Source: a virus. From it: a DNA stretch of 61,533 nt. A model generated the notes under the pieces. That model saw only the letters and a program-made list of their open reading frames with translations, had not been told where the DNA came from and made no database searches. Shown piece by piece: positions 1-61,533 of this stretch. The position numbers and the translations under genes were made by a program. Location: positions 1 to 61,533 of the IMG/VR virus record IMGVR_UViG_3300020436_000012; one strand, 5' to 3'. Within the stretch, counting starts at the first letter, position 1; each line of letters starts with the position of its first letter.

Positions 1-22
1 TTTATATAGGATAATTGAATAA
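1..22 (+). CDS. 3' end of an upstream gene (partial)
   Basis: Bases 2-22 read as six sense codons (LYRIIE) followed by TAA, and this stop overlaps the ATG of the next gene (TAATG). The same stop/start overlap recurs at 4082 and 43882, so this is probably the tail of a real head or head-tail-connector gene cut by the window edge. Nothing can be said about its function. Confidence 0.4.
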
Positions 23-1296
23 TGGCACCTCCTGTAGGGATTACAGCATTTAGAGTAAGAATTACAGAACCAGAATTGCTGGATAATTATGCTGATTTTT
101 TACGTGGAGTAAAAAGAGCTGGTAAGCCTGTTGTTGGAGGAAAGAGAAAAAGCAAACTACGCGGCGAAGCAGCTCAACAAGCAATAGAAACCGAACTAGG
201 TAGGTTTGTTAAAGCAACCGTTAGAGGGGGTAACGCTCGTCTTATTCCAGATTTTGAGATTAACGCAGCAGAAATATCTACACCTTTGGCTGCAGCTCTT
301 GGGTTAGAAGACGTAACAGAAATAGAAGCAAAAGCAACTCGCGGGGGAGATAAGGGAGCGACTGTTGGACAAGCCTCTCCTTTTGCTTTTGAAGACGGAA
401 AACCCGTAGGATCACTATCTTTAACAGAAGCAATAAAAACAGCAGCAAGACAAGCTGACCCAGGAATAGATATTGAAGATAGAAGAGGGGTAATAAGAGC
501 CGCTAGAAAAGCTTTAGGAGTTGCTCCTAAATTTTTTGATTTAATTAAGGAAAATGATCCCGATTTATTTATGCGGTTTTATCGTAAAGCAAAACTTCTA
601 CAAATCTCTAAGTTTACAAAAAGTAAAAATGGAAATGCTCTTACGTCGGTTGATGTAATAAATATATCATTTCCTTTAAATAAATTTACTGCTCCCCAAC
701 CTTTCACTATGGAAATAACCGATCCCGCCGCTCTTGTTTTAAAATTAACCGAATCTTTTGAAAAACAGTTAATTAATAGTTTATTAGATACTGCTCCAGC
801 AATAGCAACAAGTTCAACAGAAGATTTTGTGGATCAACTACAAGCATTACCAGGTAAAGCAAAAGTAAGAGGTACAGCAGCAGGTGTTGAATTTGACATG
901 ATAATGGAATACCCATCAGGTGCTAGTATTCCGATGACAACAGGTAGAGTTAGGGGGTCACGTAAGCGTAAAGGTAAAAGACAAAGAGCTATGCAACCCA
1001 CTATCACTAGTGCGCAACTTACTGCTTCAGTGCAACGATCTTTGTTTGCTCGTATGCCAAAAGGACCTGCAAAAGGACCTCCTTTAAGTGAAGAAATTTT
1101 AACTAACAGAACTGGACGATTTGTTAAAAGTGTTTTTACTCAAATTAGAGGAAACTTAATTAGGTATTATTATAATCCTATTTATCAAGTTCACGAAGAC
1201 ACTGGAAGAGCACCTAGTGATACGATAGAGGGCAGTATAAGAAATATAACACAAAGACAGGTCGGGAGACAATTTAACATTCTGAAAGGATTTTGA
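22..1296 (+). CDS. Probable head-tail connection / minor tail protein, unrecognised
   Basis: A 424-residue soluble protein directly upstream of the tail terminator and tube genes. Phages of this type normally place neck or tail-completion proteins (HK97 gp10-like) here. The N-terminal half is rich in Lys/Arg and Ala, and there is another basic cluster around residues 310-325 (RGSRKRKGKR). The C-terminal section (YQVHEDTGRAP) loosely resembles ends of tail-completion proteins, but I recognise no family with certainty. At 424 residues it is much longer than a normal gp10-type protein (about 110-150), so it may be a fusion or a different minor virion protein. It starts on the overlapping TAATG of the previous gene. 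The role is inferred from position only. Confidence 0.5.
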   Translation: MAPPVGITAFRVRITEPELLDNYADFLRGVKRAGKPVVGGKRKSKLRGEAAQQAIETELGRFVKATVRGGNARLIPDFEINAAEISTPLAAALGLEDVTEIEAKATRGGDKGATVGQASPFAFEDGKPVGSLSLTEAIKTAARQADPGIDIEDRRGVIRAARKALGVAPKFFDLIKENDPDLFMRFYRKAKLLQISKFTKSKNGNALTSVDVINISFPLNKFTAPQPFTMEITDPAALVLKLTESFEKQLINSLLDTAPAIATSSTEDFVDQLQALPGKAKVRGTAAGVEFDMIMEYPSGASIPMTTGRVRGSRKRKGKRQRAMQPTITSAQLTASVQRSLFARMPKGPAKGPPLSEEILTNRTGRFVKSVFTQIRGNLIRYYYNPIYQVHEDTGRAPSDTIEGSIRNITQRQVGRQFNILKGF

Positions 1297-1328
1297 TTAC
1301 ATTTTTATTGGATGTAAAAAAATAAGGA

Positions 1329-1357
1329 TTGCAGATACTAGTAGGGTCTGTTATACT
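1329..1357 (+). promoter_or_regulatory. sigma70-like promoter before tail terminator/tube genes
   Basis: TTGCAG (1329-1334), 17 bases, TATACT (1352-1357), in the 86-base gap before the gene at 1383. Transcription would start near 1364. The position suits separate high-level expression of the tail tube protein. It was read by eye and shares the TTGCA -35 core with the promoter at 28546. Confidence 0.5.
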
Positions 1358-1382
1358 CAATAATAGACTAGGGAAAAAATAA

Positions 1383-1835
1383 ATGGCAAATAGTCGAAGA
1401 AGAGAAATCGTAAATTTCCTTGTCACACAACTGAAGTCAATAGACAAACAAGCTTCTGGATTTGATTCAAATTATACATACAATTTCGATCTATCAAATA
1501 ACGTTTTCAGAAGATTAAAGTTTATAGATGAGGTTAATGATTTTCCGTCTTTATACGTAACTGCGGGAATTGAGACTAGAAATTATAATACCCAAAGTTT
1601 TACTACAGCAAATCTTCCTTTAGTTATTCGTTGTTATGTAAAACAAGAAGAGTCTCAAGATGGTCTGGAAAATATAATTGATGATGTGGAACACGTTATA
1701 TATGGTATAGGATCACAGGCTGATAAAGGAATTTTACAACTCGATATTACCAGTATATCAACAGACGAAGGATTATTAGAGCCTTACGGTATCGGAGAAG
1801 TTAATCTAACTGTTATATACGAATTAGAAGAATAA
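1383..1835 (+). CDS. Tail terminator protein (gpU-like)
   Basis: A 150-residue protein just upstream of the tube protein, the standard place for the protein that caps the tail tube and joins it to the head. The sequence has the alpha/beta pattern of tail terminators: an N-terminal helix, then FPSLYVTAGIE, a beta strand LPLVIRCYVKQE, an acidic helix LENIIDDVEHVIYGI, and a closing strand VNLTVIYELEE. Length fits the family (about 130-160). A promoter-like sequence lies about 20 bases upstream. The assignment combines fold pattern and position; it was not confirmed by a profile search. Confidence 0.65.
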   Translation: MANSRRREIVNFLVTQLKSIDKQASGFDSNYTYNFDLSNNVFRRLKFIDEVNDFPSLYVTAGIETRNYNTQSFTTANLPLVIRCYVKQEESQDGLENIIDDVEHVIYGIGSQADKGILQLDITSISTDEGLLEPYGIGEVNLTVIYELEE

Positions 1836-1852
1836 TTAAAGGAGCTTAAAAA

Positions 1853-3160
1853 ATGGCTGCATCGCTAAATTTACAAAGAAATACAAAAGTTTTTTACTCC
1901 ACCGTCGATCTTAACGGTGGGGCTGCGGCTACTGCAATGAGTCCCGCTAATACCTACGAAGTAGAAGTTTTAGCAGGATTTGCTTTTAGTCAGTCTGCAG
2001 CGACTCAAGACATTACATCGCTCGAAAGTGGTTTAACACCGGATCGTTCTACACAGAGGTTCAATACAGCTATTAACCCGGTTGATTGGAATTTCCAGTG
2101 TTATTTAAAACCCACACGAGCCACTGGAGTAACAGGAGCCGCAACTACCAACCAGCACGAAAGTGGTAACGCATTACCAGTCGCTGACTGGTTCTTATGG
2201 CAAGCACTGTTAAGTGCTACGTCCCCCGCTACAGGCACACAATTACAAAGTGCTTGGCAAGGAACTGCCGCAACTACCATTTCAAAATGGGAGAACCGTA
2301 ATCGTGCTGCTTCTGCAAACGTTGCTGCTTGTAATCCAAACTTTGCTACTGCAACAGAAAACCATCTTTATATGAAAGTCGATAACGTTGTTTATCAGTT
2401 GGCTAACGCCGCTGTTAACCAAGTGTCTATTGATGCCGCTATCGATGGAATTGCTACCTCAACTTGGACTGGTTTTGCTACCAACCTTGTAGAGCTTACA
2501 GGAGCACCAAGAAACGTTGCTATTAACGTCTTCGGGGGTGTTCTAAACAACGGTACTACTGTTGGTGCCGCATCTTCAATTGATATTTTTAAGACTAACG
2601 GTTCTACAGTAAATACCTCTAAGTTCCATCCTTGGAACTCTTACAATGTTGCAAGTACAGCTACTAGCGCAGAGTTTATTAAAAACCGTTTATCTACAAT
2701 TGATATTGTAGATGGGTCTGGAGGTACAGATCCTGCTAAACACACCTTCCCCGTTACTGGACTAACATTCGATATTAATAATAACATTACATATCTAACG
2801 GCGGAAGAGCTAGCTTCTCTTAACCAGCCAATCACTCAGTTTACTGGAGTTCAATCCATCTCTGGTTCGATTAGTGCTTACTTGAGAAGTGGCGGAGATG
2901 CTGCTGATAACTCAGCAACCTTCTTACGCAATATTGTTTCTAACACAGCTACTCAAACAGCTCAAGGCGCACAAGCAAACCTTAAGATTGGTGGTGCAAC
3001 AGCTCCTTACTTTGCTATTGATATGCAAGCGACTCAGTTCAGCTTCCCAACACATACTATTGAAGATGTTATTGGAATTAGTGCTGAATTCTTGGCGCAA
3101 GAAACAACAGCACAAAAAGGTGCAGGAGCAAACGTAACTTTTGTTACTCAAGCCGCGTAA
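1853..3160 (+). CDS. Major tail tube protein
   Basis: A 435-residue protein with a strong ribosome site (AAAGGAG) between the tail terminator and the tail-assembly chaperones, the fixed position of the tube protein. The N-terminal region carries QDITSLESG and DRSTQRFNTAINPVDW, which look like tube-protein core strands. It is longer than a minimal tube protein (about 200-250), so the middle (roughly residues 140-290, rich in Ala/Thr/Asn) probably adds an exposed domain on the tail surface. The composition is less AT-rich than neighbouring genes, as is common for an abundant virion protein. Hundreds of copies should polymerise around the tape measure. Confidence 0.75.
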   Translation: MAASLNLQRNTKVFYSTVDLNGGAAATAMSPANTYEVEVLAGFAFSQSAATQDITSLESGLTPDRSTQRFNTAINPVDWNFQCYLKPTRATGVTGAATTNQHESGNALPVADWFLWQALLSATSPATGTQLQSAWQGTAATTISKWENRNRAASANVAACNPNFATATENHLYMKVDNVVYQLANAAVNQVSIDAAIDGIATSTWTGFATNLVELTGAPRNVAINVFGGVLNNGTTVGAASSIDIFKTNGSTVNTSKFHPWNSYNVASTATSAEFIKNRLSTIDIVDGSGGTDPAKHTFPVTGLTFDINNNITYLTAEELASLNQPITQFTGVQSISGSISAYLRSGGDAADNSATFLRNIVSNTATQTAQGAQANLKIGGATAPYFAIDMQATQFSFPTHTIEDVIGISAEFLAQETTAQKGAGANVTFVTQAA

Positions 3161-3196
3161 TAAAATAATTTCTAAAGAGGGGTTAGAAAAAAATTC

Positions 3197-3286
3197 ATGT
3201 GGGTGTTCATCGTGTTAACAATGTATCTAGCTTATCCCCTCGGCTGGATTCAAGTTGAAATCGGTGGACACCCTTTTTATTTATGA
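3197..3286 (+). CDS. Possible 29-residue hydrophobic peptide
   Basis: An open frame of 29 codons starting MWVFIVLTMYLAYPLGW and ending GGHPFYL lies in the gap after the tube gene. Its stop overlaps the first in-frame ATG of the next gene. A purine run (AAAGAGGGG) lies about 15 bases upstream, rather far for a ribosome site. The N-terminal half could be a membrane segment. It coincides with the hairpin described at 3201-3278, so the sequence may be constrained as RNA instead. Low confidence as a gene. Confidence 0.25.
   Translation: MWVFIVLTMYLAYPLGWIQVEIGGHPFYL
3201..3278 (+). terminator. Hairpin followed by T-run after the tube gene (attenuator?)
   Basis: GGGTGTTCATCG (3201-3212) pairs fully with CGGTGGACACCC (3262-3273): 12 pairs including two G-U, followed by TTTTT. 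The loop is long (49 bases), so this is not a classical terminator. It sits where a phage would want to lower expression between the abundant tube protein and the catalytic-level chaperones. Confidence 0.4.
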
Positions 3287-3300
3287 AAGGAGAGGGGAAA

Positions 3301-3771
3301 ATGAGCAAGATCGCATCCCTAATGGCAACTGAAACAGTTGTCGACGTTGAATTCCCAGATATTGAGGGATTCATAATTAGTTTAGTATATTTAAACAGAG
3401 AGGATTTGGTTAAAATTAGAAATCAAAGTCTAACTTTTAAGTTTAATAAAAGAACTCGGCAAAGAGAAGAAGAAATTGATAATGATAAGTTTCTAGCTGC
3501 TTATACAGAAAAGGCAATTAAAAACTGGAAAGGGCTTAAAGTTAAACATCTTCCGATGCTTTTACCTGTTGATATTAGTTCAATGGATTCAGAAGAGAAT
3601 ATTGAGTATTCTGTAGAAGAAGCCCGTGATTTGGTAACTAATTCTACTATTTTTGATCAGTTTATTACTGATACAATGAACGAGTTTGAACAATTTTCAA
3701 TCACTAAAAAGGAAACCGACGAAAAAAACTCACAAACTACCTCCGTAGCCAGTTCCAAAACGGGGGGATGA
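3301..3771 (+). CDS. Tail assembly chaperone (gpG-like)
   Basis: A 156-residue protein between tube and tape measure, where lambda has gpG. The ATG at 3301 is chosen because AAAGGAGAGGGG lies directly before it; the earlier in-frame ATG at 3283 would translate that ribosome site. The N-terminal part has beta-rich FPDIEGFIISLVYL and the rest is charged and helical, ending in a Ser/Thr-rich tail. Family role: binds the tape measure protein and recruits tube subunits, but is absent from the virion. The last codons sit on a -1 slippery sequence that would fuse it to the next frame. Confidence 0.65.
   Translation: MSKIASLMATETVVDVEFPDIEGFIISLVYLNREDLVKIRNQSLTFKFNKRTRQREEEIDNDKFLAAYTEKAIKNWKGLKVKHLPMLLPVDISSMDSEENIEYSVEEARDLVTNSTIFDQFITDTMNEFEQFSITKKETDEKNSQTTSVASSKTGG
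3762..3768 (+). other. -1 programmed frameshift site GGGGGGA
   Basis: In the frame of the gpG-like gene the bases read ..ACG GGG GGA TGA, so G_GGG_GGA is a perfect X_XXY_YYZ heptamer directly before the stop codon. A -1 slip places the ribosome on ATG AGC, the exact frame and first codon of the following 104-codon frame, giving a fusion of about 260 residues. Frameshifting between these two genes is a conserved property of long-tailed phages. Confidence 0.8.
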
Positions 3772-4082
3772 GCCAAGAGCAGTATCTCTTAATGTGCGAA
3801 CAAATGGGTTGGGAACCCAATCCAGAAGAGATGCCGCTAGAACCAAAAGATTTATCTTATGAAGCACAAGTTGCTTTAACTTTGTTTCAAGTGCTACCTG
3901 ATAAGATAGAAGGCATGAATGGAGTTTGGTTAGGAAAAGATTTTGCCGGTCTTGGAGACATTATGGAACTATATGGAATTGAAGGTAATAGAGATGCCTT
4001 TAATTTACTTTTGCATATAATAGCAGAAGCTTCTAAATTCTACGAACAACAACGCAAAGTTCAACAAGCGAGAAAAGGTTAA
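3768..4082 (+). CDS. Tail assembly chaperone, T part of a gpG-T frameshift product
   Basis: A 104-residue frame (-1 relative to the upstream chaperone) beginning MSQEQYLLMCEQMGWEPNPE. It lies between the gpG-like gene and the tape measure, as lambda T does. It has no good ribosome site of its own, since the preceding bases are the G-run of the slippery site, so it is probably made mainly as the C-terminal part of a gpG-T fusion. The sequence is mostly helical and acidic with a basic C terminus (QQRKVQQARKG). Its stop overlaps the tape measure start (TAATG). In the family, the T domain contacts the tube protein during assembly. Confidence 0.7.
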   Translation: MSQEQYLLMCEQMGWEPNPEEMPLEPKDLSYEAQVALTLFQVLPDKIEGMNGVWLGKDFAGLGDIMELYGIEGNRDAFNLLLHIIAEASKFYEQQRKVQQARKG

Positions 4083-7000
4083 TGGCGAAAAAAACCAAAG
4101 TACAGATTGCAGTCGAGACTACAGGAAGTAAAAAAGCAGCCAAAGAGATAGAATCTGTTGGCCGCCAACAAACTCGTCTGGGTCAAGCTAGCGCTTCTGC
4201 TGGTAGAGAATTCTCTGCTCAAGCATCAGGTTTAGGCGGTCTTGTTTCTGCATATGCGGGAGCGGCTGCTACTATCTTTGCTCTTTCCGCAGCTTTTGAC
4301 GCCTTAAATAGAGCAGCAAGAGCTGAACAAACTCTTGCCGGAGTTAACGCTTTAGCTGCAGGTATCGGGGAAAGCGGCCCTGAAGTTCTAAGCATGATTC
4401 AAAGAATCACTAAAGGACAGTTGTCACTAGTTCAAGCAGCGGAGCTTGCTAACTTAGCTTTGTCCTCTGGTTTTAGCACTGAACAATTAGAAGGTTTTAC
4501 GGATGTTGCTATGAGAGCTTCTAGAGCATTAGGTAGAGACTTAACAGATTCATTCCAACGCCTTGTTCGAGGTGCTGTTAAGTTAGAGCCAGAACTTTTA
4601 GACGAATTAGGTATTTTCACTAGAATTGAGCCTGCTGCAGAAGCTTATGCTGCTTCTGTGGGTAAAGTCGCGAGTCAATTATCGAGATTTGAAAAAAGAC
4701 AGGCTTTTGCTAACGCAGTTTCAGAAGAGGGTGCAAGAAAGTATGCAGATATTGATATTGAAGCAGATACTGCCGCACAATCTCTTGAAAAATTAGCTGC
4801 TACGGTTAGTGATTTGGCAACTAATATCGGTGGGGTAATAGCTAGAGCACTTGCTCCCTTTGCAGAAATATTAACTTCACCTATTGCCGCAATTGGTTTG
4901 ATGGGCGTTTTAATTAAGACAGTTTTTGGAACAGCTTTGAGAGAAGCTACTCAGCGCCTAACCTCGTTTAACGCCAACCTTAGAACCTCTACAGACAATT
5001 TACAAGATAATTTAAGTAGCACTAAACGAATAGGACAGGCTAACTTAGAATTTTCAGAAGGCATGAAAGGGGTAACACTAAACGTAGCCAGAGCGTCTGC
5101 CGCAAACGAGGCTGAATTTAAGTCTTTAACCAAAAAAGCTAAAGCTCAGACAATTACAACAGCAGAAACTCGTAGATACAATCAAATAATAGAGCAAGAA
5201 ATTGCTGCGTTGAATAGAGAAAAAGCAGCCCTAGAAAATAGCGGTAAAGCGACAGCAGCTAAGACGGCTAGAATTGGGGTTCTTGAGAGAAGAGTAAAAC
5301 AATTTACCATTGCACAAACCGCCGCAAATGCAAGACTAAAAGCGTTCGGTCCAGTAGCAAAAGCCGCAGGGGCTGCTGCTATTGGTTTTGGTAAAGCAGT
5401 GGCATCTGCTGGTAAAATTGCATTAAGAGCTTTAGGCATTATTTCAATGATTGTTACTACTTTGTCTATTCTAATTACTGTAGGCGCAACAGTTTTAGAC
5501 GCTTTTGGTTGGTTAGATATTGTAGTTGAAAAAACCCAAAAAACAGTGCGATTTCTTAAAGAGCTTCTCAGCATTACAAAAGAATTTAATCAAGCGGGAC
5601 GGGGTATTGAATCTGTCGTGGAGAATATTGATATACCGGACACATTAACAGGTAAAGGAATTAGGCCTGATGGAAGGATAGGTAAAAGAAACCGTAAAAG
5701 ATCTGCAGATTCTATCAGAGATGCAGTGGAAGAAACCGTAAAAGCTGCTCCAGCAGCAGGGTTTGCTAGCGCTGACGAGTTTGTAAAAGCTTTTGAAAAA
5801 CAACTAGGTATACGAAGCGACTCAGTAACTGCCCTAGCTAGAAAGTTGTTTAAGAAAATAGGACAAGAATCTCAAGGTACTATGCGTGGTCGTACACTTT
5901 TTGCAGAGGCCGGTGGGATGACTTTAAAAGCAGCTGACAAAGTGTTAGAGGCAAGACGAGGAGAGTTACGCGTTACAAACGATATACTTAAAAATGAGAG
6001 TTTAAGCTTACAAAAGCTAGGAGCAAGATTTGCTTCAGCAAAAGAATATAATGGATTAACAGAAGAAGATAAAGAAAGACTGGAGAAACGAGATAAAGCT
6101 CAATTAAGCATTTTACAATCTCAACAACTTCAAGTTAATTTTCTACAAGCGTTACGCAGTGGCTCCGCTACCATAGAACAGCTTGAACAAAAACGTGGAG
6201 CAATATTAGCTAAAATTAAAAACTTATTGAAAGAAGGTGGTGACACAAATAAAGAGACAGCAAAAATCCTTCAAAAAGATTTAGATAATTTAAATGAAAA
6301 TGCAGAGGTTCAGATTGCAATTTTAAAAACAAGAAAACAAATTCAAGAAACTTTCTCTGCCCAAATTAAAGCCGCCGATCAACTTGGTAAAATGAATATT
6401 TTAACCTTAGAGGGTGATAAAGCCTCTTTTAAGATAGCAGTAAGCAAAAAAGAGCAGTCAGCTGCGCAACTAACAAATTTACAACAGCAATTTGCTGCAG
6501 GTAAAGAGTTTTTAGATGTTGAAAGAGGACGTAGAGATATAGGCAGAGAACTTACGGATATTGAAAAACAACGAGCTGCTTTAGCTCGTACAGCAGAGTT
6601 AGCTATTGTAGGACAATTCCAAGCTATTGTAGAACAAAGTCAAAAACTAAAAGATAATTTAGACAAACAAACTTTGGCATATAAAAATCAAATTACTCTT
6701 TTAAAACAACAAAATGCTTTACAGTCAGCAGATCGGTCGCTTAAACTAAGTGAACAAAGACTTAAAACAGAGCAAAAATCTCTTGCGAATAGTGTAAAAA
6801 CTCTTCAAGTTGAGAGAGCTTTGGCTAAGGCACGAGCGGAAGGAGCTGATTTAGATAGGCAGGGACGCAATAAGAGAGCAACTGATATTGCGGCTGAGTT
6901 TGGTGATTTGTTAAGTCCACAAAGACAGAGAGCACTAGAACTTAGAATCGCTAGGAGTGATTTAGAAGCTTTACGGAAGACAGTAGAAGCCCAAAAAGCT

Positions 7001-8698
7001 ACTATAAGAGATAGAGCAGCACTAGAAAAAACTTCTCTCGAAAAACAACAGAAAGAATTACAAGCACAATTAGGTGGAGAAGGGGGTGGCTTAATAGCAA
7101 AAAGATTTGCTGCGCAAAGAGCTCTTGATCTAGCAAAAATTAAAGCTGATCAGGAAACCCGAGAATTAACGGCTAACCAGCTTGAAGCACAGGTAAAATT
7201 ACTTGATAAGCAACTAGACGGTTTCAGAGGACACGTTGAAGGGTTAGCCCGTATTTTGGCAGCTGACAGAATTGAAAGACAGCTTATGATGTCAAAACCA
7301 GGCGAGTTTGCGCAAGGGGGTAGAACTGTTGCACAAGAAAGAAAGTTTAGACTTGATCAACAAATGGAAGGCGTTGCAACAGAGATAAATAACATAATAG
7401 CGAAGATTGGTGGTCAAGGAGGTGGACTTACTAACCTTCTTAATACTATTAGGACCCGATCAGACGAGATTTTTAAACTACAACAAAAGAATGTTGGGGG
7501 TAAAACGGATGCTGCTGAGGCTGACGCACGTCTCAAAGCACAAGAAGCTCTCAATGACATACTTGAGAAAATAAAAAATAACGCAACCATCACAGCCACT
7601 GAAATTCAAAAATTAGATAATAAACTCAAAGAAGCTGGAATTAGCACCGCAAACTTAGCGGCTAAATTTGCAGATGCGGATAACGAAATGTTGCAAATTG
7701 CTAAAGATGTTGCTTCCTCTTTATCTGGTGGAATTGCTCAAGGACTACGAGATTTAAATGATGCCTTACTAGAGGGCACACTAACAATGGAGAACTTTAA
7801 AGAAGGATTTAAAGAAACCTTTATAAATATTGCAAAAGATATTCAAGGAAAAATATTTGAAAGAACTGTAGTCAAACCTGTAGAAAGCTTTATCAATGAA
7901 AAAGTGTTAGGAGCTTTTGGTTTTGCTCCAGATAAAAAGATTGAAGATGCTTTGGTTACCTCTACTGGCGGAACAGCCATGCTAGTAACTATGGCTCCGA
8001 GCGCTACATCTGTTGATCCTACTGAAATACTTAAAAAGCAATGTGATGCTGCCTCAGTAAAAGTTGATAATTTAGGAACGTCTTCAGACACAGGAGGAAA
8101 CTTCTTGATGGATATGTTTGGTAAAATTGGAGATGTCTTAGGTGATTTTGGAAGTGCTTTGTTAGAGGCAGGACAAGGAGTATTTGATTTTGTTGGAAGT
8201 CTATTCCAAGGGATTAGTGGTCTCGGTGGCGGTGGCGGCGGTGGCTTCTTTGGCAGCATCTTTAAAGGCTTTGGAAGCTTCTTTGGTAATATCTTTGGAG
8301 GAGGTGCAAGTGTAGCACCGACAGTAGGTGTTCCTGTTTCTCCTTCTATTCTACCTCCTGTTACAATGTTTGCAGCACGCGGAGGTTTAGTCAAAAGAAT
8401 GGCAGCAGGTGGGATGTTAAGAGATAGAATTCCTGCTATGTTAGAGCCAGGTGAATTTGTGATTCGTAAACCAATGGCAAAAGCTATTGGAGGGCCAGCG
8501 CTAAATGCAATGAACGCTCACGGAGCTATGGGCGGTCCTCAGAATGTAGTGGTTAACATGCATAACGAAGGAACTGCCCAAGAAACCTCAGAACAGCCTA
8601 GTGTCCAAGTTAGCCCCGAAACAATCATTGTAGATATTGTCACTAGGGATTTGAAAAACAACGGTCCAATTAGACAAGGAATTAGGAAATCACTATAA
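4082..8698 (+). CDS. Tail tape measure protein
   Basis: A 1538-residue protein with the features of tape measures: a hydrophobic helix near residues 51-74, a longer hydrophobic stretch near 444-475 (IALRALGIISMIVTTLSILI), and long Lys/Glu/Gln-rich coiled-coil regions through the middle. It also has a glycine-rich segment near 1380 and the typical C-terminal end (GGLVKRMAAGGML, then LEPGEFVIRKPMAKAIG). It sets tail length and may be ejected with the DNA. At about 0.15 nm per residue it implies a tail of roughly 230 nm, longer than that of lambda. The gene overlaps the stop of the chaperone and the start of the next gene by one base each. Confidence 0.95.
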   Translation: MAKKTKVQIAVETTGSKKAAKEIESVGRQQTRLGQASASAGREFSAQASGLGGLVSAYAGAAATIFALSAAFDALNRAARAEQTLAGVNALAAGIGESGPEVLSMIQRITKGQLSLVQAAELANLALSSGFSTEQLEGFTDVAMRASRALGRDLTDSFQRLVRGAVKLEPELLDELGIFTRIEPAAEAYAASVGKVASQLSRFEKRQAFANAVSEEGARKYADIDIEADTAAQSLEKLAATVSDLATNIGGVIARALAPFAEILTSPIAAIGLMGVLIKTVFGTALREATQRLTSFNANLRTSTDNLQDNLSSTKRIGQANLEFSEGMKGVTLNVARASAANEAEFKSLTKKAKAQTITTAETRRYNQIIEQEIAALNREKAALENSGKATAAKTARIGVLERRVKQFTIAQTAANARLKAFGPVAKAAGAAAIGFGKAVASAGKIALRALGIISMIVTTLSILITVGATVLDAFGWLDIVVEKTQKTVRFLKELLSITKEFNQAGRGIESVVENIDIPDTLTGKGIRPDGRIGKRNRKRSADSIRDAVEETVKAAPAAGFASADEFVKAFEKQLGIRSDSVTALARKLFKKIGQESQGTMRGRTLFAEAGGMTLKAADKVLEARRGELRVTNDILKNESLSLQKLGARFASAKEYNGLTEEDKERLEKRDKAQLSILQSQQLQVNFLQALRSGSATIEQLEQKRGAILAKIKNLLKEGGDTNKETAKILQKDLDNLNENAEVQIAILKTRKQIQETFSAQIKAADQLGKMNILTLEGDKASFKIAVSKKEQSAAQLTNLQQQFAAGKEFLDVERGRRDIGRELTDIEKQRAALARTAELAIVGQFQAIVEQSQKLKDNLDKQTLAYKNQITLLKQQNALQSADRSLKLSEQRLKTEQKSLANSVKTLQVERALAKARAEGADLDRQGRNKRATDIAAEFGDLLSPQRQRALELRIARSDLEALRKTVEAQKATIRDRAALEKTSLEKQQKELQAQLGGEGGGLIAKRFAAQRALDLAKIKADQETRELTANQLEAQVKLLDKQLDGFRGHVEGLARILAADRIERQLMMSKPGEFAQGGRTVAQERKFRLDQQMEGVATEINNIIAKIGGQGGGLTNLLNTIRTRSDEIFKLQQKNVGGKTDAAEADARLKAQEALNDILEKIKNNATITATEIQKLDNKLKEAGISTANLAAKFADADNEMLQIAKDVASSLSGGIAQGLRDLNDALLEGTLTMENFKEGFKETFINIAKDIQGKIFERTVVKPVESFINEKVLGAFGFAPDKKIEDALVTSTGGTAMLVTMAPSATSVDPTEILKKQCDAASVKVDNLGTSSDTGGNFLMDMFGKIGDVLGDFGSALLEAGQGVFDFVGSLFQGISGLGGGGGGGFFGSIFKGFGSFFGNIFGGGASVAPTVGVPVSPSILPPVTMFAARGGLVKRMAAGGMLRDRIPAMLEPGEFVIRKPMAKAIGGPALNAMNAHGAMGGPQNVVVNMHNEGTAQETSEQPSVQVSPETIIVDIVTRDLKNNGPIRQGIRKSL

Positions 8699-10335
8699 TG
8701 GCTACTTATCCCTCAGACGCAACAATTACAACAACTAGCTTTACCACTGTAGGTACCACTAACTATTCAAACACAGGAACTGTTAGAGAATTTAATCTAT
8801 CAACCACTGTAGAACATGTTGGTGAGGTAGTTGCGACAGTAGATGGAGTTATTCAAGATACTTCCACATATGTTACCTCTAATAGTGGTAATTCTATCAC
8901 TTTTGTGACGGCTCCAGACGCAACAGCTCTTGCTCTAAAAGTAATAACTCTTCCCTCTAGGTATAGAACAACTCGTGTTTTTCCTCAAGTTAGGTATGTA
9001 GACTATAATAACGCAGCAGCAGATATTCAAACCATAAACTCAAACGCTTACATAATCAATGGAGAAATACAAAACTTTCCTACACCTACACAAACCCAAG
9101 TTAATTCTAAAAACGATTTACTAGTAACAGTTTCTGGTGTTGAACAAACGCAAGATGCTTATGTTTTTCCCGCTTCTAACACAGAACCAGAAACTACTAC
9201 AGGCTCTATTTCACGAAATTTAGGTTCTGGCGGTATTACTATTGGACAATCTGCTGATACTATCTTGTTGTTAAATTTTGGAAAAAACTTCACTGATGAA
9301 AGTATCAAAGCTAGAGGAGCTGCTACAGTTTCTGGAGTAACACTAAGTAGTACTAAAAAGTATGGAAACTCTGCGGCTGCTTTTAACGCGGGAACTGACG
9401 TTATTAGTTTTACAGACAGTGATGATTTTTCTTACACAGGCTCTTTTAGTATAGAATGTTTCGCGAGGTTTGAAGACGCAAGTGCGGCTAACACTATATT
9501 TTCTCATCGCACAGATGATAATAACTTTGTTAAACTAAGTAGAATGGCTAATAATAAAATTCAGTGGACCGTAAAAGAAAGTGGCTCAACAGTTGCAGAT
9601 TTACAAGGTGGATCTATTAGTGCTGATACATTTGTTCATGTAGCTATTACTCACGACAGAAGTGAAGCACACTCAAGACTTTTTGTTAATGGGACAATGG
9701 TTCAAGAAGACAACGCCGTCAACTATTCGATAACTCCTACTGGAACTTTTGATATAGGCAGAATAAACACAACTAGTGCTGCTACTAGAGAAAATTTAAA
9801 AGGTTTCATAGACTCTTTTAGGTTTGTAAATGAGACAAGAATTTATGATAGGACTTTTGTGGTGCCTAGAACAGAACTCACTCGTATACATACTCCTTTG
9901 CAATCAAATGATACACTAGTAATAAGACATTTTGATAGTACCACTGAAACGTTTGATAGATTTACTTCTATGGCAGATAGAAAACCAGATAAAGGATTTT
10001 CAACTTCTACAGAGTTTGATGTAGTCCAGTTCACTTCTCAGGCTGGATATGAAAAACGTAGTTTAAGAAGTCGTCGTTCTAAACGTGATTTTGATATTTC
10101 ATATACTAACATATCAGGAGTGGAAAAACACGCAATTGAACAATTTTACAGGGCTAGAAATGGCGCATTTGAAACTTTCACTTTTGACTTGACACACATC
10201 AATGAAATTGGTAATATACAAGCAAGGTTTGATGGTCCTTTAGGAATTACTCACGTATTTTCTGATGCTTCAAATACTAGTCTACAAAATAATTATTACA
10301 CAGTGAAGTTTAATTTAAAAGAGGTTTACGACTGA
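8698..10335 (+). CDS. Distal tail protein with LamG-like lectin domain (gpM position)
   Basis: A 545-residue protein directly after the tape measure. Residues about 1-130 hold a beta module (VEHVGEVVATVDGVIQDT) that recurs in other tail proteins here. Residues about 195-385 look like a concanavalin/LamG sandwich (GSFSIECFARF, THDRSEAHSRLFVNGTMV, GFIDSFRFVNETRIY), usually carbohydrate-binding. The C-terminal 110 residues (EQFYRARNGAFETFTFDLT) match the end of phage minor tail proteins in the lambda gpM position. The likely role is to join the tail tube to the tip while displaying a lectin domain. The domain calls were made by eye. Confidence 0.7.
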   Translation: MATYPSDATITTTSFTTVGTTNYSNTGTVREFNLSTTVEHVGEVVATVDGVIQDTSTYVTSNSGNSITFVTAPDATALALKVITLPSRYRTTRVFPQVRYVDYNNAAADIQTINSNAYIINGEIQNFPTPTQTQVNSKNDLLVTVSGVEQTQDAYVFPASNTEPETTTGSISRNLGSGGITIGQSADTILLLNFGKNFTDESIKARGAATVSGVTLSSTKKYGNSAAAFNAGTDVISFTDSDDFSYTGSFSIECFARFEDASAANTIFSHRTDDNNFVKLSRMANNKIQWTVKESGSTVADLQGGSISADTFVHVAITHDRSEAHSRLFVNGTMVQEDNAVNYSITPTGTFDIGRINTTSAATRENLKGFIDSFRFVNETRIYDRTFVVPRTELTRIHTPLQSNDTLVIRHFDSTTETFDRFTSMADRKPDKGFSTSTEFDVVQFTSQAGYEKRSLRSRRSKRDFDISYTNISGVEKHAIEQFYRARNGAFETFTFDLTHINEIGNIQARFDGPLGITHVFSDASNTSLQNNYYTVKFNLKEVYD

Positions 10336-12323
10336 TGACTACCCGCACATATGATTTCATCTTGACAGTTACGCAACCAGATGTAATCGCTGTAGGAGAT
10401 ACCATTCTTAGTAATGTAACAGCAACTAGCGGAGAAGTGGTAGGTGTTGATGCTGCTAATGCTAACATCAAAGTTAAAGTAGCTAATGTAAATCAAGAAT
10501 TTGTAGTTGGAGAAAATGCAAGGTCAGTATTTAACCTAGTAGCTTCAAACGCTATTTCTGTTGCTTACAGTAATAGTTCTTCAACCACTGTAAATGGTAA
10601 TGCTTTTATAATTAATGGAGCAACAAATACTTTTTCTTTGCCTTCTGAAGCCTTATCTTTGAGCAATGTTACTTTAGATAATTTTGATGTATTTATAAAT
10701 AATAGAATTATACCTAAACAAAACATTAATTTTCCTAGTGCAACTTTAGGAGATACAGGGTTTGATATTAATCCTATCTCTCCAGTAACTTCTGGAACTA
10801 CTTTTACAAAAAAAGGGTTAAGAGAGTCTCTCACTAATAACCCACAAAGAGTTGCGACTCTTTTAAGTGATTTAATACTGCCGACTATTGACGCTTCAAT
10901 AGTAGCAGACGAAACTACCGAATTTGAGTATGAAATTAATTATGATAATTGGATTTCTGCTAACGCTTTTGCTGTGGATGTTAGAGTAGACACTGGAAAT
11001 AATGAAACTATCCCTTTTACTGCTGCTGCTTTTAGTGAGCAGAAAAATGGTGCTAATTTTGCCATTACCAATATAATAAACTCTAACTATATTAGAGAAA
11101 GAAATGCTTTCGTTCAAAATCCTGTTGTTAGATTATATAGTATATATTACCCAGGTGAGTGGTACAAGCCCAATGAAGTAGGCAACCCAACAAATGATGG
11201 AGAGGGTAGAAGATGGCCTGACGGATTCCCTCTTAGGTTTGCAGAAGTTAGAGGAGACTTAAATGCTGATGTAACTTATAATGTAGAATTTGGAGGAGTT
11301 AACTATACTCCTATGCCTATTAATAGTGGAGGTTTAGAAATAGACTCGTCAGGTAAAATCAATGAAATAAGTATTGACATATCTAACTTTGATGGTTTAA
11401 TTACTCAAATAGCTGAAAATCCAGATTTAGTAGGTAATAACACTTCTAACGCGTGTTTTGCTGTCGTTAATGGTGAGGTGGTGACGGGCATTGACCCAAG
11501 AACGATTCCAACCGGAGCAACTTATGCAGAATCAGAGCATGCAACAGTTTTAGCAGCACAAAGAACAAAAGGTTTAAATTTTAACCAATCAGTTAGAGAC
11601 TCTTATGGGGTAGATAATGCTTCATTCACTATATCTACTACAGCAGACGTAGGCGGGGAGTGGAAAAGAGAAAAAATGGATTCTCGTGACCTGTTAGGCG
11701 CGGTAGTAGAAATTAGATCTACTTTTGCTAACTTTTTAGATTACTGGCCAGAGTATGCTAGGGTAGATGCGGCTTTTGCAAACGTGATCGAAGTTAGTAC
11801 TGCATTACCTTATAGAGTTGGGGACAACGTAAAAAGTAGAAGTAACAGTTTTATAGCAACTATAGATGCAATAGAAGAAAATAGGTTCATATTTACAAAT
11901 GCTGCATTAGAAATAACAGTAGGAGACCCGTTATTAATTGAAAATATTGATAGTGATGATGAGGCATATATAGAAGATGTATTTAAGATTGACTCTTTGT
12001 CTGGGTTAGACGAAAAAGTTGCCACTTTTTCTTTAACAAGTTGGTTACAATTCTTTAAACTTAGGGTTCCAAAAAGAAAGTATTATAAAAATACTTGTCA
12101 GTGGATTTATAAAGGAGAAGAGTGTCAGTATCCTGGCCCTGCAGGAGGCACCATCCCTGGGACTAGTTTAAGCGCAAACTCAAACCCGATTGCTGCGAAT
12201 AACCAAATCGCAGGAAGTGTTCAAGGAGATGAGTGTGGTAAAAGTTTTGAATCTTGTCAGATTAGAAATAACACTATTCATTTTGGAGGCTTTCCCGGCA
12301 CTGGTAGAACTATTCCTAAGTAA
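10335..12323 (+). CDS. Minor tail protein L-like with C-terminal Fe-S cysteine motif
   Basis: A 662-residue protein in the gpL position. The C-terminal part carries four cysteines spaced C-x8-C (TCQWIYKGEEC) and C-x6-C (ECGKSFESC), followed by FGGFPGTGR. The spacing within each pair equals that of the four cysteines that hold an iron-sulfur cluster in lambda gpL, the tail-tip protein. Lambda gpL has about 230 residues, so the first 400 or so residues here are additional beta-rich domains, again including the fibre-like module near residues 55-150. Start and stop overlap both neighbours by one base, indicating translational coupling. Confidence 0.75.
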   Translation: MTTRTYDFILTVTQPDVIAVGDTILSNVTATSGEVVGVDAANANIKVKVANVNQEFVVGENARSVFNLVASNAISVAYSNSSSTTVNGNAFIINGATNTFSLPSEALSLSNVTLDNFDVFINNRIIPKQNINFPSATLGDTGFDINPISPVTSGTTFTKKGLRESLTNNPQRVATLLSDLILPTIDASIVADETTEFEYEINYDNWISANAFAVDVRVDTGNNETIPFTAAAFSEQKNGANFAITNIINSNYIRERNAFVQNPVVRLYSIYYPGEWYKPNEVGNPTNDGEGRRWPDGFPLRFAEVRGDLNADVTYNVEFGGVNYTPMPINSGGLEIDSSGKINEISIDISNFDGLITQIAENPDLVGNNTSNACFAVVNGEVVTGIDPRTIPTGATYAESEHATVLAAQRTKGLNFNQSVRDSYGVDNASFTISTTADVGGEWKREKMDSRDLLGAVVEIRSTFANFLDYWPEYARVDAAFANVIEVSTALPYRVGDNVKSRSNSFIATIDAIEENRFIFTNAALEITVGDPLLIENIDSDDEAYIEDVFKIDSLSGLDEKVATFSLTSWLQFFKLRVPKRKYYKNTCQWIYKGEECQYPGPAGGTIPGTSLSANSNPIAANNQIAGSVQGDECGKSFESCQIRNNTIHFGGFPGTGRTIPK

Positions 12324-12742
12324 TGACAGATTATATAAAATATTTAGGTATAAAACACAATTATCAAAGTATAAATTGTATTACCTTAATTGAAAAAATT
12401 TATAAAGAAGAATTAAAATCTGATGTTTTTAAAAGCTTATGGGCACATTTAAACTTATCAGAAGGTAAACCCATAGAGGGTAGTAGGTGGAAGTTTAAAA
12501 TAACTTTAGAAAAAATACAAGAGTGGATTGTGGTAAACGCACAAGAGATTAAAATAACAGATATTCAAGAATATGATGTAATAATATTTAAATCTAAAAA
12601 AAATAGACCAATTCATTTTGGAATGTATATAGGAGAAAATAAATTTATTCACGTTGAAGAGGACTCTTCATCTATGATTTCGTCCTTAAACCAAACATGG
12701 AGAGAACAACTGCACAGTATATATAGACGTAAAGAGGGGTAA
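12323..12742 (+). CDS. NlpC/P60-type cysteine peptidase, tail tip, copy 1
   Basis: A 139-residue protein with the layout of an NlpC/P60 papain-like hydrolase: Cys19 at the start of a helix (INCITLIEKIY), His98 in RPIHFGMYIG and His110 in KFIHVEE. Such domains form the N-terminal half or a partner of lambda gpK and cut peptidoglycan peptides during DNA entry. It precedes a second NlpC/P60-like gene, so the enzyme is duplicated. It is more diverged than copy 2 around the catalytic Cys and may have changed specificity. Confidence 0.65.
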   Translation: MTDYIKYLGIKHNYQSINCITLIEKIYKEELKSDVFKSLWAHLNLSEGKPIEGSRWKFKITLEKIQEWIVVNAQEIKITDIQEYDVIIFKSKKNRPIHFGMYIGENKFIHVEEDSSSMISSLNQTWREQLHSIYRRKEG

Positions 12743-12743
12743 A

Positions 12744-13196
12744 ATGTGGTATGAAAAATATAAAGGATTTCCTTATAAACATTTAGGGAATTGTCCAAAA
12801 ACAGGAATAGATTGTTTAAATTTAATTAGGTTAGTATATAGAGATGAAAAAAATATTACAATTCCTTATTCAACCCAAGATTTTTGTAACATTGTAGATC
12901 AAGATTGGTATAATAAAATAGACACTAATCCTTTTTTACAATTTAAAAACTCTAAGCTAGGATGGGAAGAAGTATCATTAGATAAAGTTTTACCTTTTGA
13001 TGTAGCAATAATGAGTATTGGCTCTACAAATAAAATAAATCATTGCGCTTTATTAGTAGAAAAAAATAAACTTTTACAAACAATGATAAATAGAATTTCT
13101 TGGATATCTCCTTATGGAAATTACTATAAACAATACACTTTAGGACTTTTTAGGTGGAAAGGATTATCAGATGACTTTGTTTTCAACATTAATTGA
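12744..13196 (+). CDS. NlpC/P60-type cysteine peptidase, tail tip, copy 2
   Basis: A 150-residue protein with the NlpC/P60 motifs GIDCLNLIRLVY (Cys24) and NHCALLVEKNKLLQT (His100). It starts with WYEKYKGFPYKHLG, close to the usual family opening (w..y.G.Py..gG). Together with the JAMM gene, which overlaps its end by 26 bases, it makes up the two halves that are fused in lambda gpK. The predicted role is local cleavage of cell-wall peptides at the tail tip. Confidence 0.75.
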   Translation: MWYEKYKGFPYKHLGNCPKTGIDCLNLIRLVYRDEKNITIPYSTQDFCNIVDQDWYNKIDTNPFLQFKNSKLGWEEVSLDKVLPFDVAIMSIGSTNKINHCALLVEKNKLLQTMINRISWISPYGNYYKQYTLGLFRWKGLSDDFVFNIN

Positions 13197-13539
13197 CGCC
13201 ATGGGAAAGCACGCACAAGCTGAGTACCCTAAAGAGTGTTGCGGCATTATTACAAAAGATTTTAAATATGTACCTGCTAAAAACATAAGTCCTTTGCCTA
13301 AAGAAACTTTTATTCTTGACCCAGAAATATTATGGGAATATGAAGACAACTGCTGGGGCATATTTCATTCCCATCCAGGAGAAGAAAACCCTATACCTAG
13401 TGAAGAGGACAAACAAGGAGCAGTATTTGAAGAATTTAAATTTATTGTAGGATTTAATAATAAATTTTATATCTATTGGTTTGAAAAAAAGATAGACGCA
13501 ATTAAATTTGACGAATTTAAGGAAGATTATTTAAAGTGA
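13171..13539 (+). CDS. JAMM/MPN metallopeptidase (gpK half)
   Basis: A 122-residue protein with a complete JAMM zinc motif: Glu22 (KECCGII), His66 and His68 in HSHP, then Ser77 and Asp80 in PSEED. JAMM peptidases remove ubiquitin-like proteins, and in phage tails they are encoded next to ubiquitin-like TAPI proteins, as here. The ATG at 13171 has AAAGGA seven bases upstream, although it lies inside the previous gene; another ATG follows at 13201. The stop overlaps the GTG of the first TAPI gene. The natural substrate in phage tails is not established; the neighbouring TAPI proteins are the obvious candidates. Confidence 0.85.
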   Translation: MTLFSTLIDAMGKHAQAEYPKECCGIITKDFKYVPAKNISPLPKETFILDPEILWEYEDNCWGIFHSHPGEENPIPSEEDKQGAVFEEFKFIVGFNNKFYIYWFEKKIDAIKFDEFKEDYLK

Positions 13540-14207
13540 AAATTACGCTAGAATTTCATCGTTCTTTGTTGAAATACACTGATGGAGTAAAAACCCACAC
13601 AATAACTTGTGATGATTTTTCCTCTTTAGTTTCTGGTATTTCACATTTATTTCCAAATCTTGGAAACTATATTAAAAGAGTACGATCAGCAGAACTTTTA
13701 GAAAATTTATGTTTATTAGATAAAAATAAAAAGTTGATTAGATCTGAAGTATATGAATTTAATACTTTTAAAGAAAATCATTCAACATTGTTTATAGTTC
13801 CCATGATGGCAGGAGCTGGAGGTAAAAAAGGATCATTTTTACAAATTGCTATCGGCGTTGCACTAATTGCTGCTTCTTTTGCTTTTCCGCAATTAGCTGC
13901 CTTTGAACTTATGGGGACAACTCTTGGAAAAATGATGTTATCGACAGGTATAAACATGGTGTTAGGAGGAATAATGGGTCTGATGACAGAAACTCCTAAA
14001 CCTCCAGAAAAACAAATATCAGATAACCAAGAAAGAATAGACAATAATATGTTTTCTGGTCTTCAGAATACTACCTCAAGTCAAAACAATGTGCCTGTTA
14101 ATTATGGGGCACCTAGAGTATCTGGACAATTAGTGAGCGGATTTGTAAAAAGCTTAAACCACGGAAAGGGTGATCTTATAAAAGTATCTGAGAGCTTTGG
14201 GGCATGA
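13536..14207 (+). CDS. Tail assembly protein I-like (TAPI), ubiquitin-like, copy 1
   Basis: A 223-residue protein starting with GTG overlapping the JAMM stop. Residues 1-90 form a beta-grasp (ubiquitin-like) pattern beginning MKITLEFHRSL. A glycine stretch GAGGKKG (93-99) follows, then a hydrophobic segment (about 101-122), a Gly/Met-rich helix region, a polar linker and a C-terminal block NYGAPRVSGQLVSGFVKSLN. This is the lambda gpI architecture. The glycine motif right after the ubiquitin fold is a plausible cut site for the JAMM peptidase. It shares the whole layout with the next gene, so the pair arose by duplication. Confidence 0.8.
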   Translation: MKITLEFHRSLLKYTDGVKTHTITCDDFSSLVSGISHLFPNLGNYIKRVRSAELLENLCLLDKNKKLIRSEVYEFNTFKENHSTLFIVPMMAGAGGKKGSFLQIAIGVALIAASFAFPQLAAFELMGTTLGKMMLSTGINMVLGGIMGLMTETPKPPEKQISDNQERIDNNMFSGLQNTTSSQNNVPVNYGAPRVSGQLVSGFVKSLNHGKGDLIKVSESFGA

Positions 14208-14914
14208 TTACTTTAGTTATACATTCTAATCTAAAACCATATTTTAAAGATAAAAGAGAGTTATATATCAGTTGTAATGACTATCATTCTTTATTAAGTT
14301 TTATGATAAACTCTTTTCCAGAGTTTAACACGTTATTAAAAAAACTAAAAACTAATTTTAACAGAGACTTCTTTATTTTGGACAAAAATAAAAAAAGAGT
14401 TAACTTAGCAGACGTACAAGCTAATAAGAAATTAGAAAAAGATGCTGTTTACTATTTAGTGCCTTCTTTAATCGGTGCTGGAGGAAAAGGTGGTTTTATG
14501 CAGATAGCTCTTGGTGTCGCTATTATGGCACTGGCTTTTTACATGGCCCCCGCTGTGGTAGGAGCGATGGGGCCTACAATGGGAATGGGTACAACAGCTT
14601 TTACGGTAGGAACAATGGCGGTTACTTATACTAATATAGCAATGTTTGGAGCTTCAATGGCTTTACAAGGAATAATGAGTATAGTACAGAAACCCCCAAA
14701 TAGAGCACAACCAGGCGGTTCTACTTTTAATGACGATGGATCAAAAACTCAAAATAGTTTGTTTACTGGTTTAAATAATACTATCGAAGTAGGGTTTCCT
14801 GTTGGGATGAATTATGGAGCGACTAGAATTGGGGGGCAAATGATAAGTGGATTTGTAAAAAGTTTGAATCATGGTAAAAATGATATAATCAAAGTTTCGG
14901 AGAGTTTTGCATAA
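14204..14914 (+). CDS. Tail assembly protein I-like (TAPI), ubiquitin-like, copy 2
   Basis: A 236-residue paralogue of the preceding gene: beta-grasp at residues 1-88, GAGGKGG at 91-97, hydrophobic Ala/Gly/Met-rich segment at about 98-155, a polar linker, and a C-terminal block MNYGATRIGGQMISGFVKSL nearly identical to that of copy 1. Start and stop overlap both neighbours. Lambda has a single gpI, which is needed for tip assembly but absent from the finished virion. Two copies may form a heteromer or act in sequence on the large tip protein that follows. Confidence 0.8.
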   Translation: MITLVIHSNLKPYFKDKRELYISCNDYHSLLSFMINSFPEFNTLLKKLKTNFNRDFFILDKNKKRVNLADVQANKKLEKDAVYYLVPSLIGAGGKGGFMQIALGVAIMALAFYMAPAVVGAMGPTMGMGTTAFTVGTMAVTYTNIAMFGASMALQGIMSIVQKPPNRAQPGGSTFNDDGSKTQNSLFTGLNNTIEVGFPVGMNYGATRIGGQMISGFVKSLNHGKNDIIKVSESFA

Positions 14915-17900
14915 TGAGTGTATATAAAAAATATACCAATGTTAGTGGAGGGTCTGTCCCTATCATATCTGGAAGCAAAGGAGGCTGTTTTCCAGCAGGA
15001 TCTTTAGTGTCTACTCCCCGTGGAGAAATACCTATTGAAGACATAAAACTTAATGATAAAGTATATTGTTTTGATGATAACGATAAGCGTTGGGTATCTT
15101 TTGTAGAAAAGACTTGGGAGCATGTTCCTTCTGAAACAGTAGGTTATATATTAACTATTACTCACGAAAAAGGTAAATTGCGGGTTACAGATAATCATTA
15201 TTTGTATGATGAAAACAATGAATATAAAGAAGCTAAAGACTGGAAAGTTGGAGAATATTTAACTTCAGAGGACAACGATTTTAGTAAGATTTTATCAATT
15301 AAGAGTGAAGATTATTTAAACGAGACAGTATATAATTTAACAGTTAATACTTATCACAACTACATTTGTCAAGGAATTCGCCTGTCTAATAAAGGCGGAG
15401 GAGGAAAAGGAGGGGGCGGAGCGCGTGCGGCTGCAACAGAATCTCCAAATACTTTATTTTCTACCGACATTTTGTTTTTAACTGTTGCGTTGGGTGAAGG
15501 CCCTATTTATAGAATTAATCCTAATGGTCCCCAAGATATTGAGATTAACGAAGGAGCTATTGATGACTTAATTAATATTGATGGAGACGGAGAAGAGAAC
15601 AACGAAGTATTTAAAACTTTAACAACTACAGGAACTCTAACTCAAGAGCCTTTAGCTGTGTTTGGTGCTGAGACTATCACTCCTCAAAATTTAAATAACC
15701 CTGTAAGTTTAAAAAATGGTAATGTGGAAGGTATTCCAAAAGCGTCAGTTACTTTACAAAATACTAGCGCAAAAGATTGGGACAAGATAAGATTTAACTT
15801 TGTTATTCAAGGACTTCAAAAATCTGATGGAAATGGTAACGTTACAGGTTCTAGTGTTTCTATTACTATTCAAGTTTTTGATCGAACAGGTACGACTTTA
15901 ATCGCTGAATTAGGAGAAGATAGTAGAACAATTAGCGGAAAAACTAACACGAGATTTAAATTTCAAAGAGATATTTTAATTCCAGAAGCTTCTAGATCGC
16001 TTGATGGATATAAATTTACGATTGAGAAAACTTCTTCTGATAGTGATTCTAATAGAACGCAAGACAACGTTCAGTTTATTGGATGGGATGAGATAGAGTT
16101 TGATGATATGGCATATCCTAGAACTTCTTTAATTGGTTATGCTATCAAATCTTTTAATGAGCATGAAGGTAGAGTTCCTACATTTACCTCTTTAATAAAA
16201 GGGCTTTTAGTAAAAGTTCCCTCTAATTATAATCAACCTATTTTATCTAATGGAGAAATAGATTGGAGAGAATTAGAAATTCCCGAAACAGGCACTTCGA
16301 CTATTGGTGGAGAATCAACACAAATTGGATATACGCAAAAAGGATATCAATTACAAACTACAGTAGAAGGTGTAGCTGAAAAGAAAATTAGTCTCATTAG
16401 TGGTAGCGCAGGCACTGGCTATGCCTCAGATGCTACTCCTTCTGTTACTATTTCAGGAGGAGGAGGTAGTGGCGGTGCTGCTACTGCAAATATAGGAACT
16501 AACAAAGTCTCTAGTTTTACTTTAACAAATGCGGGTAGTGGGTATACCTCTGCTCCTACGGTAACAGTTGCAGCCCCAGCGGCGGTAACCTTTAATGGAG
16601 CTTCCGCAGTTAATGATAGCTCTGATACTATAACAATTACAGGACATCCTTTTGCTACAGGAGATCAAGCAACTTACAGCGCTGGTGGAGGTACTGCTAT
16701 TTCTGGAACAGGTGTTAGTACTGCGTCTGGAGGGGTGTTCATCATTAGTGTTGATGCTAATACGGTAAAACTAGCAACCAGTTCGGTAAACTCACTCTCA
16801 GGAACTGCTATTGATATAACATCAGGATCTGGGTCTAGCCACACACTAACTGGCATGACAGCTACCGCTACGGCTACACTAACTACAGAACAATTTAATG
16901 CAAACCCGATAATTTATCAAGGTGTTTGGGACGGCACTTTTGTATACTCTTGGACTCAAAACCCGATTTGGATTGTTTATGATATTTTAACAAACCGAAC
17001 TTATGGTCTAGGAATAGATGAAGAAAATATAGATAAGTTTATGTTTTATAAAGTTGCACAATATTGTGATGCCTGTGATTTTACTACAGGCGCTTTTATT
17101 GGGGTGTCTGGTTTTGCAGACGGAACTTTTAGACATAAACCTAGAGGATTATTTACTACTGTTAGAGAAATACTTGTAGGACTAGATAGAGGTGTTCAAG
17201 TAAAAGAACGTAGATTTATGAATGATATTAGTATACAAGAAGATGTTCAAGTGATGGATACTATTAATAAACTCACTTCAACATTTAGAGGACTATTATA
17301 CTACGCAGGAGGTAAAATTACATTAAATATTGATATACCAGAAGATACTCCTGTTGCTGTTTTTAATGACGCTAATATTAGAAAAGACACTTTAAAATTC
17401 TCAGGCACTAAAGAAAGTGATATTATAACAGGAGTAGACGTATCTTATATTGAACCTGCGAATCACTTTAAAAGAGAAGTGGTAAGAATTGATGATCAGG
17501 AAGCTTTAAGAGATAGAAATCAGATAGAAAATATTCAAACAGTTGATTTAGCTGGGGTCACTCGTAGAAGTCAGGCATCTAGATATGGACAATATTTAAT
17601 TGCTTCTTCTAAATATTTAAGAAGACAAGTAGAGTTTCAGTGTGGGGTAGATGCCCTTAATCTAGTCGTCGGAGACATTATAACTGTCGCTACTAAGCAA
17701 GGGGGAATTGCTTATGGATTCGGAGGAAAAGTAGCTGCAGATTCTCAAATAACAGGTGGTGGTGTAGCAAATGCTAATATTCTTTTAGAACATTTTACTA
17801 GCCCTGCTATTACTGCTAGCACTTTTACTGGTAATACTAATCCTCTCGCAGTGAGAATAATTGGTATGGAATCTGATAGAATTGACTACTATTTAGTAGA

Positions 17901-20900
17901 TAACGTTTCTTTTACTGCGAACGCTACAGGTAATGCAGACTCAGGCATAGACTTAATAGAGATTGAAACTATAGCAAGATATAACTATAGTACAAAAGCT
18001 TTTGTGAACGGGAGAGACTTTTTAGCTAATAATGTTCCTAAAAAAGGAGACCTTTGGACTTTTGGAGAAACTGGAGGTGACCCAGATAATTTTTATACCG
18101 CTCAGAATGATCGGCTTTTTAAAATTACCACTATATCAAGAGGAACAGAAGAAGACGTGACTATAACGGGAATTGAGTATATTTCTAACGTATATGTTGA
18201 CTCTGATTCTCTAATTGCTTATGTGCCTGTTAGATATGATGACACCGTGTCTAGTTTGACCCCTCCTCCTTCTCCAGAACTTAATTTATCTTCTAGGCCT
18301 AGAGAGTTAGGGGATGGTTCTGTTACAAACGACTTGTTAGTTGATGTATTTACTGATCAAACAGGGTACCCTCTTTTTGTAGAGACTGATTTATCAATCG
18401 CTAGACCTGATTTTAATTTTACTCCATACTTAACTTCCAATGCAAATACAGGAGCAACAACCTTTACTGCATCTAATGTTTCTCCCTTAGCTAATGGGGA
18501 AGTATCTATCTTGTCAGGTAAAAACGGTTTTAAAACAAACACAGGAGAAATAAAACTACTAGTGGACGCAGTGACAAATCCTGATGTAACAGATACTTCC
18601 AATGGAAATGTGCAATTTAGTATTAAATCTTTAAATCTAGCTTTTGATATTAATCAAATGAAACACGTTTTAGAAGTTAATGATGGTGGTGGAGCTGTCG
18701 CTAACGTTTTAAAAGGTTTCGATAGAGTTTCTTTTGACTTAAACCAAAAACTTACTACAGGAACAGGATTATTAGGTTTTGTTGATCATGGCACTAGACT
18801 CACCCAATATAGTGCTAATATTGTTGCTCATTCGACAACAATGGATGCAGGAACAATAAAAATACAAAATGAACACTCTGGAGAATCAACGCTACTTGAT
18901 CAACTTCCTACTCCTCCGTTTTTTGTTTCTATTAATCAACTGGTAGATACTAGGTTTATGGATAATAGGTCTTTATATATTTCTGGTAGTAGTTTTACTG
19001 AAATACACAGTAATGTCCTTACAGGAAATTTAACATCTAGTTCAAGCTTTATACAACCTTTAGTAAGAGGTGCTCCTTTTAAAGAAGCAGTGAGAGTGTT
19101 CATAGATGGAATAGAAAAAACTACAGGAGACTGGAATTTTACTAGCTCGGCCAACGATTCAATAACTGTTCCCGGACTAAGCACCGAAGCTACAATTAGA
19201 GTAGAGGCAGAGCATTATACTGTTCCTGCAGTCGAGCCAGGGGATAATTTACAGTTTCATTCTGGAAATGTTTATTCTATAGTTAACGCGTCATATTCTA
19301 CAGACAGCGCCGATTTTAACGCATCGTTAACAGCTAATAGTATGTATAGGGTAACTTTAGGTTCTAAATTACGTTCTAACACAAGAGGAACTGTAGCTGT
19401 TAATATTAGTCCTGATCCTATAGGAACAACTAATAATGTTGTTGGTAGAAGTTTTACTTTTGATTATAACAAAACACTATTCCCAGGTACGTTCTCCCTA
19501 TCTAATAATGCTATTTATTCTGTGTTAACTCCAACAACTTTTGACGGATTTCAAATTCCTAACGATAGACTAGTAAGAGATATTGATCCCGGACTTTATG
19601 TATTAAGAGCGCAAAACGTTAACCAAGCAGGTAGAAGAAGTCCTATTGTGACCGAATCTATTTTAATTAATGAAATACCTATCCAAAGAGTAGAAAATTT
19701 ACTTATTACAGAGTCTTTATATATTGAACAGTCTGTTGGTGCTGTAACAAGAGTAACAGTAGAATTTGATCATCTTCAAAACCAAAGTGTTACTGACTAC
19801 GAACTCTCTTATAAGTTAGGAGGTACTGCCGCAGACCTAACCTCTTTTAATACAGTTAAGCTTCCCGCTACTGGGGTGGATACTGACGGTAAAATGAGAT
19901 TTACTATTAACAATGTTGATCGTGGACTAACCTCTAGTGTTAATAATATAACAGTGCGAGTTACTGCTTTAAATAAATCAATTAAAGGAGTAACCTTTGA
20001 AAAAAGCCAACCCATTTTAGGTAAACAAATACCTCCACAAAATATTCAAAACTTTAGTGTTTCTCAATTAGGAGAAAATATTCACTTATTCTGGGCGTAT
20101 GTTACTAATGCAGACGGCTCGTTGATTGACCCAGATTTAAGAGATATTGTTATTAAAAGAACACAAGGTATAGTGCAACCTGCTGATTTTGCTTCTGCTT
20201 TTGTTAATGCACCAGAGTTTATTGTAGTTAGTTCTGGGTCGACCAGGAAAGTGGCTGCTATTGACACGTTTGGAACATTTACTTATTTAGCTAAAACTCG
20301 TGATACTAGTGGTAACTTAAGCACAGATGTAGTTGGTGTAACTTTTACCTCAGTAAAATTAGCCGAGTTGTTCTTATTACAGTCTTATAGTGAAGATAAT
20401 CCAGGAGGTAACGTCATAACAGGAGTGCCTCTAACTAACCGTGCCGAATTTAACTTTCCAAGTTTGGCAAATTCAAATACGGCAGGTATTTCGATAGCTG
20501 CACAACCTACTTCGTTAGTTGATAATGCTAACGGTACTGCTGTAGGATTTTCTGTGATAAGTGGTAGTCCTACAGATATTTTAGCTACAGGAAGTCAATC
20601 AATATATCAAACACAAGTAAGAGATATAGGCGCTTTAACATCTGTTAGTTTAACTGCTAACATACAAGGCACAGCAACTACCTCTACAGACTGGAATACT
20701 CTACACCGAGATATAGCCACAGGAGTTACAGAAGTTAGTAGTGACAACACCATACTGAAAGATACAGGATTAGGCGGTTCTGAGGGAGTAGGCACAGTTC
20801 TTGGATTTGGTAACACTGTTGCAGCGATCCATACCGCTGACATCCCAAACCAGACCCTAGTGAGTGGTGGAGCCACCGGAAATGTTTTTGCGATTTGGAA

Positions 20901-22119
20901 TGACGGACAGTATTCAACTACGTTTTCAGACGGAGCAGGAGTTAAATCAATCACCGCGATAACACAAGCAGAGCCAGGTATTATAACTGTATCTGCTGAT
21001 CACTTTTTAGCAGCAACCACTCCCGCAACAAGAAGTATTATACATGACGTAATAGGTATGACACAATTAAATAGTAGAGAAGTTTATGTAACTAGAAGCA
21101 CCTCAAATACTACTCTTCAACTATTTAATTATACAGCTAAATCTGGTGTTACTATTTCAGCAGTCACAAAAGCAAACCCTGCAGTTGTAACTGCCTCTGG
21201 TCATGGTCTGAGCGATGGAGACAAAATAATTATTCAAGGGGTAGTGGGCATGACTGAACTAAACGGTCTTGTTTTCACTGTCGCTAATAAAACTACAAAT
21301 ACTTTTGAGCTTTCAGGAACAAATAGCAGTTCTTTCACTACTTACTCCTCTGGGGGTGTAGTTCACGAAGCTATTAATACTTCATCAGGACACTCAGCCT
21401 ACTCTAGTGGAGGGGTTGTAGACTTAGGAGACTATTCTAATGCTAATTCTTACGCTTTAATTGCTAGTGTGATTGCCGCAGATCAAATTAAATTAGGAAA
21501 AGTATACCACGCTAACGGGGCATCAACAGGAGCTAATGCATTTGCCAACTTGACAACTGTTGCGAGTTCATATAAACTAGTAGATCTAAATCAGTTTGCT
21601 GACTCTTCTTCTGCGGCGACCACATTCTTAGGAGATTCTAGTGCTTTGTCAAGGGTTACAGAAATTAGAACTTCTGAGTCTGACCCGTTTTTTGCTAATG
21701 GTAATGTAAATATTAGTACGTTTACTGGAACTTCTGATGATAGATTCACTACTTTTAGTACTGGATCAAGATTAGCTAGATTTTTCCAAATCAGAGAAAT
21801 TATAACAAACGCAAAACCAACTGAAACTAATTTTACGTTAGACACTTTTGAATATACGGTAGATAAACCAACTCAAGAGTTTAGAACTAGAGTTACTTTT
21901 GCAGGAACTAGCGATACTGGAGGAAATACTGCAGTAGACTATTCTTCTGCCGGATTTATTGAACCCCCGTTTATAACTATGACCCCTGTGGGAGCAATAG
22001 GAAAAATTGCAACAGTTATAGGCTCAACAAATACAGGAGCAAATATTAATGTCGTTAACTCATCTGATCAAGCACCTTCTACAGGTGTAGTGTTAGATTT
22101 TGTGGCACAAGGAATTTAA
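14914..22119 (+). CDS. Central tail tip / host-specificity protein J-like, with Hint domain
   Basis: A 2401-residue protein in the gpJ position. Residues 1-24 end in a glycine stretch, residues 25-159 form an intein-like Hint domain (separate entry), and residues 160-200 resume a gpJ-type N terminus (KGGGGKGGGGARAAATESPN, then ILFLTVALGEGPIYRINPNG). Residues about 662-720 match the conserved gpJ core (WDGTFVYSWTQNPIWIVYD, then YGLGIDEENIDKFMFYKVAQ). Fibronectin-III-like segments start near 1590 and 1705. Two tandem FCCH-like repeats (SGHGLSDGDKIIIQGVVGM type) occupy about 2009-2152. Low-complexity Gly/Ala/Thr loops sit near 500-650. The C terminus probably contacts the receptor. It is about twice the length of lambda gpJ. 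Confidence 0.9.
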   Translation: MSVYKKYTNVSGGSVPIISGSKGGCFPAGSLVSTPRGEIPIEDIKLNDKVYCFDDNDKRWVSFVEKTWEHVPSETVGYILTITHEKGKLRVTDNHYLYDENNEYKEAKDWKVGEYLTSEDNDFSKILSIKSEDYLNETVYNLTVNTYHNYICQGIRLSNKGGGGKGGGGARAAATESPNTLFSTDILFLTVALGEGPIYRINPNGPQDIEINEGAIDDLINIDGDGEENNEVFKTLTTTGTLTQEPLAVFGAETITPQNLNNPVSLKNGNVEGIPKASVTLQNTSAKDWDKIRFNFVIQGLQKSDGNGNVTGSSVSITIQVFDRTGTTLIAELGEDSRTISGKTNTRFKFQRDILIPEASRSLDGYKFTIEKTSSDSDSNRTQDNVQFIGWDEIEFDDMAYPRTSLIGYAIKSFNEHEGRVPTFTSLIKGLLVKVPSNYNQPILSNGEIDWRELEIPETGTSTIGGESTQIGYTQKGYQLQTTVEGVAEKKISLISGSAGTGYASDATPSVTISGGGGSGGAATANIGTNKVSSFTLTNAGSGYTSAPTVTVAAPAAVTFNGASAVNDSSDTITITGHPFATGDQATYSAGGGTAISGTGVSTASGGVFIISVDANTVKLATSSVNSLSGTAIDITSGSGSSHTLTGMTATATATLTTEQFNANPIIYQGVWDGTFVYSWTQNPIWIVYDILTNRTYGLGIDEENIDKFMFYKVAQYCDACDFTTGAFIGVSGFADGTFRHKPRGLFTTVREILVGLDRGVQVKERRFMNDISIQEDVQVMDTINKLTSTFRGLLYYAGGKITLNIDIPEDTPVAVFNDANIRKDTLKFSGTKESDIITGVDVSYIEPANHFKREVVRIDDQEALRDRNQIENIQTVDLAGVTRRSQASRYGQYLIASSKYLRRQVEFQCGVDALNLVVGDIITVATKQGGIAYGFGGKVAADSQITGGGVANANILLEHFTSPAITASTFTGNTNPLAVRIIGMESDRIDYYLVDNVSFTANATGNADSGIDLIEIETIARYNYSTKAFVNGRDFLANNVPKKGDLWTFGETGGDPDNFYTAQNDRLFKITTISRGTEEDVTITGIEYISNVYVDSDSLIAYVPVRYDDTVSSLTPPPSPELNLSSRPRELGDGSVTNDLLVDVFTDQTGYPLFVETDLSIARPDFNFTPYLTSNANTGATTFTASNVSPLANGEVSILSGKNGFKTNTGEIKLLVDAVTNPDVTDTSNGNVQFSIKSLNLAFDINQMKHVLEVNDGGGAVANVLKGFDRVSFDLNQKLTTGTGLLGFVDHGTRLTQYSANIVAHSTTMDAGTIKIQNEHSGESTLLDQLPTPPFFVSINQLVDTRFMDNRSLYISGSSFTEIHSNVLTGNLTSSSSFIQPLVRGAPFKEAVRVFIDGIEKTTGDWNFTSSANDSITVPGLSTEATIRVEAEHYTVPAVEPGDNLQFHSGNVYSIVNASYSTDSADFNASLTANSMYRVTLGSKLRSNTRGTVAVNISPDPIGTTNNVVGRSFTFDYNKTLFPGTFSLSNNAIYSVLTPTTFDGFQIPNDRLVRDIDPGLYVLRAQNVNQAGRRSPIVTESILINEIPIQRVENLLITESLYIEQSVGAVTRVTVEFDHLQNQSVTDYELSYKLGGTAADLTSFNTVKLPATGVDTDGKMRFTINNVDRGLTSSVNNITVRVTALNKSIKGVTFEKSQPILGKQIPPQNIQNFSVSQLGENIHLFWAYVTNADGSLIDPDLRDIVIKRTQGIVQPADFASAFVNAPEFIVVSSGSTRKVAAIDTFGTFTYLAKTRDTSGNLSTDVVGVTFTSVKLAELFLLQSYSEDNPGGNVITGVPLTNRAEFNFPSLANSNTAGISIAAQPTSLVDNANGTAVGFSVISGSPTDILATGSQSIYQTQVRDIGALTSVSLTANIQGTATTSTDWNTLHRDIATGVTEVSSDNTILKDTGLGGSEGVGTVLGFGNTVAAIHTADIPNQTLVSGGATGNVFAIWNDGQYSTTFSDGAGVKSITAITQAEPGIITVSADHFLAATTPATRSIIHDVIGMTQLNSREVYVTRSTSNTTLQLFNYTAKSGVTISAVTKANPAVVTASGHGLSDGDKIIIQGVVGMTELNGLVFTVANKTTNTFELSGTNSSSFTTYSSGGVVHEAINTSSGHSAYSSGGVVDLGDYSNANSYALIASVIAADQIKLGKVYHANGASTGANAFANLTTVASSYKLVDLNQFADSSSAATTFLGDSSALSRVTEIRTSESDPFFANGNVNISTFTGTSDDRFTTFSTGSRLARFFQIREIITNAKPTETNFTLDTFEYTVDKPTQEFRTRVTFAGTSDTGGNTAVDYSSAGFIEPPFITMTPVGAIGKIATVIGSTNTGANINVVNSSDQAPSTGVVLDFVAQGI
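14986..15390 (+). other. Intein-like Hint domain inside the tip protein (residues 25-159)
   Basis: Residues 25-159 of the tip protein show the Hedgehog/intein fold blocks. The opening is Cys25-FPAGSLVSTPRG with IEDIKLNDKVYCFD. The block B T-x-x-H is LRVTDNHYLYD (Thr92, His95). The closing strands are VYNLTVNTYHNYICQGIRL with a final Asn159. Cys25 could form the N-terminal thioester. The usual penultimate His is Ser158, and the residue after Asn159 is Lys instead of Cys/Ser/Thr, so ordinary splicing is unlikely while N-terminal cleavage remains possible. No homing endonuclease is inserted. It sits exactly between the glycine stretches SGSKGG and KGGGG. Confidence 0.85.
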
Positions 22120-22132
22120 AGGAGATTAAAAA

Positions 22133-23173
22133 ATGGCTACAGGCACATCAAATACGTTTGTTTTAACGACTGCATCAACAGCGTTATCAACTTCGAGAAC
22201 TCATATAAATGGAAGTTTGCAATCATTAGCCCAGAACTTCTATTCATCAGTACCCCCTGCGGCATCTAACTTTACGGATGATGGGGCTGCCCAAGTTGCT
22301 TTTACAGATTCTAGGACATACGGTCTGTTGTACTATGATGCAGGTAGAAAAGCACTTTACGTTAATAGTGATACCGCAGATAAAAAAGGTGCTGAAGGAC
22401 CTGGAGGTAACTTTACCAGAGTTGGAATAGGTTCTAGATACGAAGATAATATTATTGGTGCAACAGCAAACATTGGTTCATACCAAATTGGAGAGTTAGT
22501 AGCGGTTTTTGGGTCAACAGCTGCGTCATCAACTCCTTCAAATATTAGGCTAATGATAAAAGGAGCAAACTCAGCCTCCAACTTCACGGATGTAGGTATA
22601 CCTCCAACAAACGGAGTTACTTCAACAATGTTAGTGGACAACGCTGTTACGACAGCAAAAGTAACAGATAGAAATATTAGCAACGTAAAGATTACTGCAG
22701 CTTCTATATCAATACATGAATTAGATAATTTTGTGGAAACAGCACTAACACCTACTGGAGTTATTTCTGGATATGGAGGAAGTTCTGCACCTAGTGGTTA
22801 TTTATTGTGTGATGGGGCAGCTATTGCTCGTACAGGAGTTAATGCTAACCTATTTTCCACTGTGGGAACAGCTTTTGGAACAGGAAATGGAAATAATACG
22901 TTTAACGTGCCAGATTTAAGAGATAGGATGTTACTAGGTAAAGGCTCTAATAACAGTACTTTGGGTGCTCAAACACCTCAAATGCCGGGCAGTGCTACTA
23001 AACCTTCAGAGTCTACTTCAATTGCTGCACACTCTTTAACTACAGCAACCTTTGCTACTTCAGCAAAAGACTCTTCACAATCAACAGCAGTAACTGCCGT
23101 CGCGGATCACGCCGCTATTACGCCTAACATGATATTCCCTACATCTGTAGTGAATTTTATTATAAAACTTTAA
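22133..23173 (+). CDS. Tail fibre protein with phage tail collar domain
   Basis: A 346-residue protein with a strong ribosome site (AAAGGAG) right after the tip gene. Residues about 215-285 contain the tail collar motif: SGYGGSSAPSGYLLCDGAAI, then FNVPDLRDRMLLGKG. Collar domains trimerise and often bind metal or sugar at fibre tips. The N-terminal part is beta-rich and contains ENHDVSQYP-free, fibre-like sequence with VTTAKVTDRNISNVKITAAS repeats. The protein probably makes a side or central fibre for receptor contact. Confidence 0.8.
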   Translation: MATGTSNTFVLTTASTALSTSRTHINGSLQSLAQNFYSSVPPAASNFTDDGAAQVAFTDSRTYGLLYYDAGRKALYVNSDTADKKGAEGPGGNFTRVGIGSRYEDNIIGATANIGSYQIGELVAVFGSTAASSTPSNIRLMIKGANSASNFTDVGIPPTNGVTSTMLVDNAVTTAKVTDRNISNVKITAASISIHELDNFVETALTPTGVISGYGGSSAPSGYLLCDGAAIARTGVNANLFSTVGTAFGTGNGNNTFNVPDLRDRMLLGKGSNNSTLGAQTPQMPGSATKPSESTSIAAHSLTTATFATSAKDSSQSTAVTAVADHAAITPNMIFPTSVVNFIIKL

Positions 23174-23183
23174 GGAGAGAATA

Positions 23184-23645
23184 ATGGAGATTATTAAATT
23201 TAATGCCTTTGACATAGAAGGCAAATTAGTGTATGCTAGTTATAGAAAATTTGAACGAGGGGAAAAAGGGGAACAAGTCGAAAGAAGTTTGCCTTTTGAT
23301 AAATTTATTGAATTAGAACCAAAGTTAGGAGAAATACTAGCTGGTTCTTGTTATTCAGTTTATTTAGAAGAATCTCCCTCTATGAATGTTTATGAAAAGA
23401 AATTTTTAGACGATACACCTAATACAGAATTAACAGAAGAAGAGATTACATATTTTAAAGACTTAGCTAAAAGAGCTTGTGTAGACGAAGAATGGGATGA
23501 TTTATTAAAACCACCCTCCGTGGATGAACAAGTAGAAGACTTTATTAAAGAGTTTTTTGAAGACGGGGAAGATGAAGGTGTCGAACAAAAAGATTACCTA
23601 GAAGAATTTTTCAAGGAGTTAGAAGTAGAAGACTCCGATAATTAG
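23184..23645 (+). CDS. Acidic protein between fibre genes, possible fibre chaperone
   Basis: A 153-residue, very acidic protein (the last 50 residues are mostly Glu/Asp) with its own ribosome site (AAGGAGAG), sitting between two fibre genes. It starts MEIIKFNAFDIEGKLVYASY. I do not recognise a family. Small acidic proteins between fibre genes are often fibre assembly chaperones, but nothing in the sequence proves that here. Confidence 0.6.
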   Translation: MEIIKFNAFDIEGKLVYASYRKFERGEKGEQVERSLPFDKFIELEPKLGEILAGSCYSVYLEESPSMNVYEKKFLDDTPNTELTEEEITYFKDLAKRACVDEEWDDLLKPPSVDEQVEDFIKEFFEDGEDEGVEQKDYLEEFFKELEVEDSDN

Positions 23646-23656
23646 GAGAACCTCAT

Positions 23657-25510
23657 ATGGTTACAAAAATTAGTAGTACCGTTATCGGAGCTAATGCTTT
23701 AGGATCAGCAGGTATTGGCAGTAATGTTATCATAGCTAGGCACCTAGCTAATAATGCTGTTCAGAGTAGGCATCTTGGTGCGGGTGCAAACGCGTCTGTT
23801 GTTTCAGAAAACGTAGTAGCGTTACAAGCTAACCTAACAGCAAATATAGACGTAGTACAAGATAACGTAGCTGCTATTCTTGACGCAACCACTGATTTAA
23901 ATATTGGAAGTGGTCAATACTTTTTTGATAAATCTGCAAGGTCCTTTAGCTTAGATAATACTAACCCTGCGGCTTCTTCTTTAACTTTAGGAACTCCTGC
24001 TAACGTTATCATCAACTACGGGATACAAAATAATGGTGGTAACGTCATAATTGGACATGGTGACATTACCACAGCGACCCCACACAGATTAGATGTAAGA
24101 GGAACCGCTAATACTGGCGCTCTTTCCGCAACTTCTTTTATAGTCCCTAACGATGGGGATATTGGTTCTACCGGAGCCACTGATGCTATTCAAATTGCAT
24201 CTGATGGTGTAGTTACATTTAAAGACGATATTAAAATTAAAGATGGAGGCACCATAGGAACTGCTACCGATGCCGCTGCTATTACGATAGCTGCTGCTGG
24301 AGCAGTTACTTTTAGTGATAGAAGCGTCCATAGTTCAGGTATTACTGTTGCTGATGGAGGTCAAATTGGTAGTACGACGACAGCCGCTGCTTTAACAATA
24401 GCGGGAGGCGGTGCCGTTACCACGTCAGGTGATTTAATTGTAACAGGTGATTTAACAGTTAGTGGTGATACTGTTCAACAAGATGTTACTAATTTACTTG
24501 TAGAAGATAGAATTATAATGGTTGCTTCTGGGGCTAACGGAACTCCAAGCTTAGATACAGGAGTTATGTTAGGTCGTGGGAATCAAAATAATGTATTTAT
24601 TGGTTATGATGAGTCTGTAAATAAAGTAGTATTAGCGCATACTTTAGCACCTCCTAGTAATACAGAGGTTCATGCAACAAGTGCAGCTAATTTAGACGCT
24701 CGTGCAATTACCGCGTCAAATGTTACACTTTCACACGATAATAGTGTTATTATTCCAAATGATGGTAATATAGGTAGTGTAGGCGCTCTTGATGCTATAC
24801 AAATTAATTCTGATGGTATAGTTACTTTTAAAGATGACATTAAAATTAAAGATACAGGCACTATTGGGACAGCTACTACTGCTGCAGCGATAACTCTAGC
24901 AGCAGATGGAGGAGCTACTTTTGCAGACGATCTGTCTGTCTCAGGAGCTTCAACAGTAACAGGACGATCAGTAGTAGGAACAGGATTAGGTATAGTAGGT
25001 AACACAGCTCCTGAGAACAACTCGTTTAGTATTGGGCAGCCTGCTAATGTTACAATAAGGACACATGCAGCTGGGTTGTCGTCTGGTAATATAATTGTTG
25101 GTGACGCTACAGCTACTTCTGGATTTAATTTAGATGTTAGAGGTTCAGCTAATGTTGGGGTGTTCTTTACTCGAGAAATTGACCCTCTAGCTAATGACCA
25201 CGCAACCTTTGTTAGACTAAACGCAAACTTAAACGTGGTACAAGATAACGTAGCAGCTGCGTCAGGCACTACTCTCTCACCCCAACACAATGTAATTACT
25301 ACAGTAGCTGGAGCAAATGCTTATGGAATAGGAGCTTCAGTAACTGCTATTGATAGAATAGAAGTTGTGCTAAGTGGTATAAGACAGACTAGGCAGTTTG
25401 GAGGATCAGATAATGATTTTGTAATTCCTAGTGCTGGAGTGGTACAGTTTGTAGAACCTGCGGCTAATATTCCTGCAGGACTAAGATTAATGATTAGACG
25501 ATGGGCGTAA
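23657..25510 (+). CDS. Repetitive tail fibre protein
   Basis: A 617-residue beta-rich protein beginning MVTKISSTVIGANALGSAGI. It has two copies of a 58-residue unit (PNDGDIGSTGATDAIQI and PNDGNIGSVGALDAIQI; separate repeat entries) and two copies of a VVQDNVAA helix motif (residues about 70 and 530) that may be trimeric coiled-coil starts. Ala/Thr/Ser/Gly-rich segments resemble intertwined fibre shafts. The last 60 residues (IDRIEVVLSGIRQTRQF, ending RLMIRRWA) repeat the small module seen near the N terminus of the 8698 protein. The likely role is a receptor-binding fibre. Confidence 0.75.
   Translation: MVTKISSTVIGANALGSAGIGSNVIIARHLANNAVQSRHLGAGANASVVSENVVALQANLTANIDVVQDNVAAILDATTDLNIGSGQYFFDKSARSFSLDNTNPAASSLTLGTPANVIINYGIQNNGGNVIIGHGDITTATPHRLDVRGTANTGALSATSFIVPNDGDIGSTGATDAIQIASDGVVTFKDDIKIKDGGTIGTATDAAAITIAAAGAVTFSDRSVHSSGITVADGGQIGSTTTAAALTIAGGGAVTTSGDLIVTGDLTVSGDTVQQDVTNLLVEDRIIMVASGANGTPSLDTGVMLGRGNQNNVFIGYDESVNKVVLAHTLAPPSNTEVHATSAANLDARAITASNVTLSHDNSVIIPNDGNIGSVGALDAIQINSDGIVTFKDDIKIKDTGTIGTATTAAAITLAADGGATFADDLSVSGASTVTGRSVVGTGLGIVGNTAPENNSFSIGQPANVTIRTHAAGLSSGNIIVGDATATSGFNLDVRGSANVGVFFTREIDPLANDHATFVRLNANLNVVQDNVAAASGTTLSPQHNVITTVAGANAYGIGASVTAIDRIEVVLSGIRQTRQFGGSDNDFVIPSAGVVQFVEPAANIPAGLRLMIRRWA
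24146..24319 (+). repeat. Fibre repeat unit, copy 1
   Basis: A 174-base unit encoding PNDGDIGSTGATDAIQI ... FKDDIKIKDGGTIGTATDAA ... AVTFSD. It is matched at the protein level by the copy at 24755-24928 with few changes. Confidence 0.8.
24755..24928 (+). repeat. Fibre repeat unit, copy 2
   Basis: The second copy of the 174-base unit, PNDGNIGSVGALDAIQI ... FKDDIKIKDTGTIGTATTAA ... ATFADD. The DNA differs more than the protein, pointing to an old duplication kept by selection. Confidence 0.8.
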
Positions 25511-25511
25511 T

Positions 25512-26498
25512 GTGAAAAAAATAAGACAACTGACTACCGAGTTAACATTTAGATGTAATGCAAAATGCCCGGCTTGTCATAGAATAAAACCTCTTAGGGT
25601 AAATTTAAATGACCCTAAATATACTATTACATTAGATAATTTCCAAAAACTATTTTATCCCGAATTGCTCAAAAATTTAGAGTGGTTGGTCTTCAATGGT
25701 AATTTTGGAGACTCTGTTATGAATAAACAGTTTAGAGAAATTATAAGTTATGTTAAACAACATGACACGAAATTGTTAATACATACTAATGGAGGAATTC
25801 ATGATCACGATTATTGGACAGACGTAGGTAATATTTTAGATAAACTAGATATAATAAATTTTGATTTAGATGGGTTAGAAGACACTCACTCTAGATATAG
25901 AATTAATACCGACTTTAATACAGTTATTAGTAATGCTAAATCTGTTATTAATACTAATAGGGCAAGCGTGCATTGGAAATATATTGTATTTGATTATAAC
26001 CAACATCAAGTAGAAAAAGCTAAACAACTAGCGATAGATTATGGTTTTTCTACTTTTAGCACGGTTACTACAAATAGAGATTTTCATCCTCCAAAAGATG
26101 GAATTTATAGACATGTTAAAAGAAAAAAAGACTTATCAAAAATTCCTAAAAAGATTATTTGTTCTTGGGACGATTGGGGAAAGTGGTATATTTCTCCAGA
26201 AGGATTAGTCTTCAGATGTTGTTGGACAGGTGGACACTATTACGATAAAGATAATTCTAGATTTTACTATATGAAAGATCACGAACAACTGTTTAACGGT
26301 TTAGAAGTTCCAATAGAAAAGATTTTAAGTTATGATTATTGGAATAAATTGCAACAATTCCTACAAGGATATGATAGGAGTTTTAGTTTATGTAAGTCGC
26401 AATGTGGAAAAATAGTTAGTAGTAGAGAAAAAACTGAAGAAGACTTAAAGACAGGAGAAATTACTCTTTTTAACGCGTCAAATCAAATCGATAATTAA
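25512..26498 (+). CDS. Radical SAM / SPASM-like enzyme downstream of fibres
   Basis: A 328-residue protein starting with GTG two bases after the fibre stop. The radical SAM cluster motif C-x3-C-x2-C is present as FRCNAKCPACHR (Cys15, 19, 22). TNGG and DLDGLEDTHSRYR follow in the expected barrel order. The C-terminal part has further cysteines (ICSWDDWGKWYISPEG, RCCW, LCKSQCGK), as in SPASM/twitch domains that bind extra Fe-S clusters. Such enzymes often modify peptides, and the placement after fibre genes raises the possibility of a virion protein substrate. The actual substrate is unknown. Confidence 0.8.
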   Translation: MKKIRQLTTELTFRCNAKCPACHRIKPLRVNLNDPKYTITLDNFQKLFYPELLKNLEWLVFNGNFGDSVMNKQFREIISYVKQHDTKLLIHTNGGIHDHDYWTDVGNILDKLDIINFDLDGLEDTHSRYRINTDFNTVISNAKSVINTNRASVHWKYIVFDYNQHQVEKAKQLAIDYGFSTFSTVTTNRDFHPPKDGIYRHVKRKKDLSKIPKKIICSWDDWGKWYISPEGLVFRCCWTGGHYYDKDNSRFYYMKDHEQLFNGLEVPIEKILSYDYWNKLQQFLQGYDRSFSLCKSQCGKIVSSREKTEEDLKTGEITLFNASNQIDN

Positions 26499-26544
26499 AA
26501 AAATAGGTTTAGCCCTGCTAATCAGGTAGCTAATTAAAATAAGA

Positions 26545-26574
26545 TTGGCTATTTAAAAATCTTTACTCTATAAT
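26545..26574 (+). promoter_or_regulatory. sigma70-like promoter
   Basis: TTGGCT (26545-26550), 18 bases, TATAAT (26569-26574), in the 110-base gap after the radical SAM gene. Transcription would start near 26581, giving a leader of about 28 bases that contains the AGGGAG ribosome site of the next gene. The rest of this gap holds only a small hairpin (TTAGC-CCT-GCTAA). Confidence 0.6.
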
Positions 26575-26608
26575 GATATTATATTGTAGAATAAATAGGG
26601 AGTGTCAT

Positions 26609-27412
26609 ATGGAATATCAAGGTATTGAAATAGGAGACTGGGTATACGACGGTCCAAAAAGTTTCGTTATGAAACTTATGGATGCTTTTGGTACGCCTAA
26701 ATACATTGAAAAAAATCCAACAACTAACGAGGCTTATTCAGTCGTATTTAAAAATATTGACGGATTTGATTTTGTTCGTATTGTAGATTCAAACACAAAT
26801 AAATTACATCCTTATCCTGCAAAAATTTATGTAGAAGGCGGTTTGTATTTTAAAGTTCCTCACGAAATGGTTGGTGCTTTAAAAGATGCTTCTCCTACGA
26901 TTATGATTGATGAGTTAAATGGTTGGGTTATAGGTAAATGCGCAAGTTTATCAATAGCTGCTGCAACATTACAATTTGTAATTGATGCAGTTAATGGAAA
27001 TACTCCTCCTACTAGAGAAGAATATGATAGAAGATTAAAAAGAATTATAGATGACGGAGTTTTAGATCCTAAAATTAGCTGGTGGGAAGATAATCTAAAA
27101 GAAATGGGTGATGAAATGAAAACTTTTAAAGACGAAAACTTGACAGTAACAAAAGACGGACACACTGATGTTGCTTCTGCGAGTAGAGCTTGTAGACAAA
27201 TCACAGAAAACGTAGCGGATATATACAATGCTTTGCCCGCCGATGGGGAAGCATCATTGCCTAGTTGGTGGACTAATAAACTAGCAGTTAGTAATGCTTA
27301 TTTGGATTCTTTAAGAGATTATTTAGTACATAGTAGTGAAAGAGAAGAATCTTTAGCTATTAAAGAATGTACAGTGGAGATTAAATTAGACGATGCCCCT
27401 ACAAAAAGGTAA
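26609..27412 (+). CDS. Unrecognised phage protein, possible virion protein
   Basis: A 267-residue protein starting MEYQGIEIGDWVYDGPKSF. The ATG at 26609 is chosen over the one at 26573 because AGGGAG precedes it and the earlier ATG overlaps the -10 element. The C-terminal 100 residues contain a helical motif (LPSWWTNKLAVSNAYLDSLR) like those I associate with uncharacterised proteins of marine phages. No catalytic motif is visible. The gene opens a separate promoter-driven run of accessory genes and overlaps the next gene by 20 bases. Confidence 0.65.
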   Translation: MEYQGIEIGDWVYDGPKSFVMKLMDAFGTPKYIEKNPTTNEAYSVVFKNIDGFDFVRIVDSNTNKLHPYPAKIYVEGGLYFKVPHEMVGALKDASPTIMIDELNGWVIGKCASLSIAAATLQFVIDAVNGNTPPTREEYDRRLKRIIDDGVLDPKISWWEDNLKEMGDEMKTFKDENLTVTKDGHTDVASASRACRQITENVADIYNALPADGEASLPSWWTNKLAVSNAYLDSLRDYLVHSSEREESLAIKECTVEIKLDDAPTKR

Positions 27413-27596
27413 AAGTAAGAAAGTAATTTCTGCAAACATAAAAGAATTAACTAAAAAGAAGGGTGTAGGTAAATCTAGAAAAAAAGCTATTTCTACACTT
27501 GCAAAAAGGCGTGGAATCTCTCCGGCTAAGGCTCAGAGATTACAAGCCGTCGCGATCGCTCTAGGGAAATCCCGAAGATCGAGGAAACGTAAATAA
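27393..27596 (+). CDS. Small very basic phage protein
   Basis: A 67-residue protein with about one third Lys/Arg, starting MPLQKGKSKKVISANIKEL. Small proteins that open MPLxKGxSxKxIxxNI are common in phages and have no assigned role; here a second basic half (AKAQRLQAVAIALGKSRRSR) follows. The charge suggests nucleic acid binding. It starts inside the preceding gene. Confidence 0.65.
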   Translation: MPLQKGKSKKVISANIKELTKKKGVGKSRKKAISTLAKRRGISPAKAQRLQAVAIALGKSRRSRKRK

Positions 27597-27618
27597 ATTT
27601 TAAAAGGAGAATAGACTA

Positions 27619-28350
27619 ATGGCAAATAAAGCTATTCATAAGGTAAGCCCTGAGCTAACAGATAATGCTCAGTTTAAAAGCGTTGAAGAGATTCCCACAA
27701 CAATTTTGGGTGCGGGAGATACTATCTTAGTTTATCCTGGCTCTTATGCTGACCCACGCACATCTAATGTTGCAGATGTATCAATTGTCGGTGTTGGTGA
27801 TAGAGATGATGTTGTCTTCGCTGGATTTTCAGTCCCTGATGCGACATCTCAAGGAGCAAATGTTGTTATTAAAAACGTAACAATTAATGCTGCTGGACTA
27901 ATTGTTGGTAATACAGAAGTTACAGTTAAGGTATTTGATTCCGTAATTAACGGAACGGATGGACCTGCTAGAAGCGCTGCTCTTGCTATCGCAAACGGAG
28001 CAGTCACCGCTGGAGTTACCGACTCTAATACTGCAGGTGCTGCTGGCGTAAACATGAACGCCGCAATTACTCTTGATCACTGTGAACTAGGAACTACTGT
28101 AGGACCGGGATACGGTGTTGTTCAACACTGTTCTGGCGCTGTAACGATGAGATATTGCACAATTGCTAGTGATACCGGTGCTCTTTCCAATGGTAACATG
28201 ACTCTTGAACATTGCACATTCACAGGAGCTAATAGTTATGTTACTTCAATTGCTGCTGGCCTCGCACCAACAATTACGGTTCGTGGATCTCATGCTGCTG
28301 CCGCTAACGCAGGTAATCACACGGAGACAGTTGTAGCTGCAATTTCGTAA
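27619..28350 (+). CDS. Beta-helix-like structural/decoration protein
   Basis: A 243-residue protein with a strong ribosome site (AAAAGGAGA). After GDTILVYPGSYADPRTSN it consists of short beta-strand turns (VVIKNVTINAAGLIVGNTEV, TLDHCELG, TMRYCTIASD, TLEHCTFTG), the pattern of a right-handed parallel beta-helix as in pectate-lyase-like or capsid and fibre decoration proteins. No catalytic residues of a lyase are evident. The gene is less AT-rich than its neighbours, as are the tube gene and other genes likely to be highly expressed. The role as a virion protein is inferred. Confidence 0.6.
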   Translation: MANKAIHKVSPELTDNAQFKSVEEIPTTILGAGDTILVYPGSYADPRTSNVADVSIVGVGDRDDVVFAGFSVPDATSQGANVVIKNVTINAAGLIVGNTEVTVKVFDSVINGTDGPARSAALAIANGAVTAGVTDSNTAGAAGVNMNAAITLDHCELGTTVGPGYGVVQHCSGAVTMRYCTIASDTGALSNGNMTLEHCTFTGANSYVTSIAAGLAPTITVRGSHAAAANAGNHTETVVAAIS

Positions 28351-28364
28351 TAGGACTTAGTGGG

Positions 28365-28604
28365 GTGATTATATTTGAAAGAGAGCTTGTATTAGTTCAA
28401 GTTCTTTACTGGCTTCCAGACTATAATAACATATTGCAAGAATTCGTCTGGCAGACTTCTGATATTTCACCCCATTTTTCCAGAGTTCATAAGTTTTTAA
28501 ACTTCTGGCATGATAATATTGATGCTATAATACAAGAAGTTAATATTGCAAATACGAGCGGAAACTCGTATAATATTTCAAAAGGAGAAATTTACAATGG
28601 CTAG
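28365..28604 (+). CDS. usg: Usg-like protein
   Basis: A 79-residue protein starting with GTG (AGGA nine bases upstream). Its core VLYWLPDYNNILQEFVWQTS, then SRVHKFLNFWHDNI and QEVNIA, follows the bacterial Usg family (iLYr.PDhp.lLQ.fvWQ..D.aP.fp.lhkFLdFW...i....SVrva). Usg proteins are about 90 residues, known mainly from Alphaproteobacteria, and of unknown function; an old annotation as aspartate-semialdehyde dehydrogenase is not supported by its size. The N terminus is shorter here. The end overlaps the next gene by eight bases and contains that gene's promoter. Confidence 0.7.
   Translation: MIIFERELVLVQVLYWLPDYNNILQEFVWQTSDISPHFSRVHKFLNFWHDNIDAIIQEVNIANTSGNSYNISKGEIYNG
28546..28574 (+). 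promoter_or_regulatory. sigma70-like promoter with palindromic spacer
   Basis: TTGCAA (28546-28551), 17 bases, TATAAT (28569-28574). The spacer holds an inverted repeat, ACGAG (28554-28558) and CTCGT (28565-28569), reaching into the -10 box, which could be an operator or a DNA-structure element. Transcription would start near 28581, just before the AAAGGAG of the gene at 28597. Confidence 0.55.
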
Positions 28605-28848
28605 AAAAGTAATTGGATTTGACGTTACTGGCACACCTGAGAACTACAAAAACGCAGGGTCTGTTGATAAGGCAGCGATGGGTGGTTCCTCTTCAAAAGG
28701 TAATTATAACCAGCCAGGTGCCGTCGGTAAAAATGCCATGATGAAAGCTGCTAAAGGATATATTGATGCCGATGGCTCAATGGGTGAAAACTCTCCCTCT
28801 GCAGAAAATGGCGGCGCCCCTGTTAAGGGACGCGGATATAGCAAATAA
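28597..28848 (+). CDS. Small Gly/Ala/Lys-rich protein, unrecognised
   Basis: An 83-residue protein starting MARKVIGFDVTGTPENYKNA. The ATG at 28597 follows AAAGGAG, and longer in-frame readings would include the promoter and ribosome site. It has two related segments (NAGSVDKAAMGGSS and QPGAVGKNAMMKAAKG) and a flexible Gly-rich end. No family recognised. Good expression signals and low AT suggest an abundant small protein, possibly virion-associated. Confidence 0.6.
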   Translation: MARKVIGFDVTGTPENYKNAGSVDKAAMGGSSSKGNYNQPGAVGKNAMMKAAKGYIDADGSMGENSPSAENGGAPVKGRGYSK

Positions 28849-28859
28849 GGAGATCTAAT

Positions 28860-29096
28860 ATGGTTGCTAAACCTGGAGGTCTTGGTAATAATGAGATTGT
28901 TCAAATCGGCAGTAACCGGTATGGAGACATTGCGCCAGACGTTAAAAGAGTTGAGAAAGTTAAGGCTAGATATTTAGCTGGGGACAGCATTTTGTCTAAG
29001 CTCAAAGCTGTTTATAATGGTGAAGGTGTTAGAGTAGGTGAAACCCCTAGAAGAACTCTTGACTATGGAGCACCCTCTAAAGATAAAAATCCTTAA
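28860..29096 (+). CDS. Small protein, unrecognised
   Basis: A 78-residue protein with a clear ribosome site (AAGGAGAT), starting MVAKPGGLGNNEIVQIGSNR. It contains a basic stretch VKRVEKVKARYLAGD and ends in a flexible basic/polar tail. No family recognised. It follows the 83-residue gene by 11 bases and its stop abuts the ATG of the next small gene, so all three are co-transcribed. Confidence 0.6.
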   Translation: MVAKPGGLGNNEIVQIGSNRYGDIAPDVKRVEKVKARYLAGDSILSKLKAVYNGEGVRVGETPRRTLDYGAPSKDKNP

Positions 29097-29261
29097 ATGG
29101 CATATCTTACACCATCTTTTTTAAGAGAATCTCGTCATGCAAAAGTAACCAAAAAAGGAAGATATTTGCGTGATGGAGGATATAAAAAGAGAAAAACTAG
29201 ATCACCAAAAGTAAAAGTATTTAAAAAAGGAAGATTTATTCCTAAAGAATATTCATTCTAA
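29097..29261 (+). CDS. 54-residue very basic protein
   Basis: An open frame of 54 codons whose ATG follows the previous stop without a gap (TAAATG). It begins MAYLTPSFLRESRHAKVTKK and ends FIPKEYSF. Two related segments KKGRYLRDG and KKGRFIPKE enclose a Lys/Arg-rich centre. It is the last gene before the terminator. The charge suggests binding to DNA or RNA, but no family is recognised. Its placement in a tight operon supports it being real. Confidence 0.55.
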   Translation: MAYLTPSFLRESRHAKVTKKGRYLRDGGYKKRKTRSPKVKVFKKGRFIPKEYSF

Positions 29262-29264
29262 AAC

Positions 29265-29295
29265 AAAAGCCCTCAATCTTCTTGAGGGCTTTTTT
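29265..29295. terminator. Bidirectional terminator between convergent halves
   Basis: A 12-pair perfect stem, AAAAGCCCTCAA (29265-29276) with TTGAGGGCTTTT (29282-29293), around the loop TCTTC. A T-run follows it on the + strand and an A-run precedes it, giving a T-run on the - strand. It ends the late + strand operon and, just inside the last codons of the methyltransferase gene, the - strand operon. Confidence 0.92.
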
Positions 29296-29854
29296 CTATC
29301 ATATTGATTAACCATTTATTGTGAGGTTCACAAACATATACGTCTGCCTTACTGGTTTTTAAAACTTTGTTATATATTTCAGCCCTAGTTTCTATATCTA
29401 CACTTAAAAATACTAAGTCTTCGTGTTCTAGTTTAGAGTAATCAAAATCGTTCCCATCCATATGTAATATAGTAATTTTGTTTTCAACATTAGCGGCTTT
29501 AATTAAAAGATTTCCAATTTTTACACATCTTTCATCATAGTCTAGTCCAATAAGATTAATATAAGGGTATTGTTTGTGTATATCAAATAAACTATAAGGA
29601 TATAGACCCGATCCTACAAGTATTAAAGTTTTACATTCTTTAAATTTATATCTTTTCTTTTTTGTTTTTAGAGTTCTTGCTATCCAAGCATCTTTTTCGC
29701 ACAATTCAAACCCAAGGCTAAAGTCATTTTGTTCTTTAAAGTACTGTATCCAAGTCCACTCATTATTTTCAATACCTTTTTGCCAATTAATTTTTTCGTC
29801 TTTTAATTTTTTAATTGTATTCGAGGAGAATTTTAGCTGTTTTTCTTGTGCCAT
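29273..29854 (-). CDS. Class I SAM-dependent methyltransferase-like protein
   Basis: A 193-residue protein with a Rossmann methyltransferase core: motif I LILVGSGLYPYSLFDIH, an acidic strand end LIGLDYDERCVKIG (ribose-binding Asp), and ITILHMDGNDFDY, DLVFLSVDI downstream. The loop after motif I (GSGLYPYS) resembles nicotianamine-synthase-like and other small-molecule methyltransferases more than DNA methylases, and no NPPY/DPPY motif is present. It overlaps the glycosyltransferase gene by 44 bases, and the two are last in the - strand operon. Substrate unknown; a sugar or small metabolite handled with the neighbouring glycosyltransferase is possible. Confidence 0.65.
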   Translation of the reverse strand: MAQEKQLKFSSNTIKKLKDEKINWQKGIENNEWTWIQYFKEQNDFSLGFELCEKDAWIARTLKTKKKRYKFKECKTLILVGSGLYPYSLFDIHKQYPYINLIGLDYDERCVKIGNLLIKAANVENKITILHMDGNDFDYSKLEHEDLVFLSVDIETRAEIYNKVLKTSKADVYVCEPHNKWLINMIEKSPQED

Positions 29855-30941
29855 CTAAATCAAACTCACAATTCTTTGGAAACTCATCATACTCATTTAG
29901 TATCTCTCTTATGTATTTAGAAATATTTTTTAAGTCTCTTACAGAACACACCTTAAACAGATCATAAGGTTTCATAACATAACTACGAACAAACTGTTCG
30001 ACCTTACCTCCATCTTCTCTTGGAATGATAATACTAGGAGTTCTACTAGAGAGTATCTCCATTGTACTGTTGTAACCCCCATAAGTAATAAACATAGTAG
30101 AAGACTCTATCAATCTAGATAAATTAGGAATGTAATCTACGGCTAATATATTACTTTTTTTGCGAATCCCTATTTTATCTTTCAGCTTTTTATTAGCCAT
30201 AAGGACTATAAAATCTAATTCTGGAAATTCTTTTGCAGCTCTTAGTATATTAGAAAATATTGATAAGCTTTCTTCTTTATTAAGACCTACACTCACATAA
30301 ACTTTATTATTTAACCTTTTGTGTTTTTCTTGTTTGGGATCGGTAACGTAGCCTGTATATTCTATTTTTGACTCAATTTCTTTGTACAATAACGCTGGGT
30401 CATAAAAAGACAGAGAGTCTGGTAATAACGGCAATATTTTTGGGTCGCCGTGAATCAATATTTTATCTAAGTATTGATTAACTACTAGATTTTGTGTTTT
30501 TGCTACCCAGTCTTTTAATCCTTGCTCATGTGGCTCATCCCAAGGAAAATCCCTAATACTACATATAATTTTTATTCCTTTTGCTTTCGCTGCTTCAAAA
30601 AAAGAAAATAATTCAAATGCCCACTGATGTCTACAAAAAGGAAACCCTTCTGATACTATAACACTAATATTATTATCGTTTAAAAAATTCTTCCATCTCG
30701 CTATTCTTTTTATCACTAAAGGTTCTTTCATTAAAGCTTTAAAAATATTTGGCTCTGAATGGTCGTAGTCTTCTTCTTTAACTAGTGTGTATTCTTTTTT
30801 AATTCCCTTAATTTCTAGAGGAGGCTTAAATAAATGATTAACAATACAACAATCAGTAAATTTAGCTGTTTCTTCTGCAATATGTTTTATTCTCATACTA
30901 TGGCCTAGCCCGCTATAATATTGCGTCAGAAACAAAATCAT
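29811..30941 (-). CDS. GT-B glycosyltransferase (GT28/MurG-like)
   Basis: A 376-residue protein with the GT-B signature ends. The N-terminal GLGHSMRIKHIAEE is the GxGH..R turn of MurG-like and related predicted transferases. The C-terminal nucleotide-sugar-binding segment is MFITYGGYNSTMEILSSRTP followed by PSIIIPR. Length fits the family. The stop of ThyX overlaps its start. Phage GT-B enzymes glycosylate DNA bases, virion proteins or host surface polymers; nothing in the sequence tells which acceptor is used. The overlap with a methyltransferase gene suggests a two-step decoration. Confidence 0.8.
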   Translation of the reverse strand: MILFLTQYYSGLGHSMRIKHIAEETAKFTDCCIVNHLFKPPLEIKGIKKEYTLVKEEDYDHSEPNIFKALMKEPLVIKRIARWKNFLNDNNISVIVSEGFPFCRHQWAFELFSFFEAAKAKGIKIICSIRDFPWDEPHEQGLKDWVAKTQNLVVNQYLDKILIHGDPKILPLLPDSLSFYDPALLYKEIESKIEYTGYVTDPKQEKHKRLNNKVYVSVGLNKEESLSIFSNILRAAKEFPELDFIVLMANKKLKDKIGIRKKSNILAVDYIPNLSRLIESSTMFITYGGYNSTMEILSSRTPSIIIPREDGGKVEQFVRSYVMKPYDLFKVCSVRDLKNISKYIREILNEYDEFPKNCEFDLDGTRKTAKILLEYN

Positions 30942-31603
30942 TCGCTGACAAATTCCTTAATCATTGGAAAAATAGGTTCAATAGCCTGAGCACACGCACG
31001 AGCTACTTCCATATGTTCTTTTTGCGTACCGTGCCCACTACGTAGCTCAACGTAATGCACCCACGATCTAAGAGTACCATTCATATAAATTCTACTTTCT
31101 ATGTTACCCTCTGGAAGCACCGCTCTAGCTTGTTCTTTAGCAATCCCATTTTCGATAGCCCAACGATATACTTTTTGCGCACGCTCAATTACAGTAAGCT
31201 GTTTATGGTGCCAAGTTTCTTTTATTCCAGTATCGTCAGTTTCTACACTATTTTGTCTATTTTTAGTATCTTGAAGTCTTGCTTCTCTTGTTGTAAAGTC
31301 TAAATCTTTAGTGGGATCAGCATACCTTTGGCTAAACTCTTGAAAAGAGAATGAGCGATGTCTTAAAATTTGTCTTGCAATATCCCTAGTAGTTTCAATT
31401 TCTAAACAAACACTAGCCATCTCTAAAGGAGACCAATGTCCGTGTTTAATTAAATAACGAATTAGCTTTTCACTTGTTTCGTTATTCATTTGGTTATCGG
31501 GGTTAGATACTCTTGCACAATATGCTACAACATCTTGTACAGTGTCTAACCCAATAAATGCTTGTTCTGGTGTTTGTGAATATGATATTAATCTTACGTT
31601 CAT
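30938..31603 (-). CDS. thyX: Flavin-dependent thymidylate synthase
   Basis: A 221-residue protein with the ThyX signature RHRSFSFQEFSQRYAD (RHRxxSxxxxSxRY), which binds FAD and dUMP. It makes dTMP from dUMP using folate and NAD(P)H. The ATG at 31603 is used because it overlaps the upstream stop (ATGA) and gives the typical start MNVRLISYSQTP; the frame also extends to a TTG at 31615. Together with dUTPase upstream it supplies dUMP and then dTMP, which suits an AT-rich genome. Confidence 0.97.
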   Translation of the reverse strand: MNVRLISYSQTPEQAFIGLDTVQDVVAYCARVSNPDNQMNNETSEKLIRYLIKHGHWSPLEMASVCLEIETTRDIARQILRHRSFSFQEFSQRYADPTKDLDFTTREARLQDTKNRQNSVETDDTGIKETWHHKQLTVIERAQKVYRWAIENGIAKEQARAVLPEGNIESRIYMNGTLRSWVHYVELRSGHGTQKEHMEVARACAQAIEPIFPMIKEFVSE

Positions 31604-31824
31604 AATCTTAGCCAAGTCCTTAATCTCTTATTTAAATCTCTTAGTTCTTTAGTCATATATATTATAGCAAATAACATTGCATTACCAAGTAATACAAAAA
31701 ATAGTTGTGATAAAGTAAAACTATCAATAAAAAACAAATAAATTTCTATCAATATAAATTCTATATTTATTTTAAGTAACCAAAATATAGGATCTTTTAG
31801 TTTATCTAGTACCACTACTACCAA
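31600..31824 (-). CDS. Small two-helix membrane protein
   Basis: About 74 residues with two predicted membrane spans (FWLLKINIEFILIEIYLFFI and LSQLFFVLLGNAMLFAIIYM) and a basic C-terminal tail (KELRDLNKRLRTWLRL). It starts at a TTG (31824) five bases after GAGG, inside the dUTPase end; an in-frame GTG at 31815 is an alternative. Its stop overlaps the ThyX ATG. Size, two spans and charged tail are compatible with a holin, but its place among nucleotide genes does not support that strongly. Confidence 0.55.
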   Translation of the reverse strand: MVVVVLDKLKDPIFWLLKINIEFILIEIYLFFIDSFTLSQLFFVLLGNAMLFAIIYMTKELRDLNKRLRTWLRL

Positions 31825-32398
31825 ATCCCCCTCTATTAATAATTAATTCTTCTGTATCATTTTCACTAAGAGACACAGTTTCTCTTTTTGGTTTTTTTAC
31901 TAAACCTCGTTTTTTTACTTTTTCTTCTTGTACCCACGGGTGCGCATTAGATAGTATCACTGTCTGTTCTATAGCATCTACATATTCAAAAGATACTTGG
32001 GGCACTGGTCTAAAACATGCTTGTGCTATTCTGTCTCCTGGAGATATAGTAAAAGTCCTGTTTCCCGAATTATAAAGTATAATTTTTACTTCATTTCTGT
32101 AAGCAAAATCAACTGTTCCGGGACTGTTAACTATCATTATACCATTTTTATGAGCTAATCCGCTTCTAGGTCTAATTTGTATTTCCCAAAAAGGATTATC
32201 TATTTGAAAGTATAATCCTGTTCCTACAGTATCTCTACAATTAGGTTCTAATACTATTTCTTCTAGTTCACAAGCTCTTAAATCATACCCAGCATCAAAA
32301 GGATACTGTTGTTGTAGATTCCAAGTAATACCTAATTTTTCTTCTAATTCTTTAGCGAGTTCACTTTTTTCTATTTTTACACTAAGATGTTGAGACAC
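31802..32398 (-). CDS. dut: dUTPase (trimeric type) with an insertion
   Basis: A 198-residue protein with all five motifs of trimeric dUTPase: DAGYDLRA, RPRSGLAHKNGI, NSPGTVDFAYRNE, GDRIAQACF and the P-loop-like end RGGFGSSG. It hydrolyses dUTP to dUMP, keeping uracil out of DNA and feeding ThyX. The usual length is about 150; the extra residues are an N-terminal extension and a 40-45-residue insertion before the last motif (charged, KKRGLVKKPKRE), which may alter nucleotide closing or bind a partner. It overlaps both neighbours. Confidence 0.95.
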   Translation of the reverse strand: MSQHLSVKIEKSELAKELEEKLGITWNLQQQYPFDAGYDLRACELEEIVLEPNCRDTVGTGLYFQIDNPFWEIQIRPRSGLAHKNGIMIVNSPGTVDFAYRNEVKIILYNSGNRTFTISPGDRIAQACFRPVPQVSFEYVDAIEQTVILSNAHPWVQEEKVKKRGLVKKPKRETVSLSENDTEELIINRGGFGSSGTR

Positions 32399-33236
32399 CT
32401 TGCAACTCCTCCCAAGCTTCTTGACCGTGTTTACCTGCTGTTATTGCTAGTTCGTTATGTTTTTTTAAGGTGATAAGTTTTTCGTTTCGTAACAAAATTT
32501 CTTTACTCTCGTTTAAGTTTTTTAAGAATTTTGATTTTGCAGGTTTGATAGGTAGAGAATCTAGTAAGTTATCAAGAGTTTTATATTCTCTTGCCAGTGT
32601 TTGAGCACGTTTAGGGCCAATACCTTCTACTCCCATAATATTATCACTCTTATCCCCTTCAATTATTCTTGATAACATGTATTCTTCTGGTGTGACTTGA
32701 TAATCCTCAATGAGAGTGTCTATAGTTATTTCTTTTCTAGAAAACATGTTAAATATAGACACTTCGTTATTAATTAATTGAAACAAATCTCTATCACTTG
32801 AAATTACCCATGTGTGTTCATAAGAAGGAGAAATATTATTACACAAATACGCAATAATATCATCAGCTTCTATACCTCTAAATTTGTAATTTTCAAAAGG
32901 GATTAGGTCAGGTATGACGTTTAAACAAGAGAAAAATTTATCAAATTTTTCTACGGTTTCTGGGTCTGTTGGTTTTTTTCTATTTGCTTTGTAGGTAGTA
33001 AGAAGGTCGTTTCTGTAATAACTTCTTCCAAAATCAAAACAAACTATCGTTCTTTGAGCTTGATAGCTCTTAGATAAGCTTTCAACGGTTCTTATAAAAT
33101 CCTCTGTAAAGTTATCTACGTTTTTTCTTTGTAGCCATCTAAATGCTAAATTGTTAGCATCTACTAGTAATAAATTAGTGGCTGCAGCAGAGGCGTTTTC
33201 TACCTCTACTAAATCATTCCACGCTTTAGTATTCAT
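32382..33236 (-). CDS. 5'-3' exonuclease (FEN/T5-T7 type)
   Basis: A 284-residue protein with the FEN nuclease layout: LLLVDANNLAFRW, VCFDFGRSYYRNDLLTTYKA, KFRGIEADDIIAYL, VISSDRDLFQL (metal-binding acids), then the helix-3-turn-helix DKSDNIMGVEGIGPKRAQTL. It probably removes RNA primers and degrades DNA 5' ends next to the phage family A polymerase, which itself lacks this domain. It is the first gene after a strong promoter, with a good ribosome site (AAAGGA). Confidence 0.9.
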   Translation of the reverse strand: MNTKAWNDLVEVENASAAATNLLLVDANNLAFRWLQRKNVDNFTEDFIRTVESLSKSYQAQRTIVCFDFGRSYYRNDLLTTYKANRKKPTDPETVEKFDKFFSCLNVIPDLIPFENYKFRGIEADDIIAYLCNNISPSYEHTWVISSDRDLFQLINNEVSIFNMFSRKEITIDTLIEDYQVTPEEYMLSRIIEGDKSDNIMGVEGIGPKRAQTLAREYKTLDNLLDSLPIKPAKSKFLKNLNESKEILLRNEKLITLKKHNELAITAGKHGQEAWEELQGVSTS

Positions 33237-33260
33237 AATATTTCCTTTCTGTATTTATAT

Positions 33261-33289
33261 ATTATAGCAATATATAAACATAGAGTCAA
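33261..33289 (-). promoter_or_regulatory. Strong sigma70-like promoter, - strand
   Basis: Read on the - strand: TTGACT (33289-33284), 17 bases, TATAAT (33266-33261). It is one mismatch from consensus, in the 65-base gap before the exonuclease. Transcription would start near 33254 and could run through dUTPase, ThyX, glycosyltransferase and methyltransferase to the terminator at 29.27 kb. Confidence 0.85.
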
Positions 33290-33301
33290 ATAATATTATT
33301 C

Positions 33302-34291
33302 TTATGTTGCTTTTCTACTCAAATCTAAAGTCACGCAGTGGAAACCGCCACTGATAATTCTGTCATGTCTTAGCTCTAGAGGAATAGCTTCAATTTTATG
33401 TTTCTTAAGTTTTTGTATTAACTGTTTTTGTTTTCTATCTACTATTGCTAAATTTGGATTCACACTCAAAAGATTTAATCCAATCCATGCACTTGCTCCC
33501 CAAGGAAGCTCTGTTTTATTGCTAGCACTATAACATTCATCTATCCATATCTTGTCCCATGATTTAAATAACTTCGGTTCATTTTCTTGAGTTACTCGAC
33601 TAGCATTATATAAAACTAACCCTTCTCTCAAAGGGATAATTGTACTATCTAGGTGTGCATATGAATATAAATTATGTAAAATATGTACTTTTTTGTCCAT
33701 AAGAATATCTTGTAACCATTGACCCCCTAACTCGTTTCCTGTATTACTTACTTGATAAAGAATATCATTGTTTATTCTCATACAGTTAGCAGCTTCAAAC
33801 ATGGGTTCTTTATTTAAAAGAGTTGGTTTTCTATCTATATCATCAGTTTGATAATTTTCTTCTTTATAACTTGGGGTTGGAGCTTTAACCCATTTATAAC
33901 CGTCTTTCCATTTTTTAGTAAAAATATCTTTATATGCTTGAGTTTCATTTTTTCTATCAATTAACGGAGATGGGGTTTCTATTATAGTATTCCCAACAAT
34001 TAAAGTTAAGTCTCTAGGACAATGATAATGGTATTCTGGTTTTTTAGTCGGGTCTGGTCTATGAACTTTTACTCCTAAACTTTTTAAAGTATTACTTAGT
34101 GTATCTAAGTCTTCTTCTTGTTCTTCTACTAACCAAGCCGGAAAAAGACCTGAAGATGTTAATATTTCTTTTTCAGTATACGTTGGATACATACAACTCA
34201 TTAAACTTTTATTAGGTTTAGGTATTTTACTTCCTATTGCTGATCCTACTATAACTTCTTCTAATTGATCCCATTCATTATTGCAAGTCAT
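33302..34291 (-). CDS. Amidinotransferase-like protein (AGAT/GATM family)
   Basis: A 329-residue protein resembling glycine amidinotransferase and other arginine-amidino transferases: CPRDLTLIVGNTIIETP, FEAANCMRINNDI (acid residue 166), YAHLDSTIIPLREGLVLYN (His213) and the end GGFHCVTLDLSR with Cys319. These correspond to the Asp/Glu-His-Cys catalytic set and the GGGFHCWTCD end of human AGAT. Such enzymes move the amidino group of arginine onto an amine. The ATG at 34291 is preferred over the in-frame TTG at 34309 because the family opening EWDxLxEVIVG follows it closely. It is the last gene of a tightly packed block of unusual enzymes. Acceptor unknown. Confidence 0.75.
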   Translation of the reverse strand: MTCNNEWDQLEEVIVGSAIGSKIPKPNKSLMSCMYPTYTEKEILTSSGLFPAWLVEEQEEDLDTLSNTLKSLGVKVHRPDPTKKPEYHYHCPRDLTLIVGNTIIETPSPLIDRKNETQAYKDIFTKKWKDGYKWVKAPTPSYKEENYQTDDIDRKPTLLNKEPMFEAANCMRINNDILYQVSNTGNELGGQWLQDILMDKKVHILHNLYSYAHLDSTIIPLREGLVLYNASRVTQENEPKLFKSWDKIWIDECYSASNKTELPWGASAWIGLNLLSVNPNLAIVDRKQKQLIQKLKKHKIEAIPLELRHDRIISGGFHCVTLDLSRKAT

Positions 34292-34313
34292 TGTATATCT
34301 ACTCTGCAAATTG

Positions 34314-35174
34314 TTAACATATATATTTGTCCCTAATTAATTCTGAGATACATACCCTATTAGTTTCGTTTCCTCTGTTATATTCTGCCCACTCATCTCC
34401 GCCTATACCAAATAGTACACAATCTGTAGGTTCTAGGTTATTTTCTCTGCAAACTTTATAATGTGCTTTACCATACTTATCCCAGTTATAATCTGGAGAA
34501 AATTTATTCATATACTCTATTCCTATTCCCAAACTCATACTATTTACCATGTTTACAGAATTTAAGATATCAATTGAATCATCTGTGTCTTCTTTTTCAA
34601 ACCTAATACCAAGACGCAAATTTTCAGCACCATAAAATGCTTTTGATAAAGAAAAAGTTATCATATCAATACATTTATGAGATAGATCAACATTAATATT
34701 TTTTGTGCAAGGGAGATAAGCGAAATCTAAAAGAACAGGAAGGTTCATAGCGTCACAGGTAGTAAGGATACCAGGTAAAGTTGGGTGTTGTTTTCCGTAA
34801 TCACTGAAAGGTACAGACATTATTATGGCATCATTCTCTGTAATTTCAGTATCGTTTAAATAGCCCCAGTTTATATTTTTTTTAAAGCACGCGCTATGAT
34901 ACATAAACTCACCCCTAAAGAATAAAAATCTTTTATTTCTATGTCTCCAGTGAAAGGTATCAAAAGAGTGTGCAGTACCGTTACAGGTTTTTACGTTTTT
35001 AAATAAGTGTAAATTTTTTAAGTTATTATTTTTACTGGCAACAATCCATTTTTTGAATGTTTCGATAAATTTTTCTTTTATATTTTTATCATAAAGGTTA
35101 TCTACTATATCAAAAGTGTATAACCATTCTATTATTTCTAAATCTGGTATCGCTTTTGCCCCTCTTAAATCCAT
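34314..35174 (-). CDS. PLP-dependent (fold type I) aminotransferase-like protein
   Basis: A 286-residue protein with the core of a fold-type I PLP enzyme: NLPVLLDFAYLP (Asp150, Tyr153) and, 25 residues later, TFSLSKAFYGAENLRLGIRF with Lys178 as the likely Schiff-base lysine. AIIMSVPFSDYGKQHPTLPG before it corresponds to the aminotransferase segment preceding the cofactor Asp. It is about 100 residues shorter than usual class I enzymes, lacking much of the N-terminal arm, so it may be a small variant with altered chemistry. It starts on the base where the oxygenase gene ends and is followed by the amidinotransferase, which could use an amine product. Confidence 0.65.
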   Translation of the reverse strand: MDLRGAKAIPDLEIIEWLYTFDIVDNLYDKNIKEKFIETFKKWIVASKNNNLKNLHLFKNVKTCNGTAHSFDTFHWRHRNKRFLFFRGEFMYHSACFKKNINWGYLNDTEITENDAIIMSVPFSDYGKQHPTLPGILTTCDAMNLPVLLDFAYLPCTKNINVDLSHKCIDMITFSLSKAFYGAENLRLGIRFEKEDTDDSIDILNSVNMVNSMSLGIGIEYMNKFSPDYNWDKYGKAHYKVCRENNLEPTDCVLFGIGGDEWAEYNRGNETNRVCISELIRDKYIC

Positions 35175-35692
35175 TAGTAAAATCCTGAAACTTGTAGAGT
35201 AACCTTATTACGCAGTCCTGCGTTTGAAGATAAGTGTAATACTTGATTATTAAATACATACCCTGTATTCTTTTTCCAATGAGTAATAACTTCGTCGTCA
35301 AATTGTAAAAATTGCCCATTTTCCCAATCAGTTAAAAACATGTTAGCCCTAACTTTTTCTTCTTTTCTGTTTGGAAATTTTTTAGTAATTTGATAAAACA
35401 TATCTCTGTGCCACGGAATTATGTTACCCGGTTTTTGTAAAATTGCTGATACAGTTGCCACTTCCATATTTAATTGTTCTTCGAGTTCTTTAAAATCCAC
35501 ATCATCTTTTGTAAAAAACTTTTGATAAATAGTGGTGTTTTCTAAACACAAAGTATCAGGAAAACCTTCATCGTGTAAATCCGCTTGTTCTGATTTTTGG
35601 TGCTGTATACACGAACAACGATAGTTTTCCCAATCTACTGATAAATAAGGAGCAGTGTCAATATTAATTTTTTTAAAGTCAAATATTTTCAT
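35174..35692 (-). CDS. Fe(II)/2-oxoglutarate oxygenase-like (beta-hydroxylase type)
   Basis: A 172-residue protein ending in a double-stranded beta-helix pattern: IIPWHRDMFYQITKKF (HxD metal ligands), VRANMFLTDWENGQFLQF, HWKKNTGYVFNNQVLHLSSN (second His) and NKVTLQVSGFY after it. This resembles aspartyl/asparaginyl-hydroxylase-like and cupin-type oxygenases that hydroxylate amino acids or related molecules with 2-oxoglutarate and oxygen. The Arg that binds 2-oxoglutarate could be the one in GLRNKVTL. It overlaps the upstream gene by 14 bases and the downstream gene by one. Substrate unknown. Confidence 0.65.
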   Translation of the reverse strand: MKIFDFKKINIDTAPYLSVDWENYRCSCIQHQKSEQADLHDEGFPDTLCLENTTIYQKFFTKDDVDFKELEEQLNMEVATVSAILQKPGNIIPWHRDMFYQITKKFPNRKEEKVRANMFLTDWENGQFLQFDDEVITHWKKNTGYVFNNQVLHLSSNAGLRNKVTLQVSGFY

Positions 35693-36857
35693 TTGTTAAT
35701 CCTAATAAATAATTTTCCACGCTTTTTATTCTGGTTTCAAAGTGTTTATGGTTATGCTCTAATATGTGTTTAATCTTACTATTAAACTCTTGTAGCTCAT
35801 CTAAACTTTTATTACACAGTTTTTCTACTTCTATCATTACTTTTATAAATCTTTTGTCAAGATCGTCTTCAGCATCATAACTTTCGTCAATAAAGGGATG
35901 AAACGTTTTATAGCCCATTTTTTGTAGACCTTTTAGTGTATTTAATTGTCCCATCACTATAAAAGGTTTTTTCCACCACATGGGTCGTAAAGATTTTTCC
36001 GTAATATATAATTTTCCTACAAAAAAAGACTTATAGTACGCTTCTAAAACCAAAGAAAAATAAGAATTGTTTTCTATTGATTCATTAAATATTTTTGTTT
36101 CTTTTACTCTATTGTCTAATAACTTACGAAACACAGAGGGTATAGGCTTGTCTGTAACATAACTAATTTTTTCAACAGATTGGTGGGAATAGTCTGCATA
36201 TTTTAATAAATTTCTTTTTTCTAAAGCGTTTATTGTAGCTTGTCTAAAATCATAATTTGAATTTGCACTATTATTAAGAATACAAAATTTTTTCTCTTTT
36301 GGTAAATTATTAATTTTGTAACCAGAAAGTATAGAAAGGCAGGAGGTTTCGTGATTAGTTCCTACTACTATTTTTACTTCTTTATCCTCCCAAAAAGGGT
36401 TGTTTACTAAAAATATTAATTTTTCTTTTGGAACTCCATTACTTATGAGTATGTTTTTAATATTAGAAAAAGATCCCTCAGTTATAGGTTCCCAGCCTAA
36501 ACAAATAAGAACATGACTTATTTTTTCAGAATCTTCATAATGAAAAAAAGGTTTTCTCGGGCCAAACCCTGTACTAGCAAAGTAACAAAAGTAATCAGCT
36601 GCCTCATTACTATAAAATTGTATTGGGTATATCGCTCTGTCATTAGGAGTAAGACTTTCTTTTTTTACAAATTCTACTCGGTTTTCTTTCCACATTTTCA
36701 TTAATGCGGAAGGGATTGTAAAAAATCCATGTTCTCTCTCATTAAAATGACTAATTTTATACCAGTTATTAAAATAAATAGAATCGTTTAAGTTAGGTAA
36801 AGGACCTTTATCATCAAAATTATCAAAGACTACTTTTAATTTCTTTAATCCAGTCAC
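35679..36857 (-). CDS. Possible glycosyltransferase (GT10-like C terminus)
   Basis: A 392-residue protein. The C-terminal third contains GKLYITEKSLRPMWWKKPFI, VMGQLNTLKGLQKMGYKTF and HPFIDESYDAEDDLDKRFIK, which looks like the acceptor-side end of fucosyltransferase-like GT-B enzymes (YvTEK... kPvvlG). The N-terminal part (SHVLICLGWEPITEGSF) could be a Rossmann half. I have seen this kind of sequence in marine phages without an assigned function. It leads the four-gene block with the oxygenase, PLP and amidinotransferase genes, and overlaps the nuclease upstream by 35 bases. The glycosyltransferase call is tentative. Confidence 0.5.
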   Translation of the reverse strand: MTGLKKLKVVFDNFDDKGPLPNLNDSIYFNNWYKISHFNEREHGFFTIPSALMKMWKENRVEFVKKESLTPNDRAIYPIQFYSNEAADYFCYFASTGFGPRKPFFHYEDSEKISHVLICLGWEPITEGSFSNIKNILISNGVPKEKLIFLVNNPFWEDKEVKIVVGTNHETSCLSILSGYKINNLPKEKKFCILNNSANSNYDFRQATINALEKRNLLKYADYSHQSVEKISYVTDKPIPSVFRKLLDNRVKETKIFNESIENNSYFSLVLEAYYKSFFVGKLYITEKSLRPMWWKKPFIVMGQLNTLKGLQKMGYKTFHPFIDESYDAEDDLDKRFIKVMIEVEKLCNKSLDELQEFNSKIKHILEHNHKHFETRIKSVENYLLGLTNENI

Positions 36858-37263
36858 TTAATATTCCCATTTTAAATTTACAATCAAAAACATTACACTC
36901 TATGTAATGTTCTATTTCTACTTCGTCGTCCCAACATACATAATCTTTAGACCTGTTCCATCTATAGATAACTAAAGGTTTCTTTTTCATAACTTCTGCT
37001 TCTCTTTGGGCTTGTCGCCAAAAGTTTAACAAATCAGAAGATGTCGCTGTAAGTAATCCATTCCAATTAACTTCTTTGTAGTGTTTACATTCAATACAAT
37101 AAGGCCACGCAGCAGTATCGTGAGGAGTCCAAAGGTCTCCCTTAAGGTACTCTAACGATCCGCTGAGTGGCATACGTTTAAATTCTATACCTAATTCTTT
37201 AGTTAAGTAATCTCTTATTTTAGCTTCATACGCAGAACCTTTAATTTTACTTTTGCTTGACAA
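36823..37263 (-). CDS. PD-(D/E)XK nuclease, Holliday junction resolvase-like
   Basis: A 146-residue protein with a PD-(D/E)XK core: KGSAYEAKIRDYLTKELG (helix with conserved Glu), RMPLSGSLEYLKGDL (catalytic Asp) and YCIECKHYKEV (ExK). The layout GxxxExxxxxxL ... SG ... GD ... xECK matches phage and archaeal junction resolvases and related recombination endonucleases. It probably resolves branched replication DNA before packaging. The ribosome site overlaps the PhoH gene end region; spacing to PhoH is 15 bases. Confidence 0.75.
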   Translation of the reverse strand: MSSKSKIKGSAYEAKIRDYLTKELGIEFKRMPLSGSLEYLKGDLWTPHDTAAWPYCIECKHYKEVNWNGLLTATSSDLLNFWRQAQREAEVMKKKPLVIYRWNRSKDYVCWDDEVEIEHYIECNVFDCKFKMGILSDWIKEIKSSL

Positions 37264-37278
37264 ATAATTTCTTCTTTC

Positions 37279-37989
37279 TTATATAACTCCCTGCTCTTTG
37301 AGCTGGTCTTTAGCTAATATGTAAGCTTTTACAATATCACTTCTTACAATATCATCACTAGAGAATTCTATTTTAGCAAATTGTGGCAAATGGTTCAAGA
37401 TTTTTATGAATTTTTTTAGCCCTTGCTTTTCGGTATCTCTTACAAAGTCTGTTTGATAAAAATCACCACAAAATAAAATTTTACAGTCTCTACCTATTCT
37501 AGTAATAACGGAGTCTAATTCATGGAAGTTAAGGTTTTGGCACTCATCAATAATAATTATTGAGTTGTCAAAAGTTACCCCTCTAATAAAAGAGGTGGGT
37601 AAAAATTCGACGGCTCCTTGAGTTTTTAATTTGTCATAAGCGTCTTTACAATCAAAAAGTTCTGCTGAAATTGACATATAAGGATCTTCATAGACTTCTA
37701 TTTTTTCTGTTTTGTCGCCTGGTAAATATCCTATATCTCTAGTAGGCACTACACTTCTTATAATATAAAGTTTGTTATAGTGCCTGTTAGACTTTTCTAA
37801 TATTTCTTCTAAAGCAAGATACATGGAAATAAATGTTTTCCCAGTTCCCGCACTTCCATGTAGTATTAAGCTTTTATTTTCTTTTTTATATGCTTCAAAA
37901 GCAAATTTCTGACTTGTTGTCAGCGGAGTTACTGTTATTAAATCGTCTAATTTAAGCCAGCGTGTTCCATTACTACCATTTTTACTCAC
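37279..37989 (-). CDS. phoH: PhoH-like ATPase
   Basis: A 236-residue P-loop protein: LILHGSAGTGKTFISMYLAL (Walker A), VVPTRDIGYLPGDKTEKI, FLPTSFIRGVTFDNSIIIID and IIIDECQNLNFHELDSVITR (Walker B), GRDCKILFCGDFYQTDF. This is the PhoH family, widespread in marine phages. Bacterial PhoH was named for phosphate-starvation induction, while its phage role (helicase or RNA metabolism) is unsettled. The gene follows the ribonucleotide reductase genes. Confidence 0.95.
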   Translation of the reverse strand: MSKNGSNGTRWLKLDDLITVTPLTTSQKFAFEAYKKENKSLILHGSAGTGKTFISMYLALEEILEKSNRHYNKLYIIRSVVPTRDIGYLPGDKTEKIEVYEDPYMSISAELFDCKDAYDKLKTQGAVEFLPTSFIRGVTFDNSIIIIDECQNLNFHELDSVITRIGRDCKILFCGDFYQTDFVRDTEKQGLKKFIKILNHLPQFAKIEFSSDDIVRSDIVKAYILAKDQLKEQGVI

Positions 37990-38006
37990 TTTTATGTGAT
38001 TCTCCT

Positions 38007-39266
38007 TTAAGCCGCTTTTGCGTAGGCATCATCCCAAGAACCTGTAAGTCCTGCTACTTCATATTCAGTTACTCTGTTTTCAAAGAAATTAGTATGATCA
38101 GCACCGTTTAGAATCCATTCTAACCACGGTAAGGGATTCTCTTTAACTTTAAAATTAGGTTTTAATCCTAGTTGTAGTAGACGCCTGTCTGTAATATATC
38201 TAATATATTTTTTCACCTCACTAGAATCTAATCCTTCTATTTCTCCCATAGCATAGGCTAAATCAATAAACTTATCTTCTAGGTCTACTGCAACCCTTGA
38301 CATTTCATAAATTTCACTCTTAAATTTATCTCCAACTATTCTGGGGTGTTCAATACAATATTGTCTAAATACTTTAGACACGCCTTCTACGTGTATAGAT
38401 TCGTCTCGTATTGACCACTCTACAACCTTGCCCATACCTTTCATCTTTCCGGTTCTTTGAAAGTTAAGTAACATGACAAAAGAGGCAAATAAAGCAACAC
38501 CCTCATTAAAAACAGATTTTGCTAATGCTAGTCCTAGTCCTCTTTGTGACCCTATGTGAGAATCCATCATAAAATCTATTTTATCTGCCATTTCAGTATA
38601 TTCAAGAAAAGCATGATATTCAGAATCAGGTAGCCCAAGAGTTTCATTTAATAGAGCATAAGCTCTTTGATGTATTCCCTCTCTTGAGGCAAAAGATCCA
38701 AACATATTTCTAACTTCATTATTCTTAAATTTAGGAATAAACTGATCATAATAGTTTTGTCCTACTGCAACATCTGATTGTGTGAATAGTCTAAGGATAT
38801 TAGTTATATATTCTTTTTCTATTTCAGTGACTTTACCGTTTTTCCAATCAGTAACATCTTCTGATAAATCTAATTCGTCCTCAATCCAATGAACTTTTTC
38901 ATGTCTAGTGGTAATCTCTACAGCCCACGGGTATTGAAAAGGTTTATATGTTTTTGAGAACTGCATTAAACCTCCAGCTCTTTTTAGTAAAATGTTGTCT
39001 GATATTTTCATTAACTGGTCATACCCACCAATTCTCTCGTCATCCACAAATATTTGTGGCACTGAGTTTATTCTTTTTTGTTTAGCATTATTCTTACCAA
39101 GAGTTTCTTCTAAGTCATTAAGACTTTGATAGAACGCCAATCTTTCTTCTTCTTTGTCCATAAGTTGTTCCTCATAGTCGAAACCATGCTCATTTAACCA
39201 ATTTTTCGCCATTAAACAAAACGGACAGTCTGATTTACTTACAATTCTAATATTCATTTTTTTCAT
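38007..39266 (-). CDS. nrdB: Glutaredoxin-NrdB fusion, class I ribonucleotide reductase beta subunit
   Basis: A 419-residue protein with two parts. Residues 1-90 form a glutaredoxin: SKSDCPFCLMAKNWL (Cys14, Cys17), NSVPQIFVDDERIGGYDQL. Residues about 110-419 are the NrdB ferritin-like subunit, with metal ligands in LFTQSDVAVG (Asp), ASREGIHQRAY (Glu, His, and Tyr at the radical position), FNEGVALFASF (Glu) and RDESIHVEGV (Glu, His). NrdB supplies the radical to NrdA, and the glutaredoxin can re-reduce it. The start overlaps the NrdA stop (ATGA). The C-terminal tail that docks to NrdA is short but present. Confidence 0.93.
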   Translation of the reverse strand: MKKMNIRIVSKSDCPFCLMAKNWLNEHGFDYEEQLMDKEEERLAFYQSLNDLEETLGKNNAKQKRINSVPQIFVDDERIGGYDQLMKISDNILLKRAGGLMQFSKTYKPFQYPWAVEITTRHEKVHWIEDELDLSEDVTDWKNGKVTEIEKEYITNILRLFTQSDVAVGQNYYDQFIPKFKNNEVRNMFGSFASREGIHQRAYALLNETLGLPDSEYHAFLEYTEMADKIDFMMDSHIGSQRGLGLALAKSVFNEGVALFASFVMLLNFQRTGKMKGMGKVVEWSIRDESIHVEGVSKVFRQYCIEHPRIVGDKFKSEIYEMSRVAVDLEDKFIDLAYAMGEIEGLDSSEVKKYIRYITDRRLLQLGLKPNFKVKENPLPWLEWILNGADHTNFFENRVTEYEVAGLTGSWDDAYAKAA

Positions 39267-41062
39267 CCTTCACAAGCAACACAAGAATCATCTTCTGTTG
39301 CTACATAATCTTGTAGTTGGTCTCTTTCAATTTTTTTAGAAACATTTTCCGCTCTTTGGGTAGTTTCTGTTCTCAAATAGTATAATCCTTTACACCCGTT
39401 TTTCCAAGCGTTATAATGTACTTTATGTACATAAGCTTTAGATGCTCCTGCTGGAAAAAAGACATTTAATGATTGTCCTTGACATAAATATTTCTGTCTT
39501 ACTCCTGCCTGTTCTACTATTTTTAGCTGATCTAGTTCTATTGCTGTTTTAAAAACCTCTTTTAGTTTATCACTAAGAAAATCTAGATGTTGAACAGAAC
39601 CTCCTCTTGTAATTATAGAGGTCCAAACTTTATCAGTATTTTGTCCTAATTTTTCTAATTCTTCTTCTAAGTAACTATTCTTAACTAAATGAGAACCAGC
39701 TCTAGTACGATGGGTGTAAGCGTTAGCTTTTAAAGGCTCAATAGAAGGAGAAGTATTAGCTAATATAGCACTATTTGCATTTGGTGCTATTGCTAACATA
39801 TGAGAGTTGCGTCTCCCTGTACCTTCCATATCTGGACACTCACCTCGTTCTTCCGCTAGTTTAATAGTTTCTTCTACCGCTTTTTGTTTTATAGTTTTAA
39901 AAATTGATTCATTTAACCGAGCGGCTTCTTTAGAACCAAAAGGTACACGATGTTTATGATAGTAAGCGTGTAATCCCATAGCTCCCAAACCTAGAGATCT
40001 TTCTTGTTGTGCTGAGTACCTAGCTCTACTAATTTCATCGTTAGCATTTTCAATAAAGAATTGAAGCACATTATCTAAAAATCTAATCAAGTCATTAATC
40101 ATTTGGGTGTTTACCCAATCATCATATTTTTCAATATTAACCGAAGATAAACAACAAACAGCTGTACGGTCTTCACTAGTGGGTAAATGTATTTCATTAC
40201 ATAAATTCGATCCGTTAAGTTTTAGTCCTTTATCTTTCATAGATTGAGGTAAAGCTCTGTTAGCTGTATCAATAAAGTTAAAATATGGTTCTCCTGTCCT
40301 AAATCTAATTTCTAATAGAGTTTCCCACAATTTTCTAGCTTTCATTGTATCTCTAACACTTCTGTCATTTGGGTCTAACAGATACCACTCCTCATCGTTA
40401 TCTACAGCTTTCATAAATTTATCAGTTAAATTTACTGCGTTATGTAGATTTAAACATTTACGGTTAATATCTCCTGTCGGGACTCTCATATTGATAAACT
40501 CAATAATATCTGGATGATCAATATCCATATACGCTGCATAAGACCCTTTTCTAGTTTTACCCTGTCTGTACGCAGTCATATCAGCATCTACTGTATGAAG
40601 AAAAGGCATTGGTCCAGGAGCCTTATCTGATACTGCCCTAACATCACTCCAGTGTCCTCCTACACCTCCACCTTTAACAGATAACCACCTAAGTTCTGAG
40701 CTATGATCTATTAGTCCTTCTAGAGAATCTGGTACATAAGTTAAAAAACAAGAAATAGGTAGCGCTTTTACTTTTTCTCCTGCTATAGGAGCATTAGAAA
40801 GTACTGGGGACGAATACATAAACCATCCACTAGATACATAATTATATATTCTTTGCGCAAGTGCTAAATCTCCGTAACAATAAGCAACCGCTGCACGAGC
40901 AAAAGCGTATTGCGGAGAGGGTTCATCTTCTCTACAATAGTAATCTTTTAATAATTTTCTTGCTTGATCTGTTAGGTTGTCGTCTTTACCAAGGTCAATT
41001 GTTATACCCAAATGGGTAATAGAATCCCTAGGAAATTCTAAAATTTCCGCTGTATTTTCCAT
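39263..41062 (-). CDS. nrdA: Class I ribonucleotide reductase alpha subunit
   Basis: A 599-residue protein with NrdA motifs: LPISCFLTYV (first active-site Cys), KGGGVGGHWSDVRA, NGSNLCNEIHLPTS (thiyl Cys), APNANSAILANTSPSIEP, and YYLRTETTQ carrying the tyrosines of radical transfer, ending CVACEG with the redox Cys pair. It reduces ribonucleoside diphosphates. It lacks the N-terminal ATP-cone of the host type, so the usual dATP shut-off is probably lost, as in many phage enzymes. Partner NrdB follows with overlapping codons. Confidence 0.96.
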   Translation of the reverse strand: MENTAEILEFPRDSITHLGITIDLGKDDNLTDQARKLLKDYYCREDEPSPQYAFARAAVAYCYGDLALAQRIYNYVSSGWFMYSSPVLSNAPIAGEKVKALPISCFLTYVPDSLEGLIDHSSELRWLSVKGGGVGGHWSDVRAVSDKAPGPMPFLHTVDADMTAYRQGKTRKGSYAAYMDIDHPDIIEFINMRVPTGDINRKCLNLHNAVNLTDKFMKAVDNDEEWYLLDPNDRSVRDTMKARKLWETLLEIRFRTGEPYFNFIDTANRALPQSMKDKGLKLNGSNLCNEIHLPTSEDRTAVCCLSSVNIEKYDDWVNTQMINDLIRFLDNVLQFFIENANDEISRARYSAQQERSLGLGAMGLHAYYHKHRVPFGSKEAARLNESIFKTIKQKAVEETIKLAEERGECPDMEGTGRRNSHMLAIAPNANSAILANTSPSIEPLKANAYTHRTRAGSHLVKNSYLEEELEKLGQNTDKVWTSIITRGGSVQHLDFLSDKLKEVFKTAIELDQLKIVEQAGVRQKYLCQGQSLNVFFPAGASKAYVHKVHYNAWKNGCKGLYYLRTETTQRAENVSKKIERDQLQDYVATEDDSCVACEG

Positions 41063-41067
41063 AGTTT

Positions 41068-42912
41068 TTATCCTTCAATTTTACTAATGTTATTTTGTTT
41101 ATTTATAGATATTTTTTCTATCAGGGGATGGGTAAAATCGTGAGATATCAAAAAAACGTTCAAATCGTTTTCTTGTTGCAAGATTTCAATTAGTCTTTCT
41201 TTCCCTGCTTCGTCTAAAACCCCAGTTACTTCATCCAAAAATAAAAGATTAATATAACTGCCACCAAGCCTAGATAAAAGTTTTCGGATAGATAGTAAAA
41301 TTGAAGTTTGAATCCTACTAAACTCTCCTCCAGAAACGCTTTCAATTGTTGTTTCTTTTCCATGATTAAATATAATTATGTTTAATTTTTCTCCAGTTAG
41401 TCTAAATACTAGCTGAAATTGTCCGTCCGAAAATTCCGCTAAATATTCGTTTATGGTTTCTTCTAATTCTTTGGTGAGATTTTCTAGTTTAAATGCGACT
41501 ATGCCCGTCGTGCTAAAAGCTTTTCTTAAAATACTTAAATTTTGGCTTTTTGATTTAAGATTAATTATATCAGAATTAACCTCGTCTTGTCTATTTAAAA
41601 ATTGTGCTTTTTGTTCTGTTAGAGTATCTACTTTAGTATTGTGTATTTTAACTTGTTCATTATGTTCTACTACTTCTTGTCTTAAATCTTCTTGTTCTCT
41701 TATTTGAGTTTTTAAAGATTTTTCTTTTCTCTCAAGTTTTTCATAGTCTGGATATTTGTTAGGAATACTACTATCTATTAGTTGAGAAAGTTGCTCGAAT
41801 TTTTCAATTGTTTTTTGATTTTCGTTGTAAACATTAGTTTCTTCAGCAAATTTATCTTTTTCTTCTATCAGAACTTTAAGTTCATCACTTAATCTATTCA
41901 TTGTTTTATTTGACGAAAACAAATCTTCTTCTAGATTAGACTTCATTTGTACTGCATGGCTATTATCTATTGGTTGTCCACAAGCGTAACAACTATCAGC
42001 AGTATCTATAGCTTTAAGTTGTTTATTTAAGTTATCAATATGATTTTTTGTTTTTGCAACATTAACTTGAAGAGTTTCTAACTCTTCAAAAAGCGTAGGA
42101 TTTACTTCAGGAGATTTTAGTGACATATCAAATTTTAGAGCATCTCTGTCAGAAATTAACAAATTGTTTTTGTCTATTCTTTTACACTGATCTACATATT
42201 GTTTTAGCTCTGTCTGTATAAGACCTAATTCTTCTCTAAGAGCTTCATTAATTATAGGAACTTCTTTTAATTCACGTTTTTCCCCAATATTTGCTTCTTG
42301 TAAAAATCTTTCAATACTATTTAGTTCTCCGTCTGATTTATTTAATTCTTTTTCTACTTCAGAAATTTTTAACTTTAGTGTATCTCCAATAGCAATATAC
42401 TTTTCAAGCCCAAATAAATTTATTAAAAACTTTTTTCTATTTGTGTCTGTTGCTTTAATAAAATCTAATAAGTCTGTCGAGCTTTGATATGTTAATTGAG
42501 AAAATATTTCAAAGTCCATTCCCAAAACTTCAGCAACTTTTTTGTATGTATCTAAAACTTTGTGCTCAGTTAGATCAACAGTATTACTATTCGTGTTTTT
42601 ATAAAAATTAACTTTTCCTGATGCACCTGTCCTAGATACAGATATATTGTAGTCTACTTCGTCTACTTCAAAACTTAGTGACCCTGACCATGCTTTTCCA
42701 TTTCCATAACGGTTTAAGATATCGCCTTTTTTAATACCTTTAATATTCTTTCCGTATAATATTTCTTGAATAATTAGAGCGATTGTAGATTTCCCACTAC
42801 CGTTTGCCGCCGTTAGTTGTGCAATATTGTAAGAGTCTAGAGATAAATTATTATCATCTCCATAACTAAACATATTATTTATTGTTAATTCTTTTAATTT
42901 TATTTTAGACAT
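41068..42912 (-). CDS. SbcC/Rad50-like recombination ATPase (T4 gp46-like)
   Basis: A 614-residue SMC-type ATPase: Walker A LTAANGSGKSTIALIIQEI, long coiled coils, a zinc hook SCYACGQPID near residue 310, a second coiled coil, the signature ESVSGGEFSRIQTSILL, and Walker B NLLFLDEVTGVLD. Length is close to T4 gp46. With the SbcD-like nuclease encoded two genes upstream it should form the Mre11-Rad50-type complex that resects DNA ends for recombination-dependent replication. Confidence 0.93.
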   Translation of the reverse strand: MSKIKLKELTINNMFSYGDDNNLSLDSYNIAQLTAANGSGKSTIALIIQEILYGKNIKGIKKGDILNRYGNGKAWSGSLSFEVDEVDYNISVSRTGASGKVNFYKNTNSNTVDLTEHKVLDTYKKVAEVLGMDFEIFSQLTYQSSTDLLDFIKATDTNRKKFLINLFGLEKYIAIGDTLKLKISEVEKELNKSDGELNSIERFLQEANIGEKRELKEVPIINEALREELGLIQTELKQYVDQCKRIDKNNLLISDRDALKFDMSLKSPEVNPTLFEELETLQVNVAKTKNHIDNLNKQLKAIDTADSCYACGQPIDNSHAVQMKSNLEEDLFSSNKTMNRLSDELKVLIEEKDKFAEETNVYNENQKTIEKFEQLSQLIDSSIPNKYPDYEKLERKEKSLKTQIREQEDLRQEVVEHNEQVKIHNTKVDTLTEQKAQFLNRQDEVNSDIINLKSKSQNLSILRKAFSTTGIVAFKLENLTKELEETINEYLAEFSDGQFQLVFRLTGEKLNIIIFNHGKETTIESVSGGEFSRIQTSILLSIRKLLSRLGGSYINLLFLDEVTGVLDEAGKERLIEILQQENDLNVFLISHDFTHPLIEKISINKQNNISKIEG

Positions 42913-43882
42913 TTCTTATTTTCATATTTTCTGTTAAACTTTTGTAATTTTCCCAATCAATTGTTGGTAGTATTTTTTCAAACTTTATCTCATAGTTTTT
43001 AATAGCTTTGCTTATAACACTGTCCCAAGTTATAAAAGTTTGATGAGGATGTCCTACTTTTTCTCTATAATCTTTTAATATTCTGTCTTGGTGATTTTGC
43101 AATTTTTCCCAACCTGTTCTCTTAATTCTAGCAGGTAGATTAGGAAAAGCTTCATATAGAAAAGTATTATCTTTTTCTCCAGGTTGTGACCCGTCCCAGT
43201 TACTTGTATAATGCAAGAATATAGGTTCTAAGCTTGTAAAAGTAAAAAACTTTTTGTTAGCATTTATTGCATATTTTACTAGGTTTGGAGAGTCTTCCCA
43301 CCAACCCCACCCAAATATAGGATGTACATCTGGGTTATGCCCACTATAGATTAGGATTGTGTCATCGTCTACAAAATCAAATAAATGAGTTAAAGCCATT
43401 TGACTTAATGAGTGTGTAAATTGTCCATATTTTTCTGCTTTTACTAAGACACTATCAACAAATTTTTCTTCACCTAGTTTTACTACTTTATGTTCAATAT
43501 TTCTATCTTTACAATATTTTGCAGCATAAACTATATCAAAATCGTTTTGTCCCCCAAAAAGGCGAAGAGTAATAGCAGTAAAAGGAATACCTAATTGATA
43601 AAAAGCTTCTGCAGTAGCTTCACTATCAATTCCCCCACTTAGTGCGAGTGTGAATTTATAAGAAGAATAGGTGTGAGCAAATTTAGAAACTAGACCTGTT
43701 AAGTCGTTGTAAAAGGAAGCACTTCTATTTTTGTATTCTGGACAAGTAACTCTACAACCCAACACAGGAAGTTTTGTTGAGCATAAATACCCGTTTTTAG
43801 GTCGCATGTATGGTTGAGAGGTTGATTTAGATTGAAGATATTCCCAATAAACTCTATTTAACGAAAGATCAATATCTGACAT
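42905..43882 (-). CDS. PP-loop ATP pyrophosphatase, unknown substrate
   Basis: A 325-residue protein with the PP-loop FTLALSGGIDSEATAEAFYQ (SGGxDS) and the following strand FTAITLRLFGG, as in asparagine-synthetase-C, QueC and tRNA-modifying enzymes. These adenylate a substrate carbonyl or nucleobase. The QueC zinc cysteines are absent from the C-terminal part. N-terminal cysteines (LCSTKLPVLGCRVTCPEY) might bind metal. It sits between the two SbcCD-like genes, overlapping SbcC, and starts on the stop of a 39-codon gene. Its job might be modification of a nucleotide or a small peptide; this cannot be decided from sequence. Confidence 0.75.
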   Translation of the reverse strand: MSDIDLSLNRVYWEYLQSKSTSQPYMRPKNGYLCSTKLPVLGCRVTCPEYKNRSASFYNDLTGLVSKFAHTYSSYKFTLALSGGIDSEATAEAFYQLGIPFTAITLRLFGGQNDFDIVYAAKYCKDRNIEHKVVKLGEEKFVDSVLVKAEKYGQFTHSLSQMALTHLFDFVDDDTILIYSGHNPDVHPIFGWGWWEDSPNLVKYAINANKKFFTFTSLEPIFLHYTSNWDGSQPGEKDNTFLYEAFPNLPARIKRTGWEKLQNHQDRILKDYREKVGHPHQTFITWDSVISKAIKNYEIKFEKILPTIDWENYKSLTENMKIRNV

Positions 43883-44001
43883 TAATCTACAAACCCTTCA
43901 CCTTTTTTCCAATGATGTAGCCTGTGACAAAATACAACCCACATTAGTGAAAATAAAGTGTCTGATCTATATGTCCCGTTTTTTACTTTCAATTCATACA
44001 T
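43882..44001 (-). CDS. 39-residue protein coupled to both neighbours
   Basis: An open frame of 39 codons filling the gap between the SbcD-like and PP-loop genes. It starts MYELKVKNGTYRSDTLFSLM eight bases before the SbcD stop, and its TAA overlaps the PP-loop ATG (TAATG). The second half (FCHRLHHWKKGEGFVD) is rich in His/Trp/Lys. The exact fit at both ends argues that it is translated. I do not recognise the family with certainty. Confidence 0.65.
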   Translation of the reverse strand: MYELKVKNGTYRSDTLFSLMWVVFCHRLHHWKKGEGFVD

Positions 44002-44959
44002 TTAGATTTAACTCTAAAAATTCATCAATTATTGCTTTTGGGTTACCTGTTTTGATATGCTCTAAATATAAAGTTAGTTCTTCTACAATTGTTTTGTCCT
44101 TTAGATTTAATTTAGAGTCTTCGTTAGGTTTATATGCTATTTTTTTGTCTAAAAGTTTGGAATCTTTTACTTTACTTAGCTCGTCTAGATTACCTGTTAC
44201 TTCATAAATAACATGATCATACCCACCTTCTTCTAGGTTATCATTAACTTCAACTGTTCTTCTAACAAGTTTTGGCAAATTCAGAACTTTAAAGTCTACA
44301 CTATAGTTTTGATGATCTACATAATCAATCACATTTACCCCATACTTTTTTGTTTCATCTCTATCAAAAGTTACATTTAACGGGCTACCACAATAATAAG
44401 CAGGATAATCCAAGTAACGATGATTAAAGTGTATGTCACCGAGAAGTATGAGCGGCCAGGGACGAAGCTTTTCAAAATCGTATTCAGCCGTGATGTGAGG
44501 TGGTACTTCTCCACGGATGTGAGCAACCAGAATTTCATTTTCTTTATATTCTGGTAAGTTATCCGTTTGCATCTCTCCATACGGGAAGAAACAAAAGCCT
44601 TGGCCCCGTATACTCTCAGATCGGTTTTCTGTAATAAGAACCACGTTCGGATTTGTAATAGCGTGTAGTTCATGAAAATGCTCCAAAAATGTTTTGCCTT
44701 TACGAGTAGCTTCGTGATTTCCCGGAATTATATATGTCGGAATTGTGACTGAGTTTGCAAAACGCAAAAAAAGGCACACCTCATCTGGTTCGGGTTTTCT
44801 ATCGAAAACGTCACCAGACAAGATATGCACATCGCAGTCTTTTTCTAATTTATGTATTTCTTCAAAAAATAGCCTAAATCTATTAGCTTGCCACTCGTAA
44901 GGAACTTTTTTCTTGTGTAAGTTAATGTGCCAGTCAGCACTGTGTAAAATTTTAATCAT
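43994..44959 (-). CDS. SbcD/Mre11-like nuclease (T4 gp47-like)
   Basis: A 321-residue calcineurin-type phosphoesterase with the metal motifs in order: LHSADWHINLH (DxH), LSGDVFDRKPEPDE (GDxxD), IIPGNHEATRKGKTF (GNHE), LVAHIRGE and LILLGDIHFNHRY (GDxH). Length fits T4 gp47. It partners the SbcC-like ATPase in processing DNA ends. A near-consensus promoter sits so close that transcription would begin at or next to the start codon. Confidence 0.93.
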   Translation of the reverse strand: MIKILHSADWHINLHKKKVPYEWQANRFRLFFEEIHKLEKDCDVHILSGDVFDRKPEPDEVCLFLRFANSVTIPTYIIPGNHEATRKGKTFLEHFHELHAITNPNVVLITENRSESIRGQGFCFFPYGEMQTDNLPEYKENEILVAHIRGEVPPHITAEYDFEKLRPWPLILLGDIHFNHRYLDYPAYYCGSPLNVTFDRDETKKYGVNVIDYVDHQNYSVDFKVLNLPKLVRRTVEVNDNLEEGGYDHVIYEVTGNLDELSKVKDSKLLDKKIAYKPNEDSKLNLKDKTIVEELTLYLEHIKTGNPKAIIDEFLELNLNV

Positions 44960-44964
44960 CCTTT

Positions 44965-44993
44965 ATTTTAGCATTTTTTACTATGAATGTCAA
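44965..44993 (-). promoter_or_regulatory. sigma70-like promoter placed at the start codon of the SbcD gene
   Basis: On the - strand: TTGACA (44993-44988), 17 bases, TAAAAT (44970-44965). The start codon is at 44959, six bases after the -10 box, so a transcript starting at the usual distance would have almost no leader. The AAGG ribosome site lies between the -10 box and the ATG and might be lost from the RNA. Confidence 0.6.
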
Positions 44994-45006
44994 TGGCTAT
45001 TTTACT

Positions 45007-45963
45007 TTAATATCCGTTAGGGATAGCTACGTAGTGAATGAACAATACAATCCCTACACTAGCGCCTAACCCGATCATCATTTTAAAGAAATCACGAGTT
45101 ACCAACGGGAACACTTGCTTCATTGTTGTGTTTCTCACTGAGGCGATTGCTAGTTCGCGCCCTGTTAACAGACCTACGAACACCCATGTGGTTGACATTG
45201 GAATATCGTTTAATTCTTTGAAGAACCATAAACACAACCAATATACTAGGTCAATGATGGTAGCTGAACGAATATATCGAGTGCTTGTTTTTTCTAGAAC
45301 GATATTTTGAATTTTACCGCCTCGCTCTCTGAACATCCATCCTAGTCCTACAACAAATACGATGCTGATTAGAATCATCAAATCCCACGGAATTTGTCTT
45401 GGAAGGAATACAGCAATATTAGCCATATCATGTGATAACCAAGTCCACCATAAGAATCCTGTAGTACACCATTGACCTACTCGCCAATATGCTTTATACT
45501 TATCGCTGACAGGTTTTTTCTCGTCTAAGACTCTGGATACGATATGCCATATTGCATATGCCGCGACAGCCGCGACTGCATATCCCATCATAGATTTCAT
45601 TAGCATTTTTTCTAACACAAATGTTGATGCAAATGCTGATAGCACTAAGAAGGAAGTTGAAACTGGAACTCCTATTCTAGTTAGTAGCAACAACAAAGCC
45701 GGAGCCGTTGCATGATACCACTGAACTTCTTGCCACGGAATTTTATTTAGTCGGCCATATGAAATGTCTCCTCCACTTACATACCAACCATACCATAATG
45801 CCCATAACAAAACAGACGACGCGGCAAACCACATCGTCTTCCAATTAAATCTCTCGTTATTAGAAGCGATCCATGTGCCGAGAGTTTGCACAGAATCGTT
45901 TGCGATGACACTATAGGCAGCTAATAAAAAGCCAATTGTCATCCATATTGTTAGGTCGGTCAT
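45007..45963 (-). CDS. PiT-type inorganic phosphate transporter
   Basis: A 318-residue membrane protein with many hydrophobic segments and the duplicated PiT signature. The first half has IANDSVQTLGTW (residues 20-31) and IGVPVSTSFLVLS (97-109). The second half has LSHDMANIAVFLP (176-188) and DIPMSTTWVFVGL (253-265). These match the inverted (G)xND..N/GT and P.ST(T/S) motifs of PiT/PHO4 phosphate permeases. It is shorter than bacterial PiT (about 420-500), mainly in the central loop. The gene is less AT-rich than its neighbours, suggesting acquisition. A PhoB-box-like promoter lies upstream, so it is probably induced by phosphate starvation. Substrate inferred from family. Confidence 0.8.
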   Translation of the reverse strand: MTDLTIWMTIGFLLAAYSVIANDSVQTLGTWIASNNERFNWKTMWFAASSVLLWALWYGWYVSGGDISYGRLNKIPWQEVQWYHATAPALLLLLTRIGVPVSTSFLVLSAFASTFVLEKMLMKSMMGYAVAAVAAYAIWHIVSRVLDEKKPVSDKYKAYWRVGQWCTTGFLWWTWLSHDMANIAVFLPRQIPWDLMILISIVFVVGLGWMFRERGGKIQNIVLEKTSTRYIRSATIIDLVYWLCLWFFKELNDIPMSTTWVFVGLLTGRELAIASVRNTTMKQVFPLVTRDFFKMMIGLGASVGIVLFIHYVAIPNGY

Positions 45964-46012
45964 ATTTTATACCTTTCAATTGTTGTTATGCAACCCTTTA
46001 GGTTACTTTTAG

Positions 46013-46046
46013 AGTATAACATAAATATGTTACAGTTTCATTACAA
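46013..46046 (-). promoter_or_regulatory. PhoB-box-like promoter of the phosphate transporter gene
   Basis: On the - strand: TTGTAAT-GAAA-CTGTAAC (46046-46029), two 7-base direct repeats separated by four bases, each 5/7 to the Pho box unit CTGTCAT. It is followed by ten bases and TATACT (46018-46013). The 7-4-7 box and ten-base gap to -10 equal the arrangement of the E. coli phoA promoter, and no good -35 hexamer is present, as expected for PhoB-activated promoters. Start of transcription would be near 46006, with a leader of about 42 bases. Confidence 0.65.
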
Positions 46047-46090
46047 TTTCTGCCCCAAAAGAGTAATAGTAAAATCTTATTTTTTAAGTG

Positions 46091-46119
46091 TTGACGAAGA
46101 TCAAAAAGTATGCTACTAT
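46091..46119 (+). promoter_or_regulatory. sigma70-like promoter facing a gene-free stretch
   Basis: TTGACG (46091-46096), 17 bases, TACTAT (46114-46119), oriented on the + strand although no + strand gene follows. It is the best evidence that the next 130 bases encode an RNA. Confidence 0.6.
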
Positions 46120-46124
46120 TGGGG

Positions 46125-46253
46125 CATAGCTGGTAAACAACGTTAACACAGAGTGTAAAAGCTGTGGAACAAGGCTCGCACATTACACACATTGCTGTCT
46201 CGGAGAGACACAACGTAAGAACGTAGTTCTACAACGCCACGCCACCCGTGCGT
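46125..46253 (+). ncRNA. Candidate structured small RNA
   Basis: A stretch without a gene that is clearly less AT-rich than its surroundings, directly behind a + strand promoter. It holds four consecutive hairpins: CACAG/CTGTG (46147-46151 with 46162-46166); TGTCTC-GGA-GAGACA (46196-46210); AGAAC-GTA-GTTCT (46218-46230); and CACG/CGTG (46238-46241 with 46247-46250), the last extended by ACG/CGT around one bulged base. CAACG occurs three times. The 3' end is unclear, since no T-run follows; the RNA may run into the antisense of the radical SAM gene. It is not a tRNA as far as I can fold it. Confidence 0.4.
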
Positions 46254-47105
46254 CTAAAATTTCATTCCGTTTTGTTTCATCTCATTTGATACGTAATGGT
46301 TAGTAGGAGAACACATGTTACATAAAGGTTCTTCATCTGTCAAACACCATTCTATTATTTCTTCTTCAGTCATTTCTAAAGTAGCAGGTTGGATACTAGT
46401 ATAAGGTTTCCATTCTTCACTATCTTGTTGTCCCCAATGAGTTAGTCCATCTTTTAAATGTGCATGAACACTACATTTATATAATTTATTTTTATATAAA
46501 CCTTTACAATATTTCGCTTCACAAATATTATAACTATCTTTTATCTGATTAGCATTATAGGGATGAATACCTTTTTCATCTCTTTTATGATATAATTTCC
46601 AATAATTAGTTCTTGTAGTATCAATTAAGTGTATTAAACTGCCTTTACTATTTATTTTCCTATAATCATCCCCTAAATATTCTATACAATCTTCTAATAT
46701 TTTTTTTAATCGTTTCTGGTAGTTTGAATCTGAAAAGTGTACAGACACAAATATTTCGCTACGAGTTTCTTTAATCGCGTCCAATACATTAGTCTTTTTA
46801 TTCAAAATTAAACCATTTGTTCCTAAAACAACTCTCCATTTAGGAAAATTTTCTCTAACTAAGTATAACAATTCTGGAAGTTTTTTGTATAAAACAGGCT
46901 CTCCTCCTAAAATTTTTATTTTATCAAAAGGTATTTTACCTTGTTCCCATATGGGCATAATTTTTTTAGCCCAAGATTTAACACTATCTTGTAGCTCGTC
47001 CCAATCATGCTCTCCTTTTAGATAATCTGAATAACTATCACAAGCATAACACTTAAGATTACAAGTTTGATTTATTAATAACTCTAATTGATACCTATCT
47101 AACAT
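46254..47105 (-). CDS. Radical SAM protein
   Basis: A 283-residue protein with the radical SAM motif QTCNLKCYACDSY (C-x3-C-x2-C), the SAM-binding ILGGEPVLYKKLPELL, and VVLGTNGLIL downstream. C-terminal cysteines (ICEAKYCKG, YKCSVHAH, PLCNMCSP) suggest a SPASM- or twitch-type auxiliary cluster, as in enzymes that modify peptides or sugars. It is the second radical SAM protein of the window and belongs to the operon with the unknown 237-residue protein and a glycosyltransferase. Substrate unknown. Confidence 0.8.
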   Translation of the reverse strand: MLDRYQLELLINQTCNLKCYACDSYSDYLKGEHDWDELQDSVKSWAKKIMPIWEQGKIPFDKIKILGGEPVLYKKLPELLYLVRENFPKWRVVLGTNGLILNKKTNVLDAIKETRSEIFVSVHFSDSNYQKRLKKILEDCIEYLGDDYRKINSKGSLIHLIDTTRTNYWKLYHKRDEKGIHPYNANQIKDSYNICEAKYCKGLYKNKLYKCSVHAHLKDGLTHWGQQDSEEWKPYTSIQPATLEMTEEEIIEWCLTDEEPLCNMCSPTNHYVSNEMKQNGMKF

Positions 47106-47113
47106 TACAAAAA

Positions 47114-47827
47114 TTATTTAAAGCTTTTCTTTTGCCACTTTTTTCTTCTATACCAATTTTTTCTGTCATTTCTCATATCTTCTCTTGTTTCGTGTGCTCT
47201 AGTAAGAACTCCTCCTTTTAAATTAGTAATTGTGTGTTTCCATTCTTGTCTTTTAAAAGGTATAACTTGAATCATAGGCGTGCCCTCTTTTAGATCAATA
47301 TGATGACCAACATCTAGCCCTGGAAATATACAAGGAAAGTTAACGGTATTAAAATATTCATCTGTGTCGACTATGCCAGATAAAGGTATGTAAGGCATGT
47401 CATGGCGGTTAAATAAGGGAGTAAATATACAAGAATATCCGGGAGAGGTTTCTATAATCCAAGGGTTATAAAATTTTATAACTCTAAACCCAGAAAAAGG
47501 TGCGCCGGGATATTGAGACACGTCATGATTCTCTACAATCGTATATTTAGATAATCTGTCTCTTTCTTCTTCTGATTTCCATAGAATTTGATTTTCAGTA
47601 TCAGAAATAATTGCTAATGTTAAATCAAAAGGTAAGGGTATAATATACCCTGCTGTCATAGCATCTAAAAAAGGTATACATCTTTTAACTGTTTGATAAT
47701 CTTCTCGTTCTGCTTTTGGAGATAAATGTTTCATCCAATCAGGCACACCTTTAGAAGCTGGAAAAGGACTTGGAATCTCCAAGCCCTCCCACTCTCTAAC
47801 TAAATGAAATTTTATGTTTACTGTCAT
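47114..47827 (-). CDS. Unrecognised phage protein
   Basis: A 237-residue protein beginning MTVNIKFHLVREWEGLEIPS. It has a conserved-looking N-terminal run PFPASKGVPDWMKHLSP and KRCIPFLDAMTAGYIIPLPF, then a beta-rich middle and a basic end (RNDRKNWYRRKKWQKKSFK). I have an impression of similar uncharacterised proteins in marine phages but cannot name a family. It overlaps the glycosyltransferase stop by one base and precedes the radical SAM gene by eight, so the three may act on the same substrate. Confidence 0.6.
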   Translation of the reverse strand: MTVNIKFHLVREWEGLEIPSPFPASKGVPDWMKHLSPKAEREDYQTVKRCIPFLDAMTAGYIIPLPFDLTLAIISDTENQILWKSEEERDRLSKYTIVENHDVSQYPGAPFSGFRVIKFYNPWIIETSPGYSCIFTPLFNRHDMPYIPLSGIVDTDEYFNTVNFPCIFPGLDVGHHIDLKEGTPMIQVIPFKRQEWKHTITNLKGGVLTRAHETREDMRNDRKNWYRRKKWQKKSFK

Positions 47828-48627
47828 TATTTTGGGACTACATTAAAGTCAATGATTTGTTTTACATTTCCTTCAAACGTATAGGTACCAATATGGTTTA
47901 ACTCAGTTTTAGGGTCTAACCATATTTCCCCGCCTAATTTTTGCCACAACCTACAAAACCTGTAGTCTTCTGACAAATATCTTCTATCTTCTTCATCAAT
48001 ATGAGTATCAAAAAAAGCGTAACAATATTTTGCGACTTTTTCATCAATGTTACTATCATTTTTATAATGAAGTTCTGGATACTCAAGCATCATTCTTTCA
48101 AAGACTTCTCTTTTTATACAAAAGAACCCTGTACTAGCGTCTAGTACCTCTACTAACCCGTTTTCGTACCTAATTCTTTTTTGTACTGGGTCTATAAATT
48201 TAAAGTTTAATGCATATTGAATAGGTAAAGCTTTTTTTGGATAGGCACCAGCAACTATATCTTTATCTGCAGATACAGCTCTCATAATCGCTTCTGGTTG
48301 CCACTCAATGTCTGCATCTAAAAAGAATAGATGAGTAGCTTCACTATCTAGAAACATAGCTACTAGAATATTTCTAGCTCTAGTTACAAGACTTTCATTT
48401 CTTAGAGTAGTTAGCCTAAAAGAACAAGGTATTTGTGACAGTGCTTGAGTAGTTTTAAACATGCTCAAAAAGAACTGATCTGTTATCATACCTCCATAAC
48501 AAGGAGTAGCGAAAAATATATTTTGCTTTTTCAAAAACTCATGATCAATAGGCGCTTCCTCGTCAAAATTTTGAGGAGTTTCTACGATTGACTCCTCTTC
48601 TACTACCATATCAGACAATTTTACCAT
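47827..48627 (-). CDS. GT-A type glycosyltransferase
   Basis: A 266-residue protein with a GT-A fold pattern: NIFFATPCYGGMITDQF, RNESLVTRARNILVAMFLDS, the metal-binding DxD in LFFLDADIEWQPE, DIVAGAYPKK, DASTGFFCIKREVFERM and SEDYRFCRLWQKLGGEIWLD. It resembles GT2-like and Anp1-like transferases of phages. A 35-residue acidic N-terminal extension precedes the domain. The start overlaps the stop of the SSB-like gene. It may glycosylate a virion protein, DNA or a host polymer; the acceptor is not evident. Confidence 0.75.
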   Translation of the reverse strand: MVKLSDMVVEEESIVETPQNFDEEAPIDHEFLKKQNIFFATPCYGGMITDQFFLSMFKTTQALSQIPCSFRLTTLRNESLVTRARNILVAMFLDSEATHLFFLDADIEWQPEAIMRAVSADKDIVAGAYPKKALPIQYALNFKFIDPVQKRIRYENGLVEVLDASTGFFCIKREVFERMMLEYPELHYKNDSNIDEKVAKYCYAFFDTHIDEEDRRYLSEDYRFCRLWQKLGGEIWLDPKTELNHIGTYTFEGNVKQIIDFNVVPK

Positions 48628-49280
48628 TAGTCTAGATCCTCAACTCCCTCTACAATAGCTTCATCTCCTGCTTCTCCTGCGAAGTAAGCAGTGTTTTGTA
48701 CTAACCATTGTTTTTGTTCGTCATAGGTTTGGCGTTTATAGATACGATCAAGATCATACCCTTCTAGACCTTTTTCTGCTTCTGTTAAAGCTACGCTTGC
48801 TCTTGCAGGAATACAAGTATACTTTACATTTTGAGGCAGAGGTCCTGTTTTTTCTTTCTTAATGGTAATATCGTAACCTGTAGTATCGTCTGCAGGGTTA
48901 CCATACTCTGGATTTGACGCATAATCTACAATTTGTCTATATATTGTAGACCTTAAATCAAACAATTTAATTTTTCCATCCGATCTATCTAGAGCGTTAC
49001 AAACATAAGCGAATTGAGGCTTATCTGCAAAAATTGCTTCATCAAGTTCTTTGAATGGGTCGGGTTGTGTATCATCAAACTGTTCAGTCGCTCGACTAAA
49101 CCTCAGACACTCAACAGGCATTTTTTTACCTTCATTTGTTGTGATCCAGTAAACATACCTAGGCAATACATCTCCGATAAGTCTTACCTTAGTATCGCCA
49201 ATTTGTAAAGAAAGTCTTTCGACTTCTCTTCTTTGGGTGTTACCACCCGTGTTTCCTTTTGCTTTATCCCATGATACCAT
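48627..49280 (-). CDS. Single-stranded DNA-binding protein (gp32-like)
   Basis: A 217-residue protein with a good ribosome site (AAAGGAG). The middle contains DRSDGKIKLFDLRSTIYRQI and DITIKKEKTGPLPQNVKYTC, like the C-terminal half of the T4 gp32 core. The end is strongly acidic (EAGDEAIVEGVEDLD), the usual tail for recruiting replication partners. It lies among helicase, polymerase and recombination genes. The zinc-binding cysteines of T4 gp32 are not obvious, so it belongs to a diverged branch. Confidence 0.75.
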   Translation of the reverse strand: MVSWDKAKGNTGGNTQRREVERLSLQIGDTKVRLIGDVLPRYVYWITTNEGKKMPVECLRFSRATEQFDDTQPDPFKELDEAIFADKPQFAYVCNALDRSDGKIKLFDLRSTIYRQIVDYASNPEYGNPADDTTGYDITIKKEKTGPLPQNVKYTCIPARASVALTEAEKGLEGYDLDRIYKRQTYDEQKQWLVQNTAYFAGEAGDEAIVEGVEDLD

Positions 49281-49281
49281 A

Positions 49282-49824
49282 CTATTTTTCTCCTTTGTTT
49301 CGTATTAATTCTGGAACGAAAACTATTTTGTCTTCGATGGTTTTTATAAATGGATTATCAATTGCCCATATAATTTGTTCTTGTGTTAGAAATTTTTGAG
49401 GAATTCTTGCAGACAAATCGTCTGCGGGTCTCATTGCTAATAGAAATAAATATTCTAATTTTTTTCTAACAGGACAAATAGCGGTTAAAAAACTTCCATT
49501 TGTAAAATAACTTTGTTCATCTCTACACATATAATGAGAAATTACCTCTTTATATTCAAGAGTAATCATTATGTGATTGTTTCTTATAATTTTTGTGGGA
49601 ATACTACTTATGTGTAGATTTTTACATAGGCTATGTGTATTCTTAGCCATTAATGTATTATATCTTTTATATAGAGCATAAGTCAAGATTAATATACCTT
49701 CAGGGTGCCCCCCTGCTTCTTTTTTTAACTCGTACCAATTATAGTAAGTCTTACTTGACTTTCTTTTTTTGTCTATCTCTTTCATCCAATCATAGCTCAT
49801 AACTTCTTTGTCCATACCAATCAT
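49282..49824 (-). CDS. Unrecognised protein between helicase and SSB
   Basis: A 180-residue protein overlapping the helicase gene end by 35 bases and ending two bases before the SSB-like gene. Mixed helical composition; one segment (KKLEYLFLLAMRPADDLSAR) looks like a buried helix. No catalytic motif or family recognised. The start is uncertain: in-frame ATGs lie at 49824, 49815 and 49800, none with a convincing ribosome site. Because of its place it may serve replication or recombination. Confidence 0.55.
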   Translation of the reverse strand: MIGMDKEVMSYDWMKEIDKKRKSSKTYYNWYELKKEAGGHPEGILILTYALYKRYNTLMAKNTHSLCKNLHISSIPTKIIRNNHIMITLEYKEVISHYMCRDEQSYFTNGSFLTAICPVRKKLEYLFLLAMRPADDLSARIPQKFLTQEQIIWAIDNPFIKTIEDKIVFVPELIRNKGEK

Positions 49825-51091
49825 ATCTAATTTTTTGTTGTTTTCCCACTATTGGTCCTTTTAACCAAAAGTCCACCACTAAAGGTCTTTGTTTATCAGG
49901 ATGCTCTCTTATTATTCTACCAATTCTTTGTTCTAACTTGATAGGGTTATTACTTGGACAAGTTAAAAATAGCGTATCTAATCTATGGCAACTTATACCT
50001 TCGTCAAATAATTTAGTACTTAATACACATCTATATTTGCTGCCTACATTTTCTAGTGTTTCTTTTCTTTCTTCTTCTTTTGTTGACCCTATCATTAATG
50101 CGCTATTCGGTATTAATTTACTAAGTTCTTTTAACATATCTAGTCTATCTGCTAATATTAAAGGACACCTACCATTAGCAATTTTTTCAATAGCTGTTTT
50201 CGCTATCAATTCTATGTAGTTTGTGTTTTTAGAAAGTTTATTTATTTGACGACTCCAATCTCTTTTAGGCTCAATTACTATAAAAGGAATGTCTGTTGAA
50301 ATTATTTCTATTTTAGGGTCTAATAATACTCTTGGATCTTTGGCAAAGGATTTAAAAGAAGTAAAATAATCATCTAAGTAAACATGTTTACCATCTTTTC
50401 TTTTTGGTGTAGCTGTGATAGCTATTTTTGCGCGACAATTCACAGAATTTACTGCTTGAGAAAACATATCTGCGGGGCATAAATGTGCCTCATCTACAAT
50501 CAATAAACTAAATTCATCATGTATTTGATCCATGTTGTTTAAAACGCTTTTGTAAATACCAACGGTTATATCTTCCACAGAATATAATCCATCACCAATT
50601 TTACCTATGTTTACAAAAGGTATTTGGTTTTCTAATTCTTCAATCCACTGTCTAAATAATAATTTTGTATGAACTAAAATTAAAGTTTTTTTCTCTGCCC
50701 TTGCAATTAAGTTGCAAGCTACATATGTTTTTCCCCAACCACAAGGTGCTTGAAATAGTCCACTTCTAACTCTATCACCTATTGAAAAAAACTCATCTAC
50801 CATAACTTGTTGTTCTGGTCTTAGCTGTCCACTAAAAGGGAAAGGCCCTGTCGCATCATCAAAGTTTCTTAAATCTTCATATTCTTCAAAGTCTAATTTT
50901 TTATATGAGTTACTTGGTACAGCGTATATTTCTTTGTCCTCATCGTGTTCGTAAGTAAATAATATTTCATCACCTACGTTATAAGTATACGCCTGTAAAA
51001 AAGAATCTAAATCTTCAATATCAGATTCTTTTATATATATTTTATCTGCTATAGTTGCGTGTTTTATTTTTATTTTTTTAAACGTACTCAT
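49790..51091 (-). CDS. SF2 DNA helicase (UvsW/XPB-like)
   Basis: A 433-residue protein with the SF2 motifs: QLRPEQQVMVDEF (Q-motif region), LFQAPCGWGKTYVACNLIA (Walker A), LLIVDEAHLCPADMF (DEAH), IAITATPKRKDG (motif III), FDEGISCHRLDTLF (motif V) and EQRIGRIIREHPDK (motif VI). A 110-residue N-terminal domain precedes it, as in UvsW. UvsW-type helicases remodel branched DNA and R-loops and switch origin use in T4. It overlaps the PyrB-like gene by 14 bases. Confidence 0.92.
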   Translation of the reverse strand: MSTFKKIKIKHATIADKIYIKESDIEDLDSFLQAYTYNVGDEILFTYEHDEDKEIYAVPSNSYKKLDFEEYEDLRNFDDATGPFPFSGQLRPEQQVMVDEFFSIGDRVRSGLFQAPCGWGKTYVACNLIARAEKKTLILVHTKLLFRQWIEELENQIPFVNIGKIGDGLYSVEDITVGIYKSVLNNMDQIHDEFSLLIVDEAHLCPADMFSQAVNSVNCRAKIAITATPKRKDGKHVYLDDYFTSFKSFAKDPRVLLDPKIEIISTDIPFIVIEPKRDWSRQINKLSKNTNYIELIAKTAIEKIANGRCPLILADRLDMLKELSKLIPNSALMIGSTKEEERKETLENVGSKYRCVLSTKLFDEGISCHRLDTLFLTCPSNNPIKLEQRIGRIIREHPDKQRPLVVDFWLKGPIVGKQQKIRYDWYGQRSYEL

Positions 51092-51869
51092 GTAATAATG
51101 CCATTCTTACGAACAACCCGTTTTTCATTTGTTCAAAATATTTTGCCCTAGGATCGTCATCAAACCACCTAGGTATTTCTTCGTTTCTAGGAAAGGGGTG
51201 CATTACTATAGCGTTATCAGGGATATGCTTAATGTGTTCTTTTCTCATAGAGTAACCACCTTCGCTACCTCTTTCTTTTTGTACTCTAGTTAAGTAGTAT
51301 ATGTCACTAGCAGGCCAAATACTTTTATCAAAAGTATCTGCATAGTGTTTAGTACAACTGTCCAAAGCTTTATCTAAACTGTGTACTGTTCTACCGTTTT
51401 CGATGTCTCCGACAAAAGTAATAGTTAAATCAGTGATTCTTTCAAATTTTTCCCAAATTGTATACAAATCTAGGAGTGTTTGAGTTGGGTGTTCTCCATT
51501 TCCGTCTCCTGCATTTATAATAGGAACAGAACTTATCTCTGCGGCTTTTTTTGCATCTCCAGCATTTTTACTTCTTAAAGCAATAATATCACAATAGTTA
51601 CCCATAGTAATAATAGTGTCTTCTAAATTCTCCCCTTTAGAAACACTACTATAATTTACGTCATTAATAGATATCACTTGTCCCCCAATTCTCCACATAG
51701 CTGAGGCAAAAGAAGAAGATGTCCTAGTAGAAGGTTCATAAAATAAATTACATAATATTAAATTTTTATTAGGACAATATATATCTCCAAGTTTAAACGA
51801 TGTCACTAAGTTAAAAAAATCTTTATAATTACCTAGGTCCCAATCATCAAGACTAACTAAGTGTTTCAC
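51078..51869 (-). CDS. pyrB: Aspartate carbamoyltransferase-like protein (PyrB), shortened
   Basis: A 263-residue protein with the carbamoyltransferase motifs FYEPSTRTSSSFASA (carbamoyl-phosphate site), GDGNGEHPTQTLLDLYTI, FVGDIENGRTVHSLDKAL, YYLTRVQKERG and MHPFPRNEEIPRWFDDDPR, ending NGLFVRMALL as in bacterial PyrB. The reaction would be the first committed step of pyrimidine synthesis, feeding the phage dNTP pathway. Compared with the usual length of about 310, roughly 30-40 residues are missing in the second domain between HSLDKAL and IYYLTRVQ, so activity with aspartate is not certain. It ends one base into the nucleotidyltransferase gene. Confidence 0.88.
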   Translation of the reverse strand: MKHLVSLDDWDLGNYKDFFNLVTSFKLGDIYCPNKNLILCNLFYEPSTRTSSSFASAMWRIGGQVISINDVNYSSVSKGENLEDTIITMGNYCDIIALRSKNAGDAKKAAEISSVPIINAGDGNGEHPTQTLLDLYTIWEKFERITDLTITFVGDIENGRTVHSLDKALDSCTKHYADTFDKSIWPASDIYYLTRVQKERGSEGGYSMRKEHIKHIPDNAIVMHPFPRNEEIPRWFDDDPRAKYFEQMKNGLFVRMALLHEYV

Positions 51870-52228
51870 TATCTTTCGTCTCCAAGTAAGGCAACTCGGT
51901 CAATCTCTTCTCGTATTTTTGTAGCAGATATTTCTTCTATCTCATGTGAAAAAGATTCTTGCTCAATTTTGTAACCAACATCTCTTCCATATGTAATATT
52001 TACTATATTTGGAACATTCATCACTATGAAATCTTCTCCAGCTTTATATCCAGACATTTCTAAATCGTATACCATTTGTTGTCTGTTGTGGTGTTTTTCT
52101 CCAGTCTCGCGTACCATTATGACCACTTGGCCAGTTTTTGCGTGAGCACGTTTGAAAAGCTCTCTGTGTCCCTCATGCCAGGGTTGAAATCTTCCAAGCA
52201 TTTGTACAGTTGGTTTTGTTCTATCCAT
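51869..52228 (-). CDS. Small HxGH nucleotidyltransferase
   Basis: A 119-residue protein with MLGRFQPWHEGHRELFKRA (HxGH class nucleotidyltransferase), GQVVIMVRETGEKH and the C-terminal EEISATKIREEI, which matches the ISxTxxR motif. It should transfer AMP or CMP to a small phosphorylated molecule. The ATG at 52228 has AAGGA seven bases upstream although it lies 112 bases inside the kinase gene; an in-frame ATG at 52201 directly precedes the conserved LGRFQPWH. In several marine phages I associate such domains with an adjoining or fused kinase; here the two are in different frames. Confidence 0.8.
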   Translation of the reverse strand: MDRTKPTVQMLGRFQPWHEGHRELFKRAHAKTGQVVIMVRETGEKHHNRQQMVYDLEMSGYKAGEDFIVMNVPNIVNITYGRDVGYKIEQESFSHEIEEISATKIREEIDRVALLGDER

Positions 52229-52572
52229 TTTGTTATCCTTAAATCGTATTTTTGTGGTGGTTTAAATAGTTTATTTGTGTCTTCATATTCGCTTTTTTCT
52301 ACTGTATCCATCCAGATAAGTAAATCAGGAAAGAAAAAAGTTCTATATCCCGGTAAAGGTGCGATAAAAGCAGCAATACTCATAGGGTCTAACTCTGATA
52401 ATTTTCTCATTCTAAGAGCCTGTCTTTCTCTTCCTGACGAAGAAAAATCCCAATCATTATATATTTTTCTAACATCATCAGCATCCCAAAAGGGAACGCC
52501 AAAATGTTTTCCTAATTTTTCTCCCAACCAAGTCTTGCCGGAACCTGGCAGTCCCATAATTAATATTCTCAT
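52117..52572 (-). CDS. P-loop kinase, adenylylsulfate-kinase-like
   Basis: A 151-residue protein with Walker A ILIMGLPGSGKTWLGEKLG, then FWDADDVRKIYNDWDFSSSG and RERQALRMRKLSE, the pattern of APS kinase and related small-molecule kinases (DGDxxR ... DFSxxGR). The last 37 or so codons overlap the nucleotidyltransferase gene in another frame, so this end may be partly extra sequence arising from a split fusion. Family function: ATP-dependent phosphorylation of a small alcohol or AMP-linked substrate; the phage substrate is unknown. Confidence 0.8.
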   Translation of the reverse strand: MRILIMGLPGSGKTWLGEKLGKHFGVPFWDADDVRKIYNDWDFSSSGRERQALRMRKLSELDPMSIAAFIAPLPGYRTFFFPDLLIWMDTVEKSEYEDTNKLFKPPQKYDLRITKWIEQNQLYKCLEDFNPGMRDTESFSNVLTQKLAKWS

Positions 52573-53072
52573 AAGTGTATCGCAATCCTATTATGTTTTG
52601 AAAAAGAAAATTCTAAAGGATGCCAACGCTTATCAATATTTACAAGAGTTACATAGTAATTTTCTTCTATATTTATGTTATCGGTATTTATTTCAAAGGG
52701 GTAGCTAATTTCGTGTACCCAAATTAAATTTTCTTTTATCTTTTTTATCTTACAGCAAATTAAGTTAAACTTTTGTTTTATAGACAAATCATATATTTGA
52801 GCATTACTATCAACTCCCCACTTACACTTAGAATTTATCACTTCTCTTACGTTTCTACAAGTGTATTTAAAATGTACTTTTGTGTATTTTTTACTTAACA
52901 TCTGCACTTGTCTAAAAAAATAATCTCCTTGTAAATTTTTATCGTCTAAAACTTTCCACTGATAATCAGATTCATTTAGTTTTATTTCTATTTTACTAAC
53001 ATCAAATTTAATATCAAAAGGTTTTTCTTTTAAACCGTAAAAGGGAAATTCTATTCCTTTATACTTGCTCAT
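52569..53072 (-). CDS. Unrecognised protein downstream of the polymerase
   Basis: A 167-residue protein starting MSKYKGIEFPFYGLKEKPFD. The ATG at 53072 overlaps the polymerase stop (ATGA) and is preferred over an in-frame TTG at 53096. It is beta-rich and basic in the middle (RNVREVINSKCKWG), with short segments LIWVHEISYPFEI and KRWHPLEFSFSK. No family recognised. Its stop overlaps the kinase start (ATGA), so it is embedded in the replisome operon. Confidence 0.6.
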   Translation of the reverse strand: MSKYKGIEFPFYGLKEKPFDIKFDVSKIEIKLNESDYQWKVLDDKNLQGDYFFRQVQMLSKKYTKVHFKYTCRNVREVINSKCKWGVDSNAQIYDLSIKQKFNLICCKIKKIKENLIWVHEISYPFEINTDNINIEENYYVTLVNIDKRWHPLEFSFSKHNRIAIHL

Positions 53073-55327
53073 GAGTAGTCCGTTAAGTCTCCCCAACTAG
53101 GTCCTACTTCAAAGTCCATTCCTATAGGACACCCCTCGATAGAACATCCCCTATCTTTTTGAATAAACTCTTTGACTTTAATAATATAGTCATCTACTAA
53201 TTCATCTTTTACTTCTGCCACAATAGAGTCGTGCACAACGGTAAAAGGTATTATTTGATTTCCAATATTCTCTTTTTCTACCCAATTTAGTAGATCAATT
53301 ACTCCAAACAGATTAATATCAGAAGCCACACTTTGTACTAAAAAGTTAACCCCAGAACGAATAGCGTGTTTAGCTACTCCAGGGTTAGGAGATTGAGATT
53401 CTGGTAATCTTCTTTTTCTACCAAAAAAACTATAAATATAAGCATTGTTTTCTATAAAAGTATTACTGTTATCAATAAACTTTTTCAATTCTCTAGCTTC
53501 TTTAAAATATTTATTGATAAATATTCTAGCTTCTGCAGCCTGTACTTCAGCAGTTTCCGCAATTTTTGCAGGACCTGCTTGATACATAATACCAAAAGTA
53601 ATAGCTTTAGCATGTTGTCTCTTATCGGGATATTCATTTTTTACTTCATTAACTTCACAAGGAAGATTAAAAATTTGTTTAGCAATATAAGAATGAAAAT
53701 CTAATTTATCAATAAACGCTTTTTGTAAAAATCTATCTCCGGCAAGTGCTGCTGCATAATATACTTCTGCAGTTCCTAAGTCGCCTTGTACAATAGTAAA
53801 CCCCGGTCTAGCTTTAAACATTTTTTTAATGTCTTTGTTGTCTCGTGGGATGTTTTGATAGTTAAGAACTCCAGAGCTTGATAGTCTACCGCTTGTAGTT
53901 CCTTGAATATTAAACCCACTCCTGAGTCTATTATCTTTATCAATTCCTTTTAGAATATTTGCAATATAAGTACCTCTAAGTTTATTCTTTTCTCGCAAGT
54001 CTAGAACAGCTTCAGCTAGTGGGTGCCCCAATTCTTGTAGGACTTCTTTGTCAACAGACCACGCACCTGTGGCTGTTTTCTTTGTGGGTTTTAGCTTCAA
54101 GATTGTAAAAAATAATTCTCGTAATTGCATAGTGCTATTTGGGTTAAAGGTTTTTTCATATATTCTCTCAAATCTTTGAACTGCTTCGTGTAAGAATATC
54201 TCGTTCTGACACTCTTCAATATCAATAGCATAGTTTTCATCAAGAGACTCTAAAGCTTTAACATCAATAGGGCCACCATTATTTTCTAACTGCATTAATG
54301 CTTTTGTTGCTGGTCTAAGAATTTCTCCATATAACTTATTAAACCTTTGATTATTTTCTACTAGTGGCTTAAATTTATTATAAAGTTGAAAAGTTGCATC
54401 AGCATCTTTACAAGCATAAGGTCCTAATATGTCTTGAGGTAACATACCATAATTAAAATCTTCTAGTTTTATTTTATTTTTACGAGCAAAAGTTTTCTTG
54501 TAATCATCCAACTCACGTTCGTAATCTCCAAGATCTGTAAACCTTAATGCTAAAGGTTTGAGACCGTGTGTACCAACAGCTTCCTCTAAACAATAATGAA
54601 GAAGCATTGTGTCATCAAAACTAGGGAAGTCAAAACCATATTCATATTTTAAAAACCCCATATCGAACTTTGCATTATGAAAAACACAATGTGAGTTTCT
54701 AAAGATTTCATGAAGCTCACACTCTTCACTGTCCTCATCAAAAGAAGCTTCTACAACATCGTTTAGCACATATATGCCTTCATTAGCTTGAGTGCTTAAG
54801 GCAATACCAAGAACGTGTCCAGTTCTTGGAGAAAGGCTAGTAGTTTCAATGTCAACTACAATAGTATCTGCTTTTCTAAGTTTTTGTAAATAATCTTCAT
54901 AGTCGTATTCATTATCAATAATTCGATAATCTTTTTCCACTGTTTTTCCAAAATCTTCGTCAGATAGAATGTCTGGAATTTTATTAAACGCTTTTATAAT
55001 CTCATCTTCGTATTGTGGTTTAAAAACTATAAGGTTAGGATGCATTATTGGAAGATATTTTTTCTCTAAATGTACTCCATTATACTTAGTAATTCCAGTA
55101 ATTCCTGCTGTGTATTTTAACGATTCTGCGCCTATAGGACATATAAGTTTATAACTATCTAACACAGACATGTCCATGTCTATATCTTTTTTAAGAATTT
55201 TTTCTTTATTGTCTGAACATAAAAAGTGTATATCATATTTTTCAATGTCACTAGGTATATATTTTTTAATTACAGCATCTGCTGCTTTTTCTGCTTTTGA
55301 CGCAAAAACAAAACATGTTTCAGTCAT
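53069..55327 (-). CDS. polA: DNA polymerase, family A, with 3'-5' exonuclease
   Basis: A 752-residue polymerase. Exonuclease domain: VVDIETTSLSPRTG (Asp159, Glu161), VFHNAKFDMGFL (Asp222), YACKDADATFQLY (Asp308/310). Polymerase domain: TTSGRLSSSGVLNYQNIPRD, motif A IVQGDLGTAEVYYAAAL (Asp516, Glu521), motif B KRQHAKAITFGIMYQ (Arg570, Lys574, Phe578) and motif C VVHDSIVAEV (Asp700). Phe578 matches Phe762 of E. coli Pol I. Motif A departs from the usual DYSQIELR. There is no 5'-3' exonuclease domain; that activity is encoded at 32.4-33.2 kb. It is the replicative polymerase of the phage. Confidence 0.96.
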   Translation of the reverse strand: MTETCFVFASKAEKAADAVIKKYIPSDIEKYDIHFLCSDNKEKILKKDIDMDMSVLDSYKLICPIGAESLKYTAGITGITKYNGVHLEKKYLPIMHPNLIVFKPQYEDEIIKAFNKIPDILSDEDFGKTVEKDYRIIDNEYDYEDYLQKLRKADTIVVDIETTSLSPRTGHVLGIALSTQANEGIYVLNDVVEASFDEDSEECELHEIFRNSHCVFHNAKFDMGFLKYEYGFDFPSFDDTMLLHYCLEEAVGTHGLKPLALRFTDLGDYERELDDYKKTFARKNKIKLEDFNYGMLPQDILGPYACKDADATFQLYNKFKPLVENNQRFNKLYGEILRPATKALMQLENNGGPIDVKALESLDENYAIDIEECQNEIFLHEAVQRFERIYEKTFNPNSTMQLRELFFTILKLKPTKKTATGAWSVDKEVLQELGHPLAEAVLDLREKNKLRGTYIANILKGIDKDNRLRSGFNIQGTTSGRLSSSGVLNYQNIPRDNKDIKKMFKARPGFTIVQGDLGTAEVYYAAALAGDRFLQKAFIDKLDFHSYIAKQIFNLPCEVNEVKNEYPDKRQHAKAITFGIMYQAGPAKIAETAEVQAAEARIFINKYFKEARELKKFIDNSNTFIENNAYIYSFFGRKRRLPESQSPNPGVAKHAIRSGVNFLVQSVASDINLFGVIDLLNWVEKENIGNQIIPFTVVHDSIVAEVKDELVDDYIIKVKEFIQKDRGCSIEGCPIGMDFEVGPSWGDLTDYS

Positions 55328-56190
55328 TAATTTATTTCCTTTAATAAATGTTTAATTTCAGTTTGTAGCAGGTCTCCAGGGTCTTTTCCATAAGGTAATT
55401 CAATAATCTTAGATTGAATATCCACTTTTTCAACTAAGCTTTGTATTCTTTGGGCTGCCCTGCGTCCTGCATCGTCTCCGTCCATCATAATACTTACCTT
55501 TATAACTCCAAGTTTTTCTAACAATTCTACTTTTTTAGCGTTGAAGTTAGCTGTCCCAAAAATACAAACAGCATTTTCGTAACCTAAGTTCCACATGTTA
55601 ATTACATCGAACAGCCCTTCAACTAATATCAAGTGTTTTTTATCTTTTACTTTGTCTATGGGAAATAAAATATCACTTATTTGAGCGTTGTTAGGTTGTC
55701 GATAATATTTCGGTTTATCATTGTTAAACCTATTTCTTCCTTCTATAAATCTTAGTTTACCAAATTGTTTGATCGGAACGCAAATATAATCTTCAAACCC
55801 ATACTCTGTTGTATAAAACGCTTCAAAAAACTTTAGAGTTTCTGGTTTTATATTTCTAAAAGCGTCGTGCGCGTCTCTAAAGTTTTTGGGCATTGAAAAA
55901 TTTCCATACTCAATTTTTTGATTAAGTTTTTCTCTAAGTTTTCTAATTTTATAAGGCTGTTTACTTTCTAGTGGGAGTTTTGTTGCGATACCAATAGAAG
56001 ATAAAAACTTAGATGATCCGCCAGAAAAATCGCAAGCCCAACAATGAAATATATTACTATCTAAATTATATTGTAAGCTAGGATTAGTGTCTTCATGTAA
56101 TCCACTAGTGCAAGCTATTAGAAGTTCTGAAGGATTATTAGTTTTTTTGTATGATATACCTTTTTTATCTAATATTTCTACTAAGTCCAT
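55327..56190 (-). CDS. DNA primase (CHC2 zinc + TOPRIM)
   Basis: A 287-residue DnaG-type primase. The N-terminal zinc ribbon has Cys27, His32, Cys50, Cys53 (LLIACTSGLHED, IFHCWACDFSGG). The TOPRIM core carries LILVEGLFDVINMWNLGY (catalytic Glu) and SIMMDGDDAGRRAAQRIQ (DxD). It makes RNA primers and is shorter than bacterial DnaG, lacking the helicase-binding C-terminal domain; the helicase is encoded directly upstream, overlapping by one base. Confidence 0.93.
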   Translation of the reverse strand: MDLVEILDKKGISYKKTNNPSELLIACTSGLHEDTNPSLQYNLDSNIFHCWACDFSGGSSKFLSSIGIATKLPLESKQPYKIRKLREKLNQKIEYGNFSMPKNFRDAHDAFRNIKPETLKFFEAFYTTEYGFEDYICVPIKQFGKLRFIEGRNRFNNDKPKYYRQPNNAQISDILFPIDKVKDKKHLILVEGLFDVINMWNLGYENAVCIFGTANFNAKKVELLEKLGVIKVSIMMDGDDAGRRAAQRIQSLVEKVDIQSKIIELPYGKDPGDLLQTEIKHLLKEIN

Positions 56191-57572
56191 TATAAATCTT
56201 TTCCTGTTTCTTTGCTACCATACATGGCAGCACTGTGTGGTTTTTCATTACTTATTTCACTGATATTAGGGTCAATTTTTACACACTCCCAGTCCATATA
56301 AACATCAAAACTCATGTGTTTACCGTTTCTCATTTTAGTTGTATGTATTGTGATTTTGTTTGATTGTTCTCGGTCTTCTCCTTGTTCTGCAGGAAAAAAG
56401 TTAAAACTTCTGTCTGCTGAGTCAAGAATACCTTTTGCAAACCTTGCTTCTCCTGTCGCATCAATTTGATAAGGGCTTAAGACTGTTAAATCATATTTTC
56501 TACTAACCCCTTTAAGAGCTTCTGCTAATACGATTTGTGTTTTCCAATCTTTAGAATCTTCGTGTTTGATAATATTGATATAGTCTACAATAGCCATATT
56601 GAACTTAGGATATTTATTTTCAAACATATTGCAGTAGTGATCAATTCTGTTTAAAGTTAGAGACTCATCATCAATGATAAATAGTCTATTGTCTTTTAGT
56701 GCAGGTTTCTCTATTTTTAAATAATGTTCAAACTTTTGAAAGTCTTTATTTTCTAATAGATTTTTGTATTGATTAGTTAGTTCTGCATCTGGCTTATAAA
56801 AAGTATCTATTTTAGATTTTGCAATAGACATTTTTTCTGACTCGGTAAGTTGGTTTCTAAATATATTTAAAAAAGGAACCCCACTAGTTATACTTACAAT
56901 CCTGTCATAAACTTCTTTATATCTCATTTCAATAGTAAAGAAAGCAACAGTGTTTCCTTGTAAAAATCGATTAACAGCCATATTTACACTTATAATAGAT
57001 TTTCCACTACCTCTTCTGCCACCAAGCATTACTAGTTCTTGGGAAGCAAAACCCCCATTAACTGCATCATACTCTGCACTTAACCCAGAAGGATAAATAA
57101 CAAAATCTGAATCATCAGGGAATAGTTCTAACTCTGCTACATCATATAATTCATCTGATATAGGTATGGCTTTGTTTAGATTTAGTAAGTGTCCTTGAAA
57201 TTTGTCCACTATTTCTACTTTTTCTAAATCATCTAAGTCATCTATAAATTTATCTAAAAATCCTATTGTTTCTTCTCTAATATAAAAATCTTGTAATTGA
57301 GATACTAAAAATTCGTCAGCAATGTCCTTATTAATATTTTCTTCGTTATATATCTCTGTCTCTACATACTCTTGAGTTGAAACATCTTTCTTTAGAACTA
57401 AAAATTCTTCTAAAGAGGGAATTCTCATGTTAGCTTTATAAAAGTTTTGAACTTTACTATACACAATAGAATTAGCGCCCCCAAAGTATGAGGGCACTAA
57501 TTTTGAATATAAATCGTGATTTTGTGTTTCTAGTAATCTTCTAAGAGTTACTTTTTGTAAGTCTAAACTCAT
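56190..57572 (-). CDS. Replicative DNA helicase (DnaB/RecA-fold)
   Basis: A 460-residue protein. Residues about 1-140 are helical, as in the DnaB N-terminal domain. The RecA-like motor has Walker A VMLGGRRGSGKSIISVNMAV, TVAFFTIEMRYKEVYDRIV, Walker B region FNMAIVDYINIIKHE, and VLSPYQIDATGEARFAKGIL. It unwinds DNA at the fork together with the primase encoded next. The start overlaps the HTH protein stop (ATGA). DnaB-type assignment rests on motif order; no profile search was run. Confidence 0.9.
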   Translation of the reverse strand: MSLDLQKVTLRRLLETQNHDLYSKLVPSYFGGANSIVYSKVQNFYKANMRIPSLEEFLVLKKDVSTQEYVETEIYNEENINKDIADEFLVSQLQDFYIREETIGFLDKFIDDLDDLEKVEIVDKFQGHLLNLNKAIPISDELYDVAELELFPDDSDFVIYPSGLSAEYDAVNGGFASQELVMLGGRRGSGKSIISVNMAVNRFLQGNTVAFFTIEMRYKEVYDRIVSITSGVPFLNIFRNQLTESEKMSIAKSKIDTFYKPDAELTNQYKNLLENKDFQKFEHYLKIEKPALKDNRLFIIDDESLTLNRIDHYCNMFENKYPKFNMAIVDYINIIKHEDSKDWKTQIVLAEALKGVSRKYDLTVLSPYQIDATGEARFAKGILDSADRSFNFFPAEQGEDREQSNKITIHTTKMRNGKHMSFDVYMDWECVKIDPNISEISNEKPHSAAMYGSKETGKDL

Positions 57573-58339
57573 ATTGTACTTCTTACTGGGTATAGATTAT
57601 TTCTCATTTCTGTCCTATAGTGTGCATAGTCTCCTTCAACATAAACACTATAATATTCTCTTCCTGTTTCTTCAATTATTGTTTCTACTTTGTTAATCAT
57701 GCGTTTAATGGCCATTTCCTTCCATTCTGATCCGTCGTCATATTCCCAATAAATATTCCAATGAATATCTTCTTTTCCTTCATAATCTTCTCCCCATTTT
57801 TTACGGGCTTCTTTCATTCCATGAAGTTCCACATATTTTCTTCTACGAGGTTGGCGATGATCATCAATCCAATCTTCATCATATACTGTTTTAACTTTAG
57901 CAAAACTATTAATTCCTGGGATAAATACTTTATCGCCTTTTGCAAATTTTACATCTAAATCTTGTACGACATGATCAACCGTAGCTTGTCCAGTTTTCTT
58001 TCTCGCACGAATAGGTATGCCCTTTTCAATAAGGACAGCTTTAATTCTTTGAGGTGTTAGAAATAATTGTTTTGCGATTGCGCTTTGACTTTCTCCTTCT
58101 TGATAGGATTTAACTATGCCTTCTTTTTCAGAATCAGTCAAAGTTTTAGCACGAGCTTTTTTCTTTAGCTCTGCGTGTCTAGCTTCTTTATCTTTAAAAT
58201 CTTGAATAATAGTATCAAGACGTTTTGTATTGTAAGCAATACCCAGATGTTCGCATATAGCTTTTTTAGTTTTATTTGCTTTTTGCATCCAGATAGCTTG
58301 TCTGATTTTTGTTTCAGAAATTTCTATTGTTTTTGCCAT
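57569..58339 (-). CDS. HTH DNA-binding protein leading the replication operon
   Basis: A 256-residue protein. The first 115 residues contain two helix-turn-helix-like units (IRQAIWMQKANKTKKAICEH and GIVKSYQEGESQSAIAKQLF), a layout found in phage regulators and terminase-small-like proteins. Residues about 130-256 form a separate domain (KGDKVFIPGINSFAKVKTVY, IHWNIYWEYDDGSEW) that could bind DNA or a partner. It is the first gene after a perfect-consensus promoter and is coupled to the helicase gene. It may regulate its own operon or mark the replication start; both are inference. Confidence 0.65.
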   Translation of the reverse strand: MAKTIEISETKIRQAIWMQKANKTKKAICEHLGIAYNTKRLDTIIQDFKDKEARHAELKKKARAKTLTDSEKEGIVKSYQEGESQSAIAKQLFLTPQRIKAVLIEKGIPIRARKKTGQATVDHVVQDLDVKFAKGDKVFIPGINSFAKVKTVYDEDWIDDHRQPRRRKYVELHGMKEARKKWGEDYEGKEDIHWNIYWEYDDGSEWKEMAIKRMINKVETIIEETGREYYSVYVEGDYAHYRTEMRNNLYPVRSTI

Positions 58340-58359
58340 CTTTTCCTCTAATTTTTTTA

Positions 58360-58388
58360 ATTATAACATTAAGAAAACCTATTGTCAA
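58360..58388 (-). promoter_or_regulatory. Consensus sigma70 promoter of the replisome operon
   Basis: On the - strand: TTGACA (58388-58383), 17 bases, TATAAT (58365-58360), an exact match to the sigma70 consensus. Start of transcription near 58353 and AGAGGA before the ATG at 58339. It is the strongest promoter in the window and probably drives helicase, primase, polymerase and onward as an early operon. Confidence 0.93.
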
Positions 58389-58408
58389 TCGAAATGTTTT
58401 TTACTCAA

Positions 58409-58609
58409 CTACCAATGCCTAATTGCGTTGCCTATGATAGCAACGCAAGTTACAATGTGTAGAACTATCCAAAAAGTTCTAAACACTAATGCTTTCCTTA
58501 CATCTTTCTGTGGTATAGGTTGGTTTTTAGGTATATCTTCATCTGTTTCCCCTATGGGCATACCTACTGTTCTTGCCCATAGGTTTATCCATTTCCGCTG
58601 ACCGGTCAC
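58409..58609 (-). CDS. Small protein with one C-terminal membrane helix
   Basis: A 66-residue protein starting MTGQRKWINLWARTVGMPIG, with a polar middle and a C-terminal hydrophobic helix (TFWIVLHIVTCVAIIGNAI). The start overlaps the UV endonuclease stop. A tail-anchored membrane peptide of this kind could be a lysis or superinfection factor, but no family is recognised and its early-operon location does not favour lysis. Confidence 0.55.
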   Translation of the reverse strand: MTGQRKWINLWARTVGMPIGETDEDIPKNQPIPQKDVRKALVFRTFWIVLHIVTCVAIIGNAIRHW

Positions 58610-59679
58610 TGAAGCCTCTTAGTTATGAGAGACTCGCCCGCCATTTCTTCTTCTTCTTTGATATATTTCCAAAACTTAACAACAGCTTGTTCTTTGTTTT
58701 TAGCTTCTACATCAAAGTCTGCATATTCTAGCATAGGAATTGCTAAAGACATCAGTTCTTCGTCATAATATACGTCAGAGTGTGCGTTTACTTTCATCCA
58801 ATAATCTTCTCTATCTATAGGAAAAGATTGTGATTTGTGAAAGAGTGGCCGCCTACCTTTCCAAGTTTTTACAGCTTCTTTAAAATAATCATCATTTACA
58901 GTAAGATGTCTAACTTCGTCCCTAATTTTTCTGTTGACGACTTTGCCCTCTGAGTTTTTGACTTTTTCTGAGTCTCGCATCCTGTGACACGCGTAGTGGT
59001 GAATGTCGAGTGTGCATTTGATTGGAATTCTTTGTGCAAGTTCGAGCGTGTGTTCAATGTCGTATCCGTTGGGCTTATCTTCGTTCTCAACCGATAAAGC
59101 TTTTTGAGCGTAGTCTGATAAGTATTGGAAATTTGAGGCAAATCGTTTAATACCATCTATATGTTTTCCTCCATATAATCCTTGTAAGTGTATATTGACT
59201 GAAAAATCTTCAGGGGGTATCCCCATCGCTTTACCAATAAAGCAATGATACTCTATGTCTTTAATTGATTTTTCTACTACATCTTTATTATTGCTACCTA
59301 ACACAGTATATTGACCGGGGTGCATAGAAAGACGTATTTCGTTTGCAATAGCTACTTTACCTGCAATCTTTAGTTTTTCTATTATTAAACCAATAAAACC
59401 ATCATAGAACTCTTCTGCTTCTGGTAATGTATATACTGGAAGCATACCGGAAGTCATTCTATAACACTTAAAATTATCAGGCTGTTCCGCTAAATATTCT
59501 AAAATCCATTTTAGTTTATCTACATTGCGGGTAGCAGCTACTCTAGCTTTTGAATTGTCTTTTAAGAAAGACGTTTTTGTAGTTGCATTAGCATTAAATT
59601 TATTTGCTAAATCTTTATTATGAAACTGACAACATAATCCTAGTCGCCAAGTTTCTTTTGTTTTATTAAAATACTCCAT
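58606..59679 (-). CDS. uvsE: UV damage endonuclease (UvdE/UvsE)
   Basis: A 357-residue TIM-barrel repair enzyme: WRLGLCCQFH, FKCYRMTSGMLPVYTLPEAE, IRLSMHPGQYTVLGSNNKDV, ALSVENEDKP and CTLDIHHYACHR contain the conserved His/Glu/Asp metal ligands of UvdE. It nicks DNA 5' to UV photoproducts and other lesions, useful in sunlit water. Length fits the family. It is transcribed from a promoter nested in a terminator hairpin directly upstream. Confidence 0.92.
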   Translation of the reverse strand: MEYFNKTKETWRLGLCCQFHNKDLANKFNANATTKTSFLKDNSKARVAATRNVDKLKWILEYLAEQPDNFKCYRMTSGMLPVYTLPEAEEFYDGFIGLIIEKLKIAGKVAIANEIRLSMHPGQYTVLGSNNKDVVEKSIKDIEYHCFIGKAMGIPPEDFSVNIHLQGLYGGKHIDGIKRFASNFQYLSDYAQKALSVENEDKPNGYDIEHTLELAQRIPIKCTLDIHHYACHRMRDSEKVKNSEGKVVNRKIRDEVRHLTVNDDYFKEAVKTWKGRRPLFHKSQSFPIDREDYWMKVNAHSDVYYDEELMSLAIPMLEYADFDVEAKNKEQAVVKFWKYIKEEEEMAGESLITKRLQ

Positions 59680-59690
59680 ATTTACTCCAT

Positions 59691-59731
59691 AAAAAAAGTC
59701 TTAGATTGTATTATAACAAACCTAAGACTTT
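59691..59731 (-). terminator. Intrinsic terminator upstream of the UV endonuclease gene
   Basis: A 10-pair perfect stem: AAAGTCTTAG and CTAAGACTTT (59695-59704 with 59722-59731) around a 17-base loop, followed on the - strand by seven T. It would stop transcripts coming from the genes at 59.8-60.8 kb. The -10 box of the next promoter lies in its loop. Confidence 0.8.
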
Positions 59732-59738
59732 ATGTAAA
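59710..59738 (-). promoter_or_regulatory. sigma70-like promoter nested in the terminator hairpin
   Basis: On the - strand: TTTACA (59738-59733), 17 bases, TATAAT (59715-59710). The -10 box lies inside the loop of the terminator at 59691-59731, and the start of transcription (near 59703) falls in its second arm, so new transcripts cannot fold the hairpin while read-through transcripts can. Confidence 0.7.
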
Positions 59739-59761
59739 TATTTAATTGAAAATATTTATGA

Positions 59762-60073
59762 CTAATGAGTGATTAAGTGATCGTCCGTGAAATATAAGTC
59801 ATTCACAGCGTCCCTTATTAGCCCTGTTGGTGTGTAAACTAACGTAAATGTTTCGTGAAACACAGGGTCATTTCTAAATTGTTGTTCTAATTTAAAACTA
59901 GATCGGTAACTTAGTTGTAAATCTCCATATTCTTCTGAATTGGGGATAACACTTGGAAAAAATTTTTCTATTAAATGGTGTATATAAATAGTTTTATCTT
60001 TTTCTTCCAAGTCTAAAATTGTATCTAAAGTTCCATCATCTAGGTCAAATAGGTTTAATTCTTCATGAATCAT
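59762..60073 (-). CDS. Small acidic protein, unrecognised
   Basis: A 103-residue protein starting MIHEELNLFDLDDGTLDTIL, rich in Asp/Glu and His at both ends. No family is recognised. There is no purine-rich ribosome site; instead a 12-pair hairpin ends about ten bases before the ATG, which may restrict initiation or mark RNA processing. It is followed by the terminator at 59.7 kb, so it ends the transcript from the 60.9 kb promoter. Confidence 0.5.
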   Translation of the reverse strand: MIHEELNLFDLDDGTLDTILDLEEKDKTIYIHHLIEKFFPSVIPNSEEYGDLQLSYRSSFKLEQQFRNDPVFHETFTLVYTPTGLIRDAVNDLYFTDDHLITH

Positions 60074-60082
60074 AAATATAGG

Positions 60083-60110
60083 AAGTCACAGAGTAAAAAC
60101 TCTGCGACTT
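60083..60110 (-). promoter_or_regulatory. 12-pair hairpin between the HTH gene and a small gene
   Basis: Arms AAGTCACAGAGT (60083-60094) and ACTCTGCGACTT (60099-60110), four-base loop, one G-U pair on the - strand RNA. No T-run follows, so it is unlikely to be an intrinsic terminator. It could be an RNase processing site, a 3' end protector for the HTH mRNA, or a block on translation of the next gene. Confidence 0.55.
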
Positions 60111-60140
60111 CGTGCTACCAATGTAGCTATCCTTGTTGGA

Positions 60141-60824
60141 TTACTCGTCTACGCTCTTTGGAGTATAGTCGGAGCAGGCCAGACCGCGACGTGTAAGAAC
60201 AGTCTTAACACCTCGTACTGTCTTGCCAAAGTGATCAGCCAACTCTTCAACTGACTGGTCAAGCATATCGTCAATTCCCTCATAGGGATCAGACTTTACT
60301 GCCTTCTTCTCACGCTGTTCAGCTTTAAGACCCATGCTTAGGAGCTTACCGCGAACTGAGTTGACAGGCTTACCGATTGCGTCAGCAATATCTTCAAGAA
60401 AAGATCCGCCTTCGACCATTGAAGCAATTTCTGCTTCTTGCTCGGCAGTGTATGTCTTAGGAGTAACTTTCTTCTCAGCTGGTTTAATGTGTGCAGTCAT
60501 CTCAAGAGAGAGTGCTTTACCATTAATCTGGCGAGAAGTAAACTTCCCATCTGCAAAAGTAGCAGCAATTTCGTCAGCAGTATGTGAACCGCTGTTATCT
60601 TCGAGAAACTTAGCAAGAGCTTCTGTCTCATCCGCAGAAAAGACTGGAGCAGCGCCTGGCTTCTTAGGAACGTCATATCCTAGTTTACGGAGTTTTGCCG
60701 TAACGGAACGACGAGGGAACTCAAATTCTTCTACGAGCGATTCGATGATGTCTTCTGTGACACCACTTCCTGCTACGTCATTCATACGAGCTACCATTTC
60801 ATCTGTGTATTCAAACTTACTCAT
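60141..60824 (-). CDS. Multi-HTH DNA-binding protein
   Basis: A 227-residue protein made of three or four related helical units: EMVARMNDVAGSGVTEDIIE with RRSVTAKLRKLGYDVP; EIAATFADGKFTSRQINGKA; EEAEIASMVEG-like with FLEDIADAIGKPVNSVRGKL; and VEELADHFGKTVRGVKTVLT with RRGL. Each resembles a helix-turn-helix that ends in an Arg/Lys-rich recognition helix. The gene is much less AT-rich than neighbouring genes, which may mean high expression or a separate origin. It has its own promoter, a structured leader and a good ribosome site (AAGGGGA). It may be an abundant nucleoid-like or regulatory protein acting early; this is inferred. Confidence 0.65.
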   Translation of the reverse strand: MSKFEYTDEMVARMNDVAGSGVTEDIIESLVEEFEFPRRSVTAKLRKLGYDVPKKPGAAPVFSADETEALAKFLEDNSGSHTADEIAATFADGKFTSRQINGKALSLEMTAHIKPAEKKVTPKTYTAEQEAEIASMVEGGSFLEDIADAIGKPVNSVRGKLLSMGLKAEQREKKAVKSDPYEGIDDMLDQSVEELADHFGKTVRGVKTVLTRRGLACSDYTPKSVDE

Positions 60825-60896
60825 TTTTATATTTCCCCTTCATTTTTAGTTTGGATTTAGTTAGAGAGTTATTTATCTCTCTGTAAGTTATGATTC

Positions 60897-60925
60897 ATTA
60901 TACGAGAAAATCTATTATGAAGCAA
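60897..60925 (-). promoter_or_regulatory. sigma70-like promoter of the multi-HTH gene
   Basis: On the - strand: TTGCTT (60925-60920), 17 bases, TATAAT (60902-60897). Start near 60890, giving a leader of about 65 bases with a 6-pair hairpin (AGAGAG at 60863-60868 with CTCTCT at 60877-60882) and then the ribosome site. Confidence 0.65.
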
Positions 60926-60956
60926 GATAAAATTTAATGTATTTTCCTGCAAAGGT

Positions 60957-61533
60957 TTAGTTTTCTTCAATTCTTTTTGGTGTATTTTTTTCTTTAGCAT
61001 AAGCTATATGTTCTTTAAAAATAGAAAAGTCCTCATTTTCAAATAATCTATTTCTTTCTAAATAAGCTAATATAAAAGCTCTAACAGCGTTTTTTCTAGG
61101 GTGTTGAAACTTTAAATATTCTGAAAGTTTGTCAAATTCATCAGAATACTCATACCAGTCTTCAGAAAATAATTTAGGTACTTCTAAATTATAAATGTTA
61201 AAACCACAAAGATGAAGAGGCTTATGGTATACATTGTACCTATCTTTATTACCTAAACCTCTAGTATAGTATGATCTATCCGCCCACGCATGAATTATAG
61301 GAACATTTGTTTTTTCAAAATTTATAATCATTTTATGAGTAAAATAATGTGTAGATAAAGTTATTTTTTTACCTTCTACTAAAAAACTATGAAGTGTTTG
61401 TTTTTGTCCAGCATCAAAACTTTTTATTTGTTCTTCTATGTGTTCGTAAATATCTATCTTTGGATTTTTTTGTTGTAAATAATCACTTCCATATTTTTTT
61501 CTTAATCCTACCGTGCCGATTGAAATAAAATCA
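60957..61533 (-). CDS. Unrecognised protein, 5' end beyond the window (partial)
   Basis: The frame is open from the right edge of the window (first full codon at 61532) to the stop at 60957, 191 residues without an initiator that need be used. The ATG at 61331 is internal to this frame, so the gene very probably extends beyond the window. The visible part reads FISIGTVGLRKKYGSDYLQQ near the edge, later LSTHYFTHKMIINF and WADRSYYTRGLGNKDRYNVY, and ends in a Lys/Glu-rich tail. No family is recognised from the fragment. Confidence 0.6.
   Translation of the reverse strand, partial: DFISIGTVGLRKKYGSDYLQQKNPKIDIYEHIEEQIKSFDAGQKQTLHSFLVEGKKITLSTHYFTHKMIINFEKTNVPIIHAWADRSYYTRGLGNKDRYNVYHKPLHLCGFNIYNLEVPKLFSEDWYEYSDEFDKLSEYLKFQHPRKNAVRAFILAYLERNRLFENEDFSIFKEHIAYAKEKNTPKRIEEN

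Follow-up and report, generated by a model that had tools for sequence, protein, structure and literature searches.

A PiT-like phosphate transporter clade of uncultured marine phages and its candidate PhoB-controlled promoters

Phosphate genes of phages and the present locus

Phosphorus is a main cost in making phage DNA, and cyanobacterial phages have been shown to tap the starvation alarm of their hosts. Control of pstS of the Prochlorococcus phage P-SSM2 by the host PhoBR system is discussed, and PhoB binding to S-PM2d promoters is shown, in PMC10976474. Virus-borne transporters of the PHO4 type are also on record: marine algal viruses have pho4 and one phage-derived metagenomic clone was placed near HIMB59, without support (Monier et al., 2012, PMC3429862), and soil phage genes include pit (PMC10987575). 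On the host side, infection of SAR11 by HTVC027P is accompanied by upregulation of the host pstABCS, phoB, and phoU genes (PMC12753301), and the phosphate genomic islands of HIMB59/AEGEAN-169 contain pst, phoR-phoB, and some Pit genes (PMC10734472).

The window analyzed here is a virus record of 61,533 bases with a G+C content of 34.7%. It encodes tape-measure, gpJ-like tip, and NlpC/P60 proteins, with which the designation of this virus as a siphovirus in the preliminary description plausibly fits. The PolA of the record is about 39–41% identical to its best cultured-phage matches, which are T5-like and related phages. As a separate observation, the tip protein has a Hint/intein-like domain near its N-terminus (residues ~21–161), for which PF07591 scores above the cut-off and PF01079 and PF14890 score below it. 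The features of the transporter locus are listed in Table 1, together with those of related contigs.

Like the cyanophage pstS, the transporter gene of the window is a phage phosphate-uptake gene read as being under host PhoB control through a Pho box. However, the cyanophage gene codes for the periplasmic binding component of an ABC transporter, Pst, and its box is of the cyanobacterial type (PyTTAAPyPyT/A), whereas the window gene codes for a PiT-type permease that stands alone, and its box, here read from the sequence, is a TGTAAC repeat of the alphaproteobacterial type. The earlier proposal that this gene represents a different solution from pstS applies to the stand-alone gene of the window, but some of its relatives hold pstS and PiT together. 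The algal-virus pho4 and the 2012 clone are similar in that they represent virus-borne PHO4-type phosphate transporters; neither a Pho box nor a phage-own clade is reported in the portions of PMC3429862 and PMC10987575 at hand, and the 2012 clone may belong to the phage clade described below. The pst, phoR-phoB, and Pit genes in the islands of marine alphaproteobacteria (HIMB59/AEGEAN-169) resemble the neighborhood of some cellular homologs of the transporter. However, these islands are chromosomal, PMC10734472 is not about the phage clade, and its "Pit" may belong to this subfamily or to another. No earlier report of this PiT subfamily with a Pho box was found in the open-access literature. 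What was already known comprises the cyanophage pstS under PhoB and one phage pho4 clone (2012); the new element is the pairing of this transporter family with a Pho box of the alphaproteobacterial type, which would extend the tapping of the host alarm to another type of box and another type of transporter.

Table 1. Positions of features in the window and in related loci.
Sequence	Feature	Position	Strand	Remarks
Window	Putative PiT-type (SLC20/PHO4-like) phosphate transporter gene	45007..45963	-	318 aa, ATG start, two inverted-repeat halves; phmmer, AF2, Foldseek, VIA, tree
Window	Pho box, 7-4-7 direct repeat TTGTAAT-GAAA-CTGTAAC	46029..46046	-	Top PhoB-matrix match of the window
Window	-10 element TATACT	46013..46018	-	10 nt past the Pho box; TG at 46021-46020 makes an extended -10
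Window	Weak leader hairpin GUAACC-UAAAG-GGUUGC	45990..46006	-	z -1.6, alone not significant
Window	AAAGG, Shine-Dalgarno-like	45972..45976	-	8 nt 5' of ATG; from sequence
Window	Radical-SAM protein gene	46254..47105	-	Next gene upstream of the transporter gene; 290 nt between
Window	gpJ-like tail tip protein	14914..22119	+	2401 aa
L058	Covarying leader hairpin	5962..5989	+	
L038	Covarying leader hairpin	5726..5753	+	
L474	Covarying leader hairpin	13242..13269	-	
L474	Covarying leader hairpin	12183..12210	-	
L128	Pho-type repeat	2901..2912	-	5' of SAR11-type cellular homolog
L130	Pho-type repeat	2915	-	5' of SAR11-type cellular homolog
L144	Pho-type repeat	2911	-	5' of SAR11-type cellular homolog
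L069	Permuted tmRNA	1944..2249	+	Two-piece, alphaproteobacterial type
L078	Permuted tmRNA	7076..7449	+	Two-piece, alphaproteobacterial type
L033	Glutamine riboswitch	4650..4698	+	RF01739, 56 bits
L034	Two TctA/TctC-type tricarboxylate transporter-like genes	8322..10669	+	
L027	Haem/tetrapyrrole synthesis-like gene	9879..11674	-	Named from sequence
L027	Haem/tetrapyrrole synthesis-like gene	173..1378	-	Named from sequence

Promoter layout and the proposed action of PhoB

The 7-4-7 Pho box of the preliminary description was recovered as described, with the minus-strand half-sites TTGTAAT (46046–46040) and CTGTAAC (46035–46029) separated by GAAA and followed, after the 10 nt ATATTTATGT, by TATACT. 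The pattern TGT[AC]A[CT]-N5-TGT[AC]A[CT] occurs only once in the whole window when both strands are searched. A PhoB matrix of 23 columns was derived from 16 distinct sites located 5' of pstS and DUF47-PiT genes in SAR11-order genomes, with no phage sequence included. The PstS genes for this training set were taken by PF12849, and shorter PF12849 proteins, which are possibly not PstS, were left out; TIGR00975 gave no match for PstS in eight genomes. The training set includes two or three weak sites among its 16, and the matrix shares a prior with the phage sites because its seed (TGTAAC-N5-TGTAAC) was picked after these were known. Under this matrix, which represents the SAR11 order, the window site ranks first among 123,022 positions with 23.5 bits, and the runner-up has 12.7 bits.

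The box stands where a -35 element would be expected. After a gap of 10 nt comes an extended -10, with TG one base before TATACT, and 49 nt separate this hexamer from the ATG. No good -35 hexamer was seen, as had been noted before, and the weak sigma-70 match that is present (ATGAAA-17-TATACT, 9/12) is no better than expected by chance. The layout of the window is shared by a phage pstS (L474; TTGTCAT-ATTT-CTGTTAC, 10 nt, TATACT), and a SAR11-order pstS has a box followed after 10 nt by TATCTA (L396). At L201, L351, L231, and L024, the box lies 8–10 nt 5' of a TTGAC(A/T)-17-TATAAA-like promoter, and because these four differ from the window, two phage promoter layouts exist.

With a probability of roughly 0.8, we favor the reading that phosphorylated host PhoB drives this promoter in starved infected cells and that the PiT-type permease made by the phage then brings in more phosphate for phage DNA synthesis. 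In a phosphate-starved infected cell, phosphorylated PhoB of the host, which is assumed to encode this regulator, would bind the Pho box and recruit RNA polymerase, with the box standing in for the -35 element and the extended -10 at 10 nt. The phage transporter would then be made mainly while phosphate limits phage DNA synthesis, and the additional import would serve that synthesis. PhoB binding and induction are predictions from sequence comparisons, as are the substrate that is transported and its direction, the host, and the benefit to the phage; binding, reporter induction, and uptake can all be assayed in laboratory strains with synthetic fragments. Only the type of the box and the cellular relatives of the transporter point to SAR11-order or similar hosts.

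Descriptions of PiT systems usually give them low affinity and no Pho induction, which counts against induction by PhoB, and in E. coli PhoB has been reported to repress pitB. Such repression, the good TTGAC(A/T)-17-TATAAA promoters that follow some of the phage sites, and the few sites on the opposite strand are consistent with an alternative in which the promoter belongs to the phage program and PhoB, bound at the box, represses it or no more than adjusts it. We consider this alternative unlikely, given that the window box sits in the -35 region, where a good hexamer is missing, and 10 nt ahead of the -10, which is an activator layout, and that the same layout is found 5' of SAR11-order and phage pstS genes.

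A divergent PiT-like subfamily and its gene neighborhood

The protein contains all four motifs that were attributed to it (IANDSVQTLG, PVSTS, SHDMANIAV, and PMSTT). A phmmer search against PDB sequences returned TmPiT (6l85), the solved PiT member and a Na+/phosphate transporter of Thermotoga, as the sole match (E = 1.9e-4); the A3 profile had no match among PDB sequences, whereas the single sequence did. When an AlphaFold (AF2) model derived from 48 relatives (pLDDT 83, pTM 0.83) was searched with Foldseek, 6l85 was again the one significant match (E = 2.8e-4). In a comparison by VIA, 283 residues of the model were aligned to 6l85 with a Z of 20.4 and an rmsd of 3.8 Å, and the next entry is unrelated, with a Z of 6.3. 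By this comparison, the model has the PiT fold with two inverted halves. The search of the model against BFVD gave no significant match, an absence that is not evidence for a new fold, and no paper on the binding residues of TmPiT was found in the open-access literature.

A comparison by hhalign with the canonical PiT of SAR11-order bacteria gave an E-value of 1.3e-5 and a probability of 80. In the alignment to canonical PiT, ANDSVQTLGT corresponds to ANDAANVFGT, PVSTS to PVSTT, SHDMANI to ANNIANV, and PMSTT to PVSSS. Each of the two GANDVAN-type signatures has one Asn replaced (ANDSVQ for ANDAAN and SHDMAN for ANNIAN): the second Asn of repeat 1 corresponds to Gln26 and the first Asn of repeat 2 to His178, and both swaps are found throughout the subfamily, cellular members included. 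The PVST(T/S) motif is present in both halves (residues 100–104 and 255–259) and is invariant or nearly so across the 48 homologs. The protein resembles the PiT/PHO4/SLC20 family (PF01384; TmPiT) in its modeled fold, its two inverted halves, and its AND-x(2)-[NQ] and PVST-type motifs, but differs in its length (318 vs. 402 aa), in falling below Pfam detection, and in the Asn-to-Gln and Asn-to-His replacements in the signatures.

For Pfam PF01384 (PHO4), no match above the gathering cut-off was found for the transporter in the window, and a cellular homolog (L087) scores 24.7 bits against a cut-off of 33.7. Searches of the 318-aa protein in Pfam, NCBIfam, and PHROGs yielded no usable family; the weak matches to PrgI, a light-harvesting beta subunit, and a minor coat protein were dismissed as chance. 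Judged by sequence and model, the transporter is a divergent PiT-like subfamily outside PF01384 membership, and its family is a separate marine subfamily of PiT. The gene product is predicted to be a compact PiT-type inner-membrane phosphate importer, for which substrate, direction, and coupling ion are assigned by relationship; by analogy with TmPiT, it is probably ion-coupled. Because Pfam annotation misses this gene, the transporter is probably undercounted among phage metabolic genes.

Several cellular homologs are located next to phosphate genes. A gene of the phosphate-selective porin family Porin_O_P lies directly 3' of the homolog in L087 (E = 1e-13) and L112 (E = 1e-81), and a general porin lies beside it in L148, all according to Pfam. 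Judging from names read from the sequence, PhoB and PhoR genes adjoin the homolog in L128, and a PstS-like gene and a DUF47-PiT gene pair are near that of L134. A PhoB remnant is found beside the homolog in L137 and L138, and DUF47 and canonical PiT were confirmed by Pfam in L106. The next genes in SAR11-type loci encode a metallophosphoesterase and a glycosyltransferase, a pair that we take to resemble the plcP-agt lipid-remodeling pair. Many Flavobacteriales and other loci have unrelated genes beside the homolog. A Pho-type repeat was also observed 5' of the SAR11-type cellular homolog in three loci, on the opposite strand only (Table 1). Among phage contigs, L280 has the order Pho box, pstS (PF12849), and PiT, and so does L238, where the box is weaker (12.6 bits). 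In L085, the order is Pho box, Porin_O_P, and PiT; this contig comes from a bin, and its protein groups with the phage clade. A ribose-phosphate pyrophosphokinase-like gene, named from its sequence, lies 3' of PiT in 10 of the 100 distinct phage loci.

The preliminary description had allowed for assignment to a non-phosphate family. Profile and fold searches indicated a phosphate transporter and no other family, and cellular homologs adjoin phosphate genes in several lineages. Some members of the PiT superfamily carry sulfate, and because Gln26 and His178 replace signature Asn residues, the protein could depart from canonical PiT in the ion to which it couples, in its affinity, or in its exact substrate. 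These family-wide departures are compatible with a transporter that is real and has another oxyanion (sulfate, arsenate, or phosphite) as its main substrate, such that PhoB would control a related stress function. This is a rather improbable explanation in view of the sole significant solved match being a phosphate transporter, the several homologs adjoining phosphate porins, PstS, PhoR-PhoB, and DUF47-PiT, and the Pho-type box 5' of the gene, and phosphate import remains our preferred reading.

At least 599 candidate stretches with homologs of the transporter were found in IMG/VR, every one confirmed by tblastn, and the phage clade is present in at least several hundred of these uncultured contigs. 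Neither tblastn with two family members against 50,697 cultured-phage records nor nucleotide queries with L027 and a section of the window against cultured phages gave a match. The cellular homologs are 55–65% identical and come mainly from marine Alphaproteobacteria, SAR11-type genomes included, and Flavobacteriales. In a tree of 48 rows, read as unrooted, all phage proteins form one group (100/99) that adjoins a Flavobacteriales group (96/89), which argues against repeated recent capture from hosts. The protein of L085, binned as an "uncultured bacterium," sits inside the phage group, and L081–L084, which are 73–77% identical to the phage query and were outside the tree sample, may be phage contigs that were placed in a bin of bacterial sequences. 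The transporter gene is not a one-off and belongs to a phage-own clade.

Recurrence of the Pho box and a covarying leader hairpin

The region upstream of PiT was compared among 100 distinct phage sequences (8-mer Jaccard under 0.30 over 150 bp), with other genes of these loci supplying 597 upstream control regions. A score of at least 10 bits was reached by 24 of the PiT regions and five controls (Fisher P = 3e-17, an optimistic value because the regions are not fully independent), and a score of at least 15 bits by 17 and three, respectively; Markov-resampled regions reach 10 bits at a rate of 0.2 per 100. The three controls above 15 bits belong to the pstS of L280 and to the dCMP-deaminase gene preceding PiT in L047 and L048, and the fourth-best belongs to the pstS of L238; all four lie just 5' of the transporter. 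Across 1.5 million positions, 25 sites have at least 15 bits, including 19 within 250 bp 5' of PiT, five at the first gene of a PiT group, and one elsewhere. Gene order and strand suggest that the first genes of these groups are cotranscribed with PiT. The relaxed repeat pattern was found in 21 of the 100 regions on the sense strand and in seven on the antisense strand, compared with 8 of 698 controls.

The comparison with relatives that had been suggested for the intergenic region shows that the box recurs despite diverged flanks, but also that it is not universal. About three-quarters of the distinct phage upstream regions are without a SAR11-type box, so that Pho control is common rather than universal, or other hosts use other boxes. 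That the window site is a chance direct repeat in an AT-rich region is very hard to credit, given that it is unique in 61.5 kb, exceeds the next site by 11 bits under an independent matrix, and belongs to a type strongly enriched 5' of the homologs relative to 597 other phage genes and resampled sequence. With hundreds of related viral sequences carrying the importer and the switch at about one-quarter of the tested promoters, these viruses probably use the starvation alarm of the host for their own DNA synthesis.

Just 5' of the Shine-Dalgarno sequence, roughly half the distinct phage PiT leaders (one pattern finds 46 of 100, and a wider pattern 49) have a hairpin of the form GUGAGC-[5-bp stem]-GGUAAAR-[stem']-AAGCA; the window is without it. 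Among 22 distinct hairpin sequences, the five inner pairs are able to pair in all, and each of these pairs is changed on both sides. Covariation amounts to 37 double-change cells compared with 13.2 after shuffling (0.639 vs. 0.191), and slid controls reach at most 0.113. An exact-pattern scan of IMG/VR recovered 116 stretches. PiT follows shortly 3' in 77 of the 80 that were classified, two others (L473 and L492) end in the first residues of PiT, and the hairpin of L477 precedes pstS. When all collected loci were scanned, 114 distinct copies were located directly 5' of PiT and four before other genes, namely one pstS and three genes for small secreted-type proteins. Two consecutive genes of the group each have their own hairpin, with different stems, in L474, L477, L479, and L512. 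A second hairpin with a AACGUCGA-like loop is often found 5' of the covarying one. A search of one leader (L027) against Rfam at lax thresholds gave no convincing family for the hairpin, and there is no significant association between the hairpin and the Pho box (9/24 vs. 40/76, P = 0.24). The covarying hairpin may be a site of translation-level control.

Taken together, the evidence leans slightly toward a mobile phosphate-uptake module shared by uncultured marine phages. Such a module would consist of the phage-own PiT clade with or without pstS or a phosphate-type porin. It would be controlled at the promoter by host PhoB and also, for roughly half the distinct leaders, by a hairpin RNA not described before that lies just ahead of the ribosome site of every uptake gene.

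Other features were observed in the contigs that carry the phage PiT gene. An Rfam search of the window itself gave no match. A permuted tmRNA lies close to the PiT gene in L069 and L078, which suggests alphaproteobacterial hosts for those phages. The PiT gene of L034 is near two tricarboxylate transporter-like genes, the second of which had no Pfam match at E 0.01, and L033 has a glutamine riboswitch. The haem/tetrapyrrole synthesis-like genes of L027 have a similar counterpart in L024 and L058, and the enzymes read from these phage contigs are 5-aminolevulinate synthase-like, HemE-like, and HemC-like.
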